From: Eleftheria terrae
GTDB lineage: Bacteria > Pseudomonadota > Gammaproteobacteria > Burkholderiales > Burkholderiaceae_C
Direction: 5' to 3'
Length of the DNA stretch: 64,000 nucleotides
Assembly: GCF_030419005.1 (NCBI RefSeq)
Contig: NZ_CP106951.1
Span: 1,674,001-1,738,000 of the forward strand
Of this stretch, positions 1 through 64,000 are shown piece by piece. The position numbers were made by a program, and so were the translations under genes. How positions within the stretch are numbered: the stretch's first letter is position 1; the number at the start of each line of letters is the position of its first letter. A model generated the notes under the pieces. The model searched no databases. It was given only the letters and a program-made list of their open reading frames with translations, and was not told the origin of the DNA.

Positions 1-591
1 GTCGATGAGCGTCAGCATCGTCGACGCGTCGTTGAACTTCATCGAGCCGCCCACCGCACTGATGACGCTGCCGACACGGCCGCCGACCAGGCCGCGCAGG
101 CCGCCGGTGTCCTTCTCGCTGAAGGTCACGCTGGGGCTCATCGTGTAGTCGGCAGCCACCATCTGGCCCTTGCCGAAGTTGCTGTTCTTGCGCAGCTCGC
201 CGCTTTCTTCCAGGCCGCGTTCCTGGCGCATGTTGCGCATCGCCACACCACGCTCGACCACGACGAAGCAGTTGGACTGCTGCACCAGCATGCGCAGCAC
301 CGGGATGGTGGACTGCAGCTTGTGGCTGCGCAGGTCGGCGTACCACGACGAGCCCTGGTCCTCGACCAGCGCCACCGTACCGAGCGACTCGGTGCAGCGC
401 TCCATGTCCGGATTGGCGTTCTCCGCCGTCGAGCCGGCGGCTGCGCCGGTGGCCGCCGTCTTGGCGCGGGTGTCCCCCATCGTCGGTGCAGTGGCCATGC
501 AGCCCCCCAGCACCAAGGCCACGCCCACCACCATGGCGGCGCGCACGCCCACCGCCACGCCAGACCCGTTCATTCCAGACACCGCTTGCAT
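1..591 (-). CDS. CsgG-like outer-membrane lipoprotein (partial, 3' end off the window)
   Basis: Read directly from the sequence as an open frame of 197 codons that runs off the left edge, so the C-terminus is missing. The N-terminus has a hydrophobic stretch ending in a lipobox, LVLGGC, with the lipidated Cys near residue 31, predicting export and anchoring to the outer membrane. After it comes VALVEDQG and a segment with VVVERG followed by an arginine-rich stretch, which resembles CsgG/HfaB-type lipoproteins that assemble secretion pores or hold peptidoglycan-binding tails; that family assignment is by eye and tentative. The ATG at 591 is preferred over the one at 573 because GGAGCGG lies 5 nt upstream. 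No secretion partner is visible, since the next gene on this strand is unrelated. It could also be a peptidoglycan-associated lipoprotein of unknown role. Confidence 0.6.
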   Translation of the reverse strand, partial: MQAVSGMNGSGVAVGVRAAMVVGVALVLGGCMATAPTMGDTRAKTAATGAAAGSTAENANPDMERCTESLGTVALVEDQGSSWYADLRSHKLQSTIPVLRMLVQQSNCFVVVERGVAMRNMRQERGLEESGELRKNSNFGKGQMVAADYTMSPSVTFSEKDTGGLRGLVGGRVGSVISAVGGSMKFNDASTMLTLID

Positions 592-711
592 ACCCGCTCC
601 CCGTCGATTCCCGCCCGAGCCGCGCGGCGCACGGCCGCGACCCGCACCGGGCCCCAAAGGCTCGGCATGGTAACGAGAAGTGGCCCCGGCGGCTGTCCCT
701 AAGTTGAGGTA

Positions 712-730
712 CCCCCCCTTGAGCGGGGGG
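712..730. terminator. G/C hairpin after the glycine-rich gene
   Basis: A run of C at 712-718 pairs with a run of G at 725-730 around a short TTGAGC loop, six bases after the stop of the gene ending at 736. There is no T-run on either side, so it is only a weak terminator candidate. Confidence 0.35.
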
Positions 731-735
731 CGCCA

Positions 736-1566
736 TCAGTCGCCGCCGCCGCCACCGCAGCCGCCGCCACAGCCGCCGCCGCCGTCCCCTCCGCCTTCGC
801 CGCCGCCGTCCCCGCCGCCAGCGTCGCTGCCGCCGTCGCCGGCACAGCTGCTGCCGCTGTCGCTGCCGCCGCCGCATCCCGAACCGCTCAACGCGGTGGC
901 GCAGTAGCTCGGGTTGGCGGCGTCGGGCGCGAGTTCGCGGCAGTCCAGGCTGTAGCGAAAGCCGTCGGCAATCGCCAGCTGGGTGTCCAGCGCGAACAGC
1001 AGGGGCAGCTGGCTCGGCCGCCGGGGATCGAGGCCCTGCACGCGGCAGGCGTGCCGCCAGGTGGTGCGCAGGGCCTGGTTGAGGCCCGGGCGGCCCTGCT
1101 GCAGCGTCGCGGCCGGCCGGTGGTGGAAGAAGTGGCCGAAGCCGCGCTGGCAGAAGTCGCGGTACGCCTGGGTGTCGAGGATGAACTCGTGCCACATCCG
1201 GTCGGCCACCTGCGAGGGCATGGCAATGAAGGCGCCGGCCCGCAGGTAGACCACAAAGAACTGCCGCAGGCCGTGCTCCACCAGGTCCAGCTCCGCGGCG
1301 AGAAGGTGCGGGTAGGCCTTGCCGACCGCCTGCTGCAGGTGGCGAGGCAGGGGCGCGTGGCGCAGGAAGTGCTCACGCTGCTCGCGCAACAGGCGGCGCA
1401 GCTTGGAGTGCGCCCACAGGCACAGGAGGCTGGCGACGAGCGCGAGCAGCCAGTGGCTGCCCGAGCCGGTCAGCACCGGCCACCAGGCGGCAGCCGCCGC
1501 CAGTCCCAGCAGGAAGGGCGCGGCGCGCCACACGAGGGTGGCGGCAGGCTGGAGGATGAGGCTCAT
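736..1566 (-). CDS. Membrane-anchored protein with WHEFILDT motif and Cys/Gly-rich tail
   Basis: A 276-residue protein. Residues about 10-50 are strongly hydrophobic, with two possible membrane segments around WRAAPFLLGLAAAAAWW. The middle carries MWHEFILDTQAYRDFCQRGFGHFFHH, quoted here only as its key residues W, H, D, Y, C and H. That pattern matches the glycine-rich domain-containing (GRDP-like) proteins, whose function is unknown. The last 45 residues are almost only Gly, Asp and Ser with scattered Cys. The start at 1566 is chosen for GGGAG 10 nt upstream; a longer in-frame reading runs antisense into murB and is rejected. The His/Cys positions could bind a metal, but this is inference. 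Confidence 0.65.
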   Translation of the reverse strand: MSLILQPAATLVWRAAPFLLGLAAAAAWWPVLTGSGSHWLLALVASLLCLWAHSKLRRLLREQREHFLRHAPLPRHLQQAVGKAYPHLLAAELDLVEHGLRQFFVVYLRAGAFIAMPSQVADRMWHEFILDTQAYRDFCQRGFGHFFHHRPAATLQQGRPGLNQALRTTWRHACRVQGLDPRRPSQLPLLFALDTQLAIADGFRYSLDCRELAPDAANPSYCATALSGSGCGGGSDSGSSCAGDGGSDAGGGDGGGEGGGDGGGGCGGGCGGGGGD

Positions 1567-1661
1567 TCTTGTTGTTCTCCCTTGTTGTTGTTCTTGGCGC
1601 GCACTGTCGCGTGCCGGCATGACATTTCCGTGACAGGCGCCCTCCCGGCACCGGCCCGTGC

Positions 1662-2678
1662 TCAGACCACCACAGGCTCCGGCTCCAGCCGGATGCCAAA
1701 GCGGCCGTAGACGCTTTCCTGGATGGCACGCGCCAGCGTGACCACCTCGGCGCCAATGGCGCCGCCCCGGTTGATCAGCACCAGCGCCTGCTTCTCGTAG
1801 ACCCCGGCGCGGCCGATGCTCTTGCCTTTCCAGCCGCAGGCGTCGATCAGCCAGCCGGCGGCCAGCTTGAAGCTGCCGTCGGGCATCGGGTAGTGCACGA
1901 TCTCCGGGTCGCGGCCGATGATGTCGCGGCACTGCTCCGGCGTAACCACCGGGTTCTTGAAGAAGCTGCCGGCATTGCCCACCACCGCCGGGTCGGGCAG
2001 CTTGGCGCGCCGGATCTCGCAGATCCAGTCGTAGACCTGGCGCGGCGTCGGCCGGTCCACCCCGGTCTCGGCCATCTTGCGCTCCAGGTCGAGGTAGCCG
2101 AGCGCCGGCTGCCAGGGCTTTGGCAGGCGCAGGCGCACGCGGGTGATCAGGCTCTTGCCGGCCAGCGACTGCTTGAAGACGCTGTCGCGGTAGCCGAAGC
2201 CGCAGGTGGGGCCGTCCAGCGTGACGCTGCGGCCGGTCACCAAGTAGACCGCGTCGAGCGACTCAAAACGGTCCTTCAGTTCCACCCCGTAGGCGCCGAT
2301 ATTCTGTACAGGAGAGGCGCCGACGGTGCCGGGGATCAATGCCATGTTCTCCAGGCCGGGCAGCCCCTGGTCCAGGGTCCAGGTCACGAAATCGTGCCAG
2401 TTCTCGCCGGCACCGGCTTCGACGATCCAGGCATCCTCGCGCTCCTCCACCACGCGGCGGCCGCGCACCTCGACCTTGAGCACGACCTGGGACACGTCGT
2501 GCGTGAGGACGATGTTGCTGCCGCCGCCGAGCACGAACTTGCCCGCCGTGCCGAGCGTGGGGTGGTCGAGCACGCGGCGAACGTCGGCGTCGCTCTCGAT
2601 GCGCACCAGGGTCTGGGCAACGGCCGGTAGGCCGAAGGTGTTGTACGGTTTCAGGCTGACGCCGGTCTCGATTTGCAT
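1662..2678 (-). CDS. murB: UDP-N-acetylenolpyruvoylglucosamine reductase MurB
   Basis: Reduces UDP-GlcNAc-enolpyruvate to UDP-MurNAc with NADPH and FAD in the cytoplasm, the second committed step of peptidoglycan precursor synthesis. The protein is 338 residues, the size of E. coli-type (type I) MurB. Visible marks are the N-terminal NTFGLPA segment, the FAD-site [23 protein letters not shown], the catalytic Tyr region GYRDSVF, and NAGSFFKNP with the proton-donating Ser. A start 13 codons upstream is possible, but [14 protein letters not shown] aligns with the usual MurB N-terminus. It is divergent from yajQ with about 50 bases between the starts, so both promoters lie in or next to that gap. 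Confidence 0.95.
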
Positions 2679-2729
2679 GGCAGAATTTTCGCCGATTCCC
2701 TTTTCTTCCCTTTGCAAACCTCATCTGCC

Positions 2730-3215
2730 ATGCCCAGCTTCGATACCGTCCTCGAACCCAACCTCGTGGAAGTCCGCAACGCCGTCGACCAGAGCAACAA
2801 GGAAATCGGCACGCGCTTCGACTTCAAGGGCTCGGACGCCCGCATCGAATTGAAGGACAAGGAACTCACCCTGTTCGGCGACAGCGACTTCCAGCTCGGC
2901 CAGGTGCTGGACATCCTGACGCTGAAGATGACCAAGCGCAGCGTCGACGCGCGCTTCCTCGACATCGGCAAGATCGAGAAGATCGGCGGCGACAAGGTCA
3001 AGCAGGTGATCAAGATCAAGGCCGGCATCGAGAGCGAGCTGGCCAAGAAGATCCAGCAACTCATCAAGGGCAGCAAGATCAAGGTGCAGGCCAGCATCCA
3101 GGGCGACAGCGTACGCGTCAACGGCAGCAAGCGTGATGACCTGCAGGCAGCGATTGCGCTGCTGAAGAAGGACATCACCGAGGTGCCTCTCAGCTTCAAC
3201 AATTTCCGCGACTGA
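2730..3215 (+). CDS. yajQ: YajQ-family nucleotide/cyclic-di-GMP-binding protein
   Basis: A 161-residue cytoplasmic protein of the YajQ (DUF520) family, which has two RNA-binding-like ferredoxin folds. Family members bind nucleotides, and one from Xanthomonas is reported to bind cyclic di-GMP and act with a transcription factor. The sequence shows the signature start [11 protein letters not shown], then the [18 protein letters not shown] block and the C-terminal PLSFNNFRD, so it is full length. The ATG at 2730 is chosen because the family begins exactly there, although the frame is open further upstream. It is transcribed away from murB; the link is positional only. Confidence 0.93.
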
Positions 3216-3251
3216 ATCGGACACGGGCGCGGCAGAGGGATATCCGGGAAC

Positions 3252-3890
3252 ATGTGGTTCATCAAATGCGGCCTGGCGGCCGCCGCCGCGCTGCTGTGCC
3301 AGGCAGCCGGCGCCCAGAGCGTGGCCCTCACCGGCAGCCTGGGCAGCAAGGCGCTGCTCATGATCAACGGCACGCCGCGCACCGTGGCCGTGGGCAGCAC
3401 CGTCGACGGTGTGCGCCTGCTCAGCCTGGCCGGCGGCCAGGCGGTGGTCGAGGCCAGCGGCCAGCGGCAGACGCTGCAGCTCGGCGGCTCGCCGGTCAGC
3501 GTGGCGGGCTCCGGGCGCAACTCGACCCAGATCGTGTTGCAGGCCGGCGCCGGCGGGCACTTCTACAGCGACGGGCTGATCAATGGCCGGCCGGTGCGCT
3601 TCCTGGTCGACACTGGCGCCACCGCGGTGTCCATGACGGTCCACGACGCCGAGCGCATCGGCCTCGACTACAAGCAGGGCCACCCGATCAAGCTCAGCAC
3701 CGCCAACGGCGTGGTCAACGGCTACATGGTGGCGCTCAGCTCGGTCAAGGTCGGCAATGTCGAGGTGCACAACGTGCAGGGCGTGGTGGCCGCCCGTGAA
3801 ATGCCCTACGTGCTGCTCGGCAATACCTTTCTCACCCGCTTCCAGATGCGGCGCGAGAACGACGTGATGACGCTCGACAAGCGCTTCTGA
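3252..3890 (+). CDS. Exported retropepsin-like aspartic protease
   Basis: A 212-residue protein with a clear signal peptide, MWFIKCGLAAAAALLCQAAGAQS, which I shorten here to its hydrophobic core and the AGA-Q cleavage site. The mature part holds an SH3-like N-terminal stretch and then a single retropepsin half with FLVDTGATAVSM, where the Asp of DTGAT is the catalytic residue. Such proteins work as homodimers, giving two Asp per active site. The C-terminal VLLGNTFLTRF is the second family signature. It belongs to the TIGR02281-type clan AA proteases common in proteobacteria, whose substrates are unknown. It lies 36 bases after yajQ on the same strand and may be cotranscribed. Confidence 0.85.
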   Translation: MWFIKCGLAAAAALLCQAAGAQSVALTGSLGSKALLMINGTPRTVAVGSTVDGVRLLSLAGGQAVVEASGQRQTLQLGGSPVSVAGSGRNSTQIVLQAGAGGHFYSDGLINGRPVRFLVDTGATAVSMTVHDAERIGLDYKQGHPIKLSTANGVVNGYMVALSSVKVGNVEVHNVQGVVAAREMPYVLLGNTFLTRFQMRRENDVMTLDKRF

Positions 3891-4121
3891 CCCCTCCGGG
3901 CGCTTGCGCTCGTGCAGGCGCGCGGCCGCCTGCTTCGCGCCGCGCCTGCCGGCCGGTTCGGCCCGGCAGGCCGGCCTGACCCGCCCCCATGCGGCTCCTG
4001 CCCGTTCGGCAGCCCCGGGTCAACCCTGATGTCGCCGCCGGGACAAGCTTTTCCGCACGATCGTGCTTAAACTGGCTCTCCGAGCCGGCCCGGCCCCGGG
4101 GCGGCAGCCAAGGAGACAGCG

Positions 4122-5315
4122 ATGGATTTGAACTTCACGCCGGAAGAGCAGGCCTTCCGGGAAGAGGTGCGCGCGTGGGTCAGGGCCAACCTGCCCAAGG
4201 CCATCAGCCACAAGGTGCACAACGCACTGCGCCTGAACAAGGACGACCTGCAGGCCTGGGCCCGCATCCTCGGCAAGAAGGGCTGGCATGGCTGGGCCTG
4301 GCCCAAGCAGTTCGGCGGCCCGGGCTGGAATGCGGTGCAGCGCCACCTCTTCGAGGAGGAATGCGCGCTGGCCGGCGCCCCTCGCGTGGTGCCCTTCGGG
4401 CCGGTGATGGTGGCGCCCGTCATCATGGCCTTCGGCACGCCGGAGCAGCAGCAGCGCTTCCTGCCCGGCATCATGAGCGGCGAGGTCTGGTGGAGCCAGG
4501 GCTATTCCGAGCCGGGCGCCGGCTCCGACCTGGCCTCGGTGAAGACCCGCGCCGAGCGCCGCGGCGACACCTACATCGTCAACGGCCAGAAGACCTGGAC
4601 CACCCTGGGGCAGTACGGCGACTGGATCTTCTGCCTGGTGCGCACCAGCACCGAGGGCAAGCCGCAGACGGGCATCTCCTTCCTGCTGATCGACATGAAG
4701 TCGCCCGGCATCACGGTGCGGCCCATCATCACCCTCGACGGCGAGCACGAGGTCAACGAGGTGTTCTTCGACAACGTCGAGGTGCCGGCCAAAAACCTGG
4801 TGGGCGAGGAGAACAAGGGCTGGACCTATGCCAAGTACCTGCTCGCGCACGAGCGCACCAACATCGCCGACGTCAACCGCGCCAAGCGCGAGCTGGAGCG
4901 GCTCAAGCGCATCGCCCGCAGCGAGAAGTCGGGCGGCCGTCCGCTGCTTGACGACGTGCGCTTCCGCGACCAGGTGGCGCAACTGGAGGTGGACATCGTC
5001 GCGCTGGAGATGATGGTGCTGCGGGTGCTGTCGGCCGAGCGCGGCGGCAAGCAGGCGCTGGACGTGGCGGCGCTGCTGAAGATCCGCGGCTCGGAGATCC
5101 AGCAGCGCTACAGCGAGCTGATGATGCTGGCCGCCGGGCCCTATGCGCTGCCCTTCATCCACGAGGCGATGGAGGCCGGCTGGCAGGGCGACCATGTCGG
5201 CGCGGCGTACTGCGCGCCGCTGGCCTCCACCTACTTCAACATGCGCAAGACCACCATCTACGGTGGCTCCAACGAAGTGCAGCGCAACATCGTCGCCCAG
5301 ACGGTGATGGGCTGA
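4122..5315 (+). CDS. Acyl-CoA dehydrogenase, large subunit (PimC-like)
   Basis: A flavoenzyme of 397 residues that oxidises an acyl-CoA to the 2-enoyl-CoA. Visible family blocks are WWSQGYSEPGAGSDLASVKT (FAD/substrate site), the central VNGQKTWTT, VEVPAKNLVGEENKGW, and the C-terminal YGGSNEVQRNIVAQTVMG. Length and sequence look like PimC, the large subunit of pimeloyl-CoA dehydrogenase, and the next gene has the size of PimD. The usual medium-chain catalytic Glu position reads Gly here (IYGGSNE), so the base must sit elsewhere, as in other subfamilies. The ATG has GGAGAC upstream (4110-4115). The substrate could be pimeloyl-CoA, another dicarboxyl-CoA or a side chain; no other pim gene is nearby to decide. 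Confidence 0.85.
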   Translation: MDLNFTPEEQAFREEVRAWVRANLPKAISHKVHNALRLNKDDLQAWARILGKKGWHGWAWPKQFGGPGWNAVQRHLFEEECALAGAPRVVPFGPVMVAPVIMAFGTPEQQQRFLPGIMSGEVWWSQGYSEPGAGSDLASVKTRAERRGDTYIVNGQKTWTTLGQYGDWIFCLVRTSTEGKPQTGISFLLIDMKSPGITVRPIITLDGEHEVNEVFFDNVEVPAKNLVGEENKGWTYAKYLLAHERTNIADVNRAKRELERLKRIARSEKSGGRPLLDDVRFRDQVAQLEVDIVALEMMVLRVLSAERGGKQALDVAALLKIRGSEIQQRYSELMMLAAGPYALPFIHEAMEAGWQGDHVGAAYCAPLASTYFNMRKTTIYGGSNEVQRNIVAQTVMG

Positions 5316-5345
5316 GCGGCACCCTCGCGAGCAAGGAAACACGGC

Positions 5346-6488
5346 ATGGACTTCGAATACAGCGACGACCAGCAGCAACTGCGCGACGCGGTCGCCAAGT
5401 GGGTGGAGAAGGGCTACGACTTCGCCCGCCGGCAGGCCATCGTGAAAGCCGGCGGCTTCTCCCGCGAGGCCTGGGGCGAGCTCGCCGGCCTGGGCCTGAC
5501 CGGCCTGGCGGTGCCCGAGGCGCATGGGGGCCTGGGCTTCGGCCCGGTGGAGGCGATGGTGGTGATGGAAGAACTGGGCCGCGGCCTGGTGCTGGAACCG
5601 TACGCGCCGGTGGCCCTGGTGGCGGCCAGCCTGCTGGGCGGCCATGCCCCCGAGGCGGTGCAGGCGGCCTGGCTGCCGCGCCTGGCAGGCGGCGAGGCGC
5701 TGGTGGTGCTGGCCCACCAGGAGCGCGAGGCGCGCTACCTGCTGCGCCACGTCGGCACCCGTGCCCGCCAGCAGGACGGCGCCTGGCTACTCGACGGCGC
5801 CAAGAGCCTGGTGCCCCTGGGCGACCAGGCCGATGCCTTCATCGTCCCGGCCCGCGTGTCGGGCGCGCTGGACGACAGCCAGGGCATTGCGCTGTTCCTG
5901 GTCGAGCGCAAGGCGACGGGCGTGCGCACCCGGGGCTATCCCACCCAGGACGGCGGCCGCGCCGCCGAACTGCAGCTCGACGGCGTGGCGGCGACGCTGC
6001 TGGTCGGCCCGGATGACGGTCACCATGCGCTGGAGCTGGCCGCCGACGTCGGCATCGCCGCACTGTGCGCCGAGGCGGTCGGTGCGATGGACAAGCTGCT
6101 GGCAGTGACCATCGACTACCTCAACACCCGCAAGCAGTTCGGCGTGCCCATCGGCAGCTTCCAGGCGCTGCGGCACCGTGTGGCCGACATGAAGATGCAG
6201 CTGGAGCTGGCCCGCTCGATGAGCTACTACGCCACCCTCAAGCTCGGTGAGGACACGCCGCAGCGCCGGCGTGCGCTGTCGCAGGCGAAGGTGCAGCTGG
6301 GGCAGTCAATGCGCTTCGTTGGCCAGCAGGCCATCCAGCTGCACGGCGGCATCGGCGTCACCGACGAGTACGTGGCCGGCCACTACTTCAAGCGCCTGAC
6401 CTGCATCGAGATGAGCTTCGGCGACACCCAGCACCACCTGGGTGAGGTGTCGGCCCGCATGCAGGACACCGCGGGCGTGTTTGCCTGA
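5346..6488 (+). CDS. Acyl-CoA dehydrogenase, small subunit (PimD-like)
   Basis: A 380-residue acyl-CoA dehydrogenase family protein starting 30 bases after the preceding gene, with an AAGGAA ribosome site. It shows the N-terminal helical domain (FEYSDDQQQLRDAV), an unusual middle domain without the GSD motif of its neighbour, and the C-terminal RKQFGVPIGSFQALRHRVADM and QLHGGIGVTDEY blocks. The pairing of a full-motif and a reduced-motif subunit is typical of heteromeric acyl-CoA dehydrogenases such as PimCD or the FadE pairs of actinobacteria, where only one chain carries the complete active site. I infer a heterotetramer with the upstream gene product. The exact substrate is not shown by the sequence. 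Confidence 0.83.
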   Translation: MDFEYSDDQQQLRDAVAKWVEKGYDFARRQAIVKAGGFSREAWGELAGLGLTGLAVPEAHGGLGFGPVEAMVVMEELGRGLVLEPYAPVALVAASLLGGHAPEAVQAAWLPRLAGGEALVVLAHQEREARYLLRHVGTRARQQDGAWLLDGAKSLVPLGDQADAFIVPARVSGALDDSQGIALFLVERKATGVRTRGYPTQDGGRAAELQLDGVAATLLVGPDDGHHALELAADVGIAALCAEAVGAMDKLLAVTIDYLNTRKQFGVPIGSFQALRHRVADMKMQLELARSMSYYATLKLGEDTPQRRRALSQAKVQLGQSMRFVGQQAIQLHGGIGVTDEYVAGHYFKRLTCIEMSFGDTQHHLGEVSARMQDTAGVFA

Positions 6489-6754
6489 GGCGCCGGCGTG
6501 GCGCCCCCCCGGGGTGCCACGCCGCGTGCGCGCCGGCTCCCCGGGCTGGAGGGCAAGGCAGCCCCTGCGGTGGGAGAAGGCGAGCCTGCCGACCCGCCCG
6601 GCGGCTCCCGCCCTTCTGGGGGCATGCGGCTTCGCTCCATCACCCGCGTCGCGGCCCCGCCGCCATTGCCACGGTCGAGGCGGCGGCGCCCGCGGCCCCA
6701 CGCCAAAAGCAAGCCGCCCGGGTGAGGCAAACCGGCTAGACTCTCTCCTTCCGA
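6489..6754. other. Non-coding stretch between acyl-CoA dehydrogenase pair and rsuA
   Basis: About 270 bases, extremely rich in G and C. Open frames here look like composition artefacts with no recognisable protein. I see no repeat apart from the terminator hairpin that follows it. Confidence 0.4.
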
Positions 6755-6780
6755 GCCGCCTGCGGGCGGCTTGTTCTTTC
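6755..6780 (+). terminator. Rho-independent terminator upstream of rsuA
   Basis: GCCGCC at 6755-6760 and GGCGGC at 6765-6770 form a perfect 6-bp stem with a TGCG tetraloop, followed by TTGTTCTTTC. It ends the acyl-CoA dehydrogenase transcript or attenuates read-through into rsuA, which starts 16 bases later. Confidence 0.6.
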
Positions 6781-6795
6781 GCTGGAGTTGTTCCT

Positions 6796-7515
6796 ATGCG
6801 CCTGGCCCAGGTGCTTTTTTCACAAGGTTTCGGCACCCGCCGCGAGTGCGACAACCTGATCCTCGCCGGCGAGGTCCGCCTGCACGGCGAAGTGGTCGAC
6901 GACCCGGCTCATGAGGTCGACCCGCACGGCCTGGTCTTCAACGTCGAAGGCAAGGACTGGCCCTTCCACGAGAAAGCCTACGTGCTGATGCACAAGCCCG
7001 CCGGCCACGAGTGCTCGCACCGGCCCTCGGCCTGGCCCAGCATCTACACCCTGCTGCCTTCGCCGCTGCGCCTGCGCGACGTGCAGGCGGTGGGCCGGCT
7101 CGACCAGGACACCACCGGCCTGCTGATCCTGACGGACGACGGCGCCCTGATCCACCGCCTGACCTCACCGAAGAAGCACGTGCCCAAGGTCTACGAGGTG
7201 GGCACCGCCCAGCCGGTGACCGAGGGCCAGGTGGCCCAGCTGCTGGCCGGCGTGGTGCTGCACGACGACCCGAAGCCGGTGTCCGCCGCAGCGTGCGAGA
7301 TCGTCGGCGAGCGCCAGCTCCGGCTGACCTTGACGCAGGGCAAGTACCACCAGGTCAAGCGCATGGTGGCCGCTGCCGGCAACGAGGTGCTGAGCCTGCA
7401 CCGCAGCCGCTTCGGCGCGCTGGTGCTGCCCGACGACCTGGCCCCCGGCCAGTGGCGCTGGTTGGCCGGCCCGCAGGACATCCTGGGCAGCGGCGGCGCC
7501 GCCCCGGCACGATAA
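6796..7515 (+). CDS. rsuA: 16S rRNA pseudouridine synthase (RsuA family)
   Basis: A 239-residue RsuA/RluB-family enzyme that isomerises a uridine of 16S rRNA (position 516 in E. coli) to pseudouridine. It has a short N-terminal S4-like RNA-binding part (RLAQVLFSQGFGTRRECDNL) and the catalytic block VGRLDQDTTGLLILTDDG, in which the Asp of RLD is the nucleophile. TQGKYHQVKRM is the second family signature. The start at 6796 matches the family N-terminus; the frame stays open upstream, but that part crosses the terminator hairpin and is not plausible coding. RluB/RluE-type specificity cannot be excluded, but the short S4 domain and length favour RsuA. It is nine bases upstream of ribF and probably cotranscribed. 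Confidence 0.88.
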   Translation: MRLAQVLFSQGFGTRRECDNLILAGEVRLHGEVVDDPAHEVDPHGLVFNVEGKDWPFHEKAYVLMHKPAGHECSHRPSAWPSIYTLLPSPLRLRDVQAVGRLDQDTTGLLILTDDGALIHRLTSPKKHVPKVYEVGTAQPVTEGQVAQLLAGVVLHDDPKPVSAAACEIVGERQLRLTLTQGKYHQVKRMVAAAGNEVLSLHRSRFGALVLPDDLAPGQWRWLAGPQDILGSGGAAPAR

Positions 7516-7524
7516 TCGGTGACC

Positions 7525-8523
7525 ATGCGAGTCTTCCGCGGCTTCCACCATGCGGCGCTGGCTCCGGCCTGCGCCCTCACCATCGGCAATTTCGACGGCG
7601 TGCACCGCGGCCACCAGGCCATGCTGGCCCTGCTGAAGGTGGAGGCCGAGCACCGCGGGCTGCCGAGTTGCGTGCTGACCTTCGAGCCGCATCCGCGCGA
7701 CTTCTTCGCCGCCCAGGCCGGCAAGCCGGAACTCGGGCCGGCCCGCATCGCCACGCTGCGCGACCAGCTCACCGAGCTGCAGCGCTGTGGCGTCGACCAG
7801 GTGGTGGTGCTGCCGTTCGACCAGCGGCTGTCGCGCCTGTCGCCCGAGGACTTCGTGCGCGAGGTGCTGTGCGAGGGCCTGGGCGCCCGCTACGTGCTGG
7901 TGGGTGACGACTTCCGCTTCGGCGCCAGGCGTGCCGGCGACTATGCGCTGCTGGACGCCGCGGGCGATGCCCACGGCTTCGACGTGGCGCGCATGAACAG
8001 CTACGAGGTGCACGGCCTGCGGGTGTCCAGCTCCGCGGTGCGCGAGGCACTGGCCGCTGGCGACATGGATCGCGCGGCCACCCTGCTGGGCCGGCCCTTC
8101 AGCATCAGCGGCCACGTCATCCATGGCCGCAAGCTGGGCCGCGACCTCGGCTTTCGCACCCTCAACCTGCGCTTCCACCATCGCAAGCCGGCCGCGATGG
8201 GCGTCTTCGCGGTGCGCGCGCATGGCCTCGCCGACACGCCGCTGGACGGCGTGGCCAGCCTCGGCGTGCGGCCGACCATCGAGGATGCCGGGCGGGTGCT
8301 GCTGGAGGTGCACTGCCTCGACTGGCCAGCCGGGCTCGGCGCGGAGGGGGGCTACGGTAAAATCGTGCGCGTGGAACTGCTGCACAAACTGCGCGACGAA
8401 GCCCGCTACGACAGCCTCGACGCCCTCACCGACGCCATCCGCCAGGATGCAGACAACGCACGCGCGTTTTTTGCGTCGCTCCACGGACAGACCCGGCGCC
8501 AGACCACACGCGATCGAATTTAA
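7525..8523 (+). CDS. ribF: Bifunctional riboflavin kinase / FAD synthetase RibF
   Basis: Converts riboflavin to FMN and then FAD in the cytoplasm. The 332-residue protein shows the N-terminal nucleotidyltransferase domain with IGNFDGVHRGHQ (HxGH motif) and VGDDFRFGARRAGD, and the C-terminal riboflavin kinase domain beginning near GRPFSISGHVIHGRKLGRDLGF, with the GVASLGVRPT loop. Start: ATG at 7525, with an in-frame GTG two codons earlier as the alternative. It follows rsuA by nine bases and precedes ileS and lspA, a ribF-ileS-lspA order widely conserved in proteobacteria, so the assignment is secure. Confidence 0.95.
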   Translation: MRVFRGFHHAALAPACALTIGNFDGVHRGHQAMLALLKVEAEHRGLPSCVLTFEPHPRDFFAAQAGKPELGPARIATLRDQLTELQRCGVDQVVVLPFDQRLSRLSPEDFVREVLCEGLGARYVLVGDDFRFGARRAGDYALLDAAGDAHGFDVARMNSYEVHGLRVSSSAVREALAAGDMDRAATLLGRPFSISGHVIHGRKLGRDLGFRTLNLRFHHRKPAAMGVFAVRAHGLADTPLDGVASLGVRPTIEDAGRVLLEVHCLDWPAGLGAEGGYGKIVRVELLHKLRDEARYDSLDALTDAIRQDADNARAFFASLHGQTRRQTTRDRI

Positions 8524-8610
8524 AGCTCGCCGCCCCTCCTGCGAGCCCGGGCCGGCCGACACCTCGACGGCCCCTTTCCAGCTTTTTCCGCGCCCCCGCG
8601 CCGCCCCACC

Positions 8611-11442
8611 ATGAGCGACACGCCACAAGCCCCCGACTACCGAGCCACCCTCAACCTGCCGGACACGCCCTTCCCGATGCGCGGCGACCTGCCCAAGCGC
8701 GAGCCGGGCTGGGTGAAGGAGTGGGAGGAGCAAGGCATCTACAAGCAGCTGCGCGACGCCCGCTGCGGTGCGCCGCGCTTCGTGCTGCACGACGGCCCGC
8801 CGTATGCCAACGGCCAAATCCACATGGGCCACGCCGTCAACAAGATCCTCAAGGACATGATCGTCAAGGCCCGCCAGCTGGCCGGCTTCGACGCCGTCTA
8901 TGTGCCCGGCTGGGACTGCCACGGCCTGCCGATCGAGAACCAGATCGAGAAGACCTACGGCCGCAAGCTCAGCCGCGACGAGGTGCAGGCCAAGAGCCGC
9001 GCCTACGCGACCGAGCAGATCGCCCAGCAGATGGCCGACTTCAAGCGCCTGGGCGTGCTGGGCGACTGGGACCGGCCCTACCGCACGATGGACTTCGGCA
9101 ACGAGGCCAACGAGATCCGTGCGCTCAAGCGCATCATGGAGCGCGGCTTCGTCTACCGCGGCTTGAAGCCCGTGTACTGGTGCTTTGACTGCGGCTCCTC
9201 GCTGGCCGAGTTCGAGATCGAGTACGCCGACAAGAAGTCGCTCACGCTGGAGGTCGGCTTCCAGGCCGCCGAGCCGGACAAGCTGGCCGCCGCCTTCGGC
9301 CTGCCCCGGCTGGAGAAGGACGCCTATGCGGTGATCTGGACCACCACCCCCTGGACGCTGCCGTCCAACCAGGCGCTCAACCTCAACCCCGAGCTGCCGT
9401 ATTCGCTGGTGGACACCGAGCGCGGCCTGCTGCTGGTGGCTGAGGCGCTGGTGGAGAAATGCCTGGCCCGCTGGGGCCTCACCGGCGAGGTGCTGGCCAC
9501 CACGCAAGGCAAGCACCTGGACCGCATCGCCTTCCGCCACCCGCTGGCGGCGGTGCATCCGGGCTATGACCGGCTGTCGCCGGTCTACCTGGCCGACTAC
9601 GCCACCGCCGAGGACGGCACCGGCATCGTGCACTCGGCGCCCGCCTATGGCGTGGACGACTTCAACTCCTGCATCGCGCATGGCCTGAAGTACGACCAGA
9701 TCCTGAACCCGGTGCAGGGCCACGGCGTGTTCGCCGACGAGCTGCCGCTGTTCGGCGGCATGCACATCTGGAAGGCCGGCCCGAAGATCATCGAGGCGAT
9801 GCGCGATGCCGGCCGCCTGTTCGCGAGCACCGAGCTGACCCACAGCTACCCGCATTGCTGGCGCCACAAGACACCGGTGATCTACCGGGCCGCGGCCCAG
9901 TGGTTCGTGCGCATGGACGAGGGCGAGGGCGTGTTCACGGTCGACAAGGCGCCGCAGACGCTGCGCCGCATGGCGCTGGACGCCATCGAGAAGACCGGCT
10001 TCTACCCCGAGAACGGCAAGGCCCGCCTGCGCGACATGATCGCCGGCCGGCCCGACTGGTGCATCTCGCGCCAGCGCAACTGGGGCGTGCCGCTGCCCTT
10101 CTTCCTGCACAAGGTGACCGACGAGCTGCACCCCGACACGCTCGCCCTGATGGAGCGGGCCGCGCAGCTGGTGGAACAGGGCGGCGTGGAAGCCTGGTCC
10201 AAGCTCGACCCGCGCGAGTGGCTGGGCGACGACGCCGAGCACTACAGCAAGAGCACCGACATCCTGGACGTGTGGTTCGACTCCGGCACCACCCACTACC
10301 ACGTGCTGCAGAAGAGCCATGCCGAGCAGTCGGCCTGGCCGGCCGACCTCTACCTGGAAGGCCATGACCAGCACCGCGGCTGGTTCCACAGCTCGCTGCT
10401 GACCGCCTGCGCGATGTATGGCGAGGCGCCCTACAAGGGCCTGCTGACGCACGGCTTCACGGTGGACAGCCAGGGCCGCAAGATGAGCAAGTCGCTCGGC
10501 AACGGCGTGGACCCGCAGGAAACCTCGCAGAAGCTGGGCGCCGAGATCATCCGCCTGTGGGTGGCCGCCAGCGACTACTCCGGCGACATCGCCGGCGACA
10601 AGAAGATCCTCGACCGGGTGGTGGACGGCTACCGCCGCATCCGCAACACCTTGCGCTTCCTGCTGGCCAACACCAGCGACTTCGATCCGGCACAGCACGC
10701 GGTGCCCTTCGACGAGCTGCTGGAGATCGACCGCTATGCGCTGGCCCGGGCGTCGGCCTTCCAGACCGAGATCCTGGCCCACTACGAGGTCTACGAGTTC
10801 CACCCGGTGGTGGCCAAGCTGCAGGTGTACTGCTCGGAGGAGCTGGGCGCCTTCTACCTGGACGTGCTGAAGGACCGCCTCTACACCACCGCGCCCGGCT
10901 CGCACGCGCGCCGCTCTGCGCAGACCGCACTGTGGCAGATCACCCAGGCCATGCTGCGCTGGATGGCACCCTTCCTCAGCTTCACCGCCGAGGAGGCCTG
11001 GAAGCTGGTGTCGGCCAACCAGTCGCCGTCGATCTTCGTCGAGACCTACTGGAAGTTCGCCGGCGACGATGAGGCCCTGCTGATCAAGTGGGCCCGCCTG
11101 CGCGAGATCCGCGACGTGGTGAACAAGGAAATCGAGGCGGTGCGGGCCGAGGGCCGGCTGGGCTCCTCGCTGCAGGCCAACGTGGCCATCACCGCGGGCG
11201 AGGATGACCGCCGCCTGCTCGGCAGCCTGGGCGAGGACCTCAAGTTCGTGCTGATCGCCTCGGCCGTGCAGGTGGCCGCGGGCGACGCGCTGGCCGTGGC
11301 GGTGACGCCCTCGGCCGCCGCCAAGTGCGAGCGCTGCTGGCACTGGCGCGACGATGTCGGCCACGACAGCGCGCACCCGGCCCTGTGCGGCCGCTGCACC
11401 AGCAACCTCTATGGCGCGGGCGAGCCGCGCAAGGTGGCGTGA
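8611..11442 (+). CDS. ileS: Isoleucyl-tRNA synthetase
   Basis: Charges tRNA-Ile with isoleucine and edits misactivated valine. The protein has 943 residues, the normal bacterial length. The class I signature HMGH is at residues 71-74, KMSKS at about 624-628, and the C-terminal zinc finger has Cys at about 906, 909, 926 and 929. The editing (CP1) domain lies between, with [14 protein letters not shown]. This is the bacterial type 1 enzyme, which is generally mupirocin-sensitive (family knowledge, not shown here). Its stop overlaps the lspA start (TGATG), giving translational coupling. No T-box leader is seen in the 87-base gap before it, as expected for a proteobacterium. Confidence 0.97.
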
Positions 11443-11960
11443 TGGCGGCGGGAACCGTGAAGAAGAAAACCGCCGGCGGCGGCTCGGCCGGCTCGCTGTG
11501 GCCCTGGCTGGGGATCGCGCTGGTGGTGATCCTGCTCGACCAGTTCACCAAGACGCTGATCCTCGGCTACTACACGCTGGGCCAGTCCACCGAGGTGTTC
11601 TCCTTCTTCAACATCGTGCGGGTGCACAACACCGGTGCGGCCTTTTCCTTCCTGGCCAAGGCCGCGGGCTGGCAGCGCTGGTTCTTCATCGGCCTGGGCA
11701 CGGCGGCGGCGATCTTCATCGTCTACCTGCTGCGCCGCCATGCCGGCCAGCGCCTGTTCTGCTGGGCGCTGGCGCTGATTCTGGGCGGTGCGGTCGGCAA
11801 CGTGATCGACCGGGGCCTGCACGGCTACGTGGTCGACTTCCTCGACTTCCATGCCGGCGGCTGGCACTTCCCGGCCTTCAACATCGCCGACAGCGGCATC
11901 ACCCTGGGCGCGGTGCTGCTGATCCTCGACGAACTGCGCCGCGTGCGGCAGGGCCGCTGA
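11442..11960 (+). CDS. lspA: Lipoprotein signal peptidase LspA
   Basis: An inner-membrane aspartyl protease that removes the signal peptide from prolipoproteins after diacylglyceryl transfer. It has 172 residues and four hydrophobic segments. The two catalytic Asp sit in GNVIDRG (about D123) and FNIADSGI (about D150). [19 protein letters not shown] is the conserved periplasmic loop. The ATG at 11442 overlaps the ileS stop by one base; a longer frame upstream lies inside ileS and is rejected. Lipoprotein substrates in this window include the CsgG-like protein, the first PQQ dehydrogenase and the BON protein. Confidence 0.95.
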
Positions 11961-11994
11961 GCTGCGTTGACGGCCTGCGCGAGCAGCGCCGACA

Positions 11995-13194
11995 ATGCCT
12001 CGGTCGCAAGAGCAAGGGGGCTGCGTGGAAGACGGCATCGACCACCCGGCGGCGCAGGCGCCCGACGCCGCGCAGCGCGCCCGTGGCGCATTCGTGGCGC
12101 TGCTCAGCCACGAAGTGCGCACCCGCATGAACGGTGTGCTGGGCATGACCGAGCTGGTGCTGGCCACCGAGCTGACGCCCCAGCAGCGCGAGTTCCTGGA
12201 GCTGGCCCACGGCTCGGCCCGCTCGCTGCTGGCACTCATCAACGACGTGCTCGACCTCTCCCGCATCGAGATCGGCCAGCTGGCACTGCAGCGTCGCCCG
12301 CTGCGGCTGCCTGCGCTGGTCGGGGAGGTGCTGGCGGGCTTCGAGGCGCAGGCCGGGCAGAAGGACGTCCAGCTGTGCAGCGAGTTCGCTGCCGGGCTGC
12401 CCGACGCGATCATTGGCGATCCGCAACGGCTGGCCCAGGTGCTGGGCCACCTGGTGGAGCACGCCTTGCGCTCCACGCCAGTGGGCGAGGTGCGGGTGGC
12501 GGCCCAGGCCGAGCCGCTGCCTGACGGCCGGCTGCAGCTGCAGCTGCTGGTCAGCGACACCGGCACCGGCACCACCCGGCAGCAGCTGCAGCAGGCGCTG
12601 GGTGCCCCTGACGCGCAGGACCCCCGGCGGCCGGCCGGTGCCTGCCTGGGCTTGCTGATCGCGCTGCGCCTGGTGGAGCACATGGGCGGCCAGCTGGTGG
12701 CGGACAGCACCCCCGGCCACGGCAGCAGCCTGCGCTGTACCCTGCCCTGCGAGCCGGCCGCACCCGAGCCCGATGCGCGTCGGGCGCCGCCGGCGCCGCG
12801 CCACTGGCCCGCGCTGCATGGCAAGCGGGTGCTGCTGGCGGAGGACAACCCGGTCAATCAGACCTTGGCGGTGGCCATGCTCGCGCAACTGGGCATGAGC
12901 TGCACGCTGGCCGCCAACGGCATCGAGGCGGTGGAGCAGGCCGCCCGCGGCGGCCACGACCTGGTGCTGATGGACGTGCAGATGCCGGTGATGGGCGGCC
13001 TGGAGGCCACCGCCGAAATCCGCCGCAAGGAGGGCGACGGTCCGCGGCTGCCGATCGTCGCGATGACCTCCTATGCCATGGAAGGCGACCGTGACCGCTG
13101 CATGGCTGCCGGCATGGACGACTACGTGGCCAAGCCGGTGCAGCTGGAGGCACTGGCCGAAGCGATCAGCCGCGTGCTTGGCCACGCCCGCTGA
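11995..13194 (+). CDS. Soluble hybrid histidine kinase / response regulator with degenerate ATP site
   Basis: A 399-residue protein with no sensor domain and no membrane segment. The dimerisation/His-box is SHEVRTRMNG with His39; the usual Pro after the Thr is Arg. A HATPase-like domain follows (about 140-255), but its N-box reads HLVEHAL where two Asn are expected, and the lid motif is DTGTGTT; GACLGLLI replaces the usual GTGLGLAI. The C-terminal receiver domain (about 278-398) looks intact, with LLAEDNPVNQ, the phospho-acceptor Asp327 in LMDVQMPVMGG, and AKPV with the conserved Lys. I infer weak or absent kinase activity, the protein serving as a phosphate-accepting scaffold. Start is uncertain: ATG 11995, or GTG 12025, which has a better ribosome site (AAGGGG). 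Confidence 0.8.
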   Translation: MPRSQEQGGCVEDGIDHPAAQAPDAAQRARGAFVALLSHEVRTRMNGVLGMTELVLATELTPQQREFLELAHGSARSLLALINDVLDLSRIEIGQLALQRRPLRLPALVGEVLAGFEAQAGQKDVQLCSEFAAGLPDAIIGDPQRLAQVLGHLVEHALRSTPVGEVRVAAQAEPLPDGRLQLQLLVSDTGTGTTRQQLQQALGAPDAQDPRRPAGACLGLLIALRLVEHMGGQLVADSTPGHGSSLRCTLPCEPAAPEPDARRAPPAPRHWPALHGKRVLLAEDNPVNQTLAVAMLAQLGMSCTLAANGIEAVEQAARGGHDLVLMDVQMPVMGGLEATAEIRRKEGDGPRLPIVAMTSYAMEGDRDRCMAAGMDDYVAKPVQLEALAEAISRVLGHAR

Positions 13195-13317
13195 GCGGCC
13201 CCCGGCCCTGCCGGCGCCGCCGCGCCGCGGTTGAACCACCCCCATGAAGCCGGCGGGGCGGGCCACCGAGGGCCGCCCGGCCACGGCCGCCCAGGCACCG
13301 TCGCGCCAGCCGAACGC

Positions 13318-14301
13318 TCACGGCAGCAGGATGCTGGAGCCGGTGGTGCGACGGCCTTCCAGGTCGCGGTGGGCCGCGGCCGCGTCCTTCAGTGCATAGC
13401 GTTGGTCGATGCGGATGCGCACCTGGCCGTCGGCCACCATGCGGAACAGGTCGTCGGCCATCGCCTGGGTGGACTCGCGGGTGGCCAAGTGGGTGTAGAC
13501 CGAAGGCCGCGTCACGTAGAGCGAGCCCTTGGCCCCCAGCACGCCCAGCGACACCGGCGGCACCGGGCCGGACGTGTTGCCATAGCTCACCATCAGGCCG
13601 AAGGGCTGCAGGCAGTCGAGCGAGCGCTCCCAGGTGTCCTTGCCGATCGCGTCGTAGACCGCCTTCACGCCGCGCCCGCCGGTGATCTCGCGCACGCGGG
13701 CGACGAAGTCGTCGCTGCTGTAGTTGATCGCAAAGTCGGCCCCGTGCTCCAGCGCCAGGCGGCATTTCTCGTCGCTGCCGGCCGTGCCGATCAGCCGCAG
13801 GCCCATGGCCCGGGCCCATTGGCAGGCGATCAGGCCGACCCCGCCGGCCGCGGCGTGGAAGAGGATGAAGTCGCCCGGCATCAGCCCGCCCTGCGGCTGG
13901 GTCTTGCGCAGCAGGTATTGCACGGTGAGGCCCTTGAGCATCATCGCGGCGGCGGTCTCGTCGTCGATCTGGTCGGGCAACCTGACCACGCAGCGGGCCG
14001 GCATCACGCGGGCTTCGCTGTAGGCACCGGGCGGCTGGCTGGTATAGGCGGCGCGGTCCCCCACGCGCAGGTGGCTCACGCCCTCGCCCACCGCCTCCAC
14101 CACGCCGGCCGCCTCCATGCCGAGCGTCAACGGCAGCTCGCCCTGGTAGAGGCCGGTGCGGTGGTAGATGTCGATGTAGTTGAGGCCGCAGGCGAGGTGG
14201 CGGATGCGGATCTCGCCGGGGCCGGGCTCGCCGACAGGCAGGTCCACCTGCTGCAGGTTGTCGGGGCCGCCGAAGGCGCTGATCTGGATGGCCAGGGGCA
14301 T
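13318..14301 (-). CDS. NADPH:quinone oxidoreductase (zeta-crystallin type)
   Basis: A 327-residue member of the zinc-independent quinone oxidoreductase branch of the medium-chain dehydrogenase family. It reduces quinones with NADPH in the cytosol. The N-terminal GroES-like domain has CGLNYIDIYHRTGLY and GMEAAGVVEAVG; the Rossmann part has HAAAGGVGLIACQWARAMG for NADPH; no zinc ligands are seen, which separates it from alcohol dehydrogenases. AAGGAGC lies before the ATG at 14301. It converges on the histidine kinase gene and is divergent from an EamA transporter. The physiological substrate is not fixed by sequence. Confidence 0.88.
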   Translation of the reverse strand: MPLAIQISAFGGPDNLQQVDLPVGEPGPGEIRIRHLACGLNYIDIYHRTGLYQGELPLTLGMEAAGVVEAVGEGVSHLRVGDRAAYTSQPPGAYSEARVMPARCVVRLPDQIDDETAAAMMLKGLTVQYLLRKTQPQGGLMPGDFILFHAAAGGVGLIACQWARAMGLRLIGTAGSDEKCRLALEHGADFAINYSSDDFVARVREITGGRGVKAVYDAIGKDTWERSLDCLQPFGLMVSYGNTSGPVPPVSLGVLGAKGSLYVTRPSVYTHLATRESTQAMADDLFRMVADGQVRIRIDQRYALKDAAAAHRDLEGRRTTGSSILLP

Positions 14302-14509
14302 GGTCGCTGCTCCTTGATGACAGGGAATGCCGCACACGATACGTCGGACGGCCGGCTTTTGCAGGCCGCCCCCGCACCGGCCATGCCGCGGGGCCACCAT
14401 CGCGCCCGGGCCAGGCAGGCTCGGCGTGCCGGCGCTAAGATGCCGGCCACCCCTGCGCCGGACCCGCCCGCGCAGCGCCCGCCGCCCCTGCTGCCCCCCT
14501 GCCCGCCCC

Positions 14510-15415
14510 ATGACGCCCGCCCTGACCCGCAAGACCGCCCTGCTGCTCACCGTGTCACCCCTGCTGTGGGCCGGCAATGCAGTGGTGGGCCGGCTGATGG
14601 TCGGTGCCGTGCCGCCGCTGACGCTGAACCTGCTGCGCTGGCTGCTGGCGGCGCTGGTCCTGCTGCCACTGGGCTGGCGGGTGCTGCGCATCGGCGGGCC
14701 GCTGTGGCCGCGCTGGCGCCGCTTCGTGCTGCTGGGCGGCCTGGGGGTGGGCAGCTACAACTCGCTGCAGTACCTCGCCCTGCAGACCTCCACCCCCATC
14801 AACGTGACCCTCATCGCTGCCAGCATGCCGGTGTGGATGCTGGCCGCCGGCGCCCTGCTCCATCGCGAGCGGCCACGGCCGCAGCAGCTCGCCGGTGCGG
14901 TGCTGTCGCTGCTGGGGGTGGTGCTGGTGATCTCGCGCGGCAGCTGGGACACGCTGATGCAGGTGCGGCTGGTGCCGGGCGATCTCTACATGCTGGTGGC
15001 GGTGGCGCTGTGGGCGCTGTACAGCTGGATGCTGGCCCGGCCCAGCGACGACTCCGCGCGCGAGTGGCACTGGTCGGAATTCCTGCTTGCGCAGATCGTC
15101 TTCGGGCTGATGTGGTCCACCCTGGCCGCCGGCGGTGAAGCGCTGGCGCATGGCGGCAGCGTGGAGGTGGCCTGGTCGCTGCCGGTGGCGGGCGGGCTGC
15201 TCTACGTGGCGCTGGCCGCCTCGCTGGTGGCCTACCGCTGCTGGGGCATGGGGGTGGCCGCGGTGGGGCCGGCCATCGCCGCCTTCTTCAGCAACCTGAC
15301 GCCGGTGTTCGCCGCGCTGCTGTCGGCCGCCCTGCTGGGCGAGCCGCCGCAGTGGTTCCACGGCGCGGCCTTCGCGCTGATCGTGGCCGGCATCGTGGTG
15401 TCGTCGCGGCGCTGA
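14510..15415 (+). CDS. EamA/DMT-family transporter
   Basis: A 301-residue polytopic inner-membrane protein with about ten hydrophobic segments arranged as two EamA repeats: first repeat LLTVSPLLWAGNAVVGR to VVLVIS, second from YMLVAVALWALYSWML to the C-terminal AGIVVSS. The drug/metabolite transporter superfamily exports small metabolites such as amino acids or their derivatives, but the substrate cannot be read from the sequence. The start chosen is the ATG just before the first hydrophobic repeat; in-frame codons upstream lie in a GC-rich leader. It is divergent from the quinone oxidoreductase and followed by a convergent SDR gene. Confidence 0.85.
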   Translation: MTPALTRKTALLLTVSPLLWAGNAVVGRLMVGAVPPLTLNLLRWLLAALVLLPLGWRVLRIGGPLWPRWRRFVLLGGLGVGSYNSLQYLALQTSTPINVTLIAASMPVWMLAAGALLHRERPRPQQLAGAVLSLLGVVLVISRGSWDTLMQVRLVPGDLYMLVAVALWALYSWMLARPSDDSAREWHWSEFLLAQIVFGLMWSTLAAGGEALAHGGSVEVAWSLPVAGGLLYVALAASLVAYRCWGMGVAAVGPAIAAFFSNLTPVFAALLSAALLGEPPQWFHGAAFALIVAGIVVSSRR

Positions 15416-15434
15416 AGCGCCAGCGCGGGCCGGC

Positions 15435-16214
15435 TCAGAAGGTGCCGGGGTAGGCGCCGCCGTCCAGCAGCCAGTTCTGGCCGGTGATGTAGGCGGCCTG
15501 CCGGCTGCACAGGAAGGCGCAGGCGGCGCCGAACTCCTCGGCCGTGCCGAAGCGGCCGGCCGGGATGGCCTTCATGCGCGCCTCGCGGGTGGCGTCGAGG
15601 CTGGCGCCGCGGTCCTTGGCCGAGGCCTCCAGCGTCTTGCGCAGGCGGTCGGTGTCGAAGGCGCCGGGCAGCAGGTTGTTGATGGTCACGTTGTGCTGCG
15701 CCGTCTTGCGCGCCAGGCCGGCGACGAAGCCGGTCAGCCCCGAGCGGGCGCCGTTGGACAGGCCGAGCACGTCGATGGGCGCCTTCACCGCGCCCGAGGT
15801 GATGTTGACGATGCGGCCGAAGCGGCGCGCGATCATCGCATCGACCGTGGCCTTGATCAGCTCGATGGGCGTGAGCATGTTGGCGTCCAGCGCCCGGATC
15901 CAGTCCTCGCGCGACCACTCGCGGAAGTCGCCCGGCGGCGGGCCGCCGGCGTTGTTGACGAGGATGTCCACCTGCGGGCAGGCGGCCAGCGCCGCGGCTC
16001 GGCCCTCGGGCGTGGTGACGTCACCAGCCACTGCCCTCACCTCGCCGCCGCCCAGGGCGCGCAGCTCGGCCGCGGTGGCCTGCAGCGCCTCCTCGCCGCG
16101 TGCGGTCAACACCACGTTGACGCCTTCCTGCACCAGCGCCTGCGCGCAGCCCTTGCCCAGCCCCTTGCTGGAGGCGCACACCAGCGCCCACTTGCCTTGC
16201 AAACCCAGATCCAT
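15435..16214 (-). CDS. SDR-family oxidoreductase lacking the YxxxK pair
   Basis: A 259-residue short-chain dehydrogenase/reductase. The cofactor loop CASSKGLGKG (residues 13-22) and NNAG (87-90) are normal, and Ser140 sits where the catalytic Ser should be. Thirteen residues on, however, the catalytic Tyr is replaced by Ser153 and the Lys by Arg157 (LSNGARS). The C-terminal GQNWLLDGG is typical of the FabG-like group, and similar proteins are often labelled 3-oxoacyl-ACP reductase. With both key residues changed, reductase activity is doubtful or uses another chemistry. It sits 15 bases downstream of an EamA transporter gene on the same strand, which begins an operon-like run with a gamma-glutamyltransferase upstream. 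Confidence 0.85.
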   Translation of the reverse strand: MDLGLQGKWALVCASSKGLGKGCAQALVQEGVNVVLTARGEEALQATAAELRALGGGEVRAVAGDVTTPEGRAAALAACPQVDILVNNAGGPPPGDFREWSREDWIRALDANMLTPIELIKATVDAMIARRFGRIVNITSGAVKAPIDVLGLSNGARSGLTGFVAGLARKTAQHNVTINNLLPGAFDTDRLRKTLEASAKDRGASLDATREARMKAIPAGRFGTAEEFGAACAFLCSRQAAYITGQNWLLDGGAYPGTF

Positions 16215-16229
16215 CGTCCGAACTCCTGT

Positions 16230-17150
16230 CTATGAGGTCTGTTGTGCCCTGGCCCGCGCCAGCAGCCAGATGCCGGCCAGCACGAGTGCGGTGCCGGCCA
16301 AGATCCACGGCGTCAGCGGCTCGCCCAGCACCACCACCCCCATCAGCAGGGTGGAGAGCGGGCCGATCAGCCCGGTCTGCGCGGTCAGCGTCGCGCCGAT
16401 GCGCTCGATGGCCATCATCACCATCAGCACTGGCGCCACCGTGCAGAGCGTGGCATTGAGCACCGAAAGCCACACCACCTCCGGTGCCACCGCCGCGGCC
16501 GCCACCGGCCGCAGCAGCAGGAACTGCCCGATGCAGCACAGGCAGGCGACCAGGCTGGCCCAGCCCACCAGGCGCAACGAGCCGATGCGACGCACCAGCT
16601 CGCCGCTGTAGACCAGGTAGACCGCGTAGGAGACCGCGCTGCCGAAGACCAGCGCGGCGCCCAGCATCACATGGCTGCCCTGGAAATTGATCTCCTGCCC
16701 GAACACCAGCAGCACGCCACAGTAGCTGACGCCGATGGCCACCAACTGCCGCGCACTCACCTTCTGGCCGAACAGCAGCACGCTCAAGGCCAGCACCAGG
16801 GTCGGGTTGAGGTAGAGGATCAGCCGCTCCAGGCTGGCGCTGATGTACTGCAGCCCCATGAAGTCGAGGAAGCTGGACAGGTAGTAGCCGCTGATGCCCA
16901 GCCCCACGATGCCGAGCCAGTCGCGCCCGGCCATGGCCGGCTTGCCGCGGCCAGCCCACCAGGCGATGGCGGCGAACAGGGGCAGCGCAAACAGCATGCG
17001 GTACATGATCAGCGTCACCGCATCGACGCCATGCCGGTAGGCCAGCTTGACGATGATGGCCTTGCCAGAGAACGCGATGGAACCGGCGAACGCCAGCGCA
17101 ATGCCCGAGGCCGCGCCGGCCGGCGGCGATGCCGCTGCCGCGGCCCTCAA
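16230..17150 (-). CDS. EamA/DMT-family transporter
   Basis: A 306-residue inner-membrane transporter with two EamA repeats, beginning IALAFAGSIAFSGKAIIVKLAY and ending in WILAGTALVLAGIWLLAR. About ten membrane segments are visible. Its ATG overlaps the stop of the gamma-glutamyltransferase gene by 4 bases and the SDR follows after 15 bases, so the three genes look like one transcript. The context suggests export or salvage of a gamma-glutamyl compound or amino acid, which is inference. It is only distantly similar to the EamA gene at 14510, so this is not a local duplication. Confidence 0.85.
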   Translation of the reverse strand: MRAAAAASPPAGAASGIALAFAGSIAFSGKAIIVKLAYRHGVDAVTLIMYRMLFALPLFAAIAWWAGRGKPAMAGRDWLGIVGLGISGYYLSSFLDFMGLQYISASLERLILYLNPTLVLALSVLLFGQKVSARQLVAIGVSYCGVLLVFGQEINFQGSHVMLGAALVFGSAVSYAVYLVYSGELVRRIGSLRLVGWASLVACLCCIGQFLLLRPVAAAAVAPEVVWLSVLNATLCTVAPVLMVMMAIERIGATLTAQTGLIGPLSTLLMGVVVLGEPLTPWILAGTALVLAGIWLLARARAQQTS

Positions 17151-18763
17151 AAGCCCACCGCCTGGCCGTCGCGGCGAGGGTCGCTGGCGGCCACGTAGCC
17201 GTGCTGCGCCGGATCGCCCAGCCGCCAGATGAACTGGCCGGCGCCGAAGTCCTGGTACGAGTCCTGGATCACCTCGATGCGGTGGCCGCGGTCGACCAGG
17301 CCCTGCACCACCACCGGGTCCATGCTGGCCTCGACATTGAGCGAATAGCCGCTGTTGTAGCGCCAGCGCGGCGCATCGCAGGCCGCCTGCGGGTTGTGGC
17401 CATAGTCGAGCATGCGCACCAGCGTCTGCAGGTGGCCCTGCGGCTGCATGTTGGCGCCCATCACGCCGAAGCTCATCACCGGCTGGCCGTCCTTGCTCAG
17501 GAAGGCCGGAATGATGGTGTGGAAGGGCCGCTTGCCGGGCGCCACCACGTTGGGGCTGGCTGGGTCGAGCGAGAAGGCATGGCCGCGGTTCTGCATGGAC
17601 AGCCCGTAGCCCGGCACCACCACCCCCGAGCCGAAGCCCATGTAGTTGCTCTGGATGAAGCTGACCATCATGCCGCTCTCGTCGGCCGCGGTCAGGTAGA
17701 TGGTGCCGCCGCGCGACGGGTTGCCGGGGCCGAAATGCTGGGCCCGGGCCGGGTCGATCTGGCGGGCGCGGCTGGCCAGGTAGGCGTCGTCGAGCATCTG
17801 CTCGGGCGTGACCTCCATCGTGCGGGGGTCGGCCACATAGCGATAGGTGTCGGCGAAGCCCAGCTTCATCGCCTCGATTTGCAGGTGCTGGGCCTGGGCG
17901 CTGTCCGGTTGCAGGCCGGCCAGCTCGAAGTGCGACAGGATGCCGAGTGCGATGAGCGCCGCGATGCCCTGCCCGTTGGGCGGGATCTCGTGCAGCGTGT
18001 AGCCGCGGTAGTCGCGGCCGATCGGCTGCACCCAGTCGGGGGCGTTGGCCGCGAAGTCGGCTTCGGTGATCGCCGCCCCATGTTCACGGGCGAAACGCAC
18101 GGCGGCGGCCGCAATCTCGCCGCGGTAGAAGGCGTCGCCACCGCTCTCGGCGATCAACCGCAGGCTGCGCGCGGCGGCCTTGAACTGCCACAGCTCGCCG
18201 ACCGCCGGCGCGCGGCCGTGCGGCAGGAAGGCCTCGGCAAAGCCGGGCAGGCCACGCAGCTCCTCCACCGGCGCGGCCCACTTGTAGCCGACGATGGGCG
18301 GCACCGCATAGCCGCGCTCGGCCAGGTCGATGGCCGGCTCCATCAGGTCGGCGAAGGGCAGCTTGCCGAAGCGCCGGCTGAGCGCCATCCAGCCGCCGAC
18401 CGCGCCGGGCACCGTCACCGAGTCCCAGCCGCGCTTGGGCGGCGTGGTGGCGTCGGCACCGTACTTGGCCCGGAAGTAGTCCGGCGTCCAGGCCGCCGGC
18501 GCGCGGCCCGAGGCGTTCAGGCCGTGCAGCTGGGTGCCGTCCCACAGCAGGCAGAAGGCGTCGCTGCCCAGGCCGTTGCTGACCGGCTCGACGATGGTCA
18601 TCGCGGCCGCGGTGGCGATGGCGGCATCGACCGCGTTGCCGCCCTTCATCAGCATGCGCAGGCCGGCTGCGGCGGCGGCCGGATGTGAGGTGGCCACCAC
18701 ATTGCGGCCAAACACCGGCAAGCGGGCCGAGGCATAGGGAAAGTCGTAGAGGAAAGGCTTCAT
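17147..18763 (-). CDS. Gamma-glutamyltransferase family protein
   Basis: A 538-residue Ntn-hydrolase. Family members cleave the gamma-glutamyl bond of glutathione or related amides after self-processing at a Thr. The large-subunit start shows ATSHPAAAAAGLRMLMKGGNAVDAAIA and the conserved NGLGSDAF; the candidate processing Thr is in RGGTIYLTAAD, and the oxyanion segment is SFGVMGANMQPQGH. There is no signal peptide, unlike E. coli Ggt, so it is probably cytoplasmic, as in YwrD-like proteins. Those alternatives include hydrolases for other gamma-glutamyl compounds. It is the first gene of the operon-like set that continues to the EamA and SDR genes. Confidence 0.88.
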   Translation of the reverse strand: MKPFLYDFPYASARLPVFGRNVVATSHPAAAAAGLRMLMKGGNAVDAAIATAAAMTIVEPVSNGLGSDAFCLLWDGTQLHGLNASGRAPAAWTPDYFRAKYGADATTPPKRGWDSVTVPGAVGGWMALSRRFGKLPFADLMEPAIDLAERGYAVPPIVGYKWAAPVEELRGLPGFAEAFLPHGRAPAVGELWQFKAAARSLRLIAESGGDAFYRGEIAAAAVRFAREHGAAITEADFAANAPDWVQPIGRDYRGYTLHEIPPNGQGIAALIALGILSHFELAGLQPDSAQAQHLQIEAMKLGFADTYRYVADPRTMEVTPEQMLDDAYLASRARQIDPARAQHFGPGNPSRGGTIYLTAADESGMMVSFIQSNYMGFGSGVVVPGYGLSMQNRGHAFSLDPASPNVVAPGKRPFHTIIPAFLSKDGQPVMSFGVMGANMQPQGHLQTLVRMLDYGHNPQAACDAPRWRYNSGYSLNVEASMDPVVVQGLVDRGHRIEVIQDSYQDFGAGQFIWRLGDPAQHGYVAASDPRRDGQAVGF

Positions 18764-18865
18764 CGCGCACCTCGCTGCTGCTGCGAAGATTATCGGACGG
18801 CCGGCCGGCGCGTGCAGGCGTTCAGGGTGGGTTCAGGCGTGGCGCCCGCTGTAGCGATGAGCCGC

Positions 18866-19966
18866 TCAGCCGCCGCCGGCGACGCCATCGCCCGTGGCGC
18901 CTTCGCGCAGCCAGTGCAGCAGGCCGGGGTCGGCGATCTCGTGGCGGCCGCGGCCGTGGGTGACCAGGGTATCCACCGGCAGACTCGCCAGGGCCTTGCT
19001 GACAGCCGCGGCGCTGACCGACGTGCCGAGCCGGGACGCCACCTCCCGCAGCGCGGCCGCGCCGGTCAGCTGCGCGGTGCCGCTGGCGATCATCGCCAGC
19101 AACACCTGCTGGAGCGGCGTGAAGCGGAAGAAGCGCTCCCGGATCGCCTCCACCGGGTAGCGGCTGGCCAGGAAGGGCTTGACCGCGCCGAGCAGGTCCT
19201 CGACATGCGTCATCACGGCGCGCGAAACGAAGGCGACGAAGTCGGCGGGCCGATGATGCAACTGGGCGAACACCTGGCTCAGCACCTCGATGTCCAGGGG
19301 CCGGTTCAAGCGCTGGTTCAGGGGCCGCACCACGAATTCCACGAACTCCCGGCCCAGCACCTGGAAATCCTCATGGTCGGCCAGCCCGAAGCTGGCGCGG
19401 TGGTGCTCGCCGAACAGCCACAGCAGGCCGTCGCGCGATGAGCCCGTCATGAGCAGGAGGATGTCGCGCCGGTAGGTGTTGAACAGCCCGCGGATGGCCT
19501 TCATGGCGCGCTCACCATCGCGCTTGCGCACCAGTTCCTGGGCCTCGTCGAGCATCAGCAGCAGCCGGGCATCCGGGTTCACGCGCTTGAGCGCCGCCAT
19601 GTGGTGCTGCAACTGCACGCCAGGATCCGGGCTCCTGGCCGCCACCGGCGCCGGGGCCAGCGTGACGCCGAAGCGCGCGGCGCTGACCCGGGTGACCTGG
19701 GTGTTCCTCAACTCGCCCGCGACGTCGAGCAGCAGGTCTTCCAGGCGGCCACTCAGGGCGTGCAGCGGGTCGTCGGCGCTCATGAAGTCGACATACACCG
19801 GCGTCAACCCACGCTGATGCGCCAAGGCGCTCAGGTCGTTCTGCAGCAAGGTCGTCTTGCCAACCTGCCGGGGCCCGAAGATGGACAGCGCCCGCTCGGG
19901 GAGCGCAGTGAGCCGATCCAGATAGTGCTGGGCGAGGTCGGTCCTCGGGTAGTGCTCGAAGTCCAT
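18866..19966 (-). CDS. Orphan AAA-type ATPase with C-terminal winged helix
   Basis: A 366-residue P-loop protein. Walker A is GPRQVGKTTL (about residues 31-40), Walker B is LLLMLDEAQ, and TGSSRDGLL is a likely sensor-1 motif. The C-terminal third (VLLAMIASGTAQLTGAAALREVA onward) looks like a winged-helix DNA-binding domain. The layout matches the MoxR-unrelated archaeal-type/AAA_14-like ATPases often labelled ATP-binding protein, of unknown function. Directly upstream is an AT-rich patch with three copies of an ATTCAAC-type site, which suggests autoregulation. No partner gene such as a nuclease or toxin is adjacent. I regard it as a possible horizontally acquired orphan. Confidence 0.75.
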   Translation of the reverse strand: MDFEHYPRTDLAQHYLDRLTALPERALSIFGPRQVGKTTLLQNDLSALAHQRGLTPVYVDFMSADDPLHALSGRLEDLLLDVAGELRNTQVTRVSAARFGVTLAPAPVAARSPDPGVQLQHHMAALKRVNPDARLLLMLDEAQELVRKRDGERAMKAIRGLFNTYRRDILLLMTGSSRDGLLWLFGEHHRASFGLADHEDFQVLGREFVEFVVRPLNQRLNRPLDIEVLSQVFAQLHHRPADFVAFVSRAVMTHVEDLLGAVKPFLASRYPVEAIRERFFRFTPLQQVLLAMIASGTAQLTGAAALREVASRLGTSVSAAAVSKALASLPVDTLVTHGRGRHEIADPGLLHWLREGATGDGVAGGG

Positions 19967-19977
19967 GAGTGGCCCTG

Positions 19978-20027
19978 ATTCAACCAGTAAAGTTGAATTT
20001 AACCCAAGCTGGAAAATTCGGTTGAAT
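19978..20027. promoter_or_regulatory. Repeated ATTCAAC operator-like sites before the orphan ATPase
   Basis: ATTCAAC (19978-19984) and GTTGAAT (19992-19998) form a perfect 7-bp inverted repeat with a 7-base spacer; a further GTTGAAT is at 20021-20027, 29 bases downstream of the previous one. The patch is AT-rich against a very GC-rich background and lies 12-61 bases before the ATG at 19966. Confidence 0.55.
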
Positions 20028-20066
20028 CCGCACCGGCCGCGCGCGTGGGCCGGCTCGCCAGCCCCG

Positions 20067-21344
20067 TCACGCCACCTCGCGCAGCACCAGCCGGTGCATG
20101 CGCCGCAGGCCGCTCCACACTGTGAGCGCGATCAGCGGGATGGCCAGCGCCACCAGCACCTCCGGCGACAGCGGCAGCAGCCCGGCCTCCTTGCCGCCCT
20201 TGGCCAGGTAGCCCACCAGGCCGGCGCCGTAGTAGGTGATGGCCGCCACCGACAGCCCCTCCACCGCACTTTGCAGCCGCAGCTGCACGCCCTGGCGGCG
20301 GTTCATGGCGTCGAGCAGGTCCTGGCTGCTCTGCTGCTGCTCGATCTCGACGCGGGTGCGCAACAGGTTGCTGGTGCGCGAGATGCGCTCGGACAGCTGC
20401 TGCTGGCGCCGGCCGGCCCAGGCGCAGGTCTGCATGGCCGGCCCCAGGCGGCGGTCCATGAACTCGCCGATGGTCTGCAGGCCGGCCAGCCGGTGCTCAT
20501 GCAGTTCGTCGATGCGCCGCTGCACCAGCTCGAAGTAGGCGGCGCTGGCCGAGAAACGCGCATGGGTGCTGGCGTAGAGGCTCTCGACCCGGCCGGCCAG
20601 CTGGGTGAGCTGGCGCAGCAGCTCGGGTTCGCGGTGGCGCTCCGCGCTGCGGATCTCACCCGCGATGCGGGCCAGGTCGCGCTCGGCGTCGGCCAGGGTG
20701 GCGGCCACCTCGCGGGCGGCCGGCAGGCCGAGCAACGCCGTCATGCGGTAGGTCTCGATCTCCAGCAGCCGCTGCACCGCACGGCCGAGCCGGCGCGGGT
20801 GCATGCTGGCCGCCACCACCACCAGGCGGGCAAAGCCGTCGCCGTGCAGGCGGAAGTCGGTGTACACCTCGGCCTGGCCGTCCATCACCACCGAGCCGAC
20901 CAGGCTGTCCTCGTCCAGCGAGCCGCGCACCAGTGTGTCCGCCCCGTCCTCGCGGGTGGACGTCACCATGACATGCATGCCCACCAGCCACTGGCCGGGC
21001 ACGCCGCGCAGCCAGTCCTGCGGCACCGAGCCGACCGCGCTCGGCTCGAAGCCGGCCGGGTTGTCGGGCAGGTTGCGCCAGAAGGTGTAGGTCTGGAACT
21101 CGGTGTGCTGTTCCCAGCGCAGGTGCACGCCGCCCAGGTCGATGCTCAGGTGGCCGGCCTCGGCCGACGGCAGCGGCAGGTGGCGCGATCGCAGCAGCGC
21201 ATGCAGGTGCTCGCGGCTGCGCGTCTCGCCTGGCGGCGTCAGCAGCGCCAGGTGCGACAGCGCCAGCGGCGCCGACAGGCGTTCATAGGGACGCGCGTGC
21301 ACTTCGTTGTGCAGCATCTCGCGCAGCGGGTGGGGGGTCGGCAT
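20067..21344 (-). CDS. DUF3422 family membrane protein
   Basis: A 425-residue protein matching the DUF3422 family by its opening HPLREMLHNEVHARPYERL. The central part is charged and helical (LADAERDLARIAGEIRSAERHRE), likely coiled coil; the C-terminus has two hydrophobic segments (SVAAITYYGAGLVGYLA and LSPEVLVALAIPLIALTVW) that should anchor it in the inner membrane. The function is unknown. The ATG at 21344 is used because the family begins there; the frame continues upstream without motif support. No operon partner is apparent. Confidence 0.85.
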   Translation of the reverse strand: MPTPHPLREMLHNEVHARPYERLSAPLALSHLALLTPPGETRSREHLHALLRSRHLPLPSAEAGHLSIDLGGVHLRWEQHTEFQTYTFWRNLPDNPAGFEPSAVGSVPQDWLRGVPGQWLVGMHVMVTSTREDGADTLVRGSLDEDSLVGSVVMDGQAEVYTDFRLHGDGFARLVVVAASMHPRRLGRAVQRLLEIETYRMTALLGLPAAREVAATLADAERDLARIAGEIRSAERHREPELLRQLTQLAGRVESLYASTHARFSASAAYFELVQRRIDELHEHRLAGLQTIGEFMDRRLGPAMQTCAWAGRRQQQLSERISRTSNLLRTRVEIEQQQSSQDLLDAMNRRQGVQLRLQSAVEGLSVAAITYYGAGLVGYLAKGGKEAGLLPLSPEVLVALAIPLIALTVWSGLRRMHRLVLREVA

Positions 21345-21695
21345 GTCTCGGTCATCCTCCTTGCGGAAGATTATCGAGGGGGGCCGACCCACCTCCGACC
21401 CGCTCCAGCGTGGGCTCGGCGGGCTGGCGGGCCGTCGCCGCGGCCCTCCGTCGAGCCGTTCACTTCACGAAGTGAAACCGCACCGCACATGGCGGCTGAT
21501 GCGCCACCACGGGTCAGACGCCACGCGCGCTCGACGCCGCGGCGGCGCCGCCCGGGTTCTGGATCCTTGCACTAGCAATGGCGCCGAGTCCATGGCGGGC
21601 ACCGTGGCCAGCCCGCGCTGCTGTGTCTTGGCGCAGCAAGATCACTGTGGCAGCGCCGTTCTCCGGTCGCGCCACCGCTTGCCGCCTGCACCTCG
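21345..21695. other. Non-coding stretch upstream of the DUF3422 gene
   Basis: About 350 bases between the DUF3422 start and the 87-aa gene. Several overlapping open frames exist but none has recognisable protein character. A promoter for the DUF3422 gene is expected in the first 100 bases but is not clear to me. Confidence 0.4.
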
Positions 21696-21959
21696 TCAAG
21701 AGCCGTTCGCGCTCGCGTTTCCAAAGAACGATGCGTAGAGCACTTCAAACGCGGGATAGGCCGGGTCCTGCACTCGCTGCGCTTCATACGCTCCGGCCAA
21801 TTCTCCAATCACACGGTCCATGTCCATCACTCGCTCGGACAGGCGCTCCTCCTCATCCTCCTCAGCAGAGATTTCCCCCAGCTTGCGTATCAGGCGCTGG
21901 CGTTCCCCCAACACAGACGAAATGGCAACAAACAGACTTTCGGTTGATAGTTCGTACAT
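21696..21959 (-). CDS. Small acidic coiled-coil protein, unknown function
   Basis: An 87-residue protein, MYELSTESLFVAIS to FFGNASANGS. It is acidic and helical with the cluster SAEEDEEERLSERVMDMD, and I do not recognise a family. The ribosome site GGAGGAGGG 7 nt before the ATG is among the strongest in the window, which supports a real gene. Base composition is visibly less GC-rich than the neighbours. Such small acidic proteins are often immunity proteins, and a fragmentary frame lies upstream, but nothing here proves a toxin pair. Confidence 0.55.
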   Translation of the reverse strand: MYELSTESLFVAISSVLGERQRLIRKLGEISAEEDEEERLSERVMDMDRVIGELAGAYEAQRVQDPAYPAFEVLYASFFGNASANGS

Positions 21960-22013
21960 GAATCATCCCTCCTCCGGCGTACCTTATTCCTCTGTTGCCT
22001 TCGCAGCCAGTCC

Positions 22014-22205
22014 CTATAGGTGCTGCAGGAAGAGGGACAGTGGCATGTCATCCTTCGGCGCCACGGTGTAATGAATAGGTGCTGAACTGGTCTTCACATA
22101 CTCGCCGATGCCGAGATTGCTTGCTGGCCCGGTGCCCGCGTTGCATATCCAAATGAAAACGCCTGCCAAGCAAAACGCTTGGCAGGCGGTCGGATCAGCA
22201 GGTTT
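22014..22205 (-). pseudogene. Possible C-terminal fragment of a longer protein
   Basis: A stop-to-stop frame of about 63 codons without a normal start codon. The readable end is GIGEYVKTSSAPIHYTVAPK followed by DDMPLSLFLQHL and a stop at 22014-22016. The composition looks like protein rather than random sequence, and its upstream part overlaps the tctA terminator hairpin, so it is probably a decayed remnant rather than an expressed gene. It could be the tail of a lost toxin or exported protein, which is inference. Confidence 0.3.
22160..22188 (-). terminator. Strong rho-independent terminator of the tctBA operon
   Basis: A 12-bp perfect stem (22160-22171 with 22177-22188) around a 5-base loop, followed on the minus strand by TTTTCATTT. 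It lies 71 bases after the tctA stop. Adenines on the other side could make it work for plus-strand transcripts too. Confidence 0.85.
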
Positions 22206-22258
22206 CTATGCTATTTGCAAGAGCGGCCCTTCTTCACGGCACGCCGGAGGGGCCGCTT

Positions 22259-23767
22259 TCAGTCAGCGTCCTGGAACGCCACCTCCCGCTTGCGGCGGAT
22301 GTTGGGCAGCAGCACGATGATGATCATCAGCCCTGCGGCGCCCAGCAGGCTGGCCGACAGCGGGCGGCTCACGAAGGTGCTCCAGTCGCCTCGCGACAGC
22401 AGCAGGGCCCGTCGCAGGTGCTCCTCCATCATCGGCCCCAGGATGAAGCCCAGCAGCAGCGGCGCCGGCTCGCAGCTCAGCTTGTAGAAGGCATAGCCGA
22501 CCACACCGAACAAGGCCGCCAGGTAGATGTGGAAGTTGTTGTTGTTCAGCGTGTAGAGCCCGATCGAGCAAAACACCAGGATGGCCGGGAACAGGAAACG
22601 GTAGGGCACCGTCAGCAGCTTGATCCAGATGCCGATCAGCGGCAGGTTCAAGATCACCAGCATCAGGTTGCCGATCCACATCGAGGCGATCAGGCCCCAG
22701 AACAGGTCGGGGTTGCTGGCCATCACCTGCGGGCCGGGCTGGATGCCCTTGATGGTCATCGCGCCCACCATCAGCGCCATCACCGGGTTGGGCGGGATGC
22801 CCAGCGTCAGCATCGGGATGAAGGAGGTCTGCGCACCGGCGTTGTTGGCCGACTCGGGGCCGGCCACGCCCTGGATGGCGCCCTTGCCGAACTGCTCGGG
22901 CGTCTTGGAGATCTTCTTCTCCAGCGTGTAGGCCGCGAAGGCCGACAGCAGGGCGCCGCCACCGGGCAGCACGCCCAGGATGGAGCCGAGCGCCGTGCCG
23001 CGCAGCACCGCCGGTGCGGCCAGGCGGAAGTCGTCACGGGTGGGCCACAGGCCCTTCACATCCTTGGTGAAGACCTCACGCGACTCGGACGGCTGGCCCA
23101 GGTTGGCGATGATCTCGCCGAAGCCGAACACGCCCATCGCAATGATGACGAAGTCGATGCCGTCGGTCAGCTCCGGGATGTCGAAGCTGTAGCGCGGCAC
23201 GCCGGAGATCACGTCGGTGTTGATCTGGCCCAGCAGCAGGCCGAGGATGATCATCGAGATGGCCTTCAGCAGCGAGCCCGAGGCCAGCACCACCGAGCCG
23301 ATCAGGCCCAGCACCATCAGCGAGAAATACTCGGCCGAGCCGAACTTGAAGGCCATCTCGGTCAGCGGCGGCGCAAAGGCAGCCAGCACCAGCGTGCCGA
23401 CCGAGCCCGCGAAGAACGAGCCCAGTGCCGCGGTGGACAGCGCGGCGCCAGCGCGGCCGCGACGGGCCATCTGGTAGCCGTCGATGGCGGTCACGACCGA
23501 GGACGACTCGCCCGGCACGTTGATCAGGATGGCGGTGGTGGAACCACCGTACTGGGCGCCGTAGTAGATGCCGGCCAGCATGATCAGCGCCGGCGTCGCG
23601 TCCAGCGAGTAGATCGACGGCAGCAGCATCGCGATCGTGGCCACCGGCCCGAGACCGGGCAGCACGCCGATCAGCGTGCCCAGCAGCGCACCGAGGAAGG
23701 CGTAGCCGACGTTCTGCAGCGTGGCGGCCGTCTGGAAGCCCAGGGCAAGATTGGAAAGCAGGTCCAT
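22259..23767 (-). CDS. tctA: Tripartite tricarboxylate transporter large permease TctA
   Basis: A 502-residue inner-membrane protein with about 12 hydrophobic segments. The TctA family marks are GLGPVATIAMLLPSIY, GIYYGAQYGGSTTAILINVP with GESSSV, and the later GVLPGGGALLSAF and TLGIPPNPVMALMVGAM. Together with TctB it forms the membrane part of a secondary transporter driven by an ion gradient and fed by a periplasmic binding protein (TctC). Substrates of the family include citrate, other carboxylates and aromatic acids. It follows tctB by 21 bases. No tctC is present in this window, so the binding protein must come from elsewhere. Confidence 0.93.
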   Translation of the reverse strand: MDLLSNLALGFQTAATLQNVGYAFLGALLGTLIGVLPGLGPVATIAMLLPSIYSLDATPALIMLAGIYYGAQYGGSTTAILINVPGESSSVVTAIDGYQMARRGRAGAALSTAALGSFFAGSVGTLVLAAFAPPLTEMAFKFGSAEYFSLMVLGLIGSVVLASGSLLKAISMIILGLLLGQINTDVISGVPRYSFDIPELTDGIDFVIIAMGVFGFGEIIANLGQPSESREVFTKDVKGLWPTRDDFRLAAPAVLRGTALGSILGVLPGGGALLSAFAAYTLEKKISKTPEQFGKGAIQGVAGPESANNAGAQTSFIPMLTLGIPPNPVMALMVGAMTIKGIQPGPQVMASNPDLFWGLIASMWIGNLMLVILNLPLIGIWIKLLTVPYRFLFPAILVFCSIGLYTLNNNNFHIYLAALFGVVGYAFYKLSCEPAPLLLGFILGPMMEEHLRRALLLSRGDWSTFVSRPLSASLLGAAGLMIIIVLLPNIRRKREVAFQDAD

Positions 23768-23788
23768 GATGGGAGGTCCTTGTGCCGC

Positions 23789-24253
23789 TCAGCCGCCGAA
23801 GATGGTGGGGTAGACCGGCAGCGTCAGGTTCAGGCCCTTGGTGAAGATGGCCCAGGCACCGGCCGTCAGCACCACGGAGCTGATCAGCGCATCACGCCAG
23901 TGGAATTCGTCACTGGCCAGGCTGGCCACCACGATGAGGATGGGCAGCGAGATCAGCAGGCCCAGGCGCGGCAGGCAGAAGCCGAACAGCACCACGGCAC
24001 CGAGGATGATCACCAGCGGCTTGACGGCGATGGCGCCGATCGGGTCGCCGCCATCGCGCTCGATGGACAGCGAGGTGAACAGCACCACTGCACCGAGCAC
24101 CGCCAGGATCAGGCCCAGCACCAGCGGGAAGTAGCCCGGCCCGGGATGGGCCGAATTGCCGAAGGAGTAGTTGCCGGCGCCGATCGCGAAGGCGATGCCG
24201 ACAGCCAGGAACATGAGCCCCGAGACGAAGTCCCGCTGGCTTTTGATCTTCAT
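23789..24253 (-). CDS. tctB: Tripartite tricarboxylate transporter small permease TctB
   Basis: A 154-residue membrane protein with four hydrophobic segments: FVSGLMFLAVGIAFAIGA, GYFPLVLGLILAVLGAVVL, the LVIILGAVVLFGF region and ISSVVLTAGAWAIF. The motif GPGYFPLVLG is the TctB signature. It pairs with TctA in the membrane complex of a tripartite tricarboxylate transporter. The ATG at 24253 has GGAGAGGAGC upstream. The gene order tctB-tctA without tctC is less usual than tctC-tctB-tctA. Confidence 0.88.
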   Translation of the reverse strand: MKIKSQRDFVSGLMFLAVGIAFAIGAGNYSFGNSAHPGPGYFPLVLGLILAVLGAVVLFTSLSIERDGGDPIGAIAVKPLVIILGAVVLFGFCLPRLGLLISLPILIVVASLASDEFHWRDALISSVVLTAGAWAIFTKGLNLTLPVYPTIFGG

Positions 24254-24606
24254 CTTTGCGCTCCTCTCCAGCTTCAAAAACTGTTGCGATTCTAGGGAGG
24301 GGCCTTCCGCGCACTGGCTGTGGATTACACGTAGCGCAATGCAGGCGCCCCTTGAACTGCGGCACAACCACACGGCCAGGCCAGCCGGCCTGGCCACTTT
24401 CCCGGCAGCATCGGCGCACCACCACCGTGCCCTGCCCCGGCGCGGCACTGCCGTCCGGTGGGCGCACAGCTCCGGCATGCCGGCCGCCGCGGGGGCGCGA
24501 AGGATACAGCGGGACGCGGCGCGCCCCGGCCTTTCTTCACCCGGCGGGCCTTCTTCCTGCCGCAGGGCGGAAAGAACTCACGAAACTGCCGCTTTTGCAG
24601 CCGCCC
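24254..24606. other. Intergenic region between tctB and the GspE-like gene
   Basis: About 350 bases. It contains a weak -24/-12-like element on the minus strand (GC at 24336-24337, GG complement at 24348-24349, ten bases apart, with TTGC) about 80 bases before tctB, and a perfect 9-bp hairpin (24374-24382 with 24387-24395) that may end the GspE-like transcript. No gene is visible. Confidence 0.4.
24374..24395 (-). terminator. Hairpin downstream of the GspE-like gene
   Basis: GGCCAGGCC and GGCCTGGCC are perfect 9-base arms around AGCC. No T-run follows on the minus strand, so this is a modest terminator candidate. Confidence 0.4.
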
Positions 24607-26415
24607 TCAGCGCTCCCACGCCGGCGTGGCCCGCAGTACTTCGTCCAGCGTGGTGAGCCCTTCGGCAACCTTCATCGCCCCGGCCAGCCGCAGCGGCCGC
24701 ATGCCGTCCTGAGCGCCCTGCTGGCGCAGCTTGGAGAGGTCGGGCGTCTGGCCAATCAGGGCCTTCAGCGGCTCGTTCACCATCAGCAGCTCGTAGAGGC
24801 CGGCACGGCCGCGGAAGCCGGTCATGCGGCATTCGATGCAGCCCACCGGCCGGTAGGGCCGGAAACCGCCGCTCATGCGCCAGGGCTGGATCGCCTCGGC
24901 CAGCGTCTCGCGGGTGAAGCTCTCGTCGGGCTGCTTGCAGTGCGCGCACAAGGTGCGCACCAGGCGCTGCGCCAGCACGCCCAGCAGCGTGGCATTGAGC
25001 AGGTAGGGGGGCACGCCCAGGTCAAGCAGCCGCGTCACCGCCGAGGTGGAATCGTTGGTGTGCAGGGTGGTGAACACCAGGTGGCCGGTGAGCGCGGCCT
25101 GGATGGCCATCTCGGCGGTCTCCAGGTCGCGCACCTCGCCGACCATGATGATGTCCGGGTCCTGCCGCATCAGCGCGCGCAGCCCGTTGGCGAACCCCAG
25201 GTCCAGCTGCGGCTGCACCTGGGTCTGGTTGAAGGCCGGCTCGATCATCTCGATCGGGTCTTCGATGGTGCAGACGTTCACCTCGTCGGTGGCCAGGCGC
25301 TTGAGCGTCGAGTACAGCGTGGTGGTCTTGCCCGAGCCGGTCGGCCCGGTGACCAGGATGACGCCGTGCGCCTGCGTCACCAGCTGCTCCCAGCGCTGCG
25401 CCTCGTGCGGGCCGAAGCCGAGCGCGTCCAGGGTCTTGACGGTGGAGTCGGGGTCGAAGATGCGCATCACCAGCTTCTCGCCGAAGGCGGTGGGCAGTGT
25501 CGACAGGCGCATCTCGACTTCCTCGCCGTCGGGGTTGCGGGTCTTGATGCGGCCGTCCAGCGGGCGGCGCTTCTCCACCACGTCCATGCGGCCGAGCAGC
25601 TTGATGCGGCTGGTGACAGCGGCCATCACCGTCAGCGGCAGCTGGTAGACGGTGTGCATCACGCCGTCGATGCGAAAGCGCACCGCTCCCATGTCGCGGC
25701 GCGGCTCCAGGTGGATGTCGGAGGCGCGCTGGTCGAAGGCGTACTGCCACAGCCAGTCCACCACCTGCACCACACCCTGGTCATTGGCGTCGAGCTGCTT
25801 GCTCTTGCCCAGCTCCACCAGTTGCTCGAAGTTGGCCGGCGCCACGGTGGCATCGCCGCTCTTCTGCGCCGCCTTGACCGACTTGGCCAGCGTGTAGAAC
25901 TCGGTGGTGTAGCGTTGCAGCTCGGGTGGGCTCACCAGCACCAGCCGGATGGGCCGGCGCAGGTGGCTCTCGATCTCGGCGACCCAGTCGGTGTCGAAGG
26001 GCTCGCAGGTGGCCACCACCACCTCCTGCAGCCCGACCTGCACCGGCAACGCGCGGCGCCGCTCGGCATAGTTGATGGACATCACGTCGGCCACCCGGCC
26101 GACATTGACCTTCAGCGGGTCGATGCGCAGGTAGTCCTTGCCGCAGCGGCCGGCCAGCCATTCGGTGAGGGCCTCGACATCCAGCGGCTTGCCGTTGCGG
26201 GCGTCGCTCATGCCGACGTTGGCCAGGCGCACCAGCGGGTGCTGTGCGCTGTCGCCGGCGGCCAGGCGCTGGCTGGTGCGCTGTGCGTCGGCGGCGGAGA
26301 CCACGCCGTCCTCGCGCAGCCAGTCGAGCAGCGGCCGCCAATCGAGGCGGCCCTTGAAGGCGGTGGTGGCCGGCACGGCGCCGCTGCGCCGCAAGGGGGT
26401 GGTGGAGGCGCTCAT
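24607..26415 (-). CDS. GspE/PilB-family type II secretion / type IV pilus ATPase
   Basis: A 602-residue secretion ATPase. The N-terminal part (about 1-170) resembles the MshEN-type domain, then the catalytic domain with Walker A GPTGSGKTTT, the Asp box CTIEDPIE, Walker B-like DPDIIMVGEVRD, and the His box FTTLHTNDSTSAVTRL. The zinc-binding tetracysteine is CAHC and CIEC. Family members energise pseudopilus or pilus assembly at the inner membrane as hexamers. No gsp or pil gene is adjacent; the neighbours are tctB and a spermidine-synthase-like gene, so the machine it drives is elsewhere in the genome. Whether it is GspE or a PilB relative is unresolved. Confidence 0.88.
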   Translation of the reverse strand: MSASTTPLRRSGAVPATTAFKGRLDWRPLLDWLREDGVVSAADAQRTSQRLAAGDSAQHPLVRLANVGMSDARNGKPLDVEALTEWLAGRCGKDYLRIDPLKVNVGRVADVMSINYAERRRALPVQVGLQEVVVATCEPFDTDWVAEIESHLRRPIRLVLVSPPELQRYTTEFYTLAKSVKAAQKSGDATVAPANFEQLVELGKSKQLDANDQGVVQVVDWLWQYAFDQRASDIHLEPRRDMGAVRFRIDGVMHTVYQLPLTVMAAVTSRIKLLGRMDVVEKRRPLDGRIKTRNPDGEEVEMRLSTLPTAFGEKLVMRIFDPDSTVKTLDALGFGPHEAQRWEQLVTQAHGVILVTGPTGSGKTTTLYSTLKRLATDEVNVCTIEDPIEMIEPAFNQTQVQPQLDLGFANGLRALMRQDPDIIMVGEVRDLETAEMAIQAALTGHLVFTTLHTNDSTSAVTRLLDLGVPPYLLNATLLGVLAQRLVRTLCAHCKQPDESFTRETLAEAIQPWRMSGGFRPYRPVGCIECRMTGFRGRAGLYELLMVNEPLKALIGQTPDLSKLRQQGAQDGMRPLRLAGAMKVAEGLTTLDEVLRATPAWER

Positions 26416-26425
26416 CGGCCGTCTT

Positions 26426-27187
26426 TCACGCAGCGAGATGCTTGATCATGCGCAGCCACTTGGCCGCAGGCAGGGAAAAGCGAGTTTCGATGTTTTCGGC
26501 ACGGGCAGCAAGTTCGCTCCGCTCGGCCGGCGCCAGGCCCTTGGTGGCCAGCACCACGGTGTTGCCCTCGCGCGTCGGCTTGAGCGCCCACATGGCTTCA
26601 CGGCCGAAGGCGCGGGCCATGCGCTCGACGCTGCGATCGTAGCTGGCGTCGCGGCCGAACAGGTTGACGCTCATCACCCCGCCCGGCGCCAGCAGCTGGT
26701 GGCAGGCGGCATAGAAGTCCTCGTCGTCCAGCACCGGGCTGGCCGCCTCGTGGTCGTAGAGGTCCACGCACAGCACGTCGGCGCCGCCGGCGTTGACCGG
26801 GTCGGCGGCATAGCGGGCGGCGTCCTGCTGCAGCACCTGCAGCGTGTCGTCGTCGGGCGGCAGGCGGAACATGCTGCGGCACACCGCGATCACCTCGGGG
26901 TTCAGCTCCACCGCGGTGGTGCGCATCTGCAGCTTCCTGTGGCAGTACTTGGTGATGGCACCGGCGCCCAGGCCGAGCTGCACGGCATGGCCGTCGGTCA
27001 CGCACGCCTGCGGCCTCAGCAGCATCCAGGCCATCATGCGCTGGATGTATTCCAGCTCCAGGTCATAGGGCTTGCGCACGCGCATCGCGCCCTGCACCCA
27101 GATGGTCCCGAGGTGGAGGAAGCGCACGCCGTCGGATTCAGAAACGGTGACGGGGGCGAGCGTGGGGGTCTTCTTGCTGCGGGTCAT
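26426..27187 (-). CDS. Spermidine-synthase-like methyltransferase-fold protein
   Basis: A 253-residue protein with a Rossmann methyltransferase fold. The nucleoside/decarboxy-SAM site is visible as LGLGAGAITKYC, followed by AVELNPEVIAVC (ribose-binding Glu) and DVLCVDLYDHEA. These are the marks of the spermidine synthase family, but the family also includes many uncharacterised SAM-fold proteins, and the N-terminal beta-hairpin domain of true SpeE is short here. Polyamine synthesis is possible but not certain. The start at 27187 directly follows the glycosylase stop and the GspE-like gene follows after 10 bases, suggesting a transcript shared with those genes. Confidence 0.78.
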   Translation of the reverse strand: MTRSKKTPTLAPVTVSESDGVRFLHLGTIWVQGAMRVRKPYDLELEYIQRMMAWMLLRPQACVTDGHAVQLGLGAGAITKYCHRKLQMRTTAVELNPEVIAVCRSMFRLPPDDDTLQVLQQDAARYAADPVNAGGADVLCVDLYDHEAASPVLDDEDFYAACHQLLAPGGVMSVNLFGRDASYDRSVERMARAFGREAMWALKPTREGNTVVLATKGLAPAERSELAARAENIETRFSLPAAKWLRMIKHLAA

Positions 27188-27759
27188 GTGAGTGAATAGA
27201 GATCGAAGACCTCGCGCCAGGCTGCGAGCTTGCGCTCGAAGCTCCACGAGGCATTGGCCGGGCTGGTGGACGGCAGCCGGTGCACCGGCAGGCCCAGCCC
27301 GCGGGTGATGGGCATCGAGCGGGCCGACTCGCCGCCGTTGTGCGCCAGCGCCCGCAGGCCCGGCGCGTGCTGGCGCAGGCCGGGCAGGTCGTTCAGCTCG
27401 GCGTCCTCGATGGCGCTGTCCAGGCTGCCCTCGCGGCGGCAGCGGGCATAGACGTCCCAGATGCCGAGCCCGCGCTCGCGCACCACGGCCAGGCGCTCGG
27501 CATACGGCAGCCTCGGCAGATCCAGCCCCCACAGCGCGGACAGGATCGGCCAGAAGTGGTTGCGCGGATGGGCGTAGTACTGCTGCGCCTGCAGCGAAGC
27601 CACGCTGGGGAAGCTGCCCAGCACCACCAGGCGGGTCTGTGGCCCGAGCACCGGGGCCAGGCCCTGCAGGGGCACGGCCGCCGGGTCGGCGGCGCGCGGA
27701 GCCGGCCCGCCGCCGCCCCCGGCCCGGGCAGCGCCCGCGCGGCGCGGCGCCCGGCTCAT
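27184..27759 (-). CDS. DNA-deoxyinosine glycosylase (uracil-DNA glycosylase superfamily)
   Basis: A 191-residue protein. Members of this group excise deoxyinosine (hypoxanthine) from DNA in base-excision repair. The key block is LGSFPSVASLQAQQYYAHP followed by RNHFWPILSALWG, with PSTSPANASWSF as the C-terminal signature. The N-terminal 35 residues are Ala/Gly/Pro/Arg-rich and poorly conserved, so the start is the weakest point; translation from 27759 overlaps the tatD stop by four bases. The gene sits in a chain tatD, glycosylase, spermidine-synthase-like, all close together. Confidence 0.82.
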   Translation of the reverse strand: MSRAPRRAGAARAGGGGGPAPRAADPAAVPLQGLAPVLGPQTRLVVLGSFPSVASLQAQQYYAHPRNHFWPILSALWGLDLPRLPYAERLAVVRERGLGIWDVYARCRREGSLDSAIEDAELNDLPGLRQHAPGLRALAHNGGESARSMPITRGLGLPVHRLPSTSPANASWSFERKLAAWREVFDLYSLT

Positions 27760-28577
27760 GCGGCGCCCACCAGGCCGGCCAGGCGCGGCAATGCCGCCAG
27801 CGCATTGGCCTGCGTCTGGCGCTGCAGCTCGGCCAGGCTGGTGCCCCGCAGGCGAGCGAGCTCGGCCGCGATGCGGGGCAGCTCGGCCGGTTCGTTGCGG
27901 CTGGCCTCGCCGGCGGCGCGTTGCCCGGCGGTCTTGTAGAGCCAGTGCGGCGGAATGTCGGGCGCGTCGGTCTCCAGCACCAGGCTCTCGGCCGGCAGGC
28001 CGGCGGCCAGCCGGCGGATCTGCAAGGCCCGCTCGAAGGTCAGCGCCCCGCCAAAGCCCAGCTTGAAGCCCAGCCCGATGAAGCTGCGGGCCTGTTGCTC
28101 GCTGCCGTTGAAGGCATGTGCGATGCCGCCGGGCACCTCGATGCGCCGCAGCTGCTGCAGCACCGCGTCCACCGCGCGCCGTGAATGGAGCAGCACCGGC
28201 AGGCCGAACTCGCGGGCCAGCTTCAGCTGGCCGCTGTACAGGTGGTCCTGCCTCGCGCGGTCGAGCCCGGGCAGGAACAGGTCGAGGCCGATCTCGCCCA
28301 CCGCCACCAGCCGCGGGTCGTCGCACCGGGCCGCGAGTGCGCTGCGCAGGCGCTCCAGCGCATCGTCCGGCTCGCTGTTGGCAAGGATGGGGTGGATGCC
28401 AAGCGCATAGCTCAAGCCATGCGCGTGCGCCAAGGCCTGCACGGCGTCGAAGTTGCCGCAGCCCACCGCCGGCAGCACCACCTGGCCCACGCCGGCGGCA
28501 CGGGCGCGCTCGATCATCGCCGGGCGGTCGGCGTCGAACTCGCTCGCGTCGAGGTGGGCGTGCGTGTCGATCCACAT
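27756..28577 (-). CDS. tatD: TatD-family metal-dependent hydrolase
   Basis: A 273-residue amidohydrolase-fold protein. TatD proteins are metal-dependent DNases linked to DNA repair and turnover. The metal ligands are visible in WIDTHAHLD (HxH), EIGLD (Glu), LLHSRRA (His), IAHAFNGS (His) and ETDAPDIPP (Asp). The ATG at 28577 is chosen because MWIDTHAHLD is the family start; the frame is open upstream but overlaps lolD. Its stop overlaps the glycosylase start by four bases, so the two repair proteins appear translationally coupled. Confidence 0.88.
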   Translation of the reverse strand: MWIDTHAHLDASEFDADRPAMIERARAAGVGQVVLPAVGCGNFDAVQALAHAHGLSYALGIHPILANSEPDDALERLRSALAARCDDPRLVAVGEIGLDLFLPGLDRARQDHLYSGQLKLAREFGLPVLLHSRRAVDAVLQQLRRIEVPGGIAHAFNGSEQQARSFIGLGFKLGFGGALTFERALQIRRLAAGLPAESLVLETDAPDIPPHWLYKTAGQRAAGEASRNEPAELPRIAAELARLRGTSLAELQRQTQANALAALPRLAGLVGAA

Positions 28578-28596
28578 CACGGCGCCGCGCCTCCGC

Positions 28597-29263
<667 letters not shown>

Positions 29264-29271
<8 letters not shown>

Positions 29272-30520
29272 AGCGCAGCGCCTCCGCCGGTTGCACGCGG
29301 CTGGCGCGCCAGCTCGGATAGAGGGTGGCCAGGAAGGCCAGCACCAGCGAGATCAGTGCGATGGGCACGATGTCGCCGGCCTGCGGGTCGCTGGGCATGC
29401 GGGTGATCAGGTAGATGCTGCCGGGCAGGAACTTGGCCCGGAAGACGGTTTCTAGGAAAGGCACGATGACGTCGATGTTGCAGGCCACCAGCAGGCCGAA
29501 CAGCACGCCGCTGGCGGTGCCGATCACGCCCGAGACTGCGCCCTGCACCATGAAGATGCGCATGATCGAGCGTGGGCTCGCGCCCAGGGTGCGCAGGATG
29601 GCGATGTCGGCCCGCTTGTCGGTCACCGTCATGACCAGCGTCGACACCAGGTTGAAGGCCGCCACCGCGACGATCAACGTCAGGATGATGAAGAGCATGC
29701 GCTTTTCCAGCTGCACCGCGTCGTACCAGTGGCGATTGGTGCGGGTCCAGTCGCTGATCAACAGGTCGCCGGTCAGCTGGCGGCTCAGGTCGTCGGCCAC
29801 CTCGCGAGCCTGGTGCACGTCGCGCAGCCGCAGCTGCACGCCGATCGGGCCTTCCACCCGGAACAGCTTGGCGGCATCGTCCACGTGCATCAGCGCCAGG
29901 CCGTTGTCGTACTCGTAGTGGCCGGCGCTGAAGATGCCGACCACCGTCATCTGCTTGAGGCGCGGCACCACGCCGGCCGGTGTCATCTGGCCGCTGGGCG
30001 AGACCAGCGTGACCTTGTCACCCTCGTTCACGCCCAGGCCACGCGCCAGCTCGGCGCCGAGCACGATGCCCCAGCCGCCGGGCACCAGGCGCTTGAGCAC
30101 GGTGTCCTTGAGCTGGGCCGCCAGCGGCGTCACCTTCGGTTCCTCGGCCGGCGAGATGCCGCGCACCAGGCTGCCGCGCATCTCGTCGCCGCGCGCCAGC
30201 AGCGCCTGCGCGGCGATGTAGGGCGCCGCCCCCACCACCTGCGGGTGCCGGCTGGCCTGGGCCGCCACGTCGTGCCAGTCCGGCAGCGCCTGGCCGCCGG
30301 CGGCATAGACCTCGATGTGCGAGATCACCGAGAGCATGCGGTCGCGCACCTCCTTCTGGAAGCCGTTCATCACCGACAGCACGATGATGAGCGCAGCCAC
30401 GCCCAGGCCGATGCCCAGCATCGAGACGCCGGAGATGAAGGAAATGAAGCCATTGCGCCGGGTGGCGCGGCCGGCGCGCGTGTAGCGCCAGCCGATGTGC
30501 AGTTCGTAGGGCCAGTTCAT
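29264..30520 (-). CDS. lolC: Lipoprotein-releasing permease LolC/LolE
   Basis: A 418-residue inner-membrane permease of the Lol system. It has one N-terminal membrane segment ([28 protein letters not shown], shortened here to its core), a large periplasmic domain, and three C-terminal segments ([21 protein letters not shown], the [14 protein letters not shown] region and [19 protein letters not shown]). The N-terminal [13 protein letters not shown] is the family start. It transfers lipoproteins to LolA. Only one permease gene is present next to lolD, so this may be a LolF-like homodimeric version, or LolE lies elsewhere. Confidence 0.92.
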
Positions 30521-30621
30521 GAGTGGTCTTGCGGCGCAGCCGACAAAAATGCGCCGATTCCGCGAAGCGTTCGATGCTAACCGAGCCGACCGCCGTCGCC
30601 GGCCCCCGATAATTGAGCCCC

Positions 30622-31554
30622 ATGCACCTGCTGATTCCCCATGCCTCGGCCTTGTCAGACGCCTGCCGGCACACCTTGAAGGACTTGCAGCTGCCGGTAC
30701 TGACCCAGGTCCTGGCCCAGCTGTCGCCGGCCTGGCGCAGCGAAGGCGACGAATACTCCCTGTCCCCCCCGCACGAGCGCGCGCTGGCGCGGGCGCTGGG
30801 CCTGAGCGGCCCGGACGGCGGCCTGCCCTGGGCAGCCTGGCTGGCCCAGCGCGACGGCATTGCCACCGGCGACCTGGCCTGGGGCCTGCTGACGCCGGTG
30901 CACTGGCATGTCGGCACCGACCAGGTCAGCATGCTGCCGCCGGAGGCGCTGCAGCTGCAGGAAGACGAGTCGCGCGAGCTGATGGAGGCGGTGCGCGAGC
31001 TGTTCGAGTCCGAAGGCTATGTGATGGTCTGGGGCGCCCCGACCCGCTGGTACCTGGCGCACGAGAGCCTGGCCGAGCTGCCCACCGCCTCGCCGGACCG
31101 CGTGGTCGGCCGCAACGTCGAGGCCTGGATGCCCGAGCATGCCGCCGCGCGCCGCATCCGCCGCCTGCAGAACGAAGTACAGATGCTTCTCTACACCCAT
31201 CCGCTGACCGACCGCCGCGTCGAGCGCGGCGCACTGCCGGTGAACACCTTCTGGCTCAGTGGCTGCGGCCCGGCACAGCCGGCGCTGGCGCCGCCCGCGC
31301 TGGTGGTGGACGAGCGCCTGCGCGCCGGCCTGATGGGCGACGACTGGGCCGCCTGGGCCGAGGCCTGGGCCGAGCTGGAGCGCGGCCCGCTCACGCTGGC
31401 ACTGGCGGCGCTGCGGCGCGGCGCGCCGGTGCGGGTCACGCTGTGCGGCGAGCGCAGCGCCCAGGACTTCGAGCCGGCACCCAGTGGCTGGTGGGCGCGC
31501 CTGAAGCGCCACTGGCACCGGCCGCAGCCGGCCGACGTGCTCCTGAACCTGTGA
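30622..31554 (+). CDS. Conserved hypothetical protein (sometimes labelled cofactor-independent phosphoglycerate mutase)
   Basis: A 310-residue protein beginning MHLLIPHASALSDAC. It is widely found next to recJ in beta-proteobacteria. Some database entries name it phosphoglycerate mutase, but I see no metal-binding phosphatase motifs to support that. Recognisable blocks are HWHVGTDQVSMLPPEALQLQ, ESEGYVMVWGAPTRWYLAHE and the C-terminal NTFWLSGCG. No signal peptide or membrane segment is present. The ATG at 30622 is used; a TTG three codons earlier is possible. It is divergent from lolC and followed by recJ after 20 bases, so cotranscription is likely. Confidence 0.7.
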   Translation: MHLLIPHASALSDACRHTLKDLQLPVLTQVLAQLSPAWRSEGDEYSLSPPHERALARALGLSGPDGGLPWAAWLAQRDGIATGDLAWGLLTPVHWHVGTDQVSMLPPEALQLQEDESRELMEAVRELFESEGYVMVWGAPTRWYLAHESLAELPTASPDRVVGRNVEAWMPEHAAARRIRRLQNEVQMLLYTHPLTDRRVERGALPVNTFWLSGCGPAQPALAPPALVVDERLRAGLMGDDWAAWAEAWAELERGPLTLALAALRRGAPVRVTLCGERSAQDFEPAPSGWWARLKRHWHRPQPADVLLNL

Positions 31555-31574
31555 AGAATGAGAAGTTGGCGTCC

Positions 31575-33287
31575 ATGAAGATCACCTCCCGAGACATCCC
31601 GCCGCGCGCCGCCTGGGCGCTGGAACAGGCGGGCGTGCACCCGCTGCTGGCGCGCCTGTTCGCGGCCCGCGGCATCGCCAGCTCCGACGACCTGGACGAT
31701 TCGCTGGCCCGCCTGCTGCCCCCCGACACCCTGCACGGGGCCGACGACGCGGCGCGCTTCCTGGCCGACGCCATCGCCGCCGGCAAGCGCATCTGCGTCG
31801 TGGCCGACTACGACTGCGACGGCGCCACCGCCTGCGCGGTGGCGCTGCGCGGCCTGGCCCTGCTGGGCGCGCGGCCCGAGCACCTCAGCTACGTGGTGCC
31901 CGACCGCGCCGTGCACGGCTACGGGCTGTCACCAGCAGTGGTCGAGCTGGCGATGGGGCGCCAGCCCGACGTGCTGCTGACGGTGGACAACGGCATCGCC
32001 AGCCTGCAGGGCGTGCAGCACGCCCGCGCGCTGGGCCTGGAGGTGGTCATCACCGACCACCACCTGCCCGCGGTGGTGGACGACCGGCTGGTGCTGCCCG
32101 AGGCGACCGTCATCGTCAACCCCAACCAGCCGGCCTGCGGCTTCGGCAGCAAGTGCCTGGCCGGTGTCGGCGTGATGTTCTACGTGCTGCTGGCGGTGCG
32201 CGCCGAGCTGCGCCGCCGCGGCGCCTTCAGCCCGCAGGAGCAGCCGCGGCTGGACACCCTGCTCGACCTGGTGGCCCTGGGCACGGTGGCCGATGTGGTC
32301 AAGCTGGACGCCAACAACCGCCGGCTGGTCGCGCAAGGCCTCAAGCGCATCCGTGCCGGCCGCATGCAACCCGGCGTGGCGGCCCTGTTTGCCGCGGCCA
32401 AGCGCGAGCCGGCCCGCGCCAGCAGCTTCGACTTCGGCTTTGCACTCGGCCCGCGCATCAACGCAGCCGGCCGGCTGGCCGACATGACGCTGGGCATCGA
32501 ATGCCTGCTCACCGACGACCCGCAACGGGCCGCCGAGCTGGCCCAGACGCTGGACGGCATCAACCGCGAGCGGCGCGACGTCGAGGCTGGCATGCGCGAG
32601 CAGGCCGAAGCGATGCTGGAGATGCTGATGCCCGAGGACGAGCCGCCGCCCGCGCTGGCCATCTTCGACCCGGACTTCCACGAAGGCGTGGTCGGCATCG
32701 TGGCCTCGCGGCTGAAGGACAAGCTGCACCGCCCGACCTTCGTCTTCGCCCTGGGGCAGGATGGGCTGCTCAAGGGCTCGGGCCGCTCCATCCCGGGCTT
32801 TCACCTGCGGGACGCGCTCGACCTGGTGAGCAAGCGCCACCCCGGCGTGCTGAAGAAGTTCGGCGGCCATGCCATGGCGGCCGGCTGCACGCTGGAGGAA
32901 GAGGACTTCGAGCTGTTCGAGCAGGCCTTCCAGCAAGTGGCGCACGAATGGCTGGACCCGGCCCTGCTGGCCCGCACCGTGACCACCGACGGCCCGCTGG
33001 AGCCGCGCTGGTTCGCGCCCGAGGTGGTGCAGGCCATCGAGCGCGAGGTGTGGGGCCAGTCCTTCGAAGCGCCGGTGTTCAGCGACGAGGTCGAGATCGT
33101 CTCGCAGCGCATCGTCGGCGAACGCCACCTCAAGCTCACGGTGCGCTGCGGCGGTGCGGTGCGCGAGGCGATCTGGTTCGGCCGCAGCGAGCCGGTGCCC
33201 GAGCGCAGCGTGCTGGCTTACCGCCTGTCGCTGGACGAGTTCAACGGCGCGCAGCGGGTACAGATGGTGGTGGAAGCGCTGGCCTGA
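31575..33287 (+). CDS. recJ: Single-stranded-DNA-specific exonuclease RecJ
   Basis: A 570-residue DHH-superfamily 5'-3' exonuclease acting in recombination and mismatch repair. The DHH core is visible as VVADYDCDGATACAVAL (motif I), LLTVDNGIAS (motif II), VITDHHLP (motif III) and LVALGTVADVV (motif IV); the DHHA1 domain contains GRSIPGFHLRDAL and KKFGGHAMAAG. A C-terminal OB-fold is present. The ATG at 31575 gives the normal RecJ N-terminus (ITSRDIPPRAAWAL); the long open frame upstream overlaps the previous gene and is not coding. Confidence 0.95.
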   Translation: MKITSRDIPPRAAWALEQAGVHPLLARLFAARGIASSDDLDDSLARLLPPDTLHGADDAARFLADAIAAGKRICVVADYDCDGATACAVALRGLALLGARPEHLSYVVPDRAVHGYGLSPAVVELAMGRQPDVLLTVDNGIASLQGVQHARALGLEVVITDHHLPAVVDDRLVLPEATVIVNPNQPACGFGSKCLAGVGVMFYVLLAVRAELRRRGAFSPQEQPRLDTLLDLVALGTVADVVKLDANNRRLVAQGLKRIRAGRMQPGVAALFAAAKREPARASSFDFGFALGPRINAAGRLADMTLGIECLLTDDPQRAAELAQTLDGINRERRDVEAGMREQAEAMLEMLMPEDEPPPALAIFDPDFHEGVVGIVASRLKDKLHRPTFVFALGQDGLLKGSGRSIPGFHLRDALDLVSKRHPGVLKKFGGHAMAAGCTLEEEDFELFEQAFQQVAHEWLDPALLARTVTTDGPLEPRWFAPEVVQAIEREVWGQSFEAPVFSDEVEIVSQRIVGERHLKLTVRCGGAVREAIWFGRSEPVPERSVLAYRLSLDEFNGAQRVQMVVEALA

Positions 33288-33404
33288 GCCCGGGCGCCGC
33301 CGGACAGCGCCGAAGGGACGCGGCGCAAGGGCGCCGTTTACCGTTCGTTTCTTCGCTGTCCCGGCTCCGGATACCCTGGCGCTTTCCACAGCAGAAGTGC
33401 CGCC

Positions 33405-34637
33405 ATGGAACTGACCGACGCCCCCTGCCAACCCGAACGCCGGCGCGCGCTTGCGCGACTGGCTGCCTTGAGCGCGCTTGCCGCGACCGGTTTGTCCGCC
33501 TGTGGCGGCGGTTCCGGCGGCGATGACGAGCAACCGACCGAGCCGCCACCTCCCGGGCCACCGCCGCCGTCACCCGGCCCGCTACGCACCGCCTCGCTGG
33601 CCAGCGGCCTGCAGTACCCCTGGAGCCTGTGTTTCCTGCCTGACGGCCGGCTGCTGGTCACGGAGAAGACCGGCCAGCTGCGGCTGCTGAGCACCAACAC
33701 CGGCGGCCGCGGGCAGGCCGTCTCCGGCCTGCCGGCCGCGCGGTACAGCGGCCAGGGCGGCTTGCTGGACGTGGTGCTCGACCCCGCCTTCGCCAGCAAC
33801 CGGCTCATCTATGTGAGCTACACCGAAGCCGAGGGCGACCTGAACGGACTGGCCGTGGTACGCGGCGTCCTGAGTGCCGATGCCACCCGGGTGAGCGAGA
33901 CCGAGGTCATCTTTCGCCAGACGCCCAAGTTCGCCGGCAACCAGCACTACGGCGGGCGGCTGGCCTTCCGTAGCGACGGCACGCTGTTCATCACCCTCGG
34001 CGAGCGCTTCCTCCACAAGGAAGAAGCACAGAACCTCGGCAGCTACCTCGGCAAGGTTGCCCGCATTCACAGCGACGGCCGTATCCCGGCCGACAACCCC
34101 TTCGTCGGCGTCGCCGGCGCGATGCCGGCGCTGTGGAGCCTCGGCCACCGCAACCCGCAGGGCGCGGCAGTGCACCCCGACACCGGCGAGCTGTGGCTGT
34201 GCGAGCATGGCCCGCAGGGCGGCGACGAGATCAACATCGCGCGTCCCGGCCGCAACCATGGCTGGCCCAACGTGAGCTACGGCTGCCCCTACGAGGTGGA
34301 AGAACCGTCCGACGCCTGCCGCATCGGCGGCGGCGTGCATGCGCCTCTGTACGTCGAGCCGCTGACCACCTGGGGCCCGCCCTCGATCGCGCCGAGCGGC
34401 CTGGCCTTCTACACCGGCAACCGCTTCCCGGAATGGCGCGGCCACCTCTTCACCGGCGCGTTGGCCGGCAAGGCGCTGTGGCGGCTGCAGTTCGACGGCG
34501 ATCGCATGGTGAATCGCGAGGCGCTGCTGACCGGTCTCAACGCGCGCATCCGGGACGTGCGCCAGGGCCCGGACGGCTGGCTCTACATCCTCACCGACGA
34601 AGCGTCCAGCGGCCGCGTGCTGCGCGTCGAACGCTGA
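33405..34637 (+). CDS. PQQ-dependent sugar dehydrogenase, paralog 1 (lipoprotein)
   Basis: A 410-residue member of the soluble quinoprotein glucose dehydrogenase / Asd-YliI beta-propeller family. The N-terminus has a lipobox (TGLSAC, Cys33) and a proline-rich linker, so it should be a periplasm-facing lipoprotein. The catalytic base His181 is in NQHYGGRLAF, the counterpart of His144 of A. calcoaceticus glucose dehydrogenase. The PQQ/Ca2+ sites are expected near LGHRNPQG and [10 protein letters not shown]. It would oxidise an aldose with PQQ as electron acceptor. It heads three tandem paralogs, which all read in one direction. Confidence 0.87.
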   Translation: MELTDAPCQPERRRALARLAALSALAATGLSACGGGSGGDDEQPTEPPPPGPPPPSPGPLRTASLASGLQYPWSLCFLPDGRLLVTEKTGQLRLLSTNTGGRGQAVSGLPAARYSGQGGLLDVVLDPAFASNRLIYVSYTEAEGDLNGLAVVRGVLSADATRVSETEVIFRQTPKFAGNQHYGGRLAFRSDGTLFITLGERFLHKEEAQNLGSYLGKVARIHSDGRIPADNPFVGVAGAMPALWSLGHRNPQGAAVHPDTGELWLCEHGPQGGDEINIARPGRNHGWPNVSYGCPYEVEEPSDACRIGGGVHAPLYVEPLTTWGPPSIAPSGLAFYTGNRFPEWRGHLFTGALAGKALWRLQFDGDRMVNREALLTGLNARIRDVRQGPDGWLYILTDEASSGRVLRVER

Positions 34638-34688
34638 CGCGCCAGGGCAGCCCCCGGGCCGCCCCCCTACCCCCTGCCGCGAGGCCCG

Positions 34689-35921
34689 ATGGCTGCTGCC
34701 CGCTTTCCCTTTTTCCCTGCCGGCCCGGCTTCGCCACGCCGGCGACACGCCTTGCGCCGCCTGGCCGGCCTGGCCGCGGCCACCTGCACGCCGGCCCGCA
34801 GTGCCGCACTCGCAGCGGCACTGGCCGGCGGCGCCGCGGCGCAGGCGGACGGCTTGCGCGCCTGGCCGGTGGCCCACGGGCTGGAACTGCCCTGGGGCAT
34901 GGCCTTCCTGCCCGACGGCCGGCTGCTGGTCACCGAGCGGCCCGGCCGGCTGCGCCTGGTGACGCCGGGCGATCCGGCGCCGGCACCGCTGCTCGGGCCA
35001 ATTCCTGCAGTCGACGCGCGCGGCCATGGCGGCCTGCTCGACGTGGTGATCGACCCGGGCTTTGCCGGCAACCGGCGGATCTACCTGTCCTACAGCCAGG
35101 CCTGCGGCACGCCGGAAGCACCGCTCACCGGCCTGGCGGTGGCGAGCGCCCGGCTCGACGCCGACGCCGGCCGGCTGGAAGACGTGCAGATGATCTTCCA
35201 CCAGGCCCCGGCCGCCGAGAGCACCGAGAACCTCGGCGGCCGGCTGGCCGTCACGCCCGGCGGCCTGCTGTTCATCACCGTGGGCGACCGACGCGAGGCT
35301 GCTGAGCGGGTGCACGCCCAGGACCTCGCGTATCACCACGGCAAGGTGCTGCGCATCCACACCGACGGCAGCGTGCCGGCCGACAACCCGTTCGTCGACA
35401 CGCCCGGCGCGCTGCCCGAGATCTGGAGCTACGGCCACCGCAACCCCCAGGGGGCCACCCTGCACCCGGCCTCGCAGGAATTGTGGACCTGCGAGCACGG
35501 CCCCTTCGGCGGCGACGAGGTCAACATCACGCGCCAGGGCCGCAACTATGGCTGGCCCGTCATCAGCCACGGCTGCGAATACGACAACTGCGCCACCATC
35601 GGCGAGGGCCCAAGCAAGGACGGCATGGAGCAGCCGCTGCTGCACTGGGGCGCGCCGTCGGTGGCGCCGAGCAACCTGCTGCTGTACACCAGCGAGCGCT
35701 TCCCGCAGTGGCGCGGCAACCTGTTCGTCACCACGCTGGCCGGCCTGGCGCTGTGGCGCATCGAGCTGGGCGGCAGCCCGACAGAGCCGGAAGTGCTGCG
35801 CCGCGAGCCGCTGCTGGTCGGCCTGGGCCAGCGCCTGCGCGACCTGCAGCAAGGCCCCGACGGTGGCCTCTACCTGCTGACCGACGGCGCGCCGGCGAGC
35901 GTGTTGCGGCTGGAAGACTGA
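34689..35921 (+). CDS. PQQ-dependent sugar dehydrogenase, paralog 2 (catalytic His replaced)
   Basis: A 410-residue paralog of the neighbouring gene. The N-terminus SPRRRHALRRLAGLAAATC is Arg-rich and hydrophobic, compatible with a signal peptide, possibly Tat-type, with cleavage near GAAAQA. The block where the catalytic His should be reads STENLGGRLAV, so Asn181 replaces His; the flanking GGRL is kept. YGHRNPQG and CEHGPFGGDE remain. Without the base the enzyme may be inactive or have a changed reaction. It lies 51 bases after paralog 1, and its distance from the other paralogs suggests an old duplication rather than a recent one. Confidence 0.83.
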   Translation: MAAARFPFFPAGPASPRRRHALRRLAGLAAATCTPARSAALAAALAGGAAAQADGLRAWPVAHGLELPWGMAFLPDGRLLVTERPGRLRLVTPGDPAPAPLLGPIPAVDARGHGGLLDVVIDPGFAGNRRIYLSYSQACGTPEAPLTGLAVASARLDADAGRLEDVQMIFHQAPAAESTENLGGRLAVTPGGLLFITVGDRREAAERVHAQDLAYHHGKVLRIHTDGSVPADNPFVDTPGALPEIWSYGHRNPQGATLHPASQELWTCEHGPFGGDEVNITRQGRNYGWPVISHGCEYDNCATIGEGPSKDGMEQPLLHWGAPSVAPSNLLLYTSERFPQWRGNLFVTTLAGLALWRIELGGSPTEPEVLRREPLLVGLGQRLRDLQQGPDGGLYLLTDGAPASVLRLED

Positions 35922-36230
35922 GCGCGGCCGCTGCAGCCTGCCGGACGGCCGCGCGGCCCTGGCGGGTTCGCGCCCGGGCACCGATCGGCCGGCGCCATCG
36001 GGACACGGGCTCAAAGGGGGAGCCGACCGGCCCGGCGCCTCGCCGCGGCCGCCCGAGCGGCACCCTCCGCGGCATCCCGGCAACGCGCCGCCCGGGGCTG
36101 ATGGCCGCCTGAGGTGCTGCTGGCCTGCCTGCCCGCGGCGCCGCGCGTCGCTGGACGCCTGCATCGCTTGGCAGCCGTGGGCACCTTGTTGCAGGATGTG
36201 GGTTTACCCCACCTGTACATGGAGATCTGT
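35922..36230. other. Intergenic region before PQQ paralog 3
   Basis: About 310 bases, extremely GC-rich. It holds a small hairpin GTGGG-TTTAC-CCCAC near 36199-36213 just before the next gene. I see no gene or strong promoter. Confidence 0.4.
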
Positions 36231-37385
36231 ATGCCACGCCGGCCCCGTCCTCTCCTTTGCGCCGTGCTGCAGCGCCCCCGGCGGCTGCCGAGCGCGCTGC
36301 TGGCCGCAGCGGCGGTCTGGGCCGCGGTGGCGGGCGGCACGGCCGGCGCCGCCGAGCGCCTGAAAACCGTGGCCGTGGCGCGCGGGCTGCAGTACCCGTG
36401 GGGGCTGGCTTTCCTGCCCGACGGCCGCATGCTGGTCACCGAGCGGCCCGGGCGGCTGCGCATCGTCTCGGCCCGCGGCGAGCTGAGCCCGCCGGTGCAG
36501 GGCCTGCCCGCGGTGGACAGCGGCGGCCAGGGCGGGCTGCTCGACGTGGCCCTCGACCCGCATTACGCCGAGAACGGCTGGATCTACCTCAGCTATGCCG
36601 AACCGGGCGACGGCGGCAACGGCACCGCGGTAGCGCGCGCCAAGCTGCAGGGCCAGCGGCTCACCGACCTGAGCGTGATCTTTCGCCAGTCGCCCAAGTT
36701 CAAGGGCGGCAACCATTTCGGCTCCCGCCTGGTCTTCGGCCGCGACGGCCGGCTCTTCATCACGCTGGGCGACCGCTTCAGCTTGCGCCAGCAGGCGCAG
36801 TCGGCCGGCGACACCATCGGCAAGGTCGTGCGCATCGAGCCCGACGGCCGCGTGCCGGCCGACAACCCGCTGGTGGGCAAGCCCGGCGCGCGGCCCGAGA
36901 TCTGGAGCTGGGGCCACCGCAACATCCAGGGTGCCGCCCTGCATCCGCAGACCGGTGAGCTCTGGACCCACGAGCACGGCCCGCAGGGCGGCGACGAGGT
37001 CAACCTCACCGAACGGGGCAAGAACTATGGCTGGCCGGTGATCACCTACGGCCGTGAATACGGCACCGGCTTCAAGATCGGCGAAGGCACGGCCAAGGAC
37101 GGCATGGAGCAGCCGCTGGTGCACTGGGTGCCGTCGATCGCGCCCAGCGGCATGGCCTTCCTCACCAGCGACCGCTACCCAGGCTGGCAAGGCAGCCTGT
37201 TCGTCGGTGCGCTGCGCGCGCAGGTGCTGGTGCGGCTGGAGCTCGACGGCCGCAAGGTGGTGCGTGAAGAGCGCCTGTTGCAGAACCTGCACGAGCGCAT
37301 TCGGGACGTGCGCCAGGGGACCGACGGCTGGCTCTACCTGCTCACCGACAGCGAAGACGGGAAGGTGCTGCGCGTCGAGCGCTGA
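36231..37385 (+). CDS. PQQ-dependent sugar dehydrogenase, paralog 3
   Basis: A 384-residue member of the same family, with a conventional signal peptide ([20 protein letters not shown], cleavage after AGA). The catalytic His162 lies in [11 protein letters not shown] and WGHRNIQG plus [10 protein letters not shown] carry the conserved PQQ-binding segments, so it should be an active periplasmic quinoprotein that oxidises an aldose. ATG at 36231 is preferred to 36219 because GGAG is 7 nt upstream. No PQQ biosynthesis gene is visible in the window, so the cofactor comes from elsewhere or the medium. Confidence 0.87.
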
Positions 37386-37460
37386 GGCCGCTGCGGCCGC
37401 CGGGCAAGGCCTTTGCCCGGAAGGGAAGCGCACGGTCGTTCACCTCCCTACAATGCAGTG

Positions 37461-38315
37461 GTGGACATCCTGAACGCCGACCTGCACTGCCATTCCAACG
37501 TTTCCGACGGCACCCTGTGCCCCGAAGACCTGGCGGCGCGCGCCCACGCGCGCGGCGTGCAGCTGTGGGCCCTGACCGACCACGACGAGATCGGCGGCCA
37601 GCAACGGGCCGCCGCCGCGGCTGCGGCGCTGGGCATGGCCTATCTCACCGGCACCGAGATCTCGGTCACCTTCGCCGGCGAGACGGTGCACGTGGTCGGC
37701 CTCGGCTTCGACGCCGGCGACGCGGCGCTGCAGGCGGGCTTGGCCCGCACGCGCGGCGGCCGCGAATTGCGGGCCCGCGAGATGGCGGCCGGCCTCGCCA
37801 AGGTGGGCATCGAAGGCGCGTACGAGGGGGCGCTCAAGTACGTCGGCAACCCGGACCTGATCTCGCGCACGCACTTCGCCCGCTACCTGGTCGAGATCGG
37901 CGCCTGCCGGGACACCCCGGAGGTCTTCCGCAAGTACCTGACCGAAGGCAAACCCGGATTCGTGCCCCATGCCTGGGCCACCCTGGAAGACGCGGTGGGC
38001 TGGATCACCGGCGCCGGTGGCATGGCGGTGGTGGCCCATCCGGGCCGCTACAAGTTCAATGCCAACGAAGAGTACGCGCTGTTCTCGCACTTCAAGGACC
38101 TGGGCGGGCGCGGCGTCGAAGTGGTCACCGGCAGCCACACGCCGGCGGACTATGCCAAGTACACCGAGCTGGCGCAGGAGTTCGACCTGTACGCCTCGCG
38201 CGGCTCCGACTTCCATTCACCCGCCGAAAGCCACACCGACCTCGGCAGCCTGCCCTTGCTGAGCCCGCAGCTGCGCCCGGTGTGGGCCGCTCTGGCCGAC
38301 CGCATCCAGCGCTGA
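37461..38315 (+). CDS. rnm: PHP-domain 3',5'-nucleoside bisphosphate phosphatase (RNase AM)
   Basis: A PHP-domain phosphoesterase. Rnm (YciV, TrpH) removes the 3'-phosphate from pAp and shortens RNA 5' ends. The metal site is visible in LHCHSNVSDG, LTDHDEIGG, GTEIS and AVVAHPGRYK, with GSDFHSP near the end. I give GTG at 37461, which makes 284 residues; GTG 37458 and TTG 37413 are alternatives and no strong ribosome site decides. Homologs commonly begin a few residues before DLHCHS. It lies upstream of the yciO gene, a widely conserved pair. Confidence 0.84.
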   Translation: MDILNADLHCHSNVSDGTLCPEDLAARAHARGVQLWALTDHDEIGGQQRAAAAAAALGMAYLTGTEISVTFAGETVHVVGLGFDAGDAALQAGLARTRGGRELRAREMAAGLAKVGIEGAYEGALKYVGNPDLISRTHFARYLVEIGACRDTPEVFRKYLTEGKPGFVPHAWATLEDAVGWITGAGGMAVVAHPGRYKFNANEEYALFSHFKDLGGRGVEVVTGSHTPADYAKYTELAQEFDLYASRGSDFHSPAESHTDLGSLPLLSPQLRPVWAALADRIQR

Positions 38316-38378
38316 GCCGCGGCGGCCCGATACGGTCAGTGACCGGCGGGTTCATCGGCGGCAGCCACAATCGCCGGC

Positions 38379-39005
38379 ATGGCCCAGTACTTCGAAGTTC
38401 ACCCCGACAACCCCCAACCCCGCCTGCTGAAGCAGGCGGCGCAGATCCTGCATGCCGGCGGCATTGCCGCCATCCCCACGGATTCGAGCTATGCCCTGGT
38501 CTGCCACCTCGACGACAAGGACGCGGTCGAGCAGCTGCGCCGCATTCGCGGCGTGGACGACAAGCACCACCTTACCCTGTTGTGCCGTGACCTGTCCGAG
38601 CTGTCGAGCCACGCCAAGGTCGACAACCGCCAGTACCGGCTGCTCAAGCTCGGCACACCGGGCCCCTACACCTTCATCCTGGAAGCCACCAAGGAAGTGC
38701 CACGACGCGTCTCGCACCCGTCGCGGCGCACCCTGGGGCTGCGGGTGCCGGGACATGGCGTGGCGCAGGAACTGCTCGCCGTGCTCGGCCAGCCGCTGCT
38801 GGCCACCACCTTGATTCCGCCCGGCGAGACCGAGCCGCTCAATGACGCGGCCGAGATCCGCGAGCGCTACGAGCGCCAGATCCAGGCCGTGGTCGATGCC
38901 GGCGCCTGCCCAAGGACGCCCACCACGGTGATCGACCTCACCGAGGACGAGCCGCGGGTGCTGCGACTGGGCTGTGGCCCGCTGGAGCCGCTCGGGCTGG
39001 CCTGA
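38379..39005 (+). CDS. yciO: YciO/Sua5-like L-threonylcarbamoyladenylate synthase family protein
   Basis: A 208-residue YrdC/Sua5-superfamily protein. The ATP/threonine-carbamoyl site is visible in GGIAAIPTDSSYALVC, KHHLTLLCRDL and GTPGPYTFILEATKEVPRR. It lacks the C-terminal domain of full Sua5 and has the length and KHHLTLLC pattern of the YciO branch, whose role in t6A synthesis is less certain than that of TsaC. The ATG at 38379 has no clear strong ribosome site. The gene follows rnm by 63 bases. Confidence 0.85.
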   Translation: MAQYFEVHPDNPQPRLLKQAAQILHAGGIAAIPTDSSYALVCHLDDKDAVEQLRRIRGVDDKHHLTLLCRDLSELSSHAKVDNRQYRLLKLGTPGPYTFILEATKEVPRRVSHPSRRTLGLRVPGHGVAQELLAVLGQPLLATTLIPPGETEPLNDAAEIRERYERQIQAVVDAGACPRTPTTVIDLTEDEPRVLRLGCGPLEPLGLA

Positions 39006-39031
39006 GGCCGGCACCCGCGCGGGCTCCTGCT

Positions 39032-39388
39032 TCAGGGCTCGAAGGCCCGTGCCAGCCGTTGCGGATCGAATCCCACCTGGCGCCGCCCCTTGACCACCAG
39101 CGTCGGCACGCCGGCCGATCGCAGTGCCTCAAAGGCCTGCCGGCACGCCGGGCTGCGCTCGATATTGCACTCGGTGTGGCTGACCTCGTGTGCCTGCAAC
39201 CAGGCTCGCGCCTTGGCGCAGTAGGGGCAGTCGCTGGTCGTGTACATCACGATGTCGCCCGGCCGGGCCTGCTCGGCCAGCACACTGGCGGCCTCGCGAT
39301 CGGCGCCGTTCTGGGCCAGCTGCACCGCCCACAGCACCGCCCAGGCTGTCAGCAGCAGGCCCAGCAGGGAGCGCAGCCGGCGCGGCAC
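39032..39388 (-). CDS. Membrane-anchored glutaredoxin-like protein
   Basis: A 118-residue protein by the reading from GTG 39388. The N-terminus is a single hydrophobic segment (LGLLLTAWAVLWAVQLA), and the rest is a thioredoxin fold with the redox motif CPYC in MYTTSDCPYCAKARAW and the cis-Pro GVPTLVV. The layout is a membrane-attached glutaredoxin family protein; partners are unknown. The start is uncertain because the frame stays open upstream through the end of the ridA gene; the GTG is preferred because translation from there gives a normal N-terminus. Confidence 0.72.
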   Translation of the reverse strand: MPRRLRSLLGLLLTAWAVLWAVQLAQNGADREAASVLAEQARPGDIVMYTTSDCPYCAKARAWLQAHEVSHTECNIERSPACRQAFEALRSAGVPTLVVKGRRQVGFDPQRLARAFEP

Positions 39389-39408
39389 CGGGCCCCGTCG
39401 AGCGGCGC

Positions 39409-39765
39409 TCAGCTGGCCGCCGGCAACGCGGCCGTGACAACCACCTCGATCTTCCACTCCGGGCGGGCCAGCGCCGCCTGCACGGTGGCCCGCGGTGGCG
39501 CGTGGCCCTCGGCCACCCAGGCGTCCCAGACGGCGTTCATGCCGTCGAAGTCGGCCAGGTCGGCCAGGAAGATCTGACACATCAGGAGGTGGCGCTTGTC
39601 GGTGCCGGCCTCGGCCAGCAGGCGGTCCACCATGCCGAGCACCTCGGCGGTCTGGCCGCGGATGTCCTGGGTGCCATCGTCGGGCACCTGGCCGGCCAGG
39701 TAGACCGTGCCGTTGTGGATGGCCATCTCCGACAGCCGCTTGCCGACATGAAAGCGTTTCACCAT
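39409..39765 (-). CDS. RidA family protein (reactive intermediate/imine deaminase)
   Basis: A 118-residue RidA/YjgF-family protein; family members hydrolyse reactive enamine/imine intermediates from amino acid metabolism or have related roles. The family blocks are VYLAGQVPDD, DIRGQTAEVLGMVDRLLAEAGT and the C-terminal PPRATVQAALARPEWKIEVVV, where the Arg of PRATV is the substrate-binding position. The next gene (glutaredoxin) starts about 20 bases after its stop, and plsY precedes it by 2 bases, so it sits in a likely plsY-ridA-grx transcript. Confidence 0.85.
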   Translation of the reverse strand: MVKRFHVGKRLSEMAIHNGTVYLAGQVPDDGTQDIRGQTAEVLGMVDRLLAEAGTDKRHLLMCQIFLADLADFDGMNAVWDAWVAEGHAPPRATVQAALARPEWKIEVVVTAALPAAS

Positions 39766-39767
39766 GC

Positions 39768-40415
39768 TCAATTTCCTTTCGGGCCGTGCGCCTTGCCGGC
39801 CGGGGCGGCCTTCTGGCCGATCTTGCTTTCCTTGCCTTCGATCAGCTTGCGGATGTTGGCGGCATGGCGCCACACCAGCAGCATGCTCATCACGATGACC
39901 GCACCCAGCACCGGACCGGCCCCCCAGCCCAGCAGCTGGTAGAACGGCGCGAAGACCGCGGCGACCAGGGCCGCGAGCGAGGAATAGCGGAAGAACACCG
40001 CGATGATGACCCAGGTCGCCAGCGTGGCCAGGCCCAGCCAGGGGTTGATGGCCAGCAGCACGCCGGCGGCCGTCGCCACGCCCTTGCCACCCTTGAAGCC
40101 GAAGAACACCGGGAACAGGTGCCCCAGGAAGGCCGCCAGGCCCACCAGGGCCAACGCGCCCTCGCCGAGCCCGAAGCGCTCGCCCCAGAGATGCACCAGC
40201 ACCACCGGCACCACGCCCTTGAGGGCGTCGAGCAGCAGCGTCAGGATGGCGGCCGTCTTGTTCCCTGAGCGCAGCACGTTGGTGGCGCCGGGGTTGTTGG
40301 ACCCGTAGGTGCGCGGGTCGCTCAGGCCCATCACGCGGCTCACGATGACGGCAAACGACAGCGAGCCGATCAGGTAGGCGGCAAGCACCGCGACGAGGCT
40401 GTTGAGTGTCTCCAT
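39768..40415 (-). CDS. plsY: Glycerol-3-phosphate acyltransferase PlsY
   Basis: A 215-residue inner-membrane acyltransferase that puts an acyl group from acyl-phosphate on glycerol-3-phosphate, the first step of phospholipid synthesis. It shows the family motifs [14 protein letters not shown], the phosphate-binding [12 protein letters not shown], and the [21 protein letters not shown] block, with about five membrane segments. The C-terminus has an extra Lys/Gly-rich tail of about 25 residues. ATG at 40415. It is divergent from the prion-like protein gene. Confidence 0.94.
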
Positions 40416-40506
40416 GGATTCCTGGAAGTTGGTCCGGCGAGCGACAAAAAAACGATCGACATTGTGCACCCGCCGCGGGCCTCCACCGCTCCCTCGCATC
40501 CATGAC

Positions 40507-40522
40507 AGGAACAGCCCTTGCT
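40507..40522 (+). promoter_or_regulatory. Putative sigma-54 promoter of the prion-like gene
   Basis: AGGAACAGCCCTTGCT: GG at 40508-40509 and GC at 40520-40521 are exactly ten bases apart and the -12 side is TTGCT, as for the sigma-54 consensus (TGGCACG-N4-TTGCW). Expected start of transcription is near 40533, 130 bases before the ATG. The -24 half is imperfect (GGAACA). Confidence 0.55.
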
Positions 40523-40662
40523 GAAATGCAGAGGCTGCGCGAACAGCCCGTGCCACGAGCACCGGGCCTGGCCGCCCCCCTGCAACGGTAAAGCGTACAC
40601 GGGCTTGCAGAAGCGCCGGCGCAGCAGGAGCAACGATTCCACAACGGTTGAAAGGAACGCAG

Positions 40663-41823
40663 ATGCAACAGCGAAACTATGGAGAGCAGCGTCGCAACGA
40701 GGGCAGCGACGACGACTATCGCGCCCGCAGCGACGAACGCTATGGCCAGGGCGACCGCTGGCAGCAGGATCGCTTCGGTTCGCAATCCCGCTCCGGGGGC
40801 CGCGACTACGAGTCGGCACGTAGCGGCGGAGGCTGGGGCAACGACTACGGCAGCAACGACCAGGGCAGTGACTACAGCGCAGGTCGCGGCTCGATGGGCG
40901 ACTACTACACCGGCGGCCAGCGCGGCAGCCAATACAGCACCGGCGGCTTCGCCGGCAACTACGGCTCGCAAGGCCCGCAAGGCGGCTCCCAGGGCTGGGA
41001 AGGCGCTCGCAGCGGCTGGGGCGGCCAGTATGAGGAAGGCGGTCCCAACCAGCGCGGTGGCCAGTTCCAGCAGGGCCGGCAGTACCAGGGCGGCCAGTAC
41101 CAGCAAGGCGGCAGCCAGTACGGCTCGCAAGGCGGCCAATACCAGGGCGGTGGCCAGTACGGCCAGCAGCAGGGAGGCCAGTACGGCCAGCAAGGCGGCT
41201 ATGGCGACCAGCAGGCCGGCCGCTATGCCAGCCAGTACGGCGGCTACGGCAGCGGCAGCAGTGGCGCAGGCTACGGCGGCGGCTATGCCGGGCAGGCGAA
41301 CTATCGCGGCGGCGGCTACGGCGGCCAGTCCTATGACGAGCACTCCAGCAACACCTATGGCCGCAACTACGGCGGCTCCGGCGAGCACGAGGGCTACACG
41401 CAGGGCATGCGCCACGCCGATCCCGACTACCACCAGTGGCGCATGGAGCAGATGCGCAGGCTCGACGAGGACTATCACCACTGGAGGCAGGAGCGCTACC
41501 GCAAGTTCTCCGACGAATTCGACCAGTGGCGCCAGGGCCGGCAGTCGGGCTCCAGCGGCCAAGGCAGCCAACAGATGGGCAGTTCCGGCATCGGCGGCTC
41601 CAGCGGCGCAACCACCGGGCTGAGCGGCAGTTCTTCGGGGCTCGGTGCTTCGTCCAACACCGCGAATGCCGGCAGCAGCGGCGCCGGCTCGACCGGCTCG
41701 GTCTCGGGCAGCAGCGGGCTGTCCGCCAGCACCGGCTCGGCCAGCAGCGACAGTGACCGCACCGGCAGTGGCAACAACGCCAGCAGCGGCTCCAGCTCCT
41801 CCGGCTCGTCCAAGTCGAAGTAA
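40663..41823 (+). CDS. Prion-like Gly/Gln/Tyr-rich low-complexity protein with conserved DYxxWR segment
   Basis: A 386-residue protein in three parts. Residues about 1-250 are Gly/Gln/Tyr/Ser-rich with repeated [12 protein letters not shown] and YG motifs, resembling prion-like (FUS-type) phase-separating proteins. Residues about 251-295 form a folded-looking, charged segment [23 protein letters not shown] (shortened here) with repeated DYxxWR and FSDEFDQWR. The rest is a Ser/Gly tail. There is no signal peptide. The C-terminal WR motif occurs in other beta-proteobacterial stress proteins (general knowledge, not checked). AAAGGAACG precedes the ATG at 40663. It is followed by a perfect terminator. 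Confidence 0.75.
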
Positions 41824-41849
41824 GCGGCCCATGCGCCGCCCGTGAACGA

Positions 41850-41879
41850 AACCGCCGGCACGAGGCCGGCGGTTCTCTT
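41850..41879. terminator. Bidirectional rho-independent terminator
   Basis: AACCGCCGGC (41850-41859) and GCCGGCGGTT (41865-41874) are perfect 10-base arms around ACGAG, followed by CTCTTGG. It separates the prion-like gene from the convergent rpoN gene. The minus-strand side has GGTTTCGTTC and can also serve rpoN. Confidence 0.8.
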
Positions 41880-41918
41880 GGTGGGTGGGAGGGGGTCCGG
41901 CAGCGGACCCGCAGCCCC

Positions 41919-43355
41919 TCAGACGTGCTTGCGGCGCTTTTCGACCGAGGGCAGGCGCATCATCTGGCGGTACTTGGTCACCGTGCGGCGCGCCACGCTC
42001 AGGCCCTGCCGGGCAAGCTGCCGGGCAATCTGCGCATCCGACAGCGGATCCATCGCATCCTCGGCCTCGATCATGTCCTTGATCACCCCCCGGATGGCGG
42101 TGGCCGAGCAGGACCCGCCGCTGACGGTCGGCAAGGCGCGCGAGAAGAAGTACTTCAACTCGAACACGCCCAGCGGCGTCGCCATGTACTTATTGTTGGT
42201 CACGCGGGACACGGTGGACTCGTGCAGGCCCAGTTCCTCGGCGATCTCGCGCAAGCCGAGCGGCTTCATCGCCAGCGCGCCGTATTCCAGGAAATGGCGC
42301 TGGCGCTTCACGATGGCCTGAGCCACATGCAGGATGGTGGCGAAGCGCTGCTCCACATTGCGCACTGTCCAGCGCGCCTCCTGCAAATGGGCGGCCAGCT
42401 CCGAATGGCCCGAGTCGCGATGGCGCTGGAACAACTCGGCATAGACCTGGTTGAGCCGCACCTTGGGGATCACGTCCGGGTTCAGCGTGGCGGTCCACAC
42501 GCCGCGCACCTTGCGCACGATGACGTCGGGCGTCACGAACTGGGTGTTGGACGGGCCGAAGCGCCAGCCCGGCCGCGGGTCGAGGTGGCGGATGCGTTCA
42601 CAGACGGCCTCGACCTGGGCGACGCTGGCGCCGAGGGCGCGGGCGAGGCCGTTGACGTCGCGGGTGGCCAGCCGGTCGAGGTGCTCGCCGACGATGCGGC
42701 ACGCCAGCTCCTGCTCGGCAGCGGGCTGGATGTCCTTGAGCTGCAGCAGCAGGCATTCGCGCACGTCGCGTGCACCGATGCCGCTCGGATCGAGCGACTG
42801 CACCAGCTTCAACGCCACGTTCATCTCGGTGTCGTCGGCCGGCGGCGAGCATTCGACCAGGCCCTGCAACTCCTCCAGCGTGAGGCGCAGGTAGCCGTCG
42901 TCGTCGAGGGCCTCGATGATGGTGCCCGCCAGGGTGCGGTCGCGTTGCGACAGCGGCATCACGTTGATCTGGCTGTGCAGGTGCTGGCGCAGCGAGATGT
43001 CGGCAGCCACCATCTCGACCAGGTCGAGGTCGCCGTCGCCCGTGCTGCCACGGCCCGAACCGCCACCGGCCGAGCCCCAGCTCTCGCGGTCCCAGGGGGT
43101 GTCGGCCGCCGGCGCGGTCACCGGCGTGACATCGGCCCAGGTCGGCACCGGCTCTACCGGCGCCGCCTCGGGAGTGGCGGCTGCCGTCGCGTGGGCGTCG
43201 CCGTCTTCCTCCAGGAAAGGATTGCTGCCGACGGCCTGGTTGACCTCCTGGGCAAAGTCGAGGGACGACAACTGCAGCAGGCGAACGGCCTGCTGCAGAC
43301 GAGGCGTCAGCGTCTGGTGTTGCCGGTGCTCAAGTCGAATGACCGGTGCGTTCAT
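41919..43355 (-). CDS. rpoN: RNA polymerase sigma-54 factor
   Basis: A 478-residue sigma-54 protein. Region I is RLEHRQHQTLTPRLQQAVRLLQLS (shortened), which should bind core polymerase and activator; it deviates from the usual MTPQL version. A Pro/Ala/Gly/Asp-rich region II spans about 51-118. The core-binding and -12 domain follows, and the C-terminus has the helix-turn-helix GLHESTVSRVTNNKYM and the RpoN box ARRTVTKYRQ that reads the -24 element. The ATG at 43355 has GGAGG. Its context is not the canonical lptAB-rpoN-hpf locus, so this may be a second copy dedicated to the local genes. A perfect sigma-54 promoter lies upstream, suggesting autoregulation. Confidence 0.9.
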   Translation of the reverse strand: MNAPVIRLEHRQHQTLTPRLQQAVRLLQLSSLDFAQEVNQAVGSNPFLEEDGDAHATAAATPEAAPVEPVPTWADVTPVTAPAADTPWDRESWGSAGGGSGRGSTGDGDLDLVEMVAADISLRQHLHSQINVMPLSQRDRTLAGTIIEALDDDGYLRLTLEELQGLVECSPPADDTEMNVALKLVQSLDPSGIGARDVRECLLLQLKDIQPAAEQELACRIVGEHLDRLATRDVNGLARALGASVAQVEAVCERIRHLDPRPGWRFGPSNTQFVTPDVIVRKVRGVWTATLNPDVIPKVRLNQVYAELFQRHRDSGHSELAAHLQEARWTVRNVEQRFATILHVAQAIVKRQRHFLEYGALAMKPLGLREIAEELGLHESTVSRVTNNKYMATPLGVFELKYFFSRALPTVSGGSCSATAIRGVIKDMIEAEDAMDPLSDAQIARQLARQGLSVARRTVTKYRQMMRLPSVEKRRKHV

Positions 43356-43797
43356 GCAGTCCTCCCGATGAAAGCCCCACGCCTTGCTCCGGCGGGTCGG
43401 TGGGGTTGCACATGTGAATGAGCAAGGATCGAAAACCAAAAAGACAGGCCGGCAACGCCCATCTTCCGCCGCTTTGGCTGTGAGAAACAGTGGCAAGCAT
43501 GAGCAGAAGGAGGACGCGGCACGACGGTGTACGGTGTTGGGTGAAGGGGCTCGCGCCAGGCGAACCCGGACCGGGGAACCAGGCGTGACAGCAAGCTGCA
43601 CGGTGTCCGGCCCTCGGGGTGCGTCCTCTTAGAGCAACCCCCGTGCCAGGCAATCGGGAACGGGTAGTCCATCGGTGTCGGCGTTACAAGAAGCCGCATA
43701 CCGCTACAAGACGCAGGAAACATCCCGCATCGCAAAATTGCGACGCCGCTTTCGGCACAGCGCGCTCACGCTGGGGTGATCGTGGCGCCCTGACGAG
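43356..43797. other. Intergenic region upstream of rpoN with regulatory elements
   Basis: About 440 bases without a supported gene. It holds the sigma-54 promoter at 43633-43649 and, about 90 bases upstream of it, an inverted repeat TCGCAA-AA-TTGCGA (43730-43743) that could be an activator site. I see no tRNA or small RNA signal. Confidence 0.5.
43633..43649 (-). promoter_or_regulatory. Sigma-54 promoter (perfect consensus) upstream of rpoN
   Basis: On the minus strand reads CTGGCACGGGGGTTGCT, an exact match to YTGGCACG-R-N3-TTGCW. It points toward rpoN; the expected start of transcription is near 43622 and the leader is about 270 bases. Confidence 0.75.
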
Positions 43798-44790
43798 TCA
43801 ATTCCGCACCAGTCTTAGCCTGGGCCGACCCGTAACGGGCGGTCGAGCGCAGGGCAAAGCCCGCGCCTGGACCTGCGACAAATCCTCTTTCGCGGGAACA
43901 AATTGTGCGCTTTGCCGCAATATCTGCTGAAACTCACCGGCGACACGGGGGTGTCTCAAGGCCTGCGCGAGGTTGGCTTCCAGCCATTTCGTGGGCCGCC
44001 GACAGTCGAACCGCCGGCCGCTGTAACGATAGGCAAACAACGGCTGTGTCAGAAGGACAGCGCCGAGCACGTCGCGCAAGTCGGCGGCGCGCAACACCGT
44101 GCGTTCAGCCTGCTGGGCGAGGGTGTCGAGCACACCGGGCGTCAGGATGCAGCGGCCGGCAGCCGCCCAGGCAGGCGCCTGCGTCGCTGCGATGCCCGCG
44201 CCCCGTCCGAGCCGGCGCACGCAAGCCAGGCGCACATCGCTGACGGCCGTCTCCACCATGACGTTGTGCGGGTCGTTGGCCGCGGCGGCCTCCACCGCCA
44301 CCAGGCTGCAGGGCGTGCGCTCGAACTGCCGCAACAGCTGCTGCAGCACGCCGGGCTCGCCGTCGGTCACTTCGGTGGGCAGCAGCAGGGCAAAGGCCTC
44401 GCCGCGCAGCAGATGGCGGGCGCCGAGCAGCCCGTGCGCGAGGCCGCGCTCGCCGCCTTGCCGCAGCAGGTGGGCTCGCACACCGCGCGGCAGCATCGAC
44501 ACCTCGAGGTCCAGTTGCTCATCGACCGGCCCGCGCGGGCCGTCCAGGACAAACAAGATCTCCTCGATGCCGGCCGCCAATGCCTCGGTCACCGCGTAGT
44601 GCAACAGCGGGCGGTCCACCACCGGCAGCATCTCGATCGGCAGGGCCTGCAGCGCGGGCCAGGCCACGGCCTGCTGCCCCACCGGGATGACCGCCTTGCG
44701 CACCCGGGGCTCGCCGCGGGGGGGAGCGGAATGCGGCCCTTCGGCGGCAGGAGTGCCGAGCAGCCGGCGCAAACAGGCAGGAAGTTTCAT
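43798..44790 (-). CDS. GalU-like nucleotidyltransferase with lost nucleotide-binding motif
   Basis: A 330-residue protein with clear GalU (UTP-glucose-1-phosphate uridylyltransferase) ancestry: KAVIPV, then LPIEMLPVVDRPLLHYAVTEALAAGIEEI. But the glycine-rich loop that should read GxGTR is GQQAVAW at residues 38-44, and the nearby Lys of TKAIPKEM is gone (LQALPIEM). Later blocks are also reduced. I infer a pseudoenzyme with a regulatory or binding role, or an altered reaction. The ATG at 44790 overlaps the stop of the 85-residue gene by four bases, and the gene is read toward rpoN, so all three may share one transcript. Confidence 0.75.
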   Translation of the reverse strand: MKLPACLRRLLGTPAAEGPHSAPPRGEPRVRKAVIPVGQQAVAWPALQALPIEMLPVVDRPLLHYAVTEALAAGIEEILFVLDGPRGPVDEQLDLEVSMLPRGVRAHLLRQGGERGLAHGLLGARHLLRGEAFALLLPTEVTDGEPGVLQQLLRQFERTPCSLVAVEAAAANDPHNVMVETAVSDVRLACVRRLGRGAGIAATQAPAWAAAGRCILTPGVLDTLAQQAERTVLRAADLRDVLGAVLLTQPLFAYRYSGRRFDCRRPTKWLEANLAQALRHPRVAGEFQQILRQSAQFVPAKEDLSQVQARALPCARPPVTGRPRLRLVRN

Positions 44791-45044
44791 GAACGACCGC
44801 TCTTGAGCTGCTCGCGGTAGACCTTGTCGGTGACGGCACCGCGGTCGGTATCGACCAGGCCGCGCTCCACATCGTCGTGGGCTTGCTGCATCACCTCGTC
44901 CTGCTCGGGGCGCTGCTGGTCCTGGCTGTCGGCCGACTCGTCGCGCTCGTGCGGCATCCGGGGCAGGCGGCGCTGTGCGGCGTTGGCGGTGGTGTCTCCG
45001 GTGCGGGTGCGCTGGCCGGTATCGCTCGGGCGGGAGGTGGACAT
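44787..45044 (-). CDS. Small hydrophilic protein, unknown function
   Basis: An 85-residue protein, highly charged, with the recognisable conserved core MQQAHDDVERGLVDTDRGA and a TDKVYREQLKSG tail. It has no hydrophobic segment. Small proteins with this core are, to my memory, found in similar Burkholderiales clusters; I do not know a function. The ribosome site GAGGAG precedes ATG 45044, and its stop overlaps the GalU-like start. A sigma-54 promoter lies 32-48 bases upstream. Confidence 0.7.
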   Translation of the reverse strand: MSTSRPSDTGQRTRTGDTTANAAQRRLPRMPHERDESADSQDQQRPEQDEVMQQAHDDVERGLVDTDRGAVTDKVYREQLKSGRS

Positions 45045-45075
45045 GCTGGGCTCCTCGAATAGGTGTTGCGTGTCC

Positions 45076-45092
45076 GGCAAGGCGCGTGCCGC
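45076..45092 (-). promoter_or_regulatory. Sigma-54 promoter of the 85-aa/GalU-like operon
   Basis: On the minus strand reads GCGGCACGCGCCTTGCC: GGCACG, four bases, TTGC, with correct -24/-12 spacing. Expected start of transcription is near 45065, about 20 bases before the ATG at 45044. Confidence 0.7.
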
Positions 45093-45148
45093 GAGGAGCG
45101 GCTGGTGGCTTGCCTGGCCTGGCGGGCTGGCGCGGGGCCGTGGCGGCG

Positions 45149-45164
45149 AGGAACACCGTTTGCT
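45149..45164 (+). promoter_or_regulatory. Sigma-54-like promoter of the hemerythrin operon
   Basis: AGGAACACCGTTTGCT: GG at 45150-45151 and GC at 45162-45163 are ten bases apart and the -12 side is TTTGCT. Same -24 half (GGAACA) as the prion-like promoter. The expected transcript start near 45174 lies about 39 bases before the ATG. Confidence 0.55.
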
Positions 45165-45212
45165 GACCGGTGCTTGACTCATCCCCGCCCGTCCGACCAA
45201 GGAGTACCGTCC

Positions 45213-45818
45213 ATGACCACCCGCAATTCAAGCGCCAGAGCCGAAGTCATCGAGATGCTGAAGGAGGACCACAAGCGGGTGAAGAAGGCCTTCCGCGATT
45301 TCTCCAAGCTCGATCCCGAAAACGATCCGCAAGCCTGCCAGCAGCTGGCCGACCAGATCTGCACCGATCTGCAATTGCACGCCCGCCTTGAGGAAGAGGT
45401 GTTCTACCCAGCCGCCCGCAGCGGCATGGACGAGCCCGAGCTGATCGAGGAGGCCGAGGTCGAGCACGCCTCGGCCAAATGGCTGATCGAGCAGCTGCGC
45501 ACGATGTCGCCCGACAACCCGCGCTTCGCGGCCACGGTGACGGTGCTGGGCGAGTACGTGAAGCACCATATCAAGGAGGAAGAAGGCGACATCTTCGAGA
45601 AGCTGAGCCGCTCGCGCATCGAGTGGGAGGCCCTGCTTGAGGAGATGCACGAGCGCCGCACCGAGCTGATGGTCGAGATGGGCCTGGCGGCCCCGGCCGA
45701 GGAGGCCGCCAACGACGAAGCCGACAGCGGCGAGGAAGCCGAGTCTTTCGATGGGGCGCACGCCCAGGGCGGCTCACGCTCGGGCCGGGGCGAGTCCTCC
45801 CACAAGGCCGCCCGCTGA
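45213..45818 (+). CDS. Hemerythrin-domain protein
   Basis: A 201-residue protein. The four-helix hemerythrin domain has likely diiron ligands His20, His56, Glu60, His85, His118 or His119 and Glu123 (KEDHKR, LHARLEEE, EHASAKW, KHHIKEEE). Bacterial single-domain hemerythrins bind O2 or store/repair iron and protect from oxidative or nitrosative stress. The last 50 residues are an acidic low-complexity tail. The ATG at 45213 has AAGGAG upstream. It is the first gene of the operon that continues with the large fusion gene 20 bases downstream. Confidence 0.85.
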   Translation: MTTRNSSARAEVIEMLKEDHKRVKKAFRDFSKLDPENDPQACQQLADQICTDLQLHARLEEEVFYPAARSGMDEPELIEEAEVEHASAKWLIEQLRTMSPDNPRFAATVTVLGEYVKHHIKEEEGDIFEKLSRSRIEWEALLEEMHERRTELMVEMGLAAPAEEAANDEADSGEEAESFDGAHAQGGSRSGRGESSHKAAR

Positions 45819-45838
45819 AAGCCGCCGCCCCGCCGCCC

Positions 45839-48800
45839 ATGTCCGGCTCGCCCTGGCCCAGCGCCGAGCAGGCCCGACTGCTGCAGGAAGGCGCCTGCAA
45901 CTGCCCCGCGCTGGCCTCCTTCTGGATGGGCGGCTTCGAAGGGGCTGACCACCGCAATGGCCGCGGCGAGCCGCTGGACATGGTCCGCAGCACGGGCCAC
46001 CTGCAACGGCTGGAGGCCGACTACGCCAGCCTGGCCCGCTGGGGCCTGCGCGGCGCGCGGGAGAGCATCGGCTGGCGCCTGTCGGAGGGCGCCGGTGGCC
46101 GCATCGACCTGGCACGCACCCAGCGGGTGGCGGAGGCGGCTCGCCGCCACGGTGTCCAGCCCCTGTGGACCCTCATGCACTACGGCATGCCGGCCGACGT
46201 CGACATCTTCGACGACCGCTTCATCGCCCGGTTCGTTCGCTTTGCCGAGGCGGTGGCGCGCACGCTGAAGCCGCTGTCCGAGCTGCCCCCGATCTACACA
46301 CCGATCAACGAGATCAGCTTCCTGGCCTGGGCCGTCAGCGAGACGTCGATGATGGCTCCCTACCTGAACGGAGACGCCGCCCGGGCCGACAGCACCCGGG
46401 CCAGCGGCTACGCCGTCAAGCGCCGCCTGGTGCGGGCCGCCCTGGAGGCGATGCAGGCCATGCGAGCCATCGATGGGCGTGCCCGCTTCATGCATGTCGA
46501 GCCGGTGCTGCACGTGGTGGCGCCGGCGGACCGGCCGGACCTGCAGGGCCTGGCGGCGGAGGTGCGCGGCTACCAGTGGCAAACCTGGGACCTGTTGGCC
46601 GGCCGGATGGAGCCGGAGCTGGGCGGCCACGAGGCGGCGCTCGACCTGCTGGGCCTGAACCACTATCACAACGGACAGTGGGAGGTCGGCACCGAGCGTC
46701 GCCTGCACTGGCACTTGCGTGACCCACGTCGTCTGCCCTTCGGCTCGCTGGTGCGCGAGACCTGGGAACGCTACCGCCATCCGATGATCGTGGCAGAAAC
46801 GAGTCATGTCGGTGTCGGGCGCGGCCAGTGGCTGCATGAGATGGCCACCGAGGCGGCCCGTGTGCGCGCCGCCGGCATCCCGCTCGAAGGGCTGTGCCTC
46901 TATCCAATCGTCGACCGCCACGACTGGGACGACCCCACCCATTGGCACAACAGCGGCCTGTGGGACGCCGCGCCGCCGGACACCCCCCTGCCGGCCGGCT
47001 GTGCACCGGGGCGCGTGCTCAACCGGCCCTATGCCCGTGTACTCAGACGCTGGCAACGCCAGCTGCCAGCCTGCACCACCGAAGGAAGCCCCAAGATGTC
47101 TCGACCCTGCCTGCTCGTCTTCTCGCACCTGCGCTGGGACTTCGTCTACCAGCGCCCGCAGCACCTGCTGTCGCGACTCGCACAGCAGTACCGCGTGCTG
47201 GTCGTCGAGGAGCCGGTGCACGATGCCGGGCTGCCGCACCTGGAATGTTTCCGCCCCTGCGAGGGGGTGGAGGTGCTGCGGCCGCACACGCCGGTGGAGG
47301 CCGCCGGCTTCCATGACGACCAGCTGCCAGTGCTCAAGCCCCTGGTGCAGCGGCACATCGAGGCCCATGGCATCGACAACTACCTGGTGTGGTTCTACAC
47401 GCCGATGGCGCTGCCGCTGCTCACCGGCCTGCAGCCGCGAGCGGTGATCTACGACTGCATGGACGAGTTGTCGGCCTTCAAGTACGCGCCGCGGCAGATG
47501 CGCCAGCGCGAATCGGCCCTGATGAAGACCGCCGACCTGGTCTTCACCGGCGGCCCCAGCCTGTATGAGGCCAAGCGCGAGCAGCATCCGCAGGTGCACT
47601 GTTTCCCGAGTGCGGTCGATGCACAGCATTTCGCACCCGGCTCCGCGCTGGCCGATCCGGCACATGCGGCGGCCGCCGAGCAGTTGCAATCGCACCTCCC
47701 CTCGCCCCGGCTCGGCTTCTTCGGCGTGATCGATGAGCGACTCGACGTGGAACTGGTGGCAGCCCTGGCCGATGCCCGGCCGGACTGGCAGCTGGTGATG
47801 GTCGGCCCGGTGGTGAAGATCGACCCTGCGCACCTGCCTCGCCGCGCCAACATCCACTGGCTGGGGCAGCAGTCGTACGCCCGGCTGCCGGCGCTGGTGG
47901 CCGGTTGGGACGTCTGCCTGCTGCCCTTCGCGCTCAACGAGTCGACGCGCTTCATCAGCCCGACCAAGACGCTCGAGTACATGGCGGCGGAAAAGCCGGT
48001 GGTCAGCACGCCAATCCACGACGTGGTCAGCCTGTACGGCGACGTGGTGCGCGTCGGTGCCGACCGACAGGCCTTCATCGACGCCTGCGTCGCCGCACTC
48101 GGCGAAACGCCGGCGCAACGCCAGGAGCGGGTGGTCGCGATGTCGGCCGTGGTGGCCCGGCTTTCGTGGGACAGCACCGCAAAGTCCATCGGCCGGCTCA
48201 TCGCCGACGCCCTGCAGCGGCGCACGGTGGCGACCGCCGGCCAACCGGCCGCAACAGCGGCCGCCTCCCTGCCGACCCCTGCCGTGCCGCTCGCCCCGGG
48301 CTCCGCCGCGGCAGCGAGCGCCGCGACCCCCGCGGTGCGTGCGGTGCGCCATGTGGTGATCGGCGCCGGGCCGACCGGCCTGGCGGCCGCCTACCACCTG
48401 GGTGGCGACACGCTGCTCGTCGAGCGCGAGGCCCGCGTTGGCGGCGGCTGCCGGTCCACCGAGGAAAACGGCTTCACCTTTGGCAACGCCGGGCATGTGA
48501 TGTTTTCCGAAGACCCGGAGGTGCATGCGCTCTACAGCAAGCTGCTGGGCGACAACCTGCACTGGCAGACCGTCCGGGCGGCGGTGCACCGCGATGGCTG
48601 CCTGGCGCCCTTCCCGCTGGCCGGTGCACACCACGGCCTGCCGCCGGACGTATTGAAGGAGCAGCGCCGCCCGAGCGCCAGCACTCGCTTCGGCTATCCG
48701 CTGCGCGGTGGCTTCCAGGCCTTGATGGAGGCCTTCCTGCCTCACCTGCAAGCGCAGCTCTCGCTGAATACGCGGGTGGTCCATGTGTCGCCTTCACAAC

Positions 48801-49441
48801 GCACGCTGCGGCTGGACGACGGCCGGACCCTGCAGTACGAAACCCTGGTCAGCACCATGCCGCTGCCACAACTGGTGGCCGCGTGCGGCAATGAAGCACC
48901 GCCCGAGGTGCAGGCGGCCGCCCGCGGGCTGCGCCATCTGTCGGTGCGCTGCATCAACCTGGGCGTGGACCGGGCGGCCCTGACCGACCAGCACTGGATC
49001 TACTACCCCGAAGGCACCGTCTTCGACCGCGTCTTCGCGCAGGGCAACGCCAGCCCGCATTGCAGCCCGCCGGGCGGCTTCGGCCTGACCTGCGAGATCG
49101 GCTACGGCCCCGGCCGCCCCTTGCCTTGCGACGGCCCGGCGTTGCTGGAGCGGGTGGTGGCCGACTGCCGTCGTGTCGGCCTGCTGCGGGAGGACGATCG
49201 CCTGCTCGCCAGCAGCCAGGTCGACCTGCCGGGCGCCTGGCTGGTGCACGATGCCGCACAGGCAGGCCAGCTCGCGCTGGTGCGCCAGTGGCTGGGCCAG
49301 TTCGGCATCGTGCTGGCCGGACGCTACGGCGAATGGGCCCACGACCATGCGGAACATGCCTTCGTGGCCGGCCGCCGGGCGGCCCAGCAGGCCCTGGCGC
49401 GCAGCGGCGCAGCGGCACAGACCATCGCCAAGGCGGGGTGA
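45839..49441 (+). CDS. Trimodular fusion: GH1-like glycosidase, GT-B glycosyltransferase, FAD-dependent oxidoreductase/mutase
   Basis: A 1200-residue single open frame. Residues about 1-410 resemble a glycoside hydrolase family 1 enzyme, with the acid/base in TPINE (E158) and a candidate nucleophile in VAETSHVG (E320). Residues about 420-790 form a GT-B glycosyltransferase, with WDFVYQRPQHLL at the start and ESTRFISPTKTLEYMA near the donor site. A Pro/Ala linker (797-835) leads to an FAD Rossmann domain, VVIGAGPTGLAAAYHLGG (839-856), in the UDP-galactopyranose mutase/amine-oxidase style. An internal ATG at 47096 with GGAAG upstream could start a separate GT-FAD polypeptide. The modules point to synthesis and trimming of an unknown glycoside or glycan. 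Confidence 0.78.
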   Translation: MSGSPWPSAEQARLLQEGACNCPALASFWMGGFEGADHRNGRGEPLDMVRSTGHLQRLEADYASLARWGLRGARESIGWRLSEGAGGRIDLARTQRVAEAARRHGVQPLWTLMHYGMPADVDIFDDRFIARFVRFAEAVARTLKPLSELPPIYTPINEISFLAWAVSETSMMAPYLNGDAARADSTRASGYAVKRRLVRAALEAMQAMRAIDGRARFMHVEPVLHVVAPADRPDLQGLAAEVRGYQWQTWDLLAGRMEPELGGHEAALDLLGLNHYHNGQWEVGTERRLHWHLRDPRRLPFGSLVRETWERYRHPMIVAETSHVGVGRGQWLHEMATEAARVRAAGIPLEGLCLYPIVDRHDWDDPTHWHNSGLWDAAPPDTPLPAGCAPGRVLNRPYARVLRRWQRQLPACTTEGSPKMSRPCLLVFSHLRWDFVYQRPQHLLSRLAQQYRVLVVEEPVHDAGLPHLECFRPCEGVEVLRPHTPVEAAGFHDDQLPVLKPLVQRHIEAHGIDNYLVWFYTPMALPLLTGLQPRAVIYDCMDELSAFKYAPRQMRQRESALMKTADLVFTGGPSLYEAKREQHPQVHCFPSAVDAQHFAPGSALADPAHAAAAEQLQSHLPSPRLGFFGVIDERLDVELVAALADARPDWQLVMVGPVVKIDPAHLPRRANIHWLGQQSYARLPALVAGWDVCLLPFALNESTRFISPTKTLEYMAAEKPVVSTPIHDVVSLYGDVVRVGADRQAFIDACVAALGETPAQRQERVVAMSAVVARLSWDSTAKSIGRLIADALQRRTVATAGQPAATAAASLPTPAVPLAPGSAAAASAATPAVRAVRHVVIGAGPTGLAAAYHLGGDTLLVEREARVGGGCRSTEENGFTFGNAGHVMFSEDPEVHALYSKLLGDNLHWQTVRAAVHRDGCLAPFPLAGAHHGLPPDVLKEQRRPSASTRFGYPLRGGFQALMEAFLPHLQAQLSLNTRVVHVSPSQRTLRLDDGRTLQYETLVSTMPLPQLVAACGNEAPPEVQAAARGLRHLSVRCINLGVDRAALTDQHWIYYPEGTVFDRVFAQGNASPHCSPPGGFGLTCEIGYGPGRPLPCDGPALLERVVADCRRVGLLREDDRLLASSQVDLPGAWLVHDAAQAGQLALVRQWLGQFGIVLAGRYGEWAHDHAEHAFVAGRRAAQQALARSGAAAQTIAKAG

Positions 49442-49445
49442 GGCG

Positions 49446-50396
49446 ATGATCATCGATGCCCATGTGCACTGCACCGGCCAGGAGCGCAGCGGCGACGTGC
49501 TGCGATCGCTCGACGATGCCGGCATCGACATGGCGGTGTTGCTGGCCCCCTTCCTCAGCGAAGGCTATTCGCTGGAAGACCCCGAATCGCTGCGCCGCGG
49601 CAATGCGGGGTTGGCCCGGCTGGTGAAGGGCCACGAAGACCGGCTGATCGGCTTCGCGGTGCTCGATCCGCGCCGCGCCGACGCACCCGACGACCTGCAG
49701 CGCGCCTATGACCAGGGCCTGCGCGGCATCAAGATGGTGCCCGCCGGCTGGTATCCGTATGACGAGCAGGTGCAGCCGCTGTTCGCCAAGGCGCACGAGC
49801 TCAAGATGCCGCTGCTGTTCCACAGTGGCATCTTCATCGATGGCCGCTCGGGCCGCTTCTGCCGGCCAACCTTCTTCGAAGCGCTGCGCGACTACCCCGG
49901 ACTCAAGGTGGCGCTGGCCCACCTGGGCTGGCCCTGGACCGATGAAGCCATCGCCGTCGGCCTGATCGAGCTGATCCACGGCGTGGCGCCCGACCAGGTG
50001 ATGTTCCGCTTCGACATCTCCTTCGGACCGCCGCCGGTGTACCGGCGCGAGGTGCTGTCCAAGGCCCTCAGCGTGCTGGGCCCCGACCTGCTGCAGTTCG
50101 GTAGCGACTGCTTTCTGCCCTGCAGCGGCGCCCACATTGCCGAGCGCCGAGGCTGGGTGGAAGACCTGCTGGACGAGCTGGACGTCGACGCTCGCGGCCG
50201 CGAGCGCATCTGGAGCGGCACCGCTGCGGCCTGGCTGGGCCTTGACGCAGCGGATGCGGCACGCCGTGCCGCGCAGGCCCGCGAGCGTGCACCGGCAGAA
50301 GCCGCCACCCTGGGCGTGGCGACCCGCCGCCTGTTCACTTCCCTCCTTGGTGGGGACCAAGGCCGCCCGCCCGGCCTGGCCCCCGTGTGCTGCTGA
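49446..50396 (+). CDS. Amidohydrolase 2 family (ACMSD-like) hydrolase
   Basis: A 316-residue metal-dependent hydrolase/decarboxylase. The metal site is DAHVH (H6, H8), FHSG (H126), LAHLGW (H159) and FGSDC (D221). This is the PF04909 group, which includes ACMSD and decarboxylases of aromatic acids. The ATG at 49446 follows the fusion gene by four bases, so it is cotranscribed, and its C-terminus overlaps the next gene. Which substrate it acts on in the operon is unknown; a released aglycone or acid is possible. Confidence 0.82.
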   Translation: MIIDAHVHCTGQERSGDVLRSLDDAGIDMAVLLAPFLSEGYSLEDPESLRRGNAGLARLVKGHEDRLIGFAVLDPRRADAPDDLQRAYDQGLRGIKMVPAGWYPYDEQVQPLFAKAHELKMPLLFHSGIFIDGRSGRFCRPTFFEALRDYPGLKVALAHLGWPWTDEAIAVGLIELIHGVAPDQVMFRFDISFGPPPVYRREVLSKALSVLGPDLLQFGSDCFLPCSGAHIAERRGWVEDLLDELDVDARGRERIWSGTAAAWLGLDAADAARRAAQARERAPAEAATLGVATRRLFTSLLGGDQGRPPGLAPVCC

Positions 50397-50425
50397 TTGC
50401 AGCGTCCTCAGCCTCCCAGCGACCC

Positions 50426-51676
50426 ATGGCACCACTGCAAACCACTCCGCGGACCCATGTCCTGCAGATCGTCGGCAACGCGATCGTCGGCGGCATGGAG
50501 ACCTATGTGTCCCGCCTGATCGAGCGGCTGCCGCGGGAACGCTTCCGCGTCACCGTGCTGTGCCCCTGGGAGAGCTCGATCAGCGAGCAACTGCGCACCA
50601 CCGGCACCGAGGTGATGGTGGTGCCGATGCCGGACGACCCGCCGTGGGCATCGATCCAGACCACCAGCGCGCTGATCCGGGCGCACGGGGTCGACGTCAT
50701 CCAGGCGCACCTGCCCAATGCGCACCTGCTGGCCGCCGTGGCCGGCCACCTGACGCACACACCGGTGCTGGCCACCATCCACGGCCGGCAGCTGCAGGTG
50801 GCCGACCTGGAGGCGCACCGCCTGGCCGGCACCCATCTCAGCGTGGTCTGCAAGTACACCTACTACCACGCGCTGACCCTGGGCGTCGCTGCGCCGCAGC
50901 TGCACCTCATTGCCAATGGCGCCGACCTGCAGGTGTTCCGTCCGCGGCGGGTGCGCGACGGCGCACTGCGGCAGCGCTTCGGCATTGCGGCCGACGTGCC
51001 GCTGGTGGGCTTCGTCGGCCGCCTGTCCTGGGAGAAAGGACCCGAGAGCTTCTTGCGCGCCGCCTTGATCGCACACCGCCGCTGCCCGCAAGCGCGCTTC
51101 GTGCTCGTGGGCGACGGCCCGATGGCGCAGCAGTGCGCCAGCTTCATCGACAGCTTCGGCATGGGCGACTACACGCACCTGGCCGGGCTGCAGTCGGACA
51201 TGCCGGCGGTGTTTGCCGAGCTGGACCTGGTGGTCTCGACCTCGCACACCGAGGCCATGCCGCTGGCCCTGATGGAAGCCATGGCCAGTGGCCTGCCGGT
51301 GGTGGCGACCCGGGTGGGTGGCGTGCCGGACATGGTGCAGCACGGCCTCACCGGTGCGCTGGTGAGCCCGGGCGATTTCGACGGCGTCGGCGCCCAGATC
51401 GCGAAGCTGCTGGAAGCGCCGGACACCCGCGAAGCCATGGGCCGGCGGGCGCGCGAGCGCGCCGAGCAGCACTTCGACCTGGCAGAAGGGGTGGCCGCCA
51501 CCGGCGAATTGCTGGCCCGGCTGGCGCAGGCCAATCCGCAGCGCGCGCTGAGCAGCCGGCCGCTGGCGGAAGCGGCACCGGTGCCGGCGCCGGCACGCAG
51601 CGCCGCCAACGGCCATGCGGCCGCCGGCCATGCTGGCACCGGCCGGCGTGCGCCCCGCAAGCAGGTGGGCGTCTGA
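50426..51676 (+). CDS. GT4-family glycosyltransferase
   Basis: A 416-residue GT-B glycosyltransferase. Family 4 marks are GNAIVGGMETYV near the N-terminus (glycine-rich loop), GFVGRLSWEKGPESF and the donor-site E-x7-E in TSHTEAMPLALMEAMASGLPVVAT. It would transfer a sugar from a nucleotide donor to a growing chain or lipid. The last 60 residues are Ala/Pro-rich and low-complexity. Start is uncertain: ATG 50426, or GTG 50387, which would overlap the preceding gene. It is the last gene of the hemerythrin operon before a separate promoter. Confidence 0.84.
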   Translation: MAPLQTTPRTHVLQIVGNAIVGGMETYVSRLIERLPRERFRVTVLCPWESSISEQLRTTGTEVMVVPMPDDPPWASIQTTSALIRAHGVDVIQAHLPNAHLLAAVAGHLTHTPVLATIHGRQLQVADLEAHRLAGTHLSVVCKYTYYHALTLGVAAPQLHLIANGADLQVFRPRRVRDGALRQRFGIAADVPLVGFVGRLSWEKGPESFLRAALIAHRRCPQARFVLVGDGPMAQQCASFIDSFGMGDYTHLAGLQSDMPAVFAELDLVVSTSHTEAMPLALMEAMASGLPVVATRVGGVPDMVQHGLTGALVSPGDFDGVGAQIAKLLEAPDTREAMGRRARERAEQHFDLAEGVAATGELLARLAQANPQRALSSRPLAEAAPVPAPARSAANGHAAAGHAGTGRRAPRKQVGV

Positions 51677-51680
51677 GGAG

Positions 51681-51697
51681 CAGGCACGCTGGTTGCG
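51681..51697 (+). promoter_or_regulatory. Sigma-54 promoter of the BON lipoprotein gene
   Basis: CAGGCACGCTGGTTGCG: GGCACG, four bases, TTGC, correct spacing; the first T of the consensus is A and the last base is G. Expected start of transcription is near 51708, about 48 bases before the ATG at 51756. Confidence 0.7.
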
Positions 51698-51755
51698 TTC
51701 TCTCTGGCGTTCGCGGCACGGGCCGCAACGGTTTATCAACACCAAGGAGCCCCCT

Positions 51756-52076
51756 ATGAAGAAGCTTTTCGTCGCCAGCATGATCGCCACGGCAGGCCTG
51801 ATGGCCATGACCGGTTGCGCTGTCACCAGCGGTCAGAGTTCGGTCGGCGAGTACGTCGATGACGCCACCGTCGCCACCCGGGTGAAGACGAAGTTCGCCA
51901 CCGACCCAGGCGTGAGCGCCGCCCGCATCCAGGTGGAGGTGCAGGACGGCACGGTGCAGCTGGCCGGCTTTGCCACCAGCGAAGCCGAGCGCGCCAAGGC
52001 CGCCGAGCTCGCTCGTGAGGTCCCGGGGGCCAAGAGCGTGCGCAACAACATCATCGTGAAGCCGGCCGACAAGTAA
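51756..52076 (+). CDS. BON-domain lipoprotein
   Basis: A 106-residue exported lipoprotein: MKKLFVASMIATAGLMAMTG and a lipobox Cys at about 21. The rest is a single BON domain (DDATVATRVKTKFATDP to VRNNIIVKPADK), the OsmY/DolP type fold that binds phospholipids and supports envelope integrity under stress. CCAAGGAGC precedes the ATG. The gene has its own sigma-54 promoter and stands between the operon and the regulator gene. Confidence 0.88.
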   Translation: MKKLFVASMIATAGLMAMTGCAVTSGQSSVGEYVDDATVATRVKTKFATDPGVSAARIQVEVQDGTVQLAGFATSEAERAKAAELAREVPGAKSVRNNIIVKPADK

Positions 52077-52170
52077 GCCGCCCACGCACGGGGCCGGATC
52101 CGACCCGCCGCTGCGTCTGTAAATCGCACAGCAATTCCGACCGGCCCCCCTTTTCACCAGCCGACCTCGC

Positions 52171-53598
52171 ATGCCCCACGTCCTCATCGTCGACGATTCG
52201 CCTGATGAACTTGGGTGGATGAGCGAAGTGGCCCAAGCCGAAGGTTGCACCGTCGCCACCGCCGACTCGCTGCGTGCCGCGCGGGTCCAGCTGGTACGCC
52301 AGCAGCCGGAGGTGCTGCTCACCGACATCCAGCTGCCCGACGGCAACGGCTTGCAGCTGGTGCGCGAGCTCGAGGCGCCGGCGCAAACGGAAGTGGTGGC
52401 CATCACCGGCCACGCCTCGGTGGACAGCGTGGTGGAGGCCTTGCGCCTCGGCGCCACCGACTACCTCGTCAAGCCCATCGACATCGAGCGCTTGCGCGCC
52501 ATCCTGAAGCGCCAGCCCGAAGCGGCCGAACTGCGCCACGAAATCGGCGAGCTGCGTGGCGAGCTGCGCAAGGCCGGCCGCTTCGGCCTGCTGCTGGGCG
52601 CCTCGCCTGCGATGCAATCGCTCTATGACAAGCTGGCCCGTGTGGCCCCGACCTCGGCCACCGTGCTGCTGATCGGCGAGAGTGGCACCGGCAAGGAGCT
52701 GGCGGCGCGCACGCTGCACGACTTGAGCCGGCGCAAGCGCTGCCCCTTCCTCGCGGTGAACTGCGGCGCCATCTCTCCCCAGCTGATCGAAAGCGAGCTG
52801 TTCGGGCACGAGAAAGGCAGCTTCACCGGCGCGGACCGCCAGCACATCGGCTTCTTCGAACGTGCCAATGGCGGCACGCTGCTGCTCGACGAAGTGACGG
52901 AGATGCCGCTGGAGCTGCAGGTCAAGCTGCTGCGCGTGCTGGAGACCGGCAGCTTTGCCCGGGTCGGCACCACCCAGCTGATCTCGACGGACGTGCGCAT
53001 GGTGGCAGCGACCAACCGGCTGCCGGAGAAGGCGGTGGCCGAGGGCCGCTTCCGCGAGGATCTCTACCACCGCCTGAACGTCTTCCCGGTGGTGCTGCCG
53101 CCGCTGCGCGACCGCGGCACCGACATCGAGTTGCTGGCCCAGCACTTCCTGGACGAGCTGAACCGGCAGGAAGGCACCAGCAAGAGCTTCTCGCCGCAGG
53201 CCATCGCCCGGCTCTACGAGCACAGCTGGAGCGGCAATGTCCGCGAGCTGCGCAACCATGTGCAGCGGGCCTTCATCCTGTCGGATGACATCGTCGAGAC
53301 CGCCGATGCCGGCGATGCGCCGATGGACACTGGACCGGGCGACGTCATCAGCATCCGCATCGGCACCCCGCTCGACGAGGTGGAGCGCCGCGTCACCATG
53401 GCCACGCTGGAGCGCTGCGGCCAGGTCAAGCGCAAGACGGCCGAGGTGCTGGGCATCAGCCTGAAGACCCTCTACAACCGGCTCGAGGTCTATTCGATGA
53501 AGGACCAAACGCGCGAGGACGGCAACCCGCCGCTGCCGCGCCACCGTCCGCCCCCGCCGCGCAGCCGTGACGCGGGCGGCGGCACCCACAAGCACTGA
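52171..53598 (+). CDS. NtrC-family sigma-54-dependent response regulator
   Basis: A 475-residue activator. The receiver domain has the phospho-acceptor Asp52 (LLTDIQLP) and Lys101 (YLVKPID). The AAA+ domain has Walker A GESGTGKE (169-176), the sigma-54 contact loop GSFTGA (216-221, a GAFTGA variant) and Walker B TLLLDE. The C-terminus has a Fis-type helix-turn-helix (MATLERCGQVKRKTAEVLGI), then a Pro/Arg tail. It should activate sigma-54 promoters from an upstream site. No sensor kinase is next to it, and it lies 95 bases after the BON gene. I infer it controls the block with the local RpoN. Confidence 0.9.
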   Translation: MPHVLIVDDSPDELGWMSEVAQAEGCTVATADSLRAARVQLVRQQPEVLLTDIQLPDGNGLQLVRELEAPAQTEVVAITGHASVDSVVEALRLGATDYLVKPIDIERLRAILKRQPEAAELRHEIGELRGELRKAGRFGLLLGASPAMQSLYDKLARVAPTSATVLLIGESGTGKELAARTLHDLSRRKRCPFLAVNCGAISPQLIESELFGHEKGSFTGADRQHIGFFERANGGTLLLDEVTEMPLELQVKLLRVLETGSFARVGTTQLISTDVRMVAATNRLPEKAVAEGRFREDLYHRLNVFPVVLPPLRDRGTDIELLAQHFLDELNRQEGTSKSFSPQAIARLYEHSWSGNVRELRNHVQRAFILSDDIVETADAGDAPMDTGPGDVISIRIGTPLDEVERRVTMATLERCGQVKRKTAEVLGISLKTLYNRLEVYSMKDQTREDGNPPLPRHRPPPPRSRDAGGGTHKH

Positions 53599-53606
53599 GC
53601 CCGCCC

Positions 53607-54509
53607 TCAGTCGGCCGGCAGGCCCGGCGCGCGGCCGCGGGCGCCGTCGATGCACCAGGCCAGCGAGGCGCCGAGCAGGAGGATCTGTGAGGTGTAGTAG
53701 ACCCACAGCATCAGCACCACGAAGGAGCCAGCCGCGCCGTAGCTTGACGACACCCCCGTGCGGCCCAGGTAGAGCCCGATCAGGTGCTTGCCGATGGCAA
53801 ACAGCAAGGCACTCACCACGGAGCCGACCGCCACTGCATGCCACCCCGGCGGCGCCTCAGGCAGCCAGCGCAGCAAGGCCGCAAACCCGAAGGACAACAC
53901 CAGCGTCGAGACCGCCAGGTCGAGCGCCGCGATCAAGGCCGCCAGCGGCGGGAAGCGGGCGGACAGATAAGCGCCCACCGCCGCCAGCGCCGCACTGGCC
54001 AGCAGGGACACGATGGCCAGGAAGCCCACGCCCAGCACCAGCGCAAAGGCGATCAGCCGCGCCTTGAGAAAGGCCGACAGCCCGCTGGCCTGCTGCTGCA
54101 GCCGCCCCAGGCGGTTGAGCGCGCTGCGCAGCGCGATGAACACGCCGCTGGCGCCCAGCAGCAGCGCCGCCACGCTCAGCGTACCGGCCAGGCCGCTGCT
54201 GCTGCCGCGCCAGGACGAGGCAATCATGGCCTCGATGCTCTGGGCCGCGTCACGCCCGACGATGTCCTGGATCTGCTCGACGATCTGCCCGCGCGCCGCC
54301 TCGGCGCCGAACACCGCGCCGGCGATCGTGATGACGATCACCAGCAGCGGCGCCATCGCAAACATCGAATAGAAGGCGATCGACGCGCCGAGCTGCGGTC
54401 CCTGCTCGTCGAGCCAGACGTCCACCGCCTGGATCACCAGCGCCAGCGGCCCGCGCAGGGGACGCGGCACCCAGCCCCAGGCTCGCTGCTGCAAGGCATG
54501 TAGATCCAT
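53607..54509 (-). CDS. YihY/UPF0761 family inner-membrane protein
   Basis: A 300-residue polytopic membrane protein with about six hydrophobic segments. The family start GPQLGASIAFYSMFAMAPLLVIVI is clear, with GWHAVAVGSVVSALLFAIGKHLIGLYLG and the SSSYGAAGSFVVLMLWVYYTSQILL block. The family (formerly called ribonuclease BN) has no proven activity; RNase BN is a different gene. The ATG at 54509 is preferred to an upstream one. It converges on the regulator gene with eight bases between stops. Confidence 0.85.
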   Translation of the reverse strand: MDLHALQQRAWGWVPRPLRGPLALVIQAVDVWLDEQGPQLGASIAFYSMFAMAPLLVIVITIAGAVFGAEAARGQIVEQIQDIVGRDAAQSIEAMIASSWRGSSSGLAGTLSVAALLLGASGVFIALRSALNRLGRLQQQASGLSAFLKARLIAFALVLGVGFLAIVSLLASAALAAVGAYLSARFPPLAALIAALDLAVSTLVLSFGFAALLRWLPEAPPGWHAVAVGSVVSALLFAIGKHLIGLYLGRTGVSSSYGAAGSFVVLMLWVYYTSQILLLGASLAWCIDGARGRAPGLPAD

Positions 54510-54621
54510 GCCAGCAAGCGAAGGCAGGGAGCATGCCCGTGGTCGCGCCCGGCGCGGCTCCTGCCGCCCGAAGCGGGGCCGCCAAGACAGTGGCCCCAAG
54601 GTCAGGCGCGGCCGAAGGAGC

Positions 54622-57384
54622 TCAGTGCGCCCGGTCCCAGTTCGGGCCCACGCCCACCTCGGCCAGCAAGGGCACCTTCAGCTGCGCCACCGAGGCCATC
54701 ACGCGCGGCACTTCCGAGCGCACCCAGTCGAGCTCGTCCTCCGGCACCTGGAACACCAGCTCGTCATGCACCTGCAGCACCACCAGCGTCTGCTTGGCCG
54801 CGGCGTCGAGCGCCTGCTGCACCGCCACCATCGACAGCTTGATCAGGTCGGCCGCGGTGCCCTGCATGGGCGCATTGATGGCCGCCCGCTCCGCACCGGC
54901 GCGGCGCGGCCCGTTGGGGCTGTTGATTTCGGGCAGCCACAGGCGGCGGCCGAAGACGGTCTCGACATAGCCCTTGTCCTTGGCCGAGGCACGCGTCTCG
55001 TCCATGTAGCGCTTGACCAGTGGATAACGCTGGAAGTAGCGATCGATGTAGTCCCGCGCGGCCTTCTGCTCGATGCCCAGATTGGCCGCCAGGCCGAAGG
55101 AGCTCATGCCGTAGATGAGGCCGAAGTTGATCACCTTGGCATAGCGGCGCTGCTCGCTGCTGACGTCCTCGGGCGGCAGGTTGAAGATCTCGGCCGCGGT
55201 GGCGCGGTGCACGTCCAGGCCTTCGGTGAAGGCCTTCATCAGCGTCGCATCCTCGGAGATGTGCGCCATGATGCGCAGCTCGATCTGCGAGTAGTCGGCC
55301 GAGACGATCACATGCCCCGGCGGCGCAATGAAGGCCTCGCGGATGCGCCGCCCCTCGGGCGTGCGGATGGGAATGTTCTGCAGGTTGGGTTCGTTGCTCG
55401 ACAGGCGCCCGGTCACCGCCACTGCCTGCGCGTAGTTGGTGTGCACCCGGCCAGTGGCCGGGTTGATCATCTGCGGCAGCTTGTCGATATAGGTGCCCTT
55501 GAGCTTGGACAGGCTGCGGTGCTCGAGGATCTTGGCCGGCAGCGGGTAGTCCTCGGCCAGCTTCTCGAGCACTTCCTCATCGGTGGACGCAGCGCCGCTG
55601 GCCGTTTTCTTGACCACCGGCAGCTGCAGCTTGCCGAACAGGATTTCGCCAATCTGCTTGGGGCTGCCGAGGTTGAAGGGCTGCCCGGCCAGTTGATGCG
55701 CCTCGGCTTCCAGTGCCACGATGCGCTGCGCCAGCTCCTGGCCCTGCCGTGCCAGCAGCCCGGCGTCGATCAGCACGCCATTGCGCTCGATGCGCAGCAG
55801 CAGCGCCGACACCGGCATCTCGATGTTCTCGTACACCTCGCGCAGCCGGGGCTCGGCCTGCAGTTGCGGCCACAGGGTCTGGTGCACGTGCAGCGTCATC
55901 TCGCTGTCCTCGCACGAGTATTCGGCGGCCCGCCCCACCTCCACCTGGGCGAAGGGAATCTGGCTGGCGCCCTTGCCGCAGACGTCCTCGTAGGACAGGC
56001 CCTTGCGGTCGAGGTGGCGGGCGGCCAGGCTCTCGAGGCTGTGCGGCTTGTGCGCCTCGAGCACATAGCTCTGCAGCATGGTGTCGTGGCGGTAGCCCTG
56101 CACCGCGATGCCGTGATTGGCAAAGACATGCAGGTCGTACTTCACATGCTGACCGAGCTTGGCGCACGCCGGGTCTTCCAGCCAGGGCCGCAGGCGCTCC
56201 AGCACCTGGTCCAGCGGCAGCTGCTCGGGCGCATCGGCATAGCTGTGCTGCAGCGGCACATAGGCCGCCTCGCCCGGCGTCACGCTGAAGGAGATGCCGA
56301 CGATGCGGGCCCGCATCGGGTCCAGCGAGTCGGTCTCGGTATCGAGGGCCGCCAGCGGGGCCGCCCGCAGGCGCGCGATCCAGGCATCCAGCGCCTCGAA
56401 GTCGAACACCGTCTCGTAGCGCTTCTCCACCACCGGCACCGCCGCCGGGGCCCCGCTGCTGACGCCGAACAGCTGGCCCGTCTCGCCGGCCGGCAGCGCG
56501 GCCTGCCGGCCCAGCTGCTCCTCCAGCTCGCGCCGCCAGGTCTTGAAGCCGTAGCGGGTGAAGAAGCCGAGCAGGCCCTCGCGGTCCACCTCCTTGAACT
56601 CCAGCGCATCGAAGGCGGGCCAGTTGTCGACATGGCCGCTCAGGTCGCAGTCGGTCACCACCGTGATCAGGCGGCGGCCCTGCGGCAGCCAGTCCAAGGC
56701 CTTGCGCAGGTTGTCGCCGGCCACGCCCTTGATCTTGTCGGCCGCGGCGATCACGCCGTCGAGCGAGCCGTGCTCCAGCAGCCACTTGACGGCGGTCTTG
56801 GGGCCGACCTTCTCCACGCCCGGCACGTTGTCCACCGTGTCGCCGATGAGCGTGAGGTAGTCGATGATGCGCTCGGGCGGCACGCCGAACTTCGCCTGCA
56901 CGCCGGCGATGTCGAGCGTCTCGTTGCTCATGGTGTTGATCAGCGTGACATGGTCGTTGACCAGCTGGGCCATGTCCTTGTCGCCGGTCGAGACGATGAC
57001 CTTGCGGCCATGCTTGCAGGCCATGGCCGACAGCGTGCCGATGACGTCGTCGGCCTCCACGCCCGGCACCTCCAGCACCGGCCAGCCCAGCAGCCGCACC
57101 ACCGCGTGGATGGGCTCGATCTGTGCCGCCAGGTCCGGCGGCATCGGCGGCCGGTGCGCCTTGTAGTCGGCATACCACTCGTTGCGGAAGGTGTCGCCCT
57201 TGGCATCGAAGACGCAGGCGGCATGGCGGGCGGGATACTGCTCGCGCAGCTTGCGCAGCATGTTGATCATCCCGTAGATCGCGCCGGTCGGCTCGTCCTG
57301 CGCATTGCGCAGGTCGGGCATGGCATGGAAGGCACGATAGAGATAGCTGGAGCCGTCGACCAGCAGCAGGGTGTTGTCGCTCAT
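54622..57384 (-). CDS. polA: DNA polymerase I
   Basis: A 920-residue DNA polymerase I that fills gaps and removes RNA primers. Three domains are visible: an N-terminal 5'-3' exonuclease (VDGSSYLYRAFHA, GDKDMAQLV), a 3'-5' exonuclease (LAALDTETDSLDP with Asp-Glu) and the polymerase (SADYSQIELRIMAH, RRYAKVINFGLIYG, VLQVHDELVFQVP). The proofreading motif is intact. ATG at 57384, divergent from the DUF2782 gene. The chain ends in PNWDRAH. Confidence 0.97.
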   Translation of the reverse strand: MSDNTLLLVDGSSYLYRAFHAMPDLRNAQDEPTGAIYGMINMLRKLREQYPARHAACVFDAKGDTFRNEWYADYKAHRPPMPPDLAAQIEPIHAVVRLLGWPVLEVPGVEADDVIGTLSAMACKHGRKVIVSTGDKDMAQLVNDHVTLINTMSNETLDIAGVQAKFGVPPERIIDYLTLIGDTVDNVPGVEKVGPKTAVKWLLEHGSLDGVIAAADKIKGVAGDNLRKALDWLPQGRRLITVVTDCDLSGHVDNWPAFDALEFKEVDREGLLGFFTRYGFKTWRRELEEQLGRQAALPAGETGQLFGVSSGAPAAVPVVEKRYETVFDFEALDAWIARLRAAPLAALDTETDSLDPMRARIVGISFSVTPGEAAYVPLQHSYADAPEQLPLDQVLERLRPWLEDPACAKLGQHVKYDLHVFANHGIAVQGYRHDTMLQSYVLEAHKPHSLESLAARHLDRKGLSYEDVCGKGASQIPFAQVEVGRAAEYSCEDSEMTLHVHQTLWPQLQAEPRLREVYENIEMPVSALLLRIERNGVLIDAGLLARQGQELAQRIVALEAEAHQLAGQPFNLGSPKQIGEILFGKLQLPVVKKTASGAASTDEEVLEKLAEDYPLPAKILEHRSLSKLKGTYIDKLPQMINPATGRVHTNYAQAVAVTGRLSSNEPNLQNIPIRTPEGRRIREAFIAPPGHVIVSADYSQIELRIMAHISEDATLMKAFTEGLDVHRATAAEIFNLPPEDVSSEQRRYAKVINFGLIYGMSSFGLAANLGIEQKAARDYIDRYFQRYPLVKRYMDETRASAKDKGYVETVFGRRLWLPEINSPNGPRRAGAERAAINAPMQGTAADLIKLSMVAVQQALDAAAKQTLVVLQVHDELVFQVPEDELDWVRSEVPRVMASVAQLKVPLLAEVGVGPNWDRAH

Positions 57385-57453
57385 GGCGGCATTTTCCTGC
57401 AAGCCCTCGGCCGCCTGCCCGGGCAGATGCAACCGGGGCCTAAAATCGCGTCC

Positions 57454-57768
57454 ATGAAGCGCTCTGCCTGCTGCCTGGCCTCGATGGCCGCCCTGTTCGC
57501 CGCTGCTGCCGCCGCGGCGCCCGCCCCTGCCCAGCCCGCGGCTGCGGCGGCGGTGCCCGAGGAGGCGGTGCAGCGCATCCATATCGAGGATGACGGCGCG
57601 CGCATCGACGAATTGCGGGTGCGCGGCCAGAACCGCCGCATCACCGTGCAGCCGAAGAAAGGCGGCGCCGCCTACGAAGTCCTGCCGGCCGACGGCGGCC
57701 GCGACATGACCAACGAAAACCAGCGTGGCGCCGCCGGCAAGCGGGTCTGGCAGCTGTGGTCCTTCTGA
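57454..57768 (+). CDS. DUF2782 exported protein
   Basis: A 104-residue protein of the DUF2782 family, which in beta-proteobacteria usually sits next to thrB. It has an Ala-rich signal peptide (LASMAALFAAAAAAAPAPA) and a short folded part, IHIEDDGARIDELRVRGQNR and TVQPKKGGAAYEVLP. Function is unknown. The ATG at 57454 was chosen for the hydrophobic start. Confidence 0.82.
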   Translation: MKRSACCLASMAALFAAAAAAAPAPAQPAAAAAVPEEAVQRIHIEDDGARIDELRVRGQNRRITVQPKKGGAAYEVLPADGGRDMTNENQRGAAGKRVWQLWSF

Positions 57769-57819
57769 TTTCCGCCGCCTTCCCTTCCTGAACCCCGTGC
57801 CCTGCACGCTGCCTTCCCC

Positions 57820-58779
57820 ATGGCCGTCTTCACGCCTGTTTCCCTCGACGATGCCGCGGCGCTGGCGCTGCGCCTGAACCTCGGCGCCACGCTCGGCCTG
57901 CGCGGCATCGCCTCCGGCATCGAGAACACCAACTATTTCCTCACCACCGAACGCGGAGAGTACGTGCTCACCCTGTTCGAGCGCCTGGGCTTCGAGCAGC
58001 TGCCGTTCTACCTGCACCTGATGAAGCACCTGGCCGGCCACGGCATCCCGGTGCCCGAGCCGCAGGCCGACGCCGCCGGCGAGATCCTGCATGCGGTGGG
58101 CGGCAAGCCGGCCGCAGTGGTCAACCGGCTGCGCGGCGGGCACCAGCTGGCGCCCAGCACCCGGCATTGCGAGGCCGTGGGCGCCATGCTGGCGCGCATG
58201 CACCTGGCCGGACGCGACTATCCGCGCAGCCAGCCAAACCTGCGCGGCCTGGCCTGGTGGGGCGAGACGGTGCCGGTGGTGGCGCCGCACCTGGCGGCGC
58301 CCCAGCGGGAGCTGCTCGAATCGGAGCTCGCCTTCCAGCAGAATCTGGCCGGCTCCGCGGTGTATGCGGAATTGCCGCGCGGCCCAATCCATGCCGACCT
58401 GTTCCGCGACAACGCGATGTTCGAGGGCGACACCCTCACCGGCTTCTTCGACTTCTACTTCGCCGGCGTCGACACCTGGTTGTTCGACATCGCCGTCTGC
58501 CTCAACGACTGGTGTGTGGACCTGGACAGCGGCCGCCTGGTGGAAGAGCGTGCCACGGCCTTCCTTGCGGCCTACGACAGTGAACGCGAACTGACTCACC
58601 ATGAGTCACGCCTGCTGCCCGGCTTGATGCGGGCCGGCGCCCTGCGCTTCTGGGTCTCGCGCCTGTGGGACTGGCACCTGCCGCGTGACGCGCACATGCT
58701 GAAAGCTCACGACCCGACGCACTTCGAGCGCATCCTGCGCGAGCGCATCGCCAATCCCTGGCACTACGTGAAGGGCTGA
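57820..58779 (+). CDS. thrB: Homoserine kinase (ThrB2-type, choline-kinase fold)
   Basis: A 319-residue kinase that phosphorylates homoserine, the fourth step of threonine synthesis. Unlike the E. coli GHMP-type ThrB, it has the aminoglycoside/choline-kinase fold: [11 protein letters not shown] near the P-loop, EYVLTLFER, the catalytic loop [13 protein letters not shown] (Asp of HADLFRDN) and [16 protein letters not shown] (metal Asp). It follows the DUF2782 gene on the same strand by 51 bases. The homoserine assignment rests on family length and this conserved pairing. Confidence 0.87.
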
Positions 58780-58792
58780 GCCCGCGCGTGCA

Positions 58793-58814
58793 GCGGCCCT
58801 ATCATCAGGGCCGC
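58793..58814 (+). terminator. Hairpin between thrB and the next gene
   Basis: GCGGCCCT (58793-58800) and AGGGCCGC (58807-58814) are perfect 8-base arms around ATCATC. No T-run follows, so a pause or weak terminator is likely. Confidence 0.4.
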
Positions 58815-58873
58815 CATGCCGGTGCCCGGCCGGGGCCGGCGATCGCCGAGACCGACTTCCACCAAGAAGAGCC

Positions 58874-59662
58874 ATGAAACTTCGACTGGTACGCGCCCGC
58901 CGGGGCACCGTGTGGGTGCAGCAGGCGTTCCGCGTGTTCTTTCGCCAGCCGCTGGCCTTCACGGCGCTGCTGTTCATCGCCCTGTTCGGCGCCTTCCTGC
59001 TGCTGGAGCTGCGCTACGTCGGAAGCTTGCTGCTGTTGGCCCTGCTGCCGGCCGGCACGCTGGGATTCATGATCGCCACCCACCAGTCGCAGAGCGGCCG
59101 CTTCCCGATGCCGGGCGTGTTCGTCCAGGCCTTCCGCACCGACCGCAGCCGCACCCAGGCCCTGATCCGGCTTGGCGTGGCCTACGCGGTCGCCTCGCTG
59201 GTGGCGATGCTGCTGATCCGCTGGCTGGAGGGCGACATGGCGGCCCTCGAGCAGGCCATGTCCGGCGCCCCGGGCAGCGAGGACCTGCTGGCCGACCCCC
59301 GGGTCCAGCGCGGCCTGCTGCTGCGCCTGCTGCTGGCCCTGCCATTGAGCGTGATGTTCTGGCATGCGCCGCCCCTGGTGCACTGGGGTGGCGTGAGTGC
59401 GGCCAAGGCCGTCTTCTTCAGCCTGGTGGCCTGCTGGCGCAACAAGGGCGCCTTTGTGGTGTATGCGCTGACCTGGGGCGGCGTGGTGGCTGTCTTCGGT
59501 GTGCTGTCGGCACTGGTGTTCTCGCTGCTCGGCGCGCCCGGCATGGTGCAGCTGGCGGCCTTTCCGGCCGCGCTGATGTTCATGACGGTGTTCTACATTT
59601 CGCTGTACTTCACCTTCGTGGACTGCTTCGAACTCGACCTGGCGGATGAGCCACCTGCTTGA
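58874..59662 (+). CDS. BPSS1780-family membrane protein
   Basis: A 262-residue membrane protein in which about six hydrophobic segments are seen, from FTALLFIALFGAFLLLEL to FMTVFYISLYFTFVDCFE. The start RLVRARRGTVWVQQAFRVF is the signature of the BPSS1780 family of beta-proteobacteria, with unknown function. GAAGAGCC precedes the ATG. The gene ends overlapping the FecR-like gene by 17 bases, so both may be translated from one mRNA. Confidence 0.85.
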   Translation: MKLRLVRARRGTVWVQQAFRVFFRQPLAFTALLFIALFGAFLLLELRYVGSLLLLALLPAGTLGFMIATHQSQSGRFPMPGVFVQAFRTDRSRTQALIRLGVAYAVASLVAMLLIRWLEGDMAALEQAMSGAPGSEDLLADPRVQRGLLLRLLLALPLSVMFWHAPPLVHWGGVSAAKAVFFSLVACWRNKGAFVVYALTWGGVVAVFGVLSALVFSLLGAPGMVQLAAFPAALMFMTVFYISLYFTFVDCFELDLADEPPA

Positions 59663-60401
59663 CGGCCGCAGCGCCACCGAGCTGCAGTGGCTCACCCGCC
59701 GTGAGACGCTGGTCGGCGCCGCCGCCTGGCTGGCCGGCTGGCCAGCGGGGCCGCTTGCCGCGCCGGGCCGCAGCAACATCGTCACGCTGATCGGCGAGGC
59801 GCTGCTCAATGGCGAGCGCCTGCGTCGCGGCGACTTCATCCAGGCCGGCGACAGGCTGGAGACCGGCGACGCCTCGATGCTGGTGTTCACCCTCGGCGAC
59901 GCGGCCTTCCACCTGCGCCAGCGCACACGCCTGACGCTGGATCGGGGCCGCTCGGTGCACCTGGTGTCGGCCCTGCGCCTGCTGACGGGCGGCCTGGTGT
60001 CGGTCTGGGGCCGGCGCGAGACGGCCCGCCTGGTACAGACGCCCGCGCTGACCATCGGCATCCGCGGCACCGGCGTCTATACCGAGGCCCGCGAGGACGG
60101 CCGCACCTATTTCTGCAACTGCTACGGCCGCGTCGAGCTGAAGGCCGGTGCCACCCGCCTGCTGTCGCAGTCGGACTACCACCAGGCGGTGTGGGCCGAG
60201 CCCGGGCAGCCGGCCGGCCAGCGCCTGCGCCCGGCCGGGATGATCAACCACACCGACGAGGAACTCGAATTCCTCGCTGGCCTGCTGCGCCTGCGCACCC
60301 GCTGGCAGGAGCTGGGCCGCAAGGGCGTGCGCGACGGCCGGGGCTACATGCCGGAGCAGGCGGAGCAGCCGCACCCGGCCGCCTCTCGCCGCCTGGATTG
60401 A
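59646..60401 (+). CDS. FecR-like domain protein
   Basis: A 251-residue protein. TRRETLVGAAAWLAGWPAG looks like a Tat-type signal, followed by a FecR/PA14-like beta-rich stretch IVTLIGEALLNGERLRRGD, FIQAGDRLETGDASMLVFTL and TLTIGIRGTGVY-type repeat sequence. FecR domains usually sense surface signals, but no TonB receptor, sigma factor or anti-sigma partner is adjacent. The gene starts inside the end of the preceding membrane protein, so coupling is likely. Function is unknown. Confidence 0.7.
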   Translation: MSHLLDGRSATELQWLTRRETLVGAAAWLAGWPAGPLAAPGRSNIVTLIGEALLNGERLRRGDFIQAGDRLETGDASMLVFTLGDAAFHLRQRTRLTLDRGRSVHLVSALRLLTGGLVSVWGRRETARLVQTPALTIGIRGTGVYTEAREDGRTYFCNCYGRVELKAGATRLLSQSDYHQAVWAEPGQPAGQRLRPAGMINHTDEELEFLAGLLRLRTRWQELGRKGVRDGRGYMPEQAEQPHPAASRRLD

Positions 60402-60646
60402 CACGCGCGGCGGCGCCATACCGCCTCCCCGTTCTGCGCGCCGGGCCGCCGGCGTCTTTCGGCAGCCCGTTCGCTAGGACGGTCGACCTGCCTTGCCGAG
60501 CGGTCTTGGCGCGAACTGGTATTTAGAATCCAATACCAGTACAAGATCAATCACAGGTACTGGTCTTGTCGCGCCGCATGCACTGGCGGCGACACGACGC
60601 TCCCACAGTGCCATCCCACCGTGCCTTGAACGTAGGAGACCCGTTC
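60402..60646. other. Intergenic region with operator-like inverted repeats
   Basis: About 245 bases before the chitinase, AT-rich in the middle. It contains two nested inverted repeats (60515-60564) and the likely chitinase promoter. See the separate entry. Confidence 0.5.
60515..60564. promoter_or_regulatory. Operator-like inverted repeats before the chitinase gene
   Basis: ACTGGTATT (60515-60523) and AATACCAGT (60532-60540) are perfect 9-base arms with an 8-base spacer. ACCAGTAC (60535-60542) and GTACTGGT (60557-60564) form a second perfect 8-base repeat. The shared half-site is CTGGTA. This looks like a double operator for a repressor, about 80-130 bases before the ATG. Confidence 0.65.
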
Positions 60647-62404
60647 ATGTCCATGTCCGTCCCCGCGGCCGCGGCCGCCATGCGCTGCGCCCTGCCCTCC
60701 GCCGACCGGCCGGAGCCCTTTCCCGAAACTCCAGGCGACAACCGTCGCGGCCCGCGGCCGGCCCTGCTAGCCCTGCTGCTCGGCGGTCTGCTGGCCACCT
60801 CCGCCCAGGCCGTGGACTGCCGCAACCTGCCGGTGTGGAACGCCGGCACCGCGTACACCACCGGCCAGCAGGTGCAGGACGGTGGCAATGCCTATAGCGC
60901 GAACTGGTGGACGCAGGGCCAGTCGCCCGCCGGCAACTCCGGCGCCTGGGCGGTGTGGAAACCGCTGGGCAGTTGCGACGGCGGCGGTGGCACCCCGGGG
61001 ACCAACAAGCCGCCAGTCGCCGCCTTCAGCGCCACGGTGGACCGGCTCAGCCTGCAGCTCGACGGCAGCACCTCCAGCGATGCAGACGGCCAGGTCAGCC
61101 AATGGCGCTGGGAGTTCGGCGACGGCAGCAGTGCCAGCGGCGCCAAGGCAAGCCACAGCTACGCCGCACCCGGCACCTATGCCGTGACGCTGACCGTGAC
61201 GGACAACCAGGGCGCCACGGCCAGCAAGGCCCAGAGCTTCGCGCTGGCCTCGGTCATCAAGGATCCGGTCACCGGCAAGTACATCCTGCGGCTGTCCGAC
61301 GTCCAGGCCACCGAAGCGGCATTGACGAACACGGCATTGTTCCGTTCGGTGAAGGCCTCGGTGGCGACCCGCCCGCAGAGCGTCGTCAATACCGTCACGC
61401 CGGGGGCTGCCGGGAATCCGGAGAACGTCAAGCGGGTCGAGCGCCTGCTGCCGCAAAGCCAGTGGGACTACCTGTTCCCGATGCGCGACGGCTCCTACAC
61501 CTACACCGGCTTGCTGCAGGCCATCGCCAAGTTCTCGGGTGTCTGCATGAGCTACAGCGACGGCCGCGACTCCGACGCCATCTGCCGCAAGATCCTGGCA
61601 ACGATGTTCGCGCACTTCACGCAGGAAACCGGCGCGCACGACCGCAACAACGCCATCCCGGAATGGCGCCAGGCGCTGTACTTCGTGCGCGAGGCGGGTT
61701 GCACCGAGAACAGCTACGGCTGCCCGTACAACAACGAATGCAGTCCCACCACCTGGCAGGGCCAGGCCTGGCCCTGCGGCAAGGACGCGCAGGGCCGCTT
61801 CAAGCAGTACTTCGGCCGCGGCGCCAAGCAGCTGTCCTACAACTACAACTACGGGCCGTTCTCGGATGCGATCTTCGGCGACGTGAAGGTGCTGCTGAAC
61901 GCCCCCGAGCAGGTGGCCGACACCTGGCTGAACCTTGCCTCGGCGGTGTTCTTCCTGGTCTACCCCGCCTCGCCCAAGCCCAGCATGCTGCATGTGGTGG
62001 ACGGCACCTGGCAGCCCAATGCGGTGGACACCGCGGCCGGCATCCGGCCGGGCTTCGGGGCCACCACCAACATCATCAACGGAGGCATCGAATGCGGGCA
62101 AGGCGCGGAGAAACCGCAGTCGGTCAACCGCATCGCCTACTACCGGCAGCATGCGGCGGCACTGGGCGTGCCGATCGGCCCGCAGGAAGAGCTGGGCTGC
62201 GCCAACCAGAAGCGCTTCGAGGTGGGCGGCGCCGGCGCGCTGGACATCTATTGGGACCAGGACTGGTCCTACCACCCGGACAAGCCGGAAGGCAAGGCCT
62301 TCGCCTGCAAGCTGGTCGGCTACCAGACCGCCCACTTCGCACTGAAGGCCGGTGACTACCAGCGTTGCGTGGAGAAGTTCTTCGACGTGGTGGTCAAGCC
62401 CTGA
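60647..62404 (+). CDS. Secreted GH19 chitinase with chitin-binding and PKD domains
   Basis: A 585-residue secreted enzyme that hydrolyses chitin. A Sec signal follows a long N-region (core LALLLGGLLATSAQA, cleavage near residue 55). Next is a CBM5/12 chitin-binding module (about 60-108, with WNAGTAYTTGQQV and WWTQGQSPAG), a Gly/Pro linker, a PKD domain (about 122-206, SSDADGQVSQWRWEFGDGS), and a C-terminal GH19 catalytic domain (about 255-585) with FAHFTQETGAH, whose Glu is the acid catalyst, and YFGRGAKQLSYNYNYGPFS. GTAGGAGA precedes the ATG at 60647. It has its own promoter region with operator-like repeats. Confidence 0.92.
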   Translation: MSMSVPAAAAAMRCALPSADRPEPFPETPGDNRRGPRPALLALLLGGLLATSAQAVDCRNLPVWNAGTAYTTGQQVQDGGNAYSANWWTQGQSPAGNSGAWAVWKPLGSCDGGGGTPGTNKPPVAAFSATVDRLSLQLDGSTSSDADGQVSQWRWEFGDGSSASGAKASHSYAAPGTYAVTLTVTDNQGATASKAQSFALASVIKDPVTGKYILRLSDVQATEAALTNTALFRSVKASVATRPQSVVNTVTPGAAGNPENVKRVERLLPQSQWDYLFPMRDGSYTYTGLLQAIAKFSGVCMSYSDGRDSDAICRKILATMFAHFTQETGAHDRNNAIPEWRQALYFVREAGCTENSYGCPYNNECSPTTWQGQAWPCGKDAQGRFKQYFGRGAKQLSYNYNYGPFSDAIFGDVKVLLNAPEQVADTWLNLASAVFFLVYPASPKPSMLHVVDGTWQPNAVDTAAGIRPGFGATTNIINGGIECGQGAEKPQSVNRIAYYRQHAAALGVPIGPQEELGCANQKRFEVGGAGALDIYWDQDWSYHPDKPEGKAFACKLVGYQTAHFALKAGDYQRCVEKFFDVVVKP

Positions 62405-62409
62405 AACGC

Positions 62410-62434
62410 GCCGGCCTCCACAGGGGAGGCTGGC
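62410..62434 (+). terminator. Hairpin after the chitinase gene
   Basis: Arms 62410-62419 and 62425-62434 form a 10-base stem with a single G-T wobble around ACAGG. The sequence that follows has no T-run, so only a moderate candidate. Beyond it, 62435-62604 shows nothing else. Confidence 0.4.
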
Positions 62435-62604
62435 ATGCCATGCAAGGTGGCGATGGCGCAGGGGGACGCAAACAGCACCGGCCCCCACTCTAGGAAGCGC
62501 AGTTGGCGGGCTGCGCCCCCTTGGCGCCCTTCCGCGCGCCTCCGGGTCCCTGGTGTCATGCGGCGGTTCCGGCTCGTTGCGCACCGCGAGCCGGAGCCCC
62601 GGCG

Positions 62605-64000
62605 TCAACTGCCGATGCGGCCGCCGTCGTTCTTGGTGATCACGATGGTGGCCGAGCGCGGCCGCGCGGTGCCGCCGTCGGGCCAATGGCTGCTGTACTT
62701 CGAGGGGCTGCCGATGTCGGCCAGCCGGGTGCTCTCGCCCGGGTGCTGGATGTTGACGAACAGCGCCTTGCCGTCGGGCGTCTCCGCGCAGCCGGTGATC
62801 TCGCTGCCCACCGGGCCCACCAGGAAGCGCTTGAGGGTCTGGGCCGTCGGCGCCTTGCCGACTTGCGTGTCCACCGCCAGCGTCGTCTTGTCGGCCTTGG
62901 TGTGGGTGAGCGTCTTCTTGCCACCATCGCCCACCTGCCCCGGCAGCGCGGCCAGCATCATGCAGTTGGTGACATCGGTGTAGGCGCCGTCATCGGTCTG
63001 GATCCAGCAGACACCGGTGGCGCGGCTGAACCACAGGCCGTCCGGGCTGGAGAAGTCCTGGTCGGCAGTGAGGCCCGACAGGTTCACCGTGGCCGGATCG
63101 GAGCCCACTTCGGCGCCGAACAGGTAGACGTCCCAGGCGAAGCCGGTGGCTGCGGCCTCGCCGCCGTTCTCCCGCAAACGGATGATGTGGCCGTTGTGGT
63201 TGCCGGCCGACCCCGCGCCGCCGTCCTTGTAGGAGCGCGGGTTGGCCGCGTCGACCCCCATCTGCGAGGTGCTCGCCGGGTCCGGCTCGACCTTGCGGTT
63301 GCTGTTGTTGGTGAGGGTGTAGTAGACCTCGCCGGTGCCCGGATGGGTCGCGCACCATTCGGGCCGGTCCATCTTGGTCGCGCCCACCGCATCGGCGGCC
63401 AGCCGGGCATTGATCAACACGTCGGCCTGGTCGGCGAAGTCGTAGGCCGCGTAGCCAGCGATGGCCGGCTGGTCGATCGACAGCTCGATCCACTGGCCGG
63501 TGCCGTCGGCATTGAACTTGGCGACGAAGAGCTTGCCCGAGTCGAGGTACTTGTCGCCCGTGGTGATGCGGTTGGCCGGGTTCGCATCGGCCGCGTTCCA
63601 TACCGCGGTGGAGACGAACTTGTACATGTACTCGCCGCGCGAGTCGTCACCCATGTAGACCGCCAGCGGCTTGCCCGGCACCAGCCTGGAGAAGGCGGCA
63701 CTCTCGTGCGCGAAGCGGCCCAGCGCGGTGCGCTTCTTCATCGAGGTGTTGCGGTCGTAGGGGTCGGCCTCGACGATGTAGCCGTAGGTGTTCAGCTCGT
63801 TGCGGTAGTCGCCAGCGGCCGTCGCGGCCTTCACGCTCAGGTCCCAGCGGGCGTACTTGTCCTCGCTGCCGGCGGTTTCCCAGCCGTGGCGGGTGTTGGC
63901 GCCCTTCTTGCGGCCGTAGCGCTCCAGCGCCACGATGCTCTTGTCGCCGGCCCGCGCGGTGTCGTCCTCGGCCGAGCGCTTGAAGTAGTTGGCCCAGTTC
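62605..64000 (-). CDS. PhoX-family (DUF839) alkaline phosphatase, partial
   Basis: An open frame from the right edge to the stop at 62605, giving about 464 residues with the N-terminus outside the window. It carries the DUF839/PhoX blocks YGYIVEADPYDRNTSMKKRTALGRF, FAHESAAF, VYMGDDSRGEYMYKFVS, and the C-terminal DGLWFSRATGVCWIQTDDG, ending TIVITKNDGG. PhoX enzymes are Tat-exported calcium-dependent phosphatases that release phosphate from organic esters. The Tat signal and the first metal ligands must lie outside. Transcription comes from the right. Confidence 0.85.
   Translation of the reverse strand, partial: NWANYFKRSAEDDTARAGDKSIVALERYGRKKGANTRHGWETAGSEDKYARWDLSVKAATAAGDYRNELNTYGYIVEADPYDRNTSMKKRTALGRFAHESAAFSRLVPGKPLAVYMGDDSRGEYMYKFVSTAVWNAADANPANRITTGDKYLDSGKLFVAKFNADGTGQWIELSIDQPAIAGYAAYDFADQADVLINARLAADAVGATKMDRPEWCATHPGTGEVYYTLTNNSNRKVEPDPASTSQMGVDAANPRSYKDGGAGSAGNHNGHIIRLRENGGEAAATGFAWDVYLFGAEVGSDPATVNLSGLTADQDFSSPDGLWFSRATGVCWIQTDDGAYTDVTNCMMLAALPGQVGDGGKKTLTHTKADKTTLAVDTQVGKAPTAQTLKRFLVGPVGSEITGCAETPDGKALFVNIQHPGESTRLADIGSPSKYSSHWPDGGTARPRSATIVITKNDGGRIGS

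Follow-up and report, generated by a model that had tools for sequence, protein, structure and literature searches.

A second sigma-54 gene and its NtrC-type activator as the probable hub of a dispersed stress regulon in Eleftheria terrae

The window analysed here, a stretch of 64,000 nucleotides of the Eleftheria terrae genome, contains a 13-kb block (40416..53598) with a second sigma-54 gene and a sigma-54 activator gene. The first gene of the block, on the forward strand (40663..41823), encodes a 386-aa 'prion-like' protein rich in Q, G, Y and S that has no Pfam or NCBIfam match; a search with its conserved 25-letter core retrieved three homologs, one of them in Caldimonas thermodepolymerans. 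The next gene, on the reverse strand, is rpoN2 (41919..43355). Two other reverse-strand genes encode a GalU-like nucleotidyltransferase (43798..44790; its 102.7 bits fall short of the NCBIfam galU cut-off, 326.8) and a small hydrophilic protein of 85 aa without family (44787..45044). The forward strand then encodes a hemerythrin HHE protein (45213..45818), a 1200-aa ORF (45839..49441) with a GH1-like part (under the Pfam cut-off) as well as glycosyltransferase and amine-oxidase/FAD parts, an amidohydrolase (Amidohydro_2; 49446..50396), a family 4 glycosyltransferase (50426..51676), a BON-domain protein (51756..52076; 57.6 bits with the OsmY model, whose cut-off is 174) and the activator EBP1 (52171..53598). 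The hemerythrin, the amidohydrolase and the family 4 glycosyltransferase were assigned by profile matches. The 1200-aa ORF begins 20 bp past the hemerythrin gene and is probably carried on the same transcript.

The original prediction placed rpoN at 41919-43355, and the Sigma54_AID, CBD and DBD domains encoded there all score above the Pfam cut-off. The protein thus has the activator-interacting (AID), core-binding and DNA-binding domains of a sigma-54 factor, as well as an RpoN box, which reads RRTVTKYRQ in place of RRTVAKYRE. In an RpoN tree that is unrooted (RpoN2 being a clade or RpoN1 being nested among RpoN2) and does not include Ralstonia solanacearum RpoN2, one branch with support 100/99 parts 39 RpoN2 from 14 RpoN1. 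L093 sits nearest RpoN1 in this tree. The box is RRTV[ST]KYR followed by a residue other than E in 39/39 RpoN2 and RRTVAKYRE in 14/14 RpoN1. Furthermore, a relaxed site lies within 400 bp upstream of 34 of the 37 rpoN2 genes found elsewhere versus 1 of 14 rpoN1 genes; such an element would point to regulation of rpoN2 either by itself or by RpoN1. Among 300 genomes, at least two sigma-54 DNA-binding-domain matches occur in 22 of the 29 that harbor the activator versus 11 of the 271 that do not. The E. terrae genome also carries rpoS.

EBP1 combines a receiver (Response_reg), an AAA+ domain (Sigma54_activat) and a Fis HTH, the organization of NtrC-type activators. Its coordinates and its NtrC type had been predicted correctly, but its loop is the variant GSFTGA and not GAFTGA. 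Its identification as the nitrogen-regulation NtrC was rejected (TIGR01818, 373.8 bits versus a cut-off of 558.6), as was that as the PEP-CTERM regulator PrsR (TIGR02915, 355.1 bits versus 502.6). No kinase gene was found within the block (40416..53598). A second island, located about 45-79 kb past the block end, encodes EBP2, a paralog 58% identical to EBP1 with a GAFTGA loop, and two hybrid PAS kinases, one adjoining EBP2 and the other about 7 kb off. Altogether, the genome encodes 17 strong matches to the sigma-54 activator domain.

Five -24/-12 elements are present in the block. According to our own gene calling, all are intergenic, oriented into local genes and located 31-277 bp from the nearest start codon. 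AGGAACA-N4-TTGCT is found on the forward strand at 40507..40522 (score 13.5), 140 bp from the start of the Q/G/Y/S-rich protein gene, and again at 45149..45164, upstream of the hemerythrin gene. TGGCACGGGGGTTGCT (43633..43648, reverse strand) lies 277 bp upstream of rpoN2, CGGCACGCGCCTTGCC (45076..45091, reverse strand) upstream of the 85-aa gene and AGGCACGCTGGTTGCG (51682..51697, forward strand) upstream of the BON gene; the latter differs by one base from AGGCACGCTGTTTGCG of the second island. The elements had been foreseen with this location and orientation, three of them keeping GGCACG-N4-TTGC exactly, and only the coordinates of those three needed correction, being one base too wide. In all, 5/5 elements are kept in Aquabacterium sp. 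A7-Y, which retains both islands and in which the homolog of the 85-aa gene also has its site. The 40507..40522 element is identical there at 16/16 positions within diverged flanks; no counterpart was found at this position in Caldimonas tepidiphila (L058). Hence, with a GG-N10-GC core, an intergenic location upstream of a gene and conservation, the five -24/-12 sites are real.

With matrix weights that approximate the sigma-54 consensus, the non-coding part of the block (1251 bp) gave 5 matches versus a mean of 0.091 and a maximum of 2 in 1000 dinucleotide shuffles, none of which (0/1000) reached 5. For the entire 13-kb block, coding DNA included, these 5 compare with a mean of 1.22 and a maximum of 5 in 300 shuffles. 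A lax scan of the window (TGGCACGNNNNTTGCW, at most two mismatches) returned 6 matches versus 16 expected; the loose motif is therefore uninformative by itself.

The 7.03-Mb genome contains 41 exact GGCACG-N4-TTGC sites, 34 of them intergenic. Among the latter, 29 lie at most 450 bp from a gene start, 22 of these outside a 224-kb stretch. The block is denser in exact sites than the genome, as had been anticipated (three within 13.2 kb, compared with 41 over 7.03 Mb; Poisson P 7e-5), and 8 of the 41 are found within 84 kb that include the second island. Since 38 of these sites fall elsewhere in the genome, and a second island exists, the regulon is not 'self-contained' as first proposed. What stands of the idea of one regulon is the sigma-54 gene, the activator and the conserved promoters; the block itself is only part of a dispersed regulon, of which it holds the hub genes, i.e. 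the second rpoN and one activator. Nor is its output wholly unknown, as had been stated, since the targets suggest a programme of general stress, glycogen and envelope functions. Exact sites also precede, among others, prkA, mdoG and rtcB, which may be under other activators.

Many targets keep their sites in related genomes. A homolog that itself bears an exact intergenic site exists in A7-Y for 16 of the 29 target genes (15 when the SDR superfamily is divided) and in C. tepidiphila for six, three of them clear orthologs. A YghA-like SDR, searched in 60 genomes, had a match in 24, of which the 11 closest (at least 59% identity) were counted as orthologs. A relaxed site, expected 0.04 times per 300 bp, lies upstream in 7/8 activator-bearing genomes versus 1/3 others, a count that omits the best matches of 13 genomes (45-54% identical), six of them without a readable start. 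For the seven readable distant matches, a site was found in 2/4 activator-bearing genomes (one 332 bp off) versus 1/3 others (581 bp off). A dependence of this site on the activator is suggestive only.

Judged from genome sequences, this arrangement of sigma-54, activator and sites recurs in Burkholderiales. At 80 loci of the activator family (named genomes, 1.54 Mb), 158 exact sites were found versus 2 matches to the reversed pattern; 148 of the 158 are intergenic, and 64 loci have at least one. Without Cupriavidus and Achromobacter, 48 loci with 72 sites are left. For instance, the deposited annotation of Burkholderia multivorans (L291) places rpoN2 among BON, SDR, DUF4142, DUF892, PRC, CBS, Ku, LigD and PfpI genes. 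Of the 15 relaxed sites in this island, where non-coding DNA represents 10%, 13 fall between genes, 35-120 bp ahead of one; some genes of the island lack a site of their own. A genome-wide site excess was rejected as a marker of the system, being also observed without the activator (G178, 32 versus 2; G283, 35 versus 1) and absent from some bearers (G039, 14/14; G118, 16/20; G100, 17/23).

A dyad search of 33 promoters of this genome versus 275 background regions found no common enhancer. The strongest signal across 184 promoters from the 80 loci corresponded to the site read on the opposite strand, reflecting divergent promoter pairs. The palindrome TTGCSGCAA is enriched in other genera (15/185 versus 6/827) and occurs in 2/30 Caldimonas promoters, 0/34 here and 0/32 in A7-Y. 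Another repeat, GTAA-N3-TTAC, was traced to a few Cupriavidus loci only.

We consider, with a probability of about 0.72, that a sigma-54 stress regulon with a sigma factor of its own has its hub in this block. RpoN2 would occupy the -24/-12 promoters and stay inactive until remodelled by phosphorylated EBP1 or EBP2, the kinases most likely being the two hybrid PAS proteins encoded in the second island. This switch, presumably thrown by stress, would activate rpoN2 itself, the hemerythrin-glycan operon, genes for envelope and small stress proteins, and about 20 genes scattered over the genome that concern glycogen, redox enzymes and envelope maintenance. The assignment of activators to sites and of kinases to activators can be proposed only provisionally. 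It is an even bet that this constitutes, more broadly, a sigma-54 general stress response parallel to RpoS, with a dedicated and probably self-regulating RpoN2 group and two NtrC-type activators, a system that would be common across Burkholderiales and spread in the form of stress islands that also carry NHEJ and compatible-solute genes.

The same regulon could instead be read by the ordinary RpoN1, RpoN2 being a near-redundant copy involved in tuning only, which we regard as rather unlikely. All 16 Cupriavidus loci have the activator pair and 15 have sites, with no rpoN2 detected within 10 kb, and 7 of the 29 activator-bearing genomes have a single rpoN; RpoN1 is therefore probably able to serve the regulon. 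Moreover, the base after TTGC does not distinguish genomes that have the system from those that lack it: C or G was found in 434/705 sites of 22 genomes with the activator and a second rpoN and in 98/167 of five single-rpoN genomes chosen for high site excess, and a promoter dialect at this base was rejected. In the passages considered of work on R. solanacearum, rpoN2 expression needs rpoN1 and no tested trait needed rpoN2 (PMC4371752). However, the branch that parts RpoN2 from RpoN1, the altered box in 39/39 RpoN2, the location of rpoN2 genes with activators and behind the same kind of promoter, and the strong co-occurrence of RpoN2 and activator argue for RpoN2 as the main reader.

It is improbable that these are ordinary promoters served by many unrelated activators and clustered beside rpoN2 by coincidence, with no single regulon. 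The 17 activator-domain matches, the sites before prkA, mdoG and rtcB and the lack of a common enhancer in the promoters of this genome would fit, but the 158 versus 2 enrichment at one activator family in many genera and an independent island in B. multivorans, with genes of the same kinds, do not. Chance matches in GC-rich DNA, consistent with the low two-mismatch count and with the at least one of 300 whole-block shuffles that reached 5, can practically be dismissed since the sites are intergenic and conserved, 5/5 in A7-Y, and were never equalled in non-coding shuffles.

Sigma-70-family factors, for which binding is sufficient, are usually regarded as the drivers of general stress programmes. 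The sigma-S, sigma-B and EcfG responses, which rely on -35/-10 promoters, resemble the regulon with RpoN2 as hub in the kinds of target genes, whereas the -24/-12 promoters found here require an ATP-driven activator. Agnoli and colleagues reportedly traced stress tolerance in the B. cepacia complex to the third replicon in 2014. No description of this regulon was found among the matches listed in the open-licence literature. The following comparisons concern passages of the cited papers. Multiple rpoN genes with specialised roles are described in Rhodobacter sphaeroides and in Xanthomonas campestris, where RpoN2 is linked to flagella (PMC3162934). As proposed here, a second sigma-54 serves a subset of promoters; however, flagella or single-base promoter differences are involved, in contrast to the stress, glycogen and envelope targets of the present system, among which its rpoN is located. 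The megaplasmid RpoNp of Bradyrhizobium sp. DOA9 is likewise a second sigma-54, placed in a distinct clade by the tree of that paper and assigned by its authors a role in stress adaptation, but is alphaproteobacterial with a small regulon of 22 predicted targets, and those passages mention no activator-linked stress island (PMC13207237). R. solanacearum rpoN2, whose sequence is outside our tree, is also a second sigma-54 of Burkholderiales, 44% identical to RpoN1 and induced in minimal medium; no function is assigned to it in those passages (PMC4371752). In the related genus Aquincola, PrsK/PrsR and RpoN control PEP-CTERM genes of A. tertiaricarbonis, which has four rpoN paralogues (PMC9850573). 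This system also associates an NtrC-type regulator with sigma-54 and surface genes; EBP1, however, scores lower than the PrsR model requires. BP2158 is a sigma-54 activator of B. pertussis (PMC11722255).

A spare sigma-54 with its own activators appears to switch on many stress-survival genes in numerous Burkholderia-related bacteria of soil and water. If true, this stress response would be all-or-none, with no leak without the ATP-driven activator and its kinase input. It would also offer a function for second rpoN genes in Burkholderiales, perhaps also for that of R. solanacearum, for which none was found in the passages considered (PMC4371752). Dozens of uncharacterised small stress genes would then form one testable regulon.

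All the elements of the original prediction, which grouped a sigma-54 gene (41919-43355, here rpoN2), an NtrC-type activator gene (52171-53598, EBP1) and five -24/-12 sites in a block at 40416-53598, were found in the window sequence. The five sites (starting at 40507, 43633, 45076, 45149 and 51682) are each intergenic, with a start codon 31-277 bp away. With a sigma-54 matrix of approximate weights, 5 sites were found in the block's non-coding DNA (1251 bases), against a shuffle mean of 0.09 and never more than 2 in 1000 shuffles. All five are kept in Aquabacterium sp. A7-Y, the closest named relative by its regulator (89% identical) among the matches listed: 16/16 bases are identical at 40507, 15/16 each at 43633, 45076 and 51682, and 14/16 at 45149. 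Flank divergence is clearest for the sites at 40507 and 43633, and part of the flanking bases around 45149 and 51682 is also kept. A counterpart of the 40507 site was not found at the equivalent place in Caldimonas tepidiphila. The protein encoded at 40663-41823 is rich in Q/G/Y/S, with a conserved W/Y/R core, no family and a promoter whose 16 bases are identical in A7-Y. A single 1200-aa ORF (45839-49441) has GH1-like, glycosyltransferase and amine-oxidase parts; in C. tepidiphila (L058), a 429-aa gene starts at the glycosyltransferase part, a fusion or a wrong start being both possible.

The block is nevertheless a hub and not the self-contained regulon first proposed, since exact GGCACG-N4-TTGC sites occur 41 times in the 7.03-Mb genome (16 for the reversed pattern), only three of them in the block (Poisson P = 7e-5 when block and genome densities were compared as a check). 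Eight lie within 84 kb of the same contig (C2:1717634 to 1801802; P = 5e-8, for a stretch picked after the sites had been seen). Intergenic positions account for 34 of the 41, and 29 have a gene in the right orientation within 450 bp, 22 of these 29 falling outside a 224-kb stretch. Families matched among the targets include hemerythrin, CBS, PagL, MdoG, SDRs, glgC-like and glgB-like enzymes, LOG-type, RtcB and PrkA proteins, some names being presumptive assignments from sequence; several small target proteins have no family match. Some sites, among them those ahead of prkA, mdoG and rtcB, may be served by other activators. An exact site stands 146-149 bp upstream of prkA (yeaG type) in this genome (L027), A7-Y (L182) and C. 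tepidiphila (L212). An RpoS gene is present in the genome, too (424.7 bits against a cut-off of 378.7). Exact sites likewise outnumber reversed ones in A7-Y (45 vs 9; 32 intergenic) and C. tepidiphila (38 vs 9; 30 intergenic). Among the 29 target genes, 16 have homologs in A7-Y that bear exact intergenic sites and 6 have such homologs in C. tepidiphila, or about 15 and 3 when the SDR superfamily is split.

Some of the eight clustered sites are held by a second island downstream of the window (C2:1772-1807 kb; L037-L039, L292); A7-Y keeps both islands. It encodes a PLD-domain protein, MscS, DUF378, DUF4142, topoisomerase IB, PRC-barrel, DUF421, a lipocalin, a weak DUF883 match, a holin-X-domain protein and a transglycosylase-associated protein that we take to be GlsB-like. 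An exact site precedes the first of nine genes in a glycosyltransferase/carbamoyltransferase cluster. The island also carries a second activator, EBP2, 58% identical to EBP1, and two hybrid PAS kinases: HK2, encoded immediately before EBP2, and HK1, which bears a dCache sensor domain and lies about 7 kb off.

A search of named genomes gave at least 571 relatives of the activator, and the best 80 loci (1.54 Mb) were used; these are mostly from Burkholderiales with a few other groups, and are not independent, 16 being from Cupriavidus and 16 from Achromobacter. They contain 158 exact sites against 2 of the reversed pattern; 148 are intergenic, an approximate count as the gene caller, trained on the window's genome, misses genes in some loci. 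At least one exact site occurs in 64 of the 80, and the 48 loci outside the two genera carry 72. Full-length rpoN (>380 residues, shorter pieces being excluded before counting) is present in 37. An activator pair is present in each of the 16 Cupriavidus loci, 15 of which contain sites; rpoN2 was not detected within 10 kb. In the 80 loci (L057-L136), sigma-54 sites are frequently in closely spaced divergent pairs, as they are at C2:1772620/1772644 and 1780058/1780083: 58/184 promoters have the GGCA-N6-TTGC core in reverse complement upstream, vs 52/833 background regions.

No enhancer common to the promoters was found in the window's genome. In several genera, the palindrome TTGCSGCAA, a candidate enhancer, lies 40-215 bp upstream of sigma-54 sites (L060, L066, L073, L095, L106, L107, L110, L130, L132, L134 and L135); none of 34 promoters of the window's genome that were scanned for it contains it. 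Genome-wide site excess was considered as a marker of the system and proved not specific.

The RpoN box separates the two sigma factors: RRTV[ST]KYR, never with E as the next residue, in 39/39 RpoN2 (our own, those of the 37 loci and that of L291, a Burkholderia multivorans locus), and RRTVAKYRE in 14/14 ordinary RpoN1 (our own plus one each from 13 other genomes in the order, picked from the best-scoring domain matches). In an unrooted maximum-likelihood tree of these 53 sequences, built without a distant outgroup and with long branches for L130, L135, L093 and L071, a single branch (support 100/99) parts RpoN2 from RpoN1. We do not claim RpoN2 as a clade because the tree is unrooted and its midpoint drawing shows RpoN2 in more than one group, with L093 adjoining RpoN1. 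The 400 bp upstream of the gene contain a relaxed site for 34/37 rpoN2 vs 1/14 rpoN1, the 304/1111 for other genes of the same loci reflecting island density. Furthermore, 29 of 300 genomes of the order have a long activator match (best E 3e-144 or better, best excluded genome 4.4e-118; in G179, it spans residues 1-387 only). At least two sigma-54 DNA-binding-domain matches occur in 22/29 of these vs 11/271 others (Fisher 1.8e-19, uncorrected for kinship; tallied by hand, two matches not being necessarily two genes); 7/29 have a single rpoN.

In L291, an annotated B. multivorans replicon, rpoN lies within 33 kb with BON, SDR, DUF4142, DUF892, UdgX, PRC, CBS, Ku, LigD, PfpI and treY. There, 13/15 relaxed sites are intergenic with a gene 35-120 bp downstream, while non-coding DNA makes up 10%; some genes have no site of their own. 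In the tree, the L291 RpoN is paired with the RpoN of L104, another B. multivorans locus, where the activator is present. The NHEJ genes Ku and LigD sit in a sigma-54 stress island (18430-22296, deposited annotation), and visual inspection picked out look-alikes in Achromobacter L092.

EBP1 combines receiver, AAA+ and Fis-type HTH domains, and the block contains no kinase gene; its likely partners are the second island's hybrid kinases. Phosphorylated EBP1 and EBP2 would activate RpoN2 polymerase at the -24/-12 promoters, and the rpoN2 promoter would be among them, giving a positive loop. Points that speak against this scheme are the Cupriavidus loci in which rpoN2 was not detected, the activator-bearing genomes with a single rpoN, the non-specific genome-wide site excess, the negative enhancer search in this genome, the sites that other activators may serve, and the presence of RpoS. 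The individual parts are of known kinds. In the literature searched, we found no description of their combination, in which a general-stress-like regulon across Burkholderiales is centred on a dedicated second sigma-54 that has activators of its own; the closest precedent found in print is RpoNp of Bradyrhizobium DOA9, for which a stress role is claimed (PMC13207237). In Ralstonia solanacearum, rpoN2 transcription requires rpoN1 and increases in minimal medium (PMC4371752). If its RpoN2 is of this group, these data would fit a relay from RpoN1 to rpoN2 and from there to stress genes.
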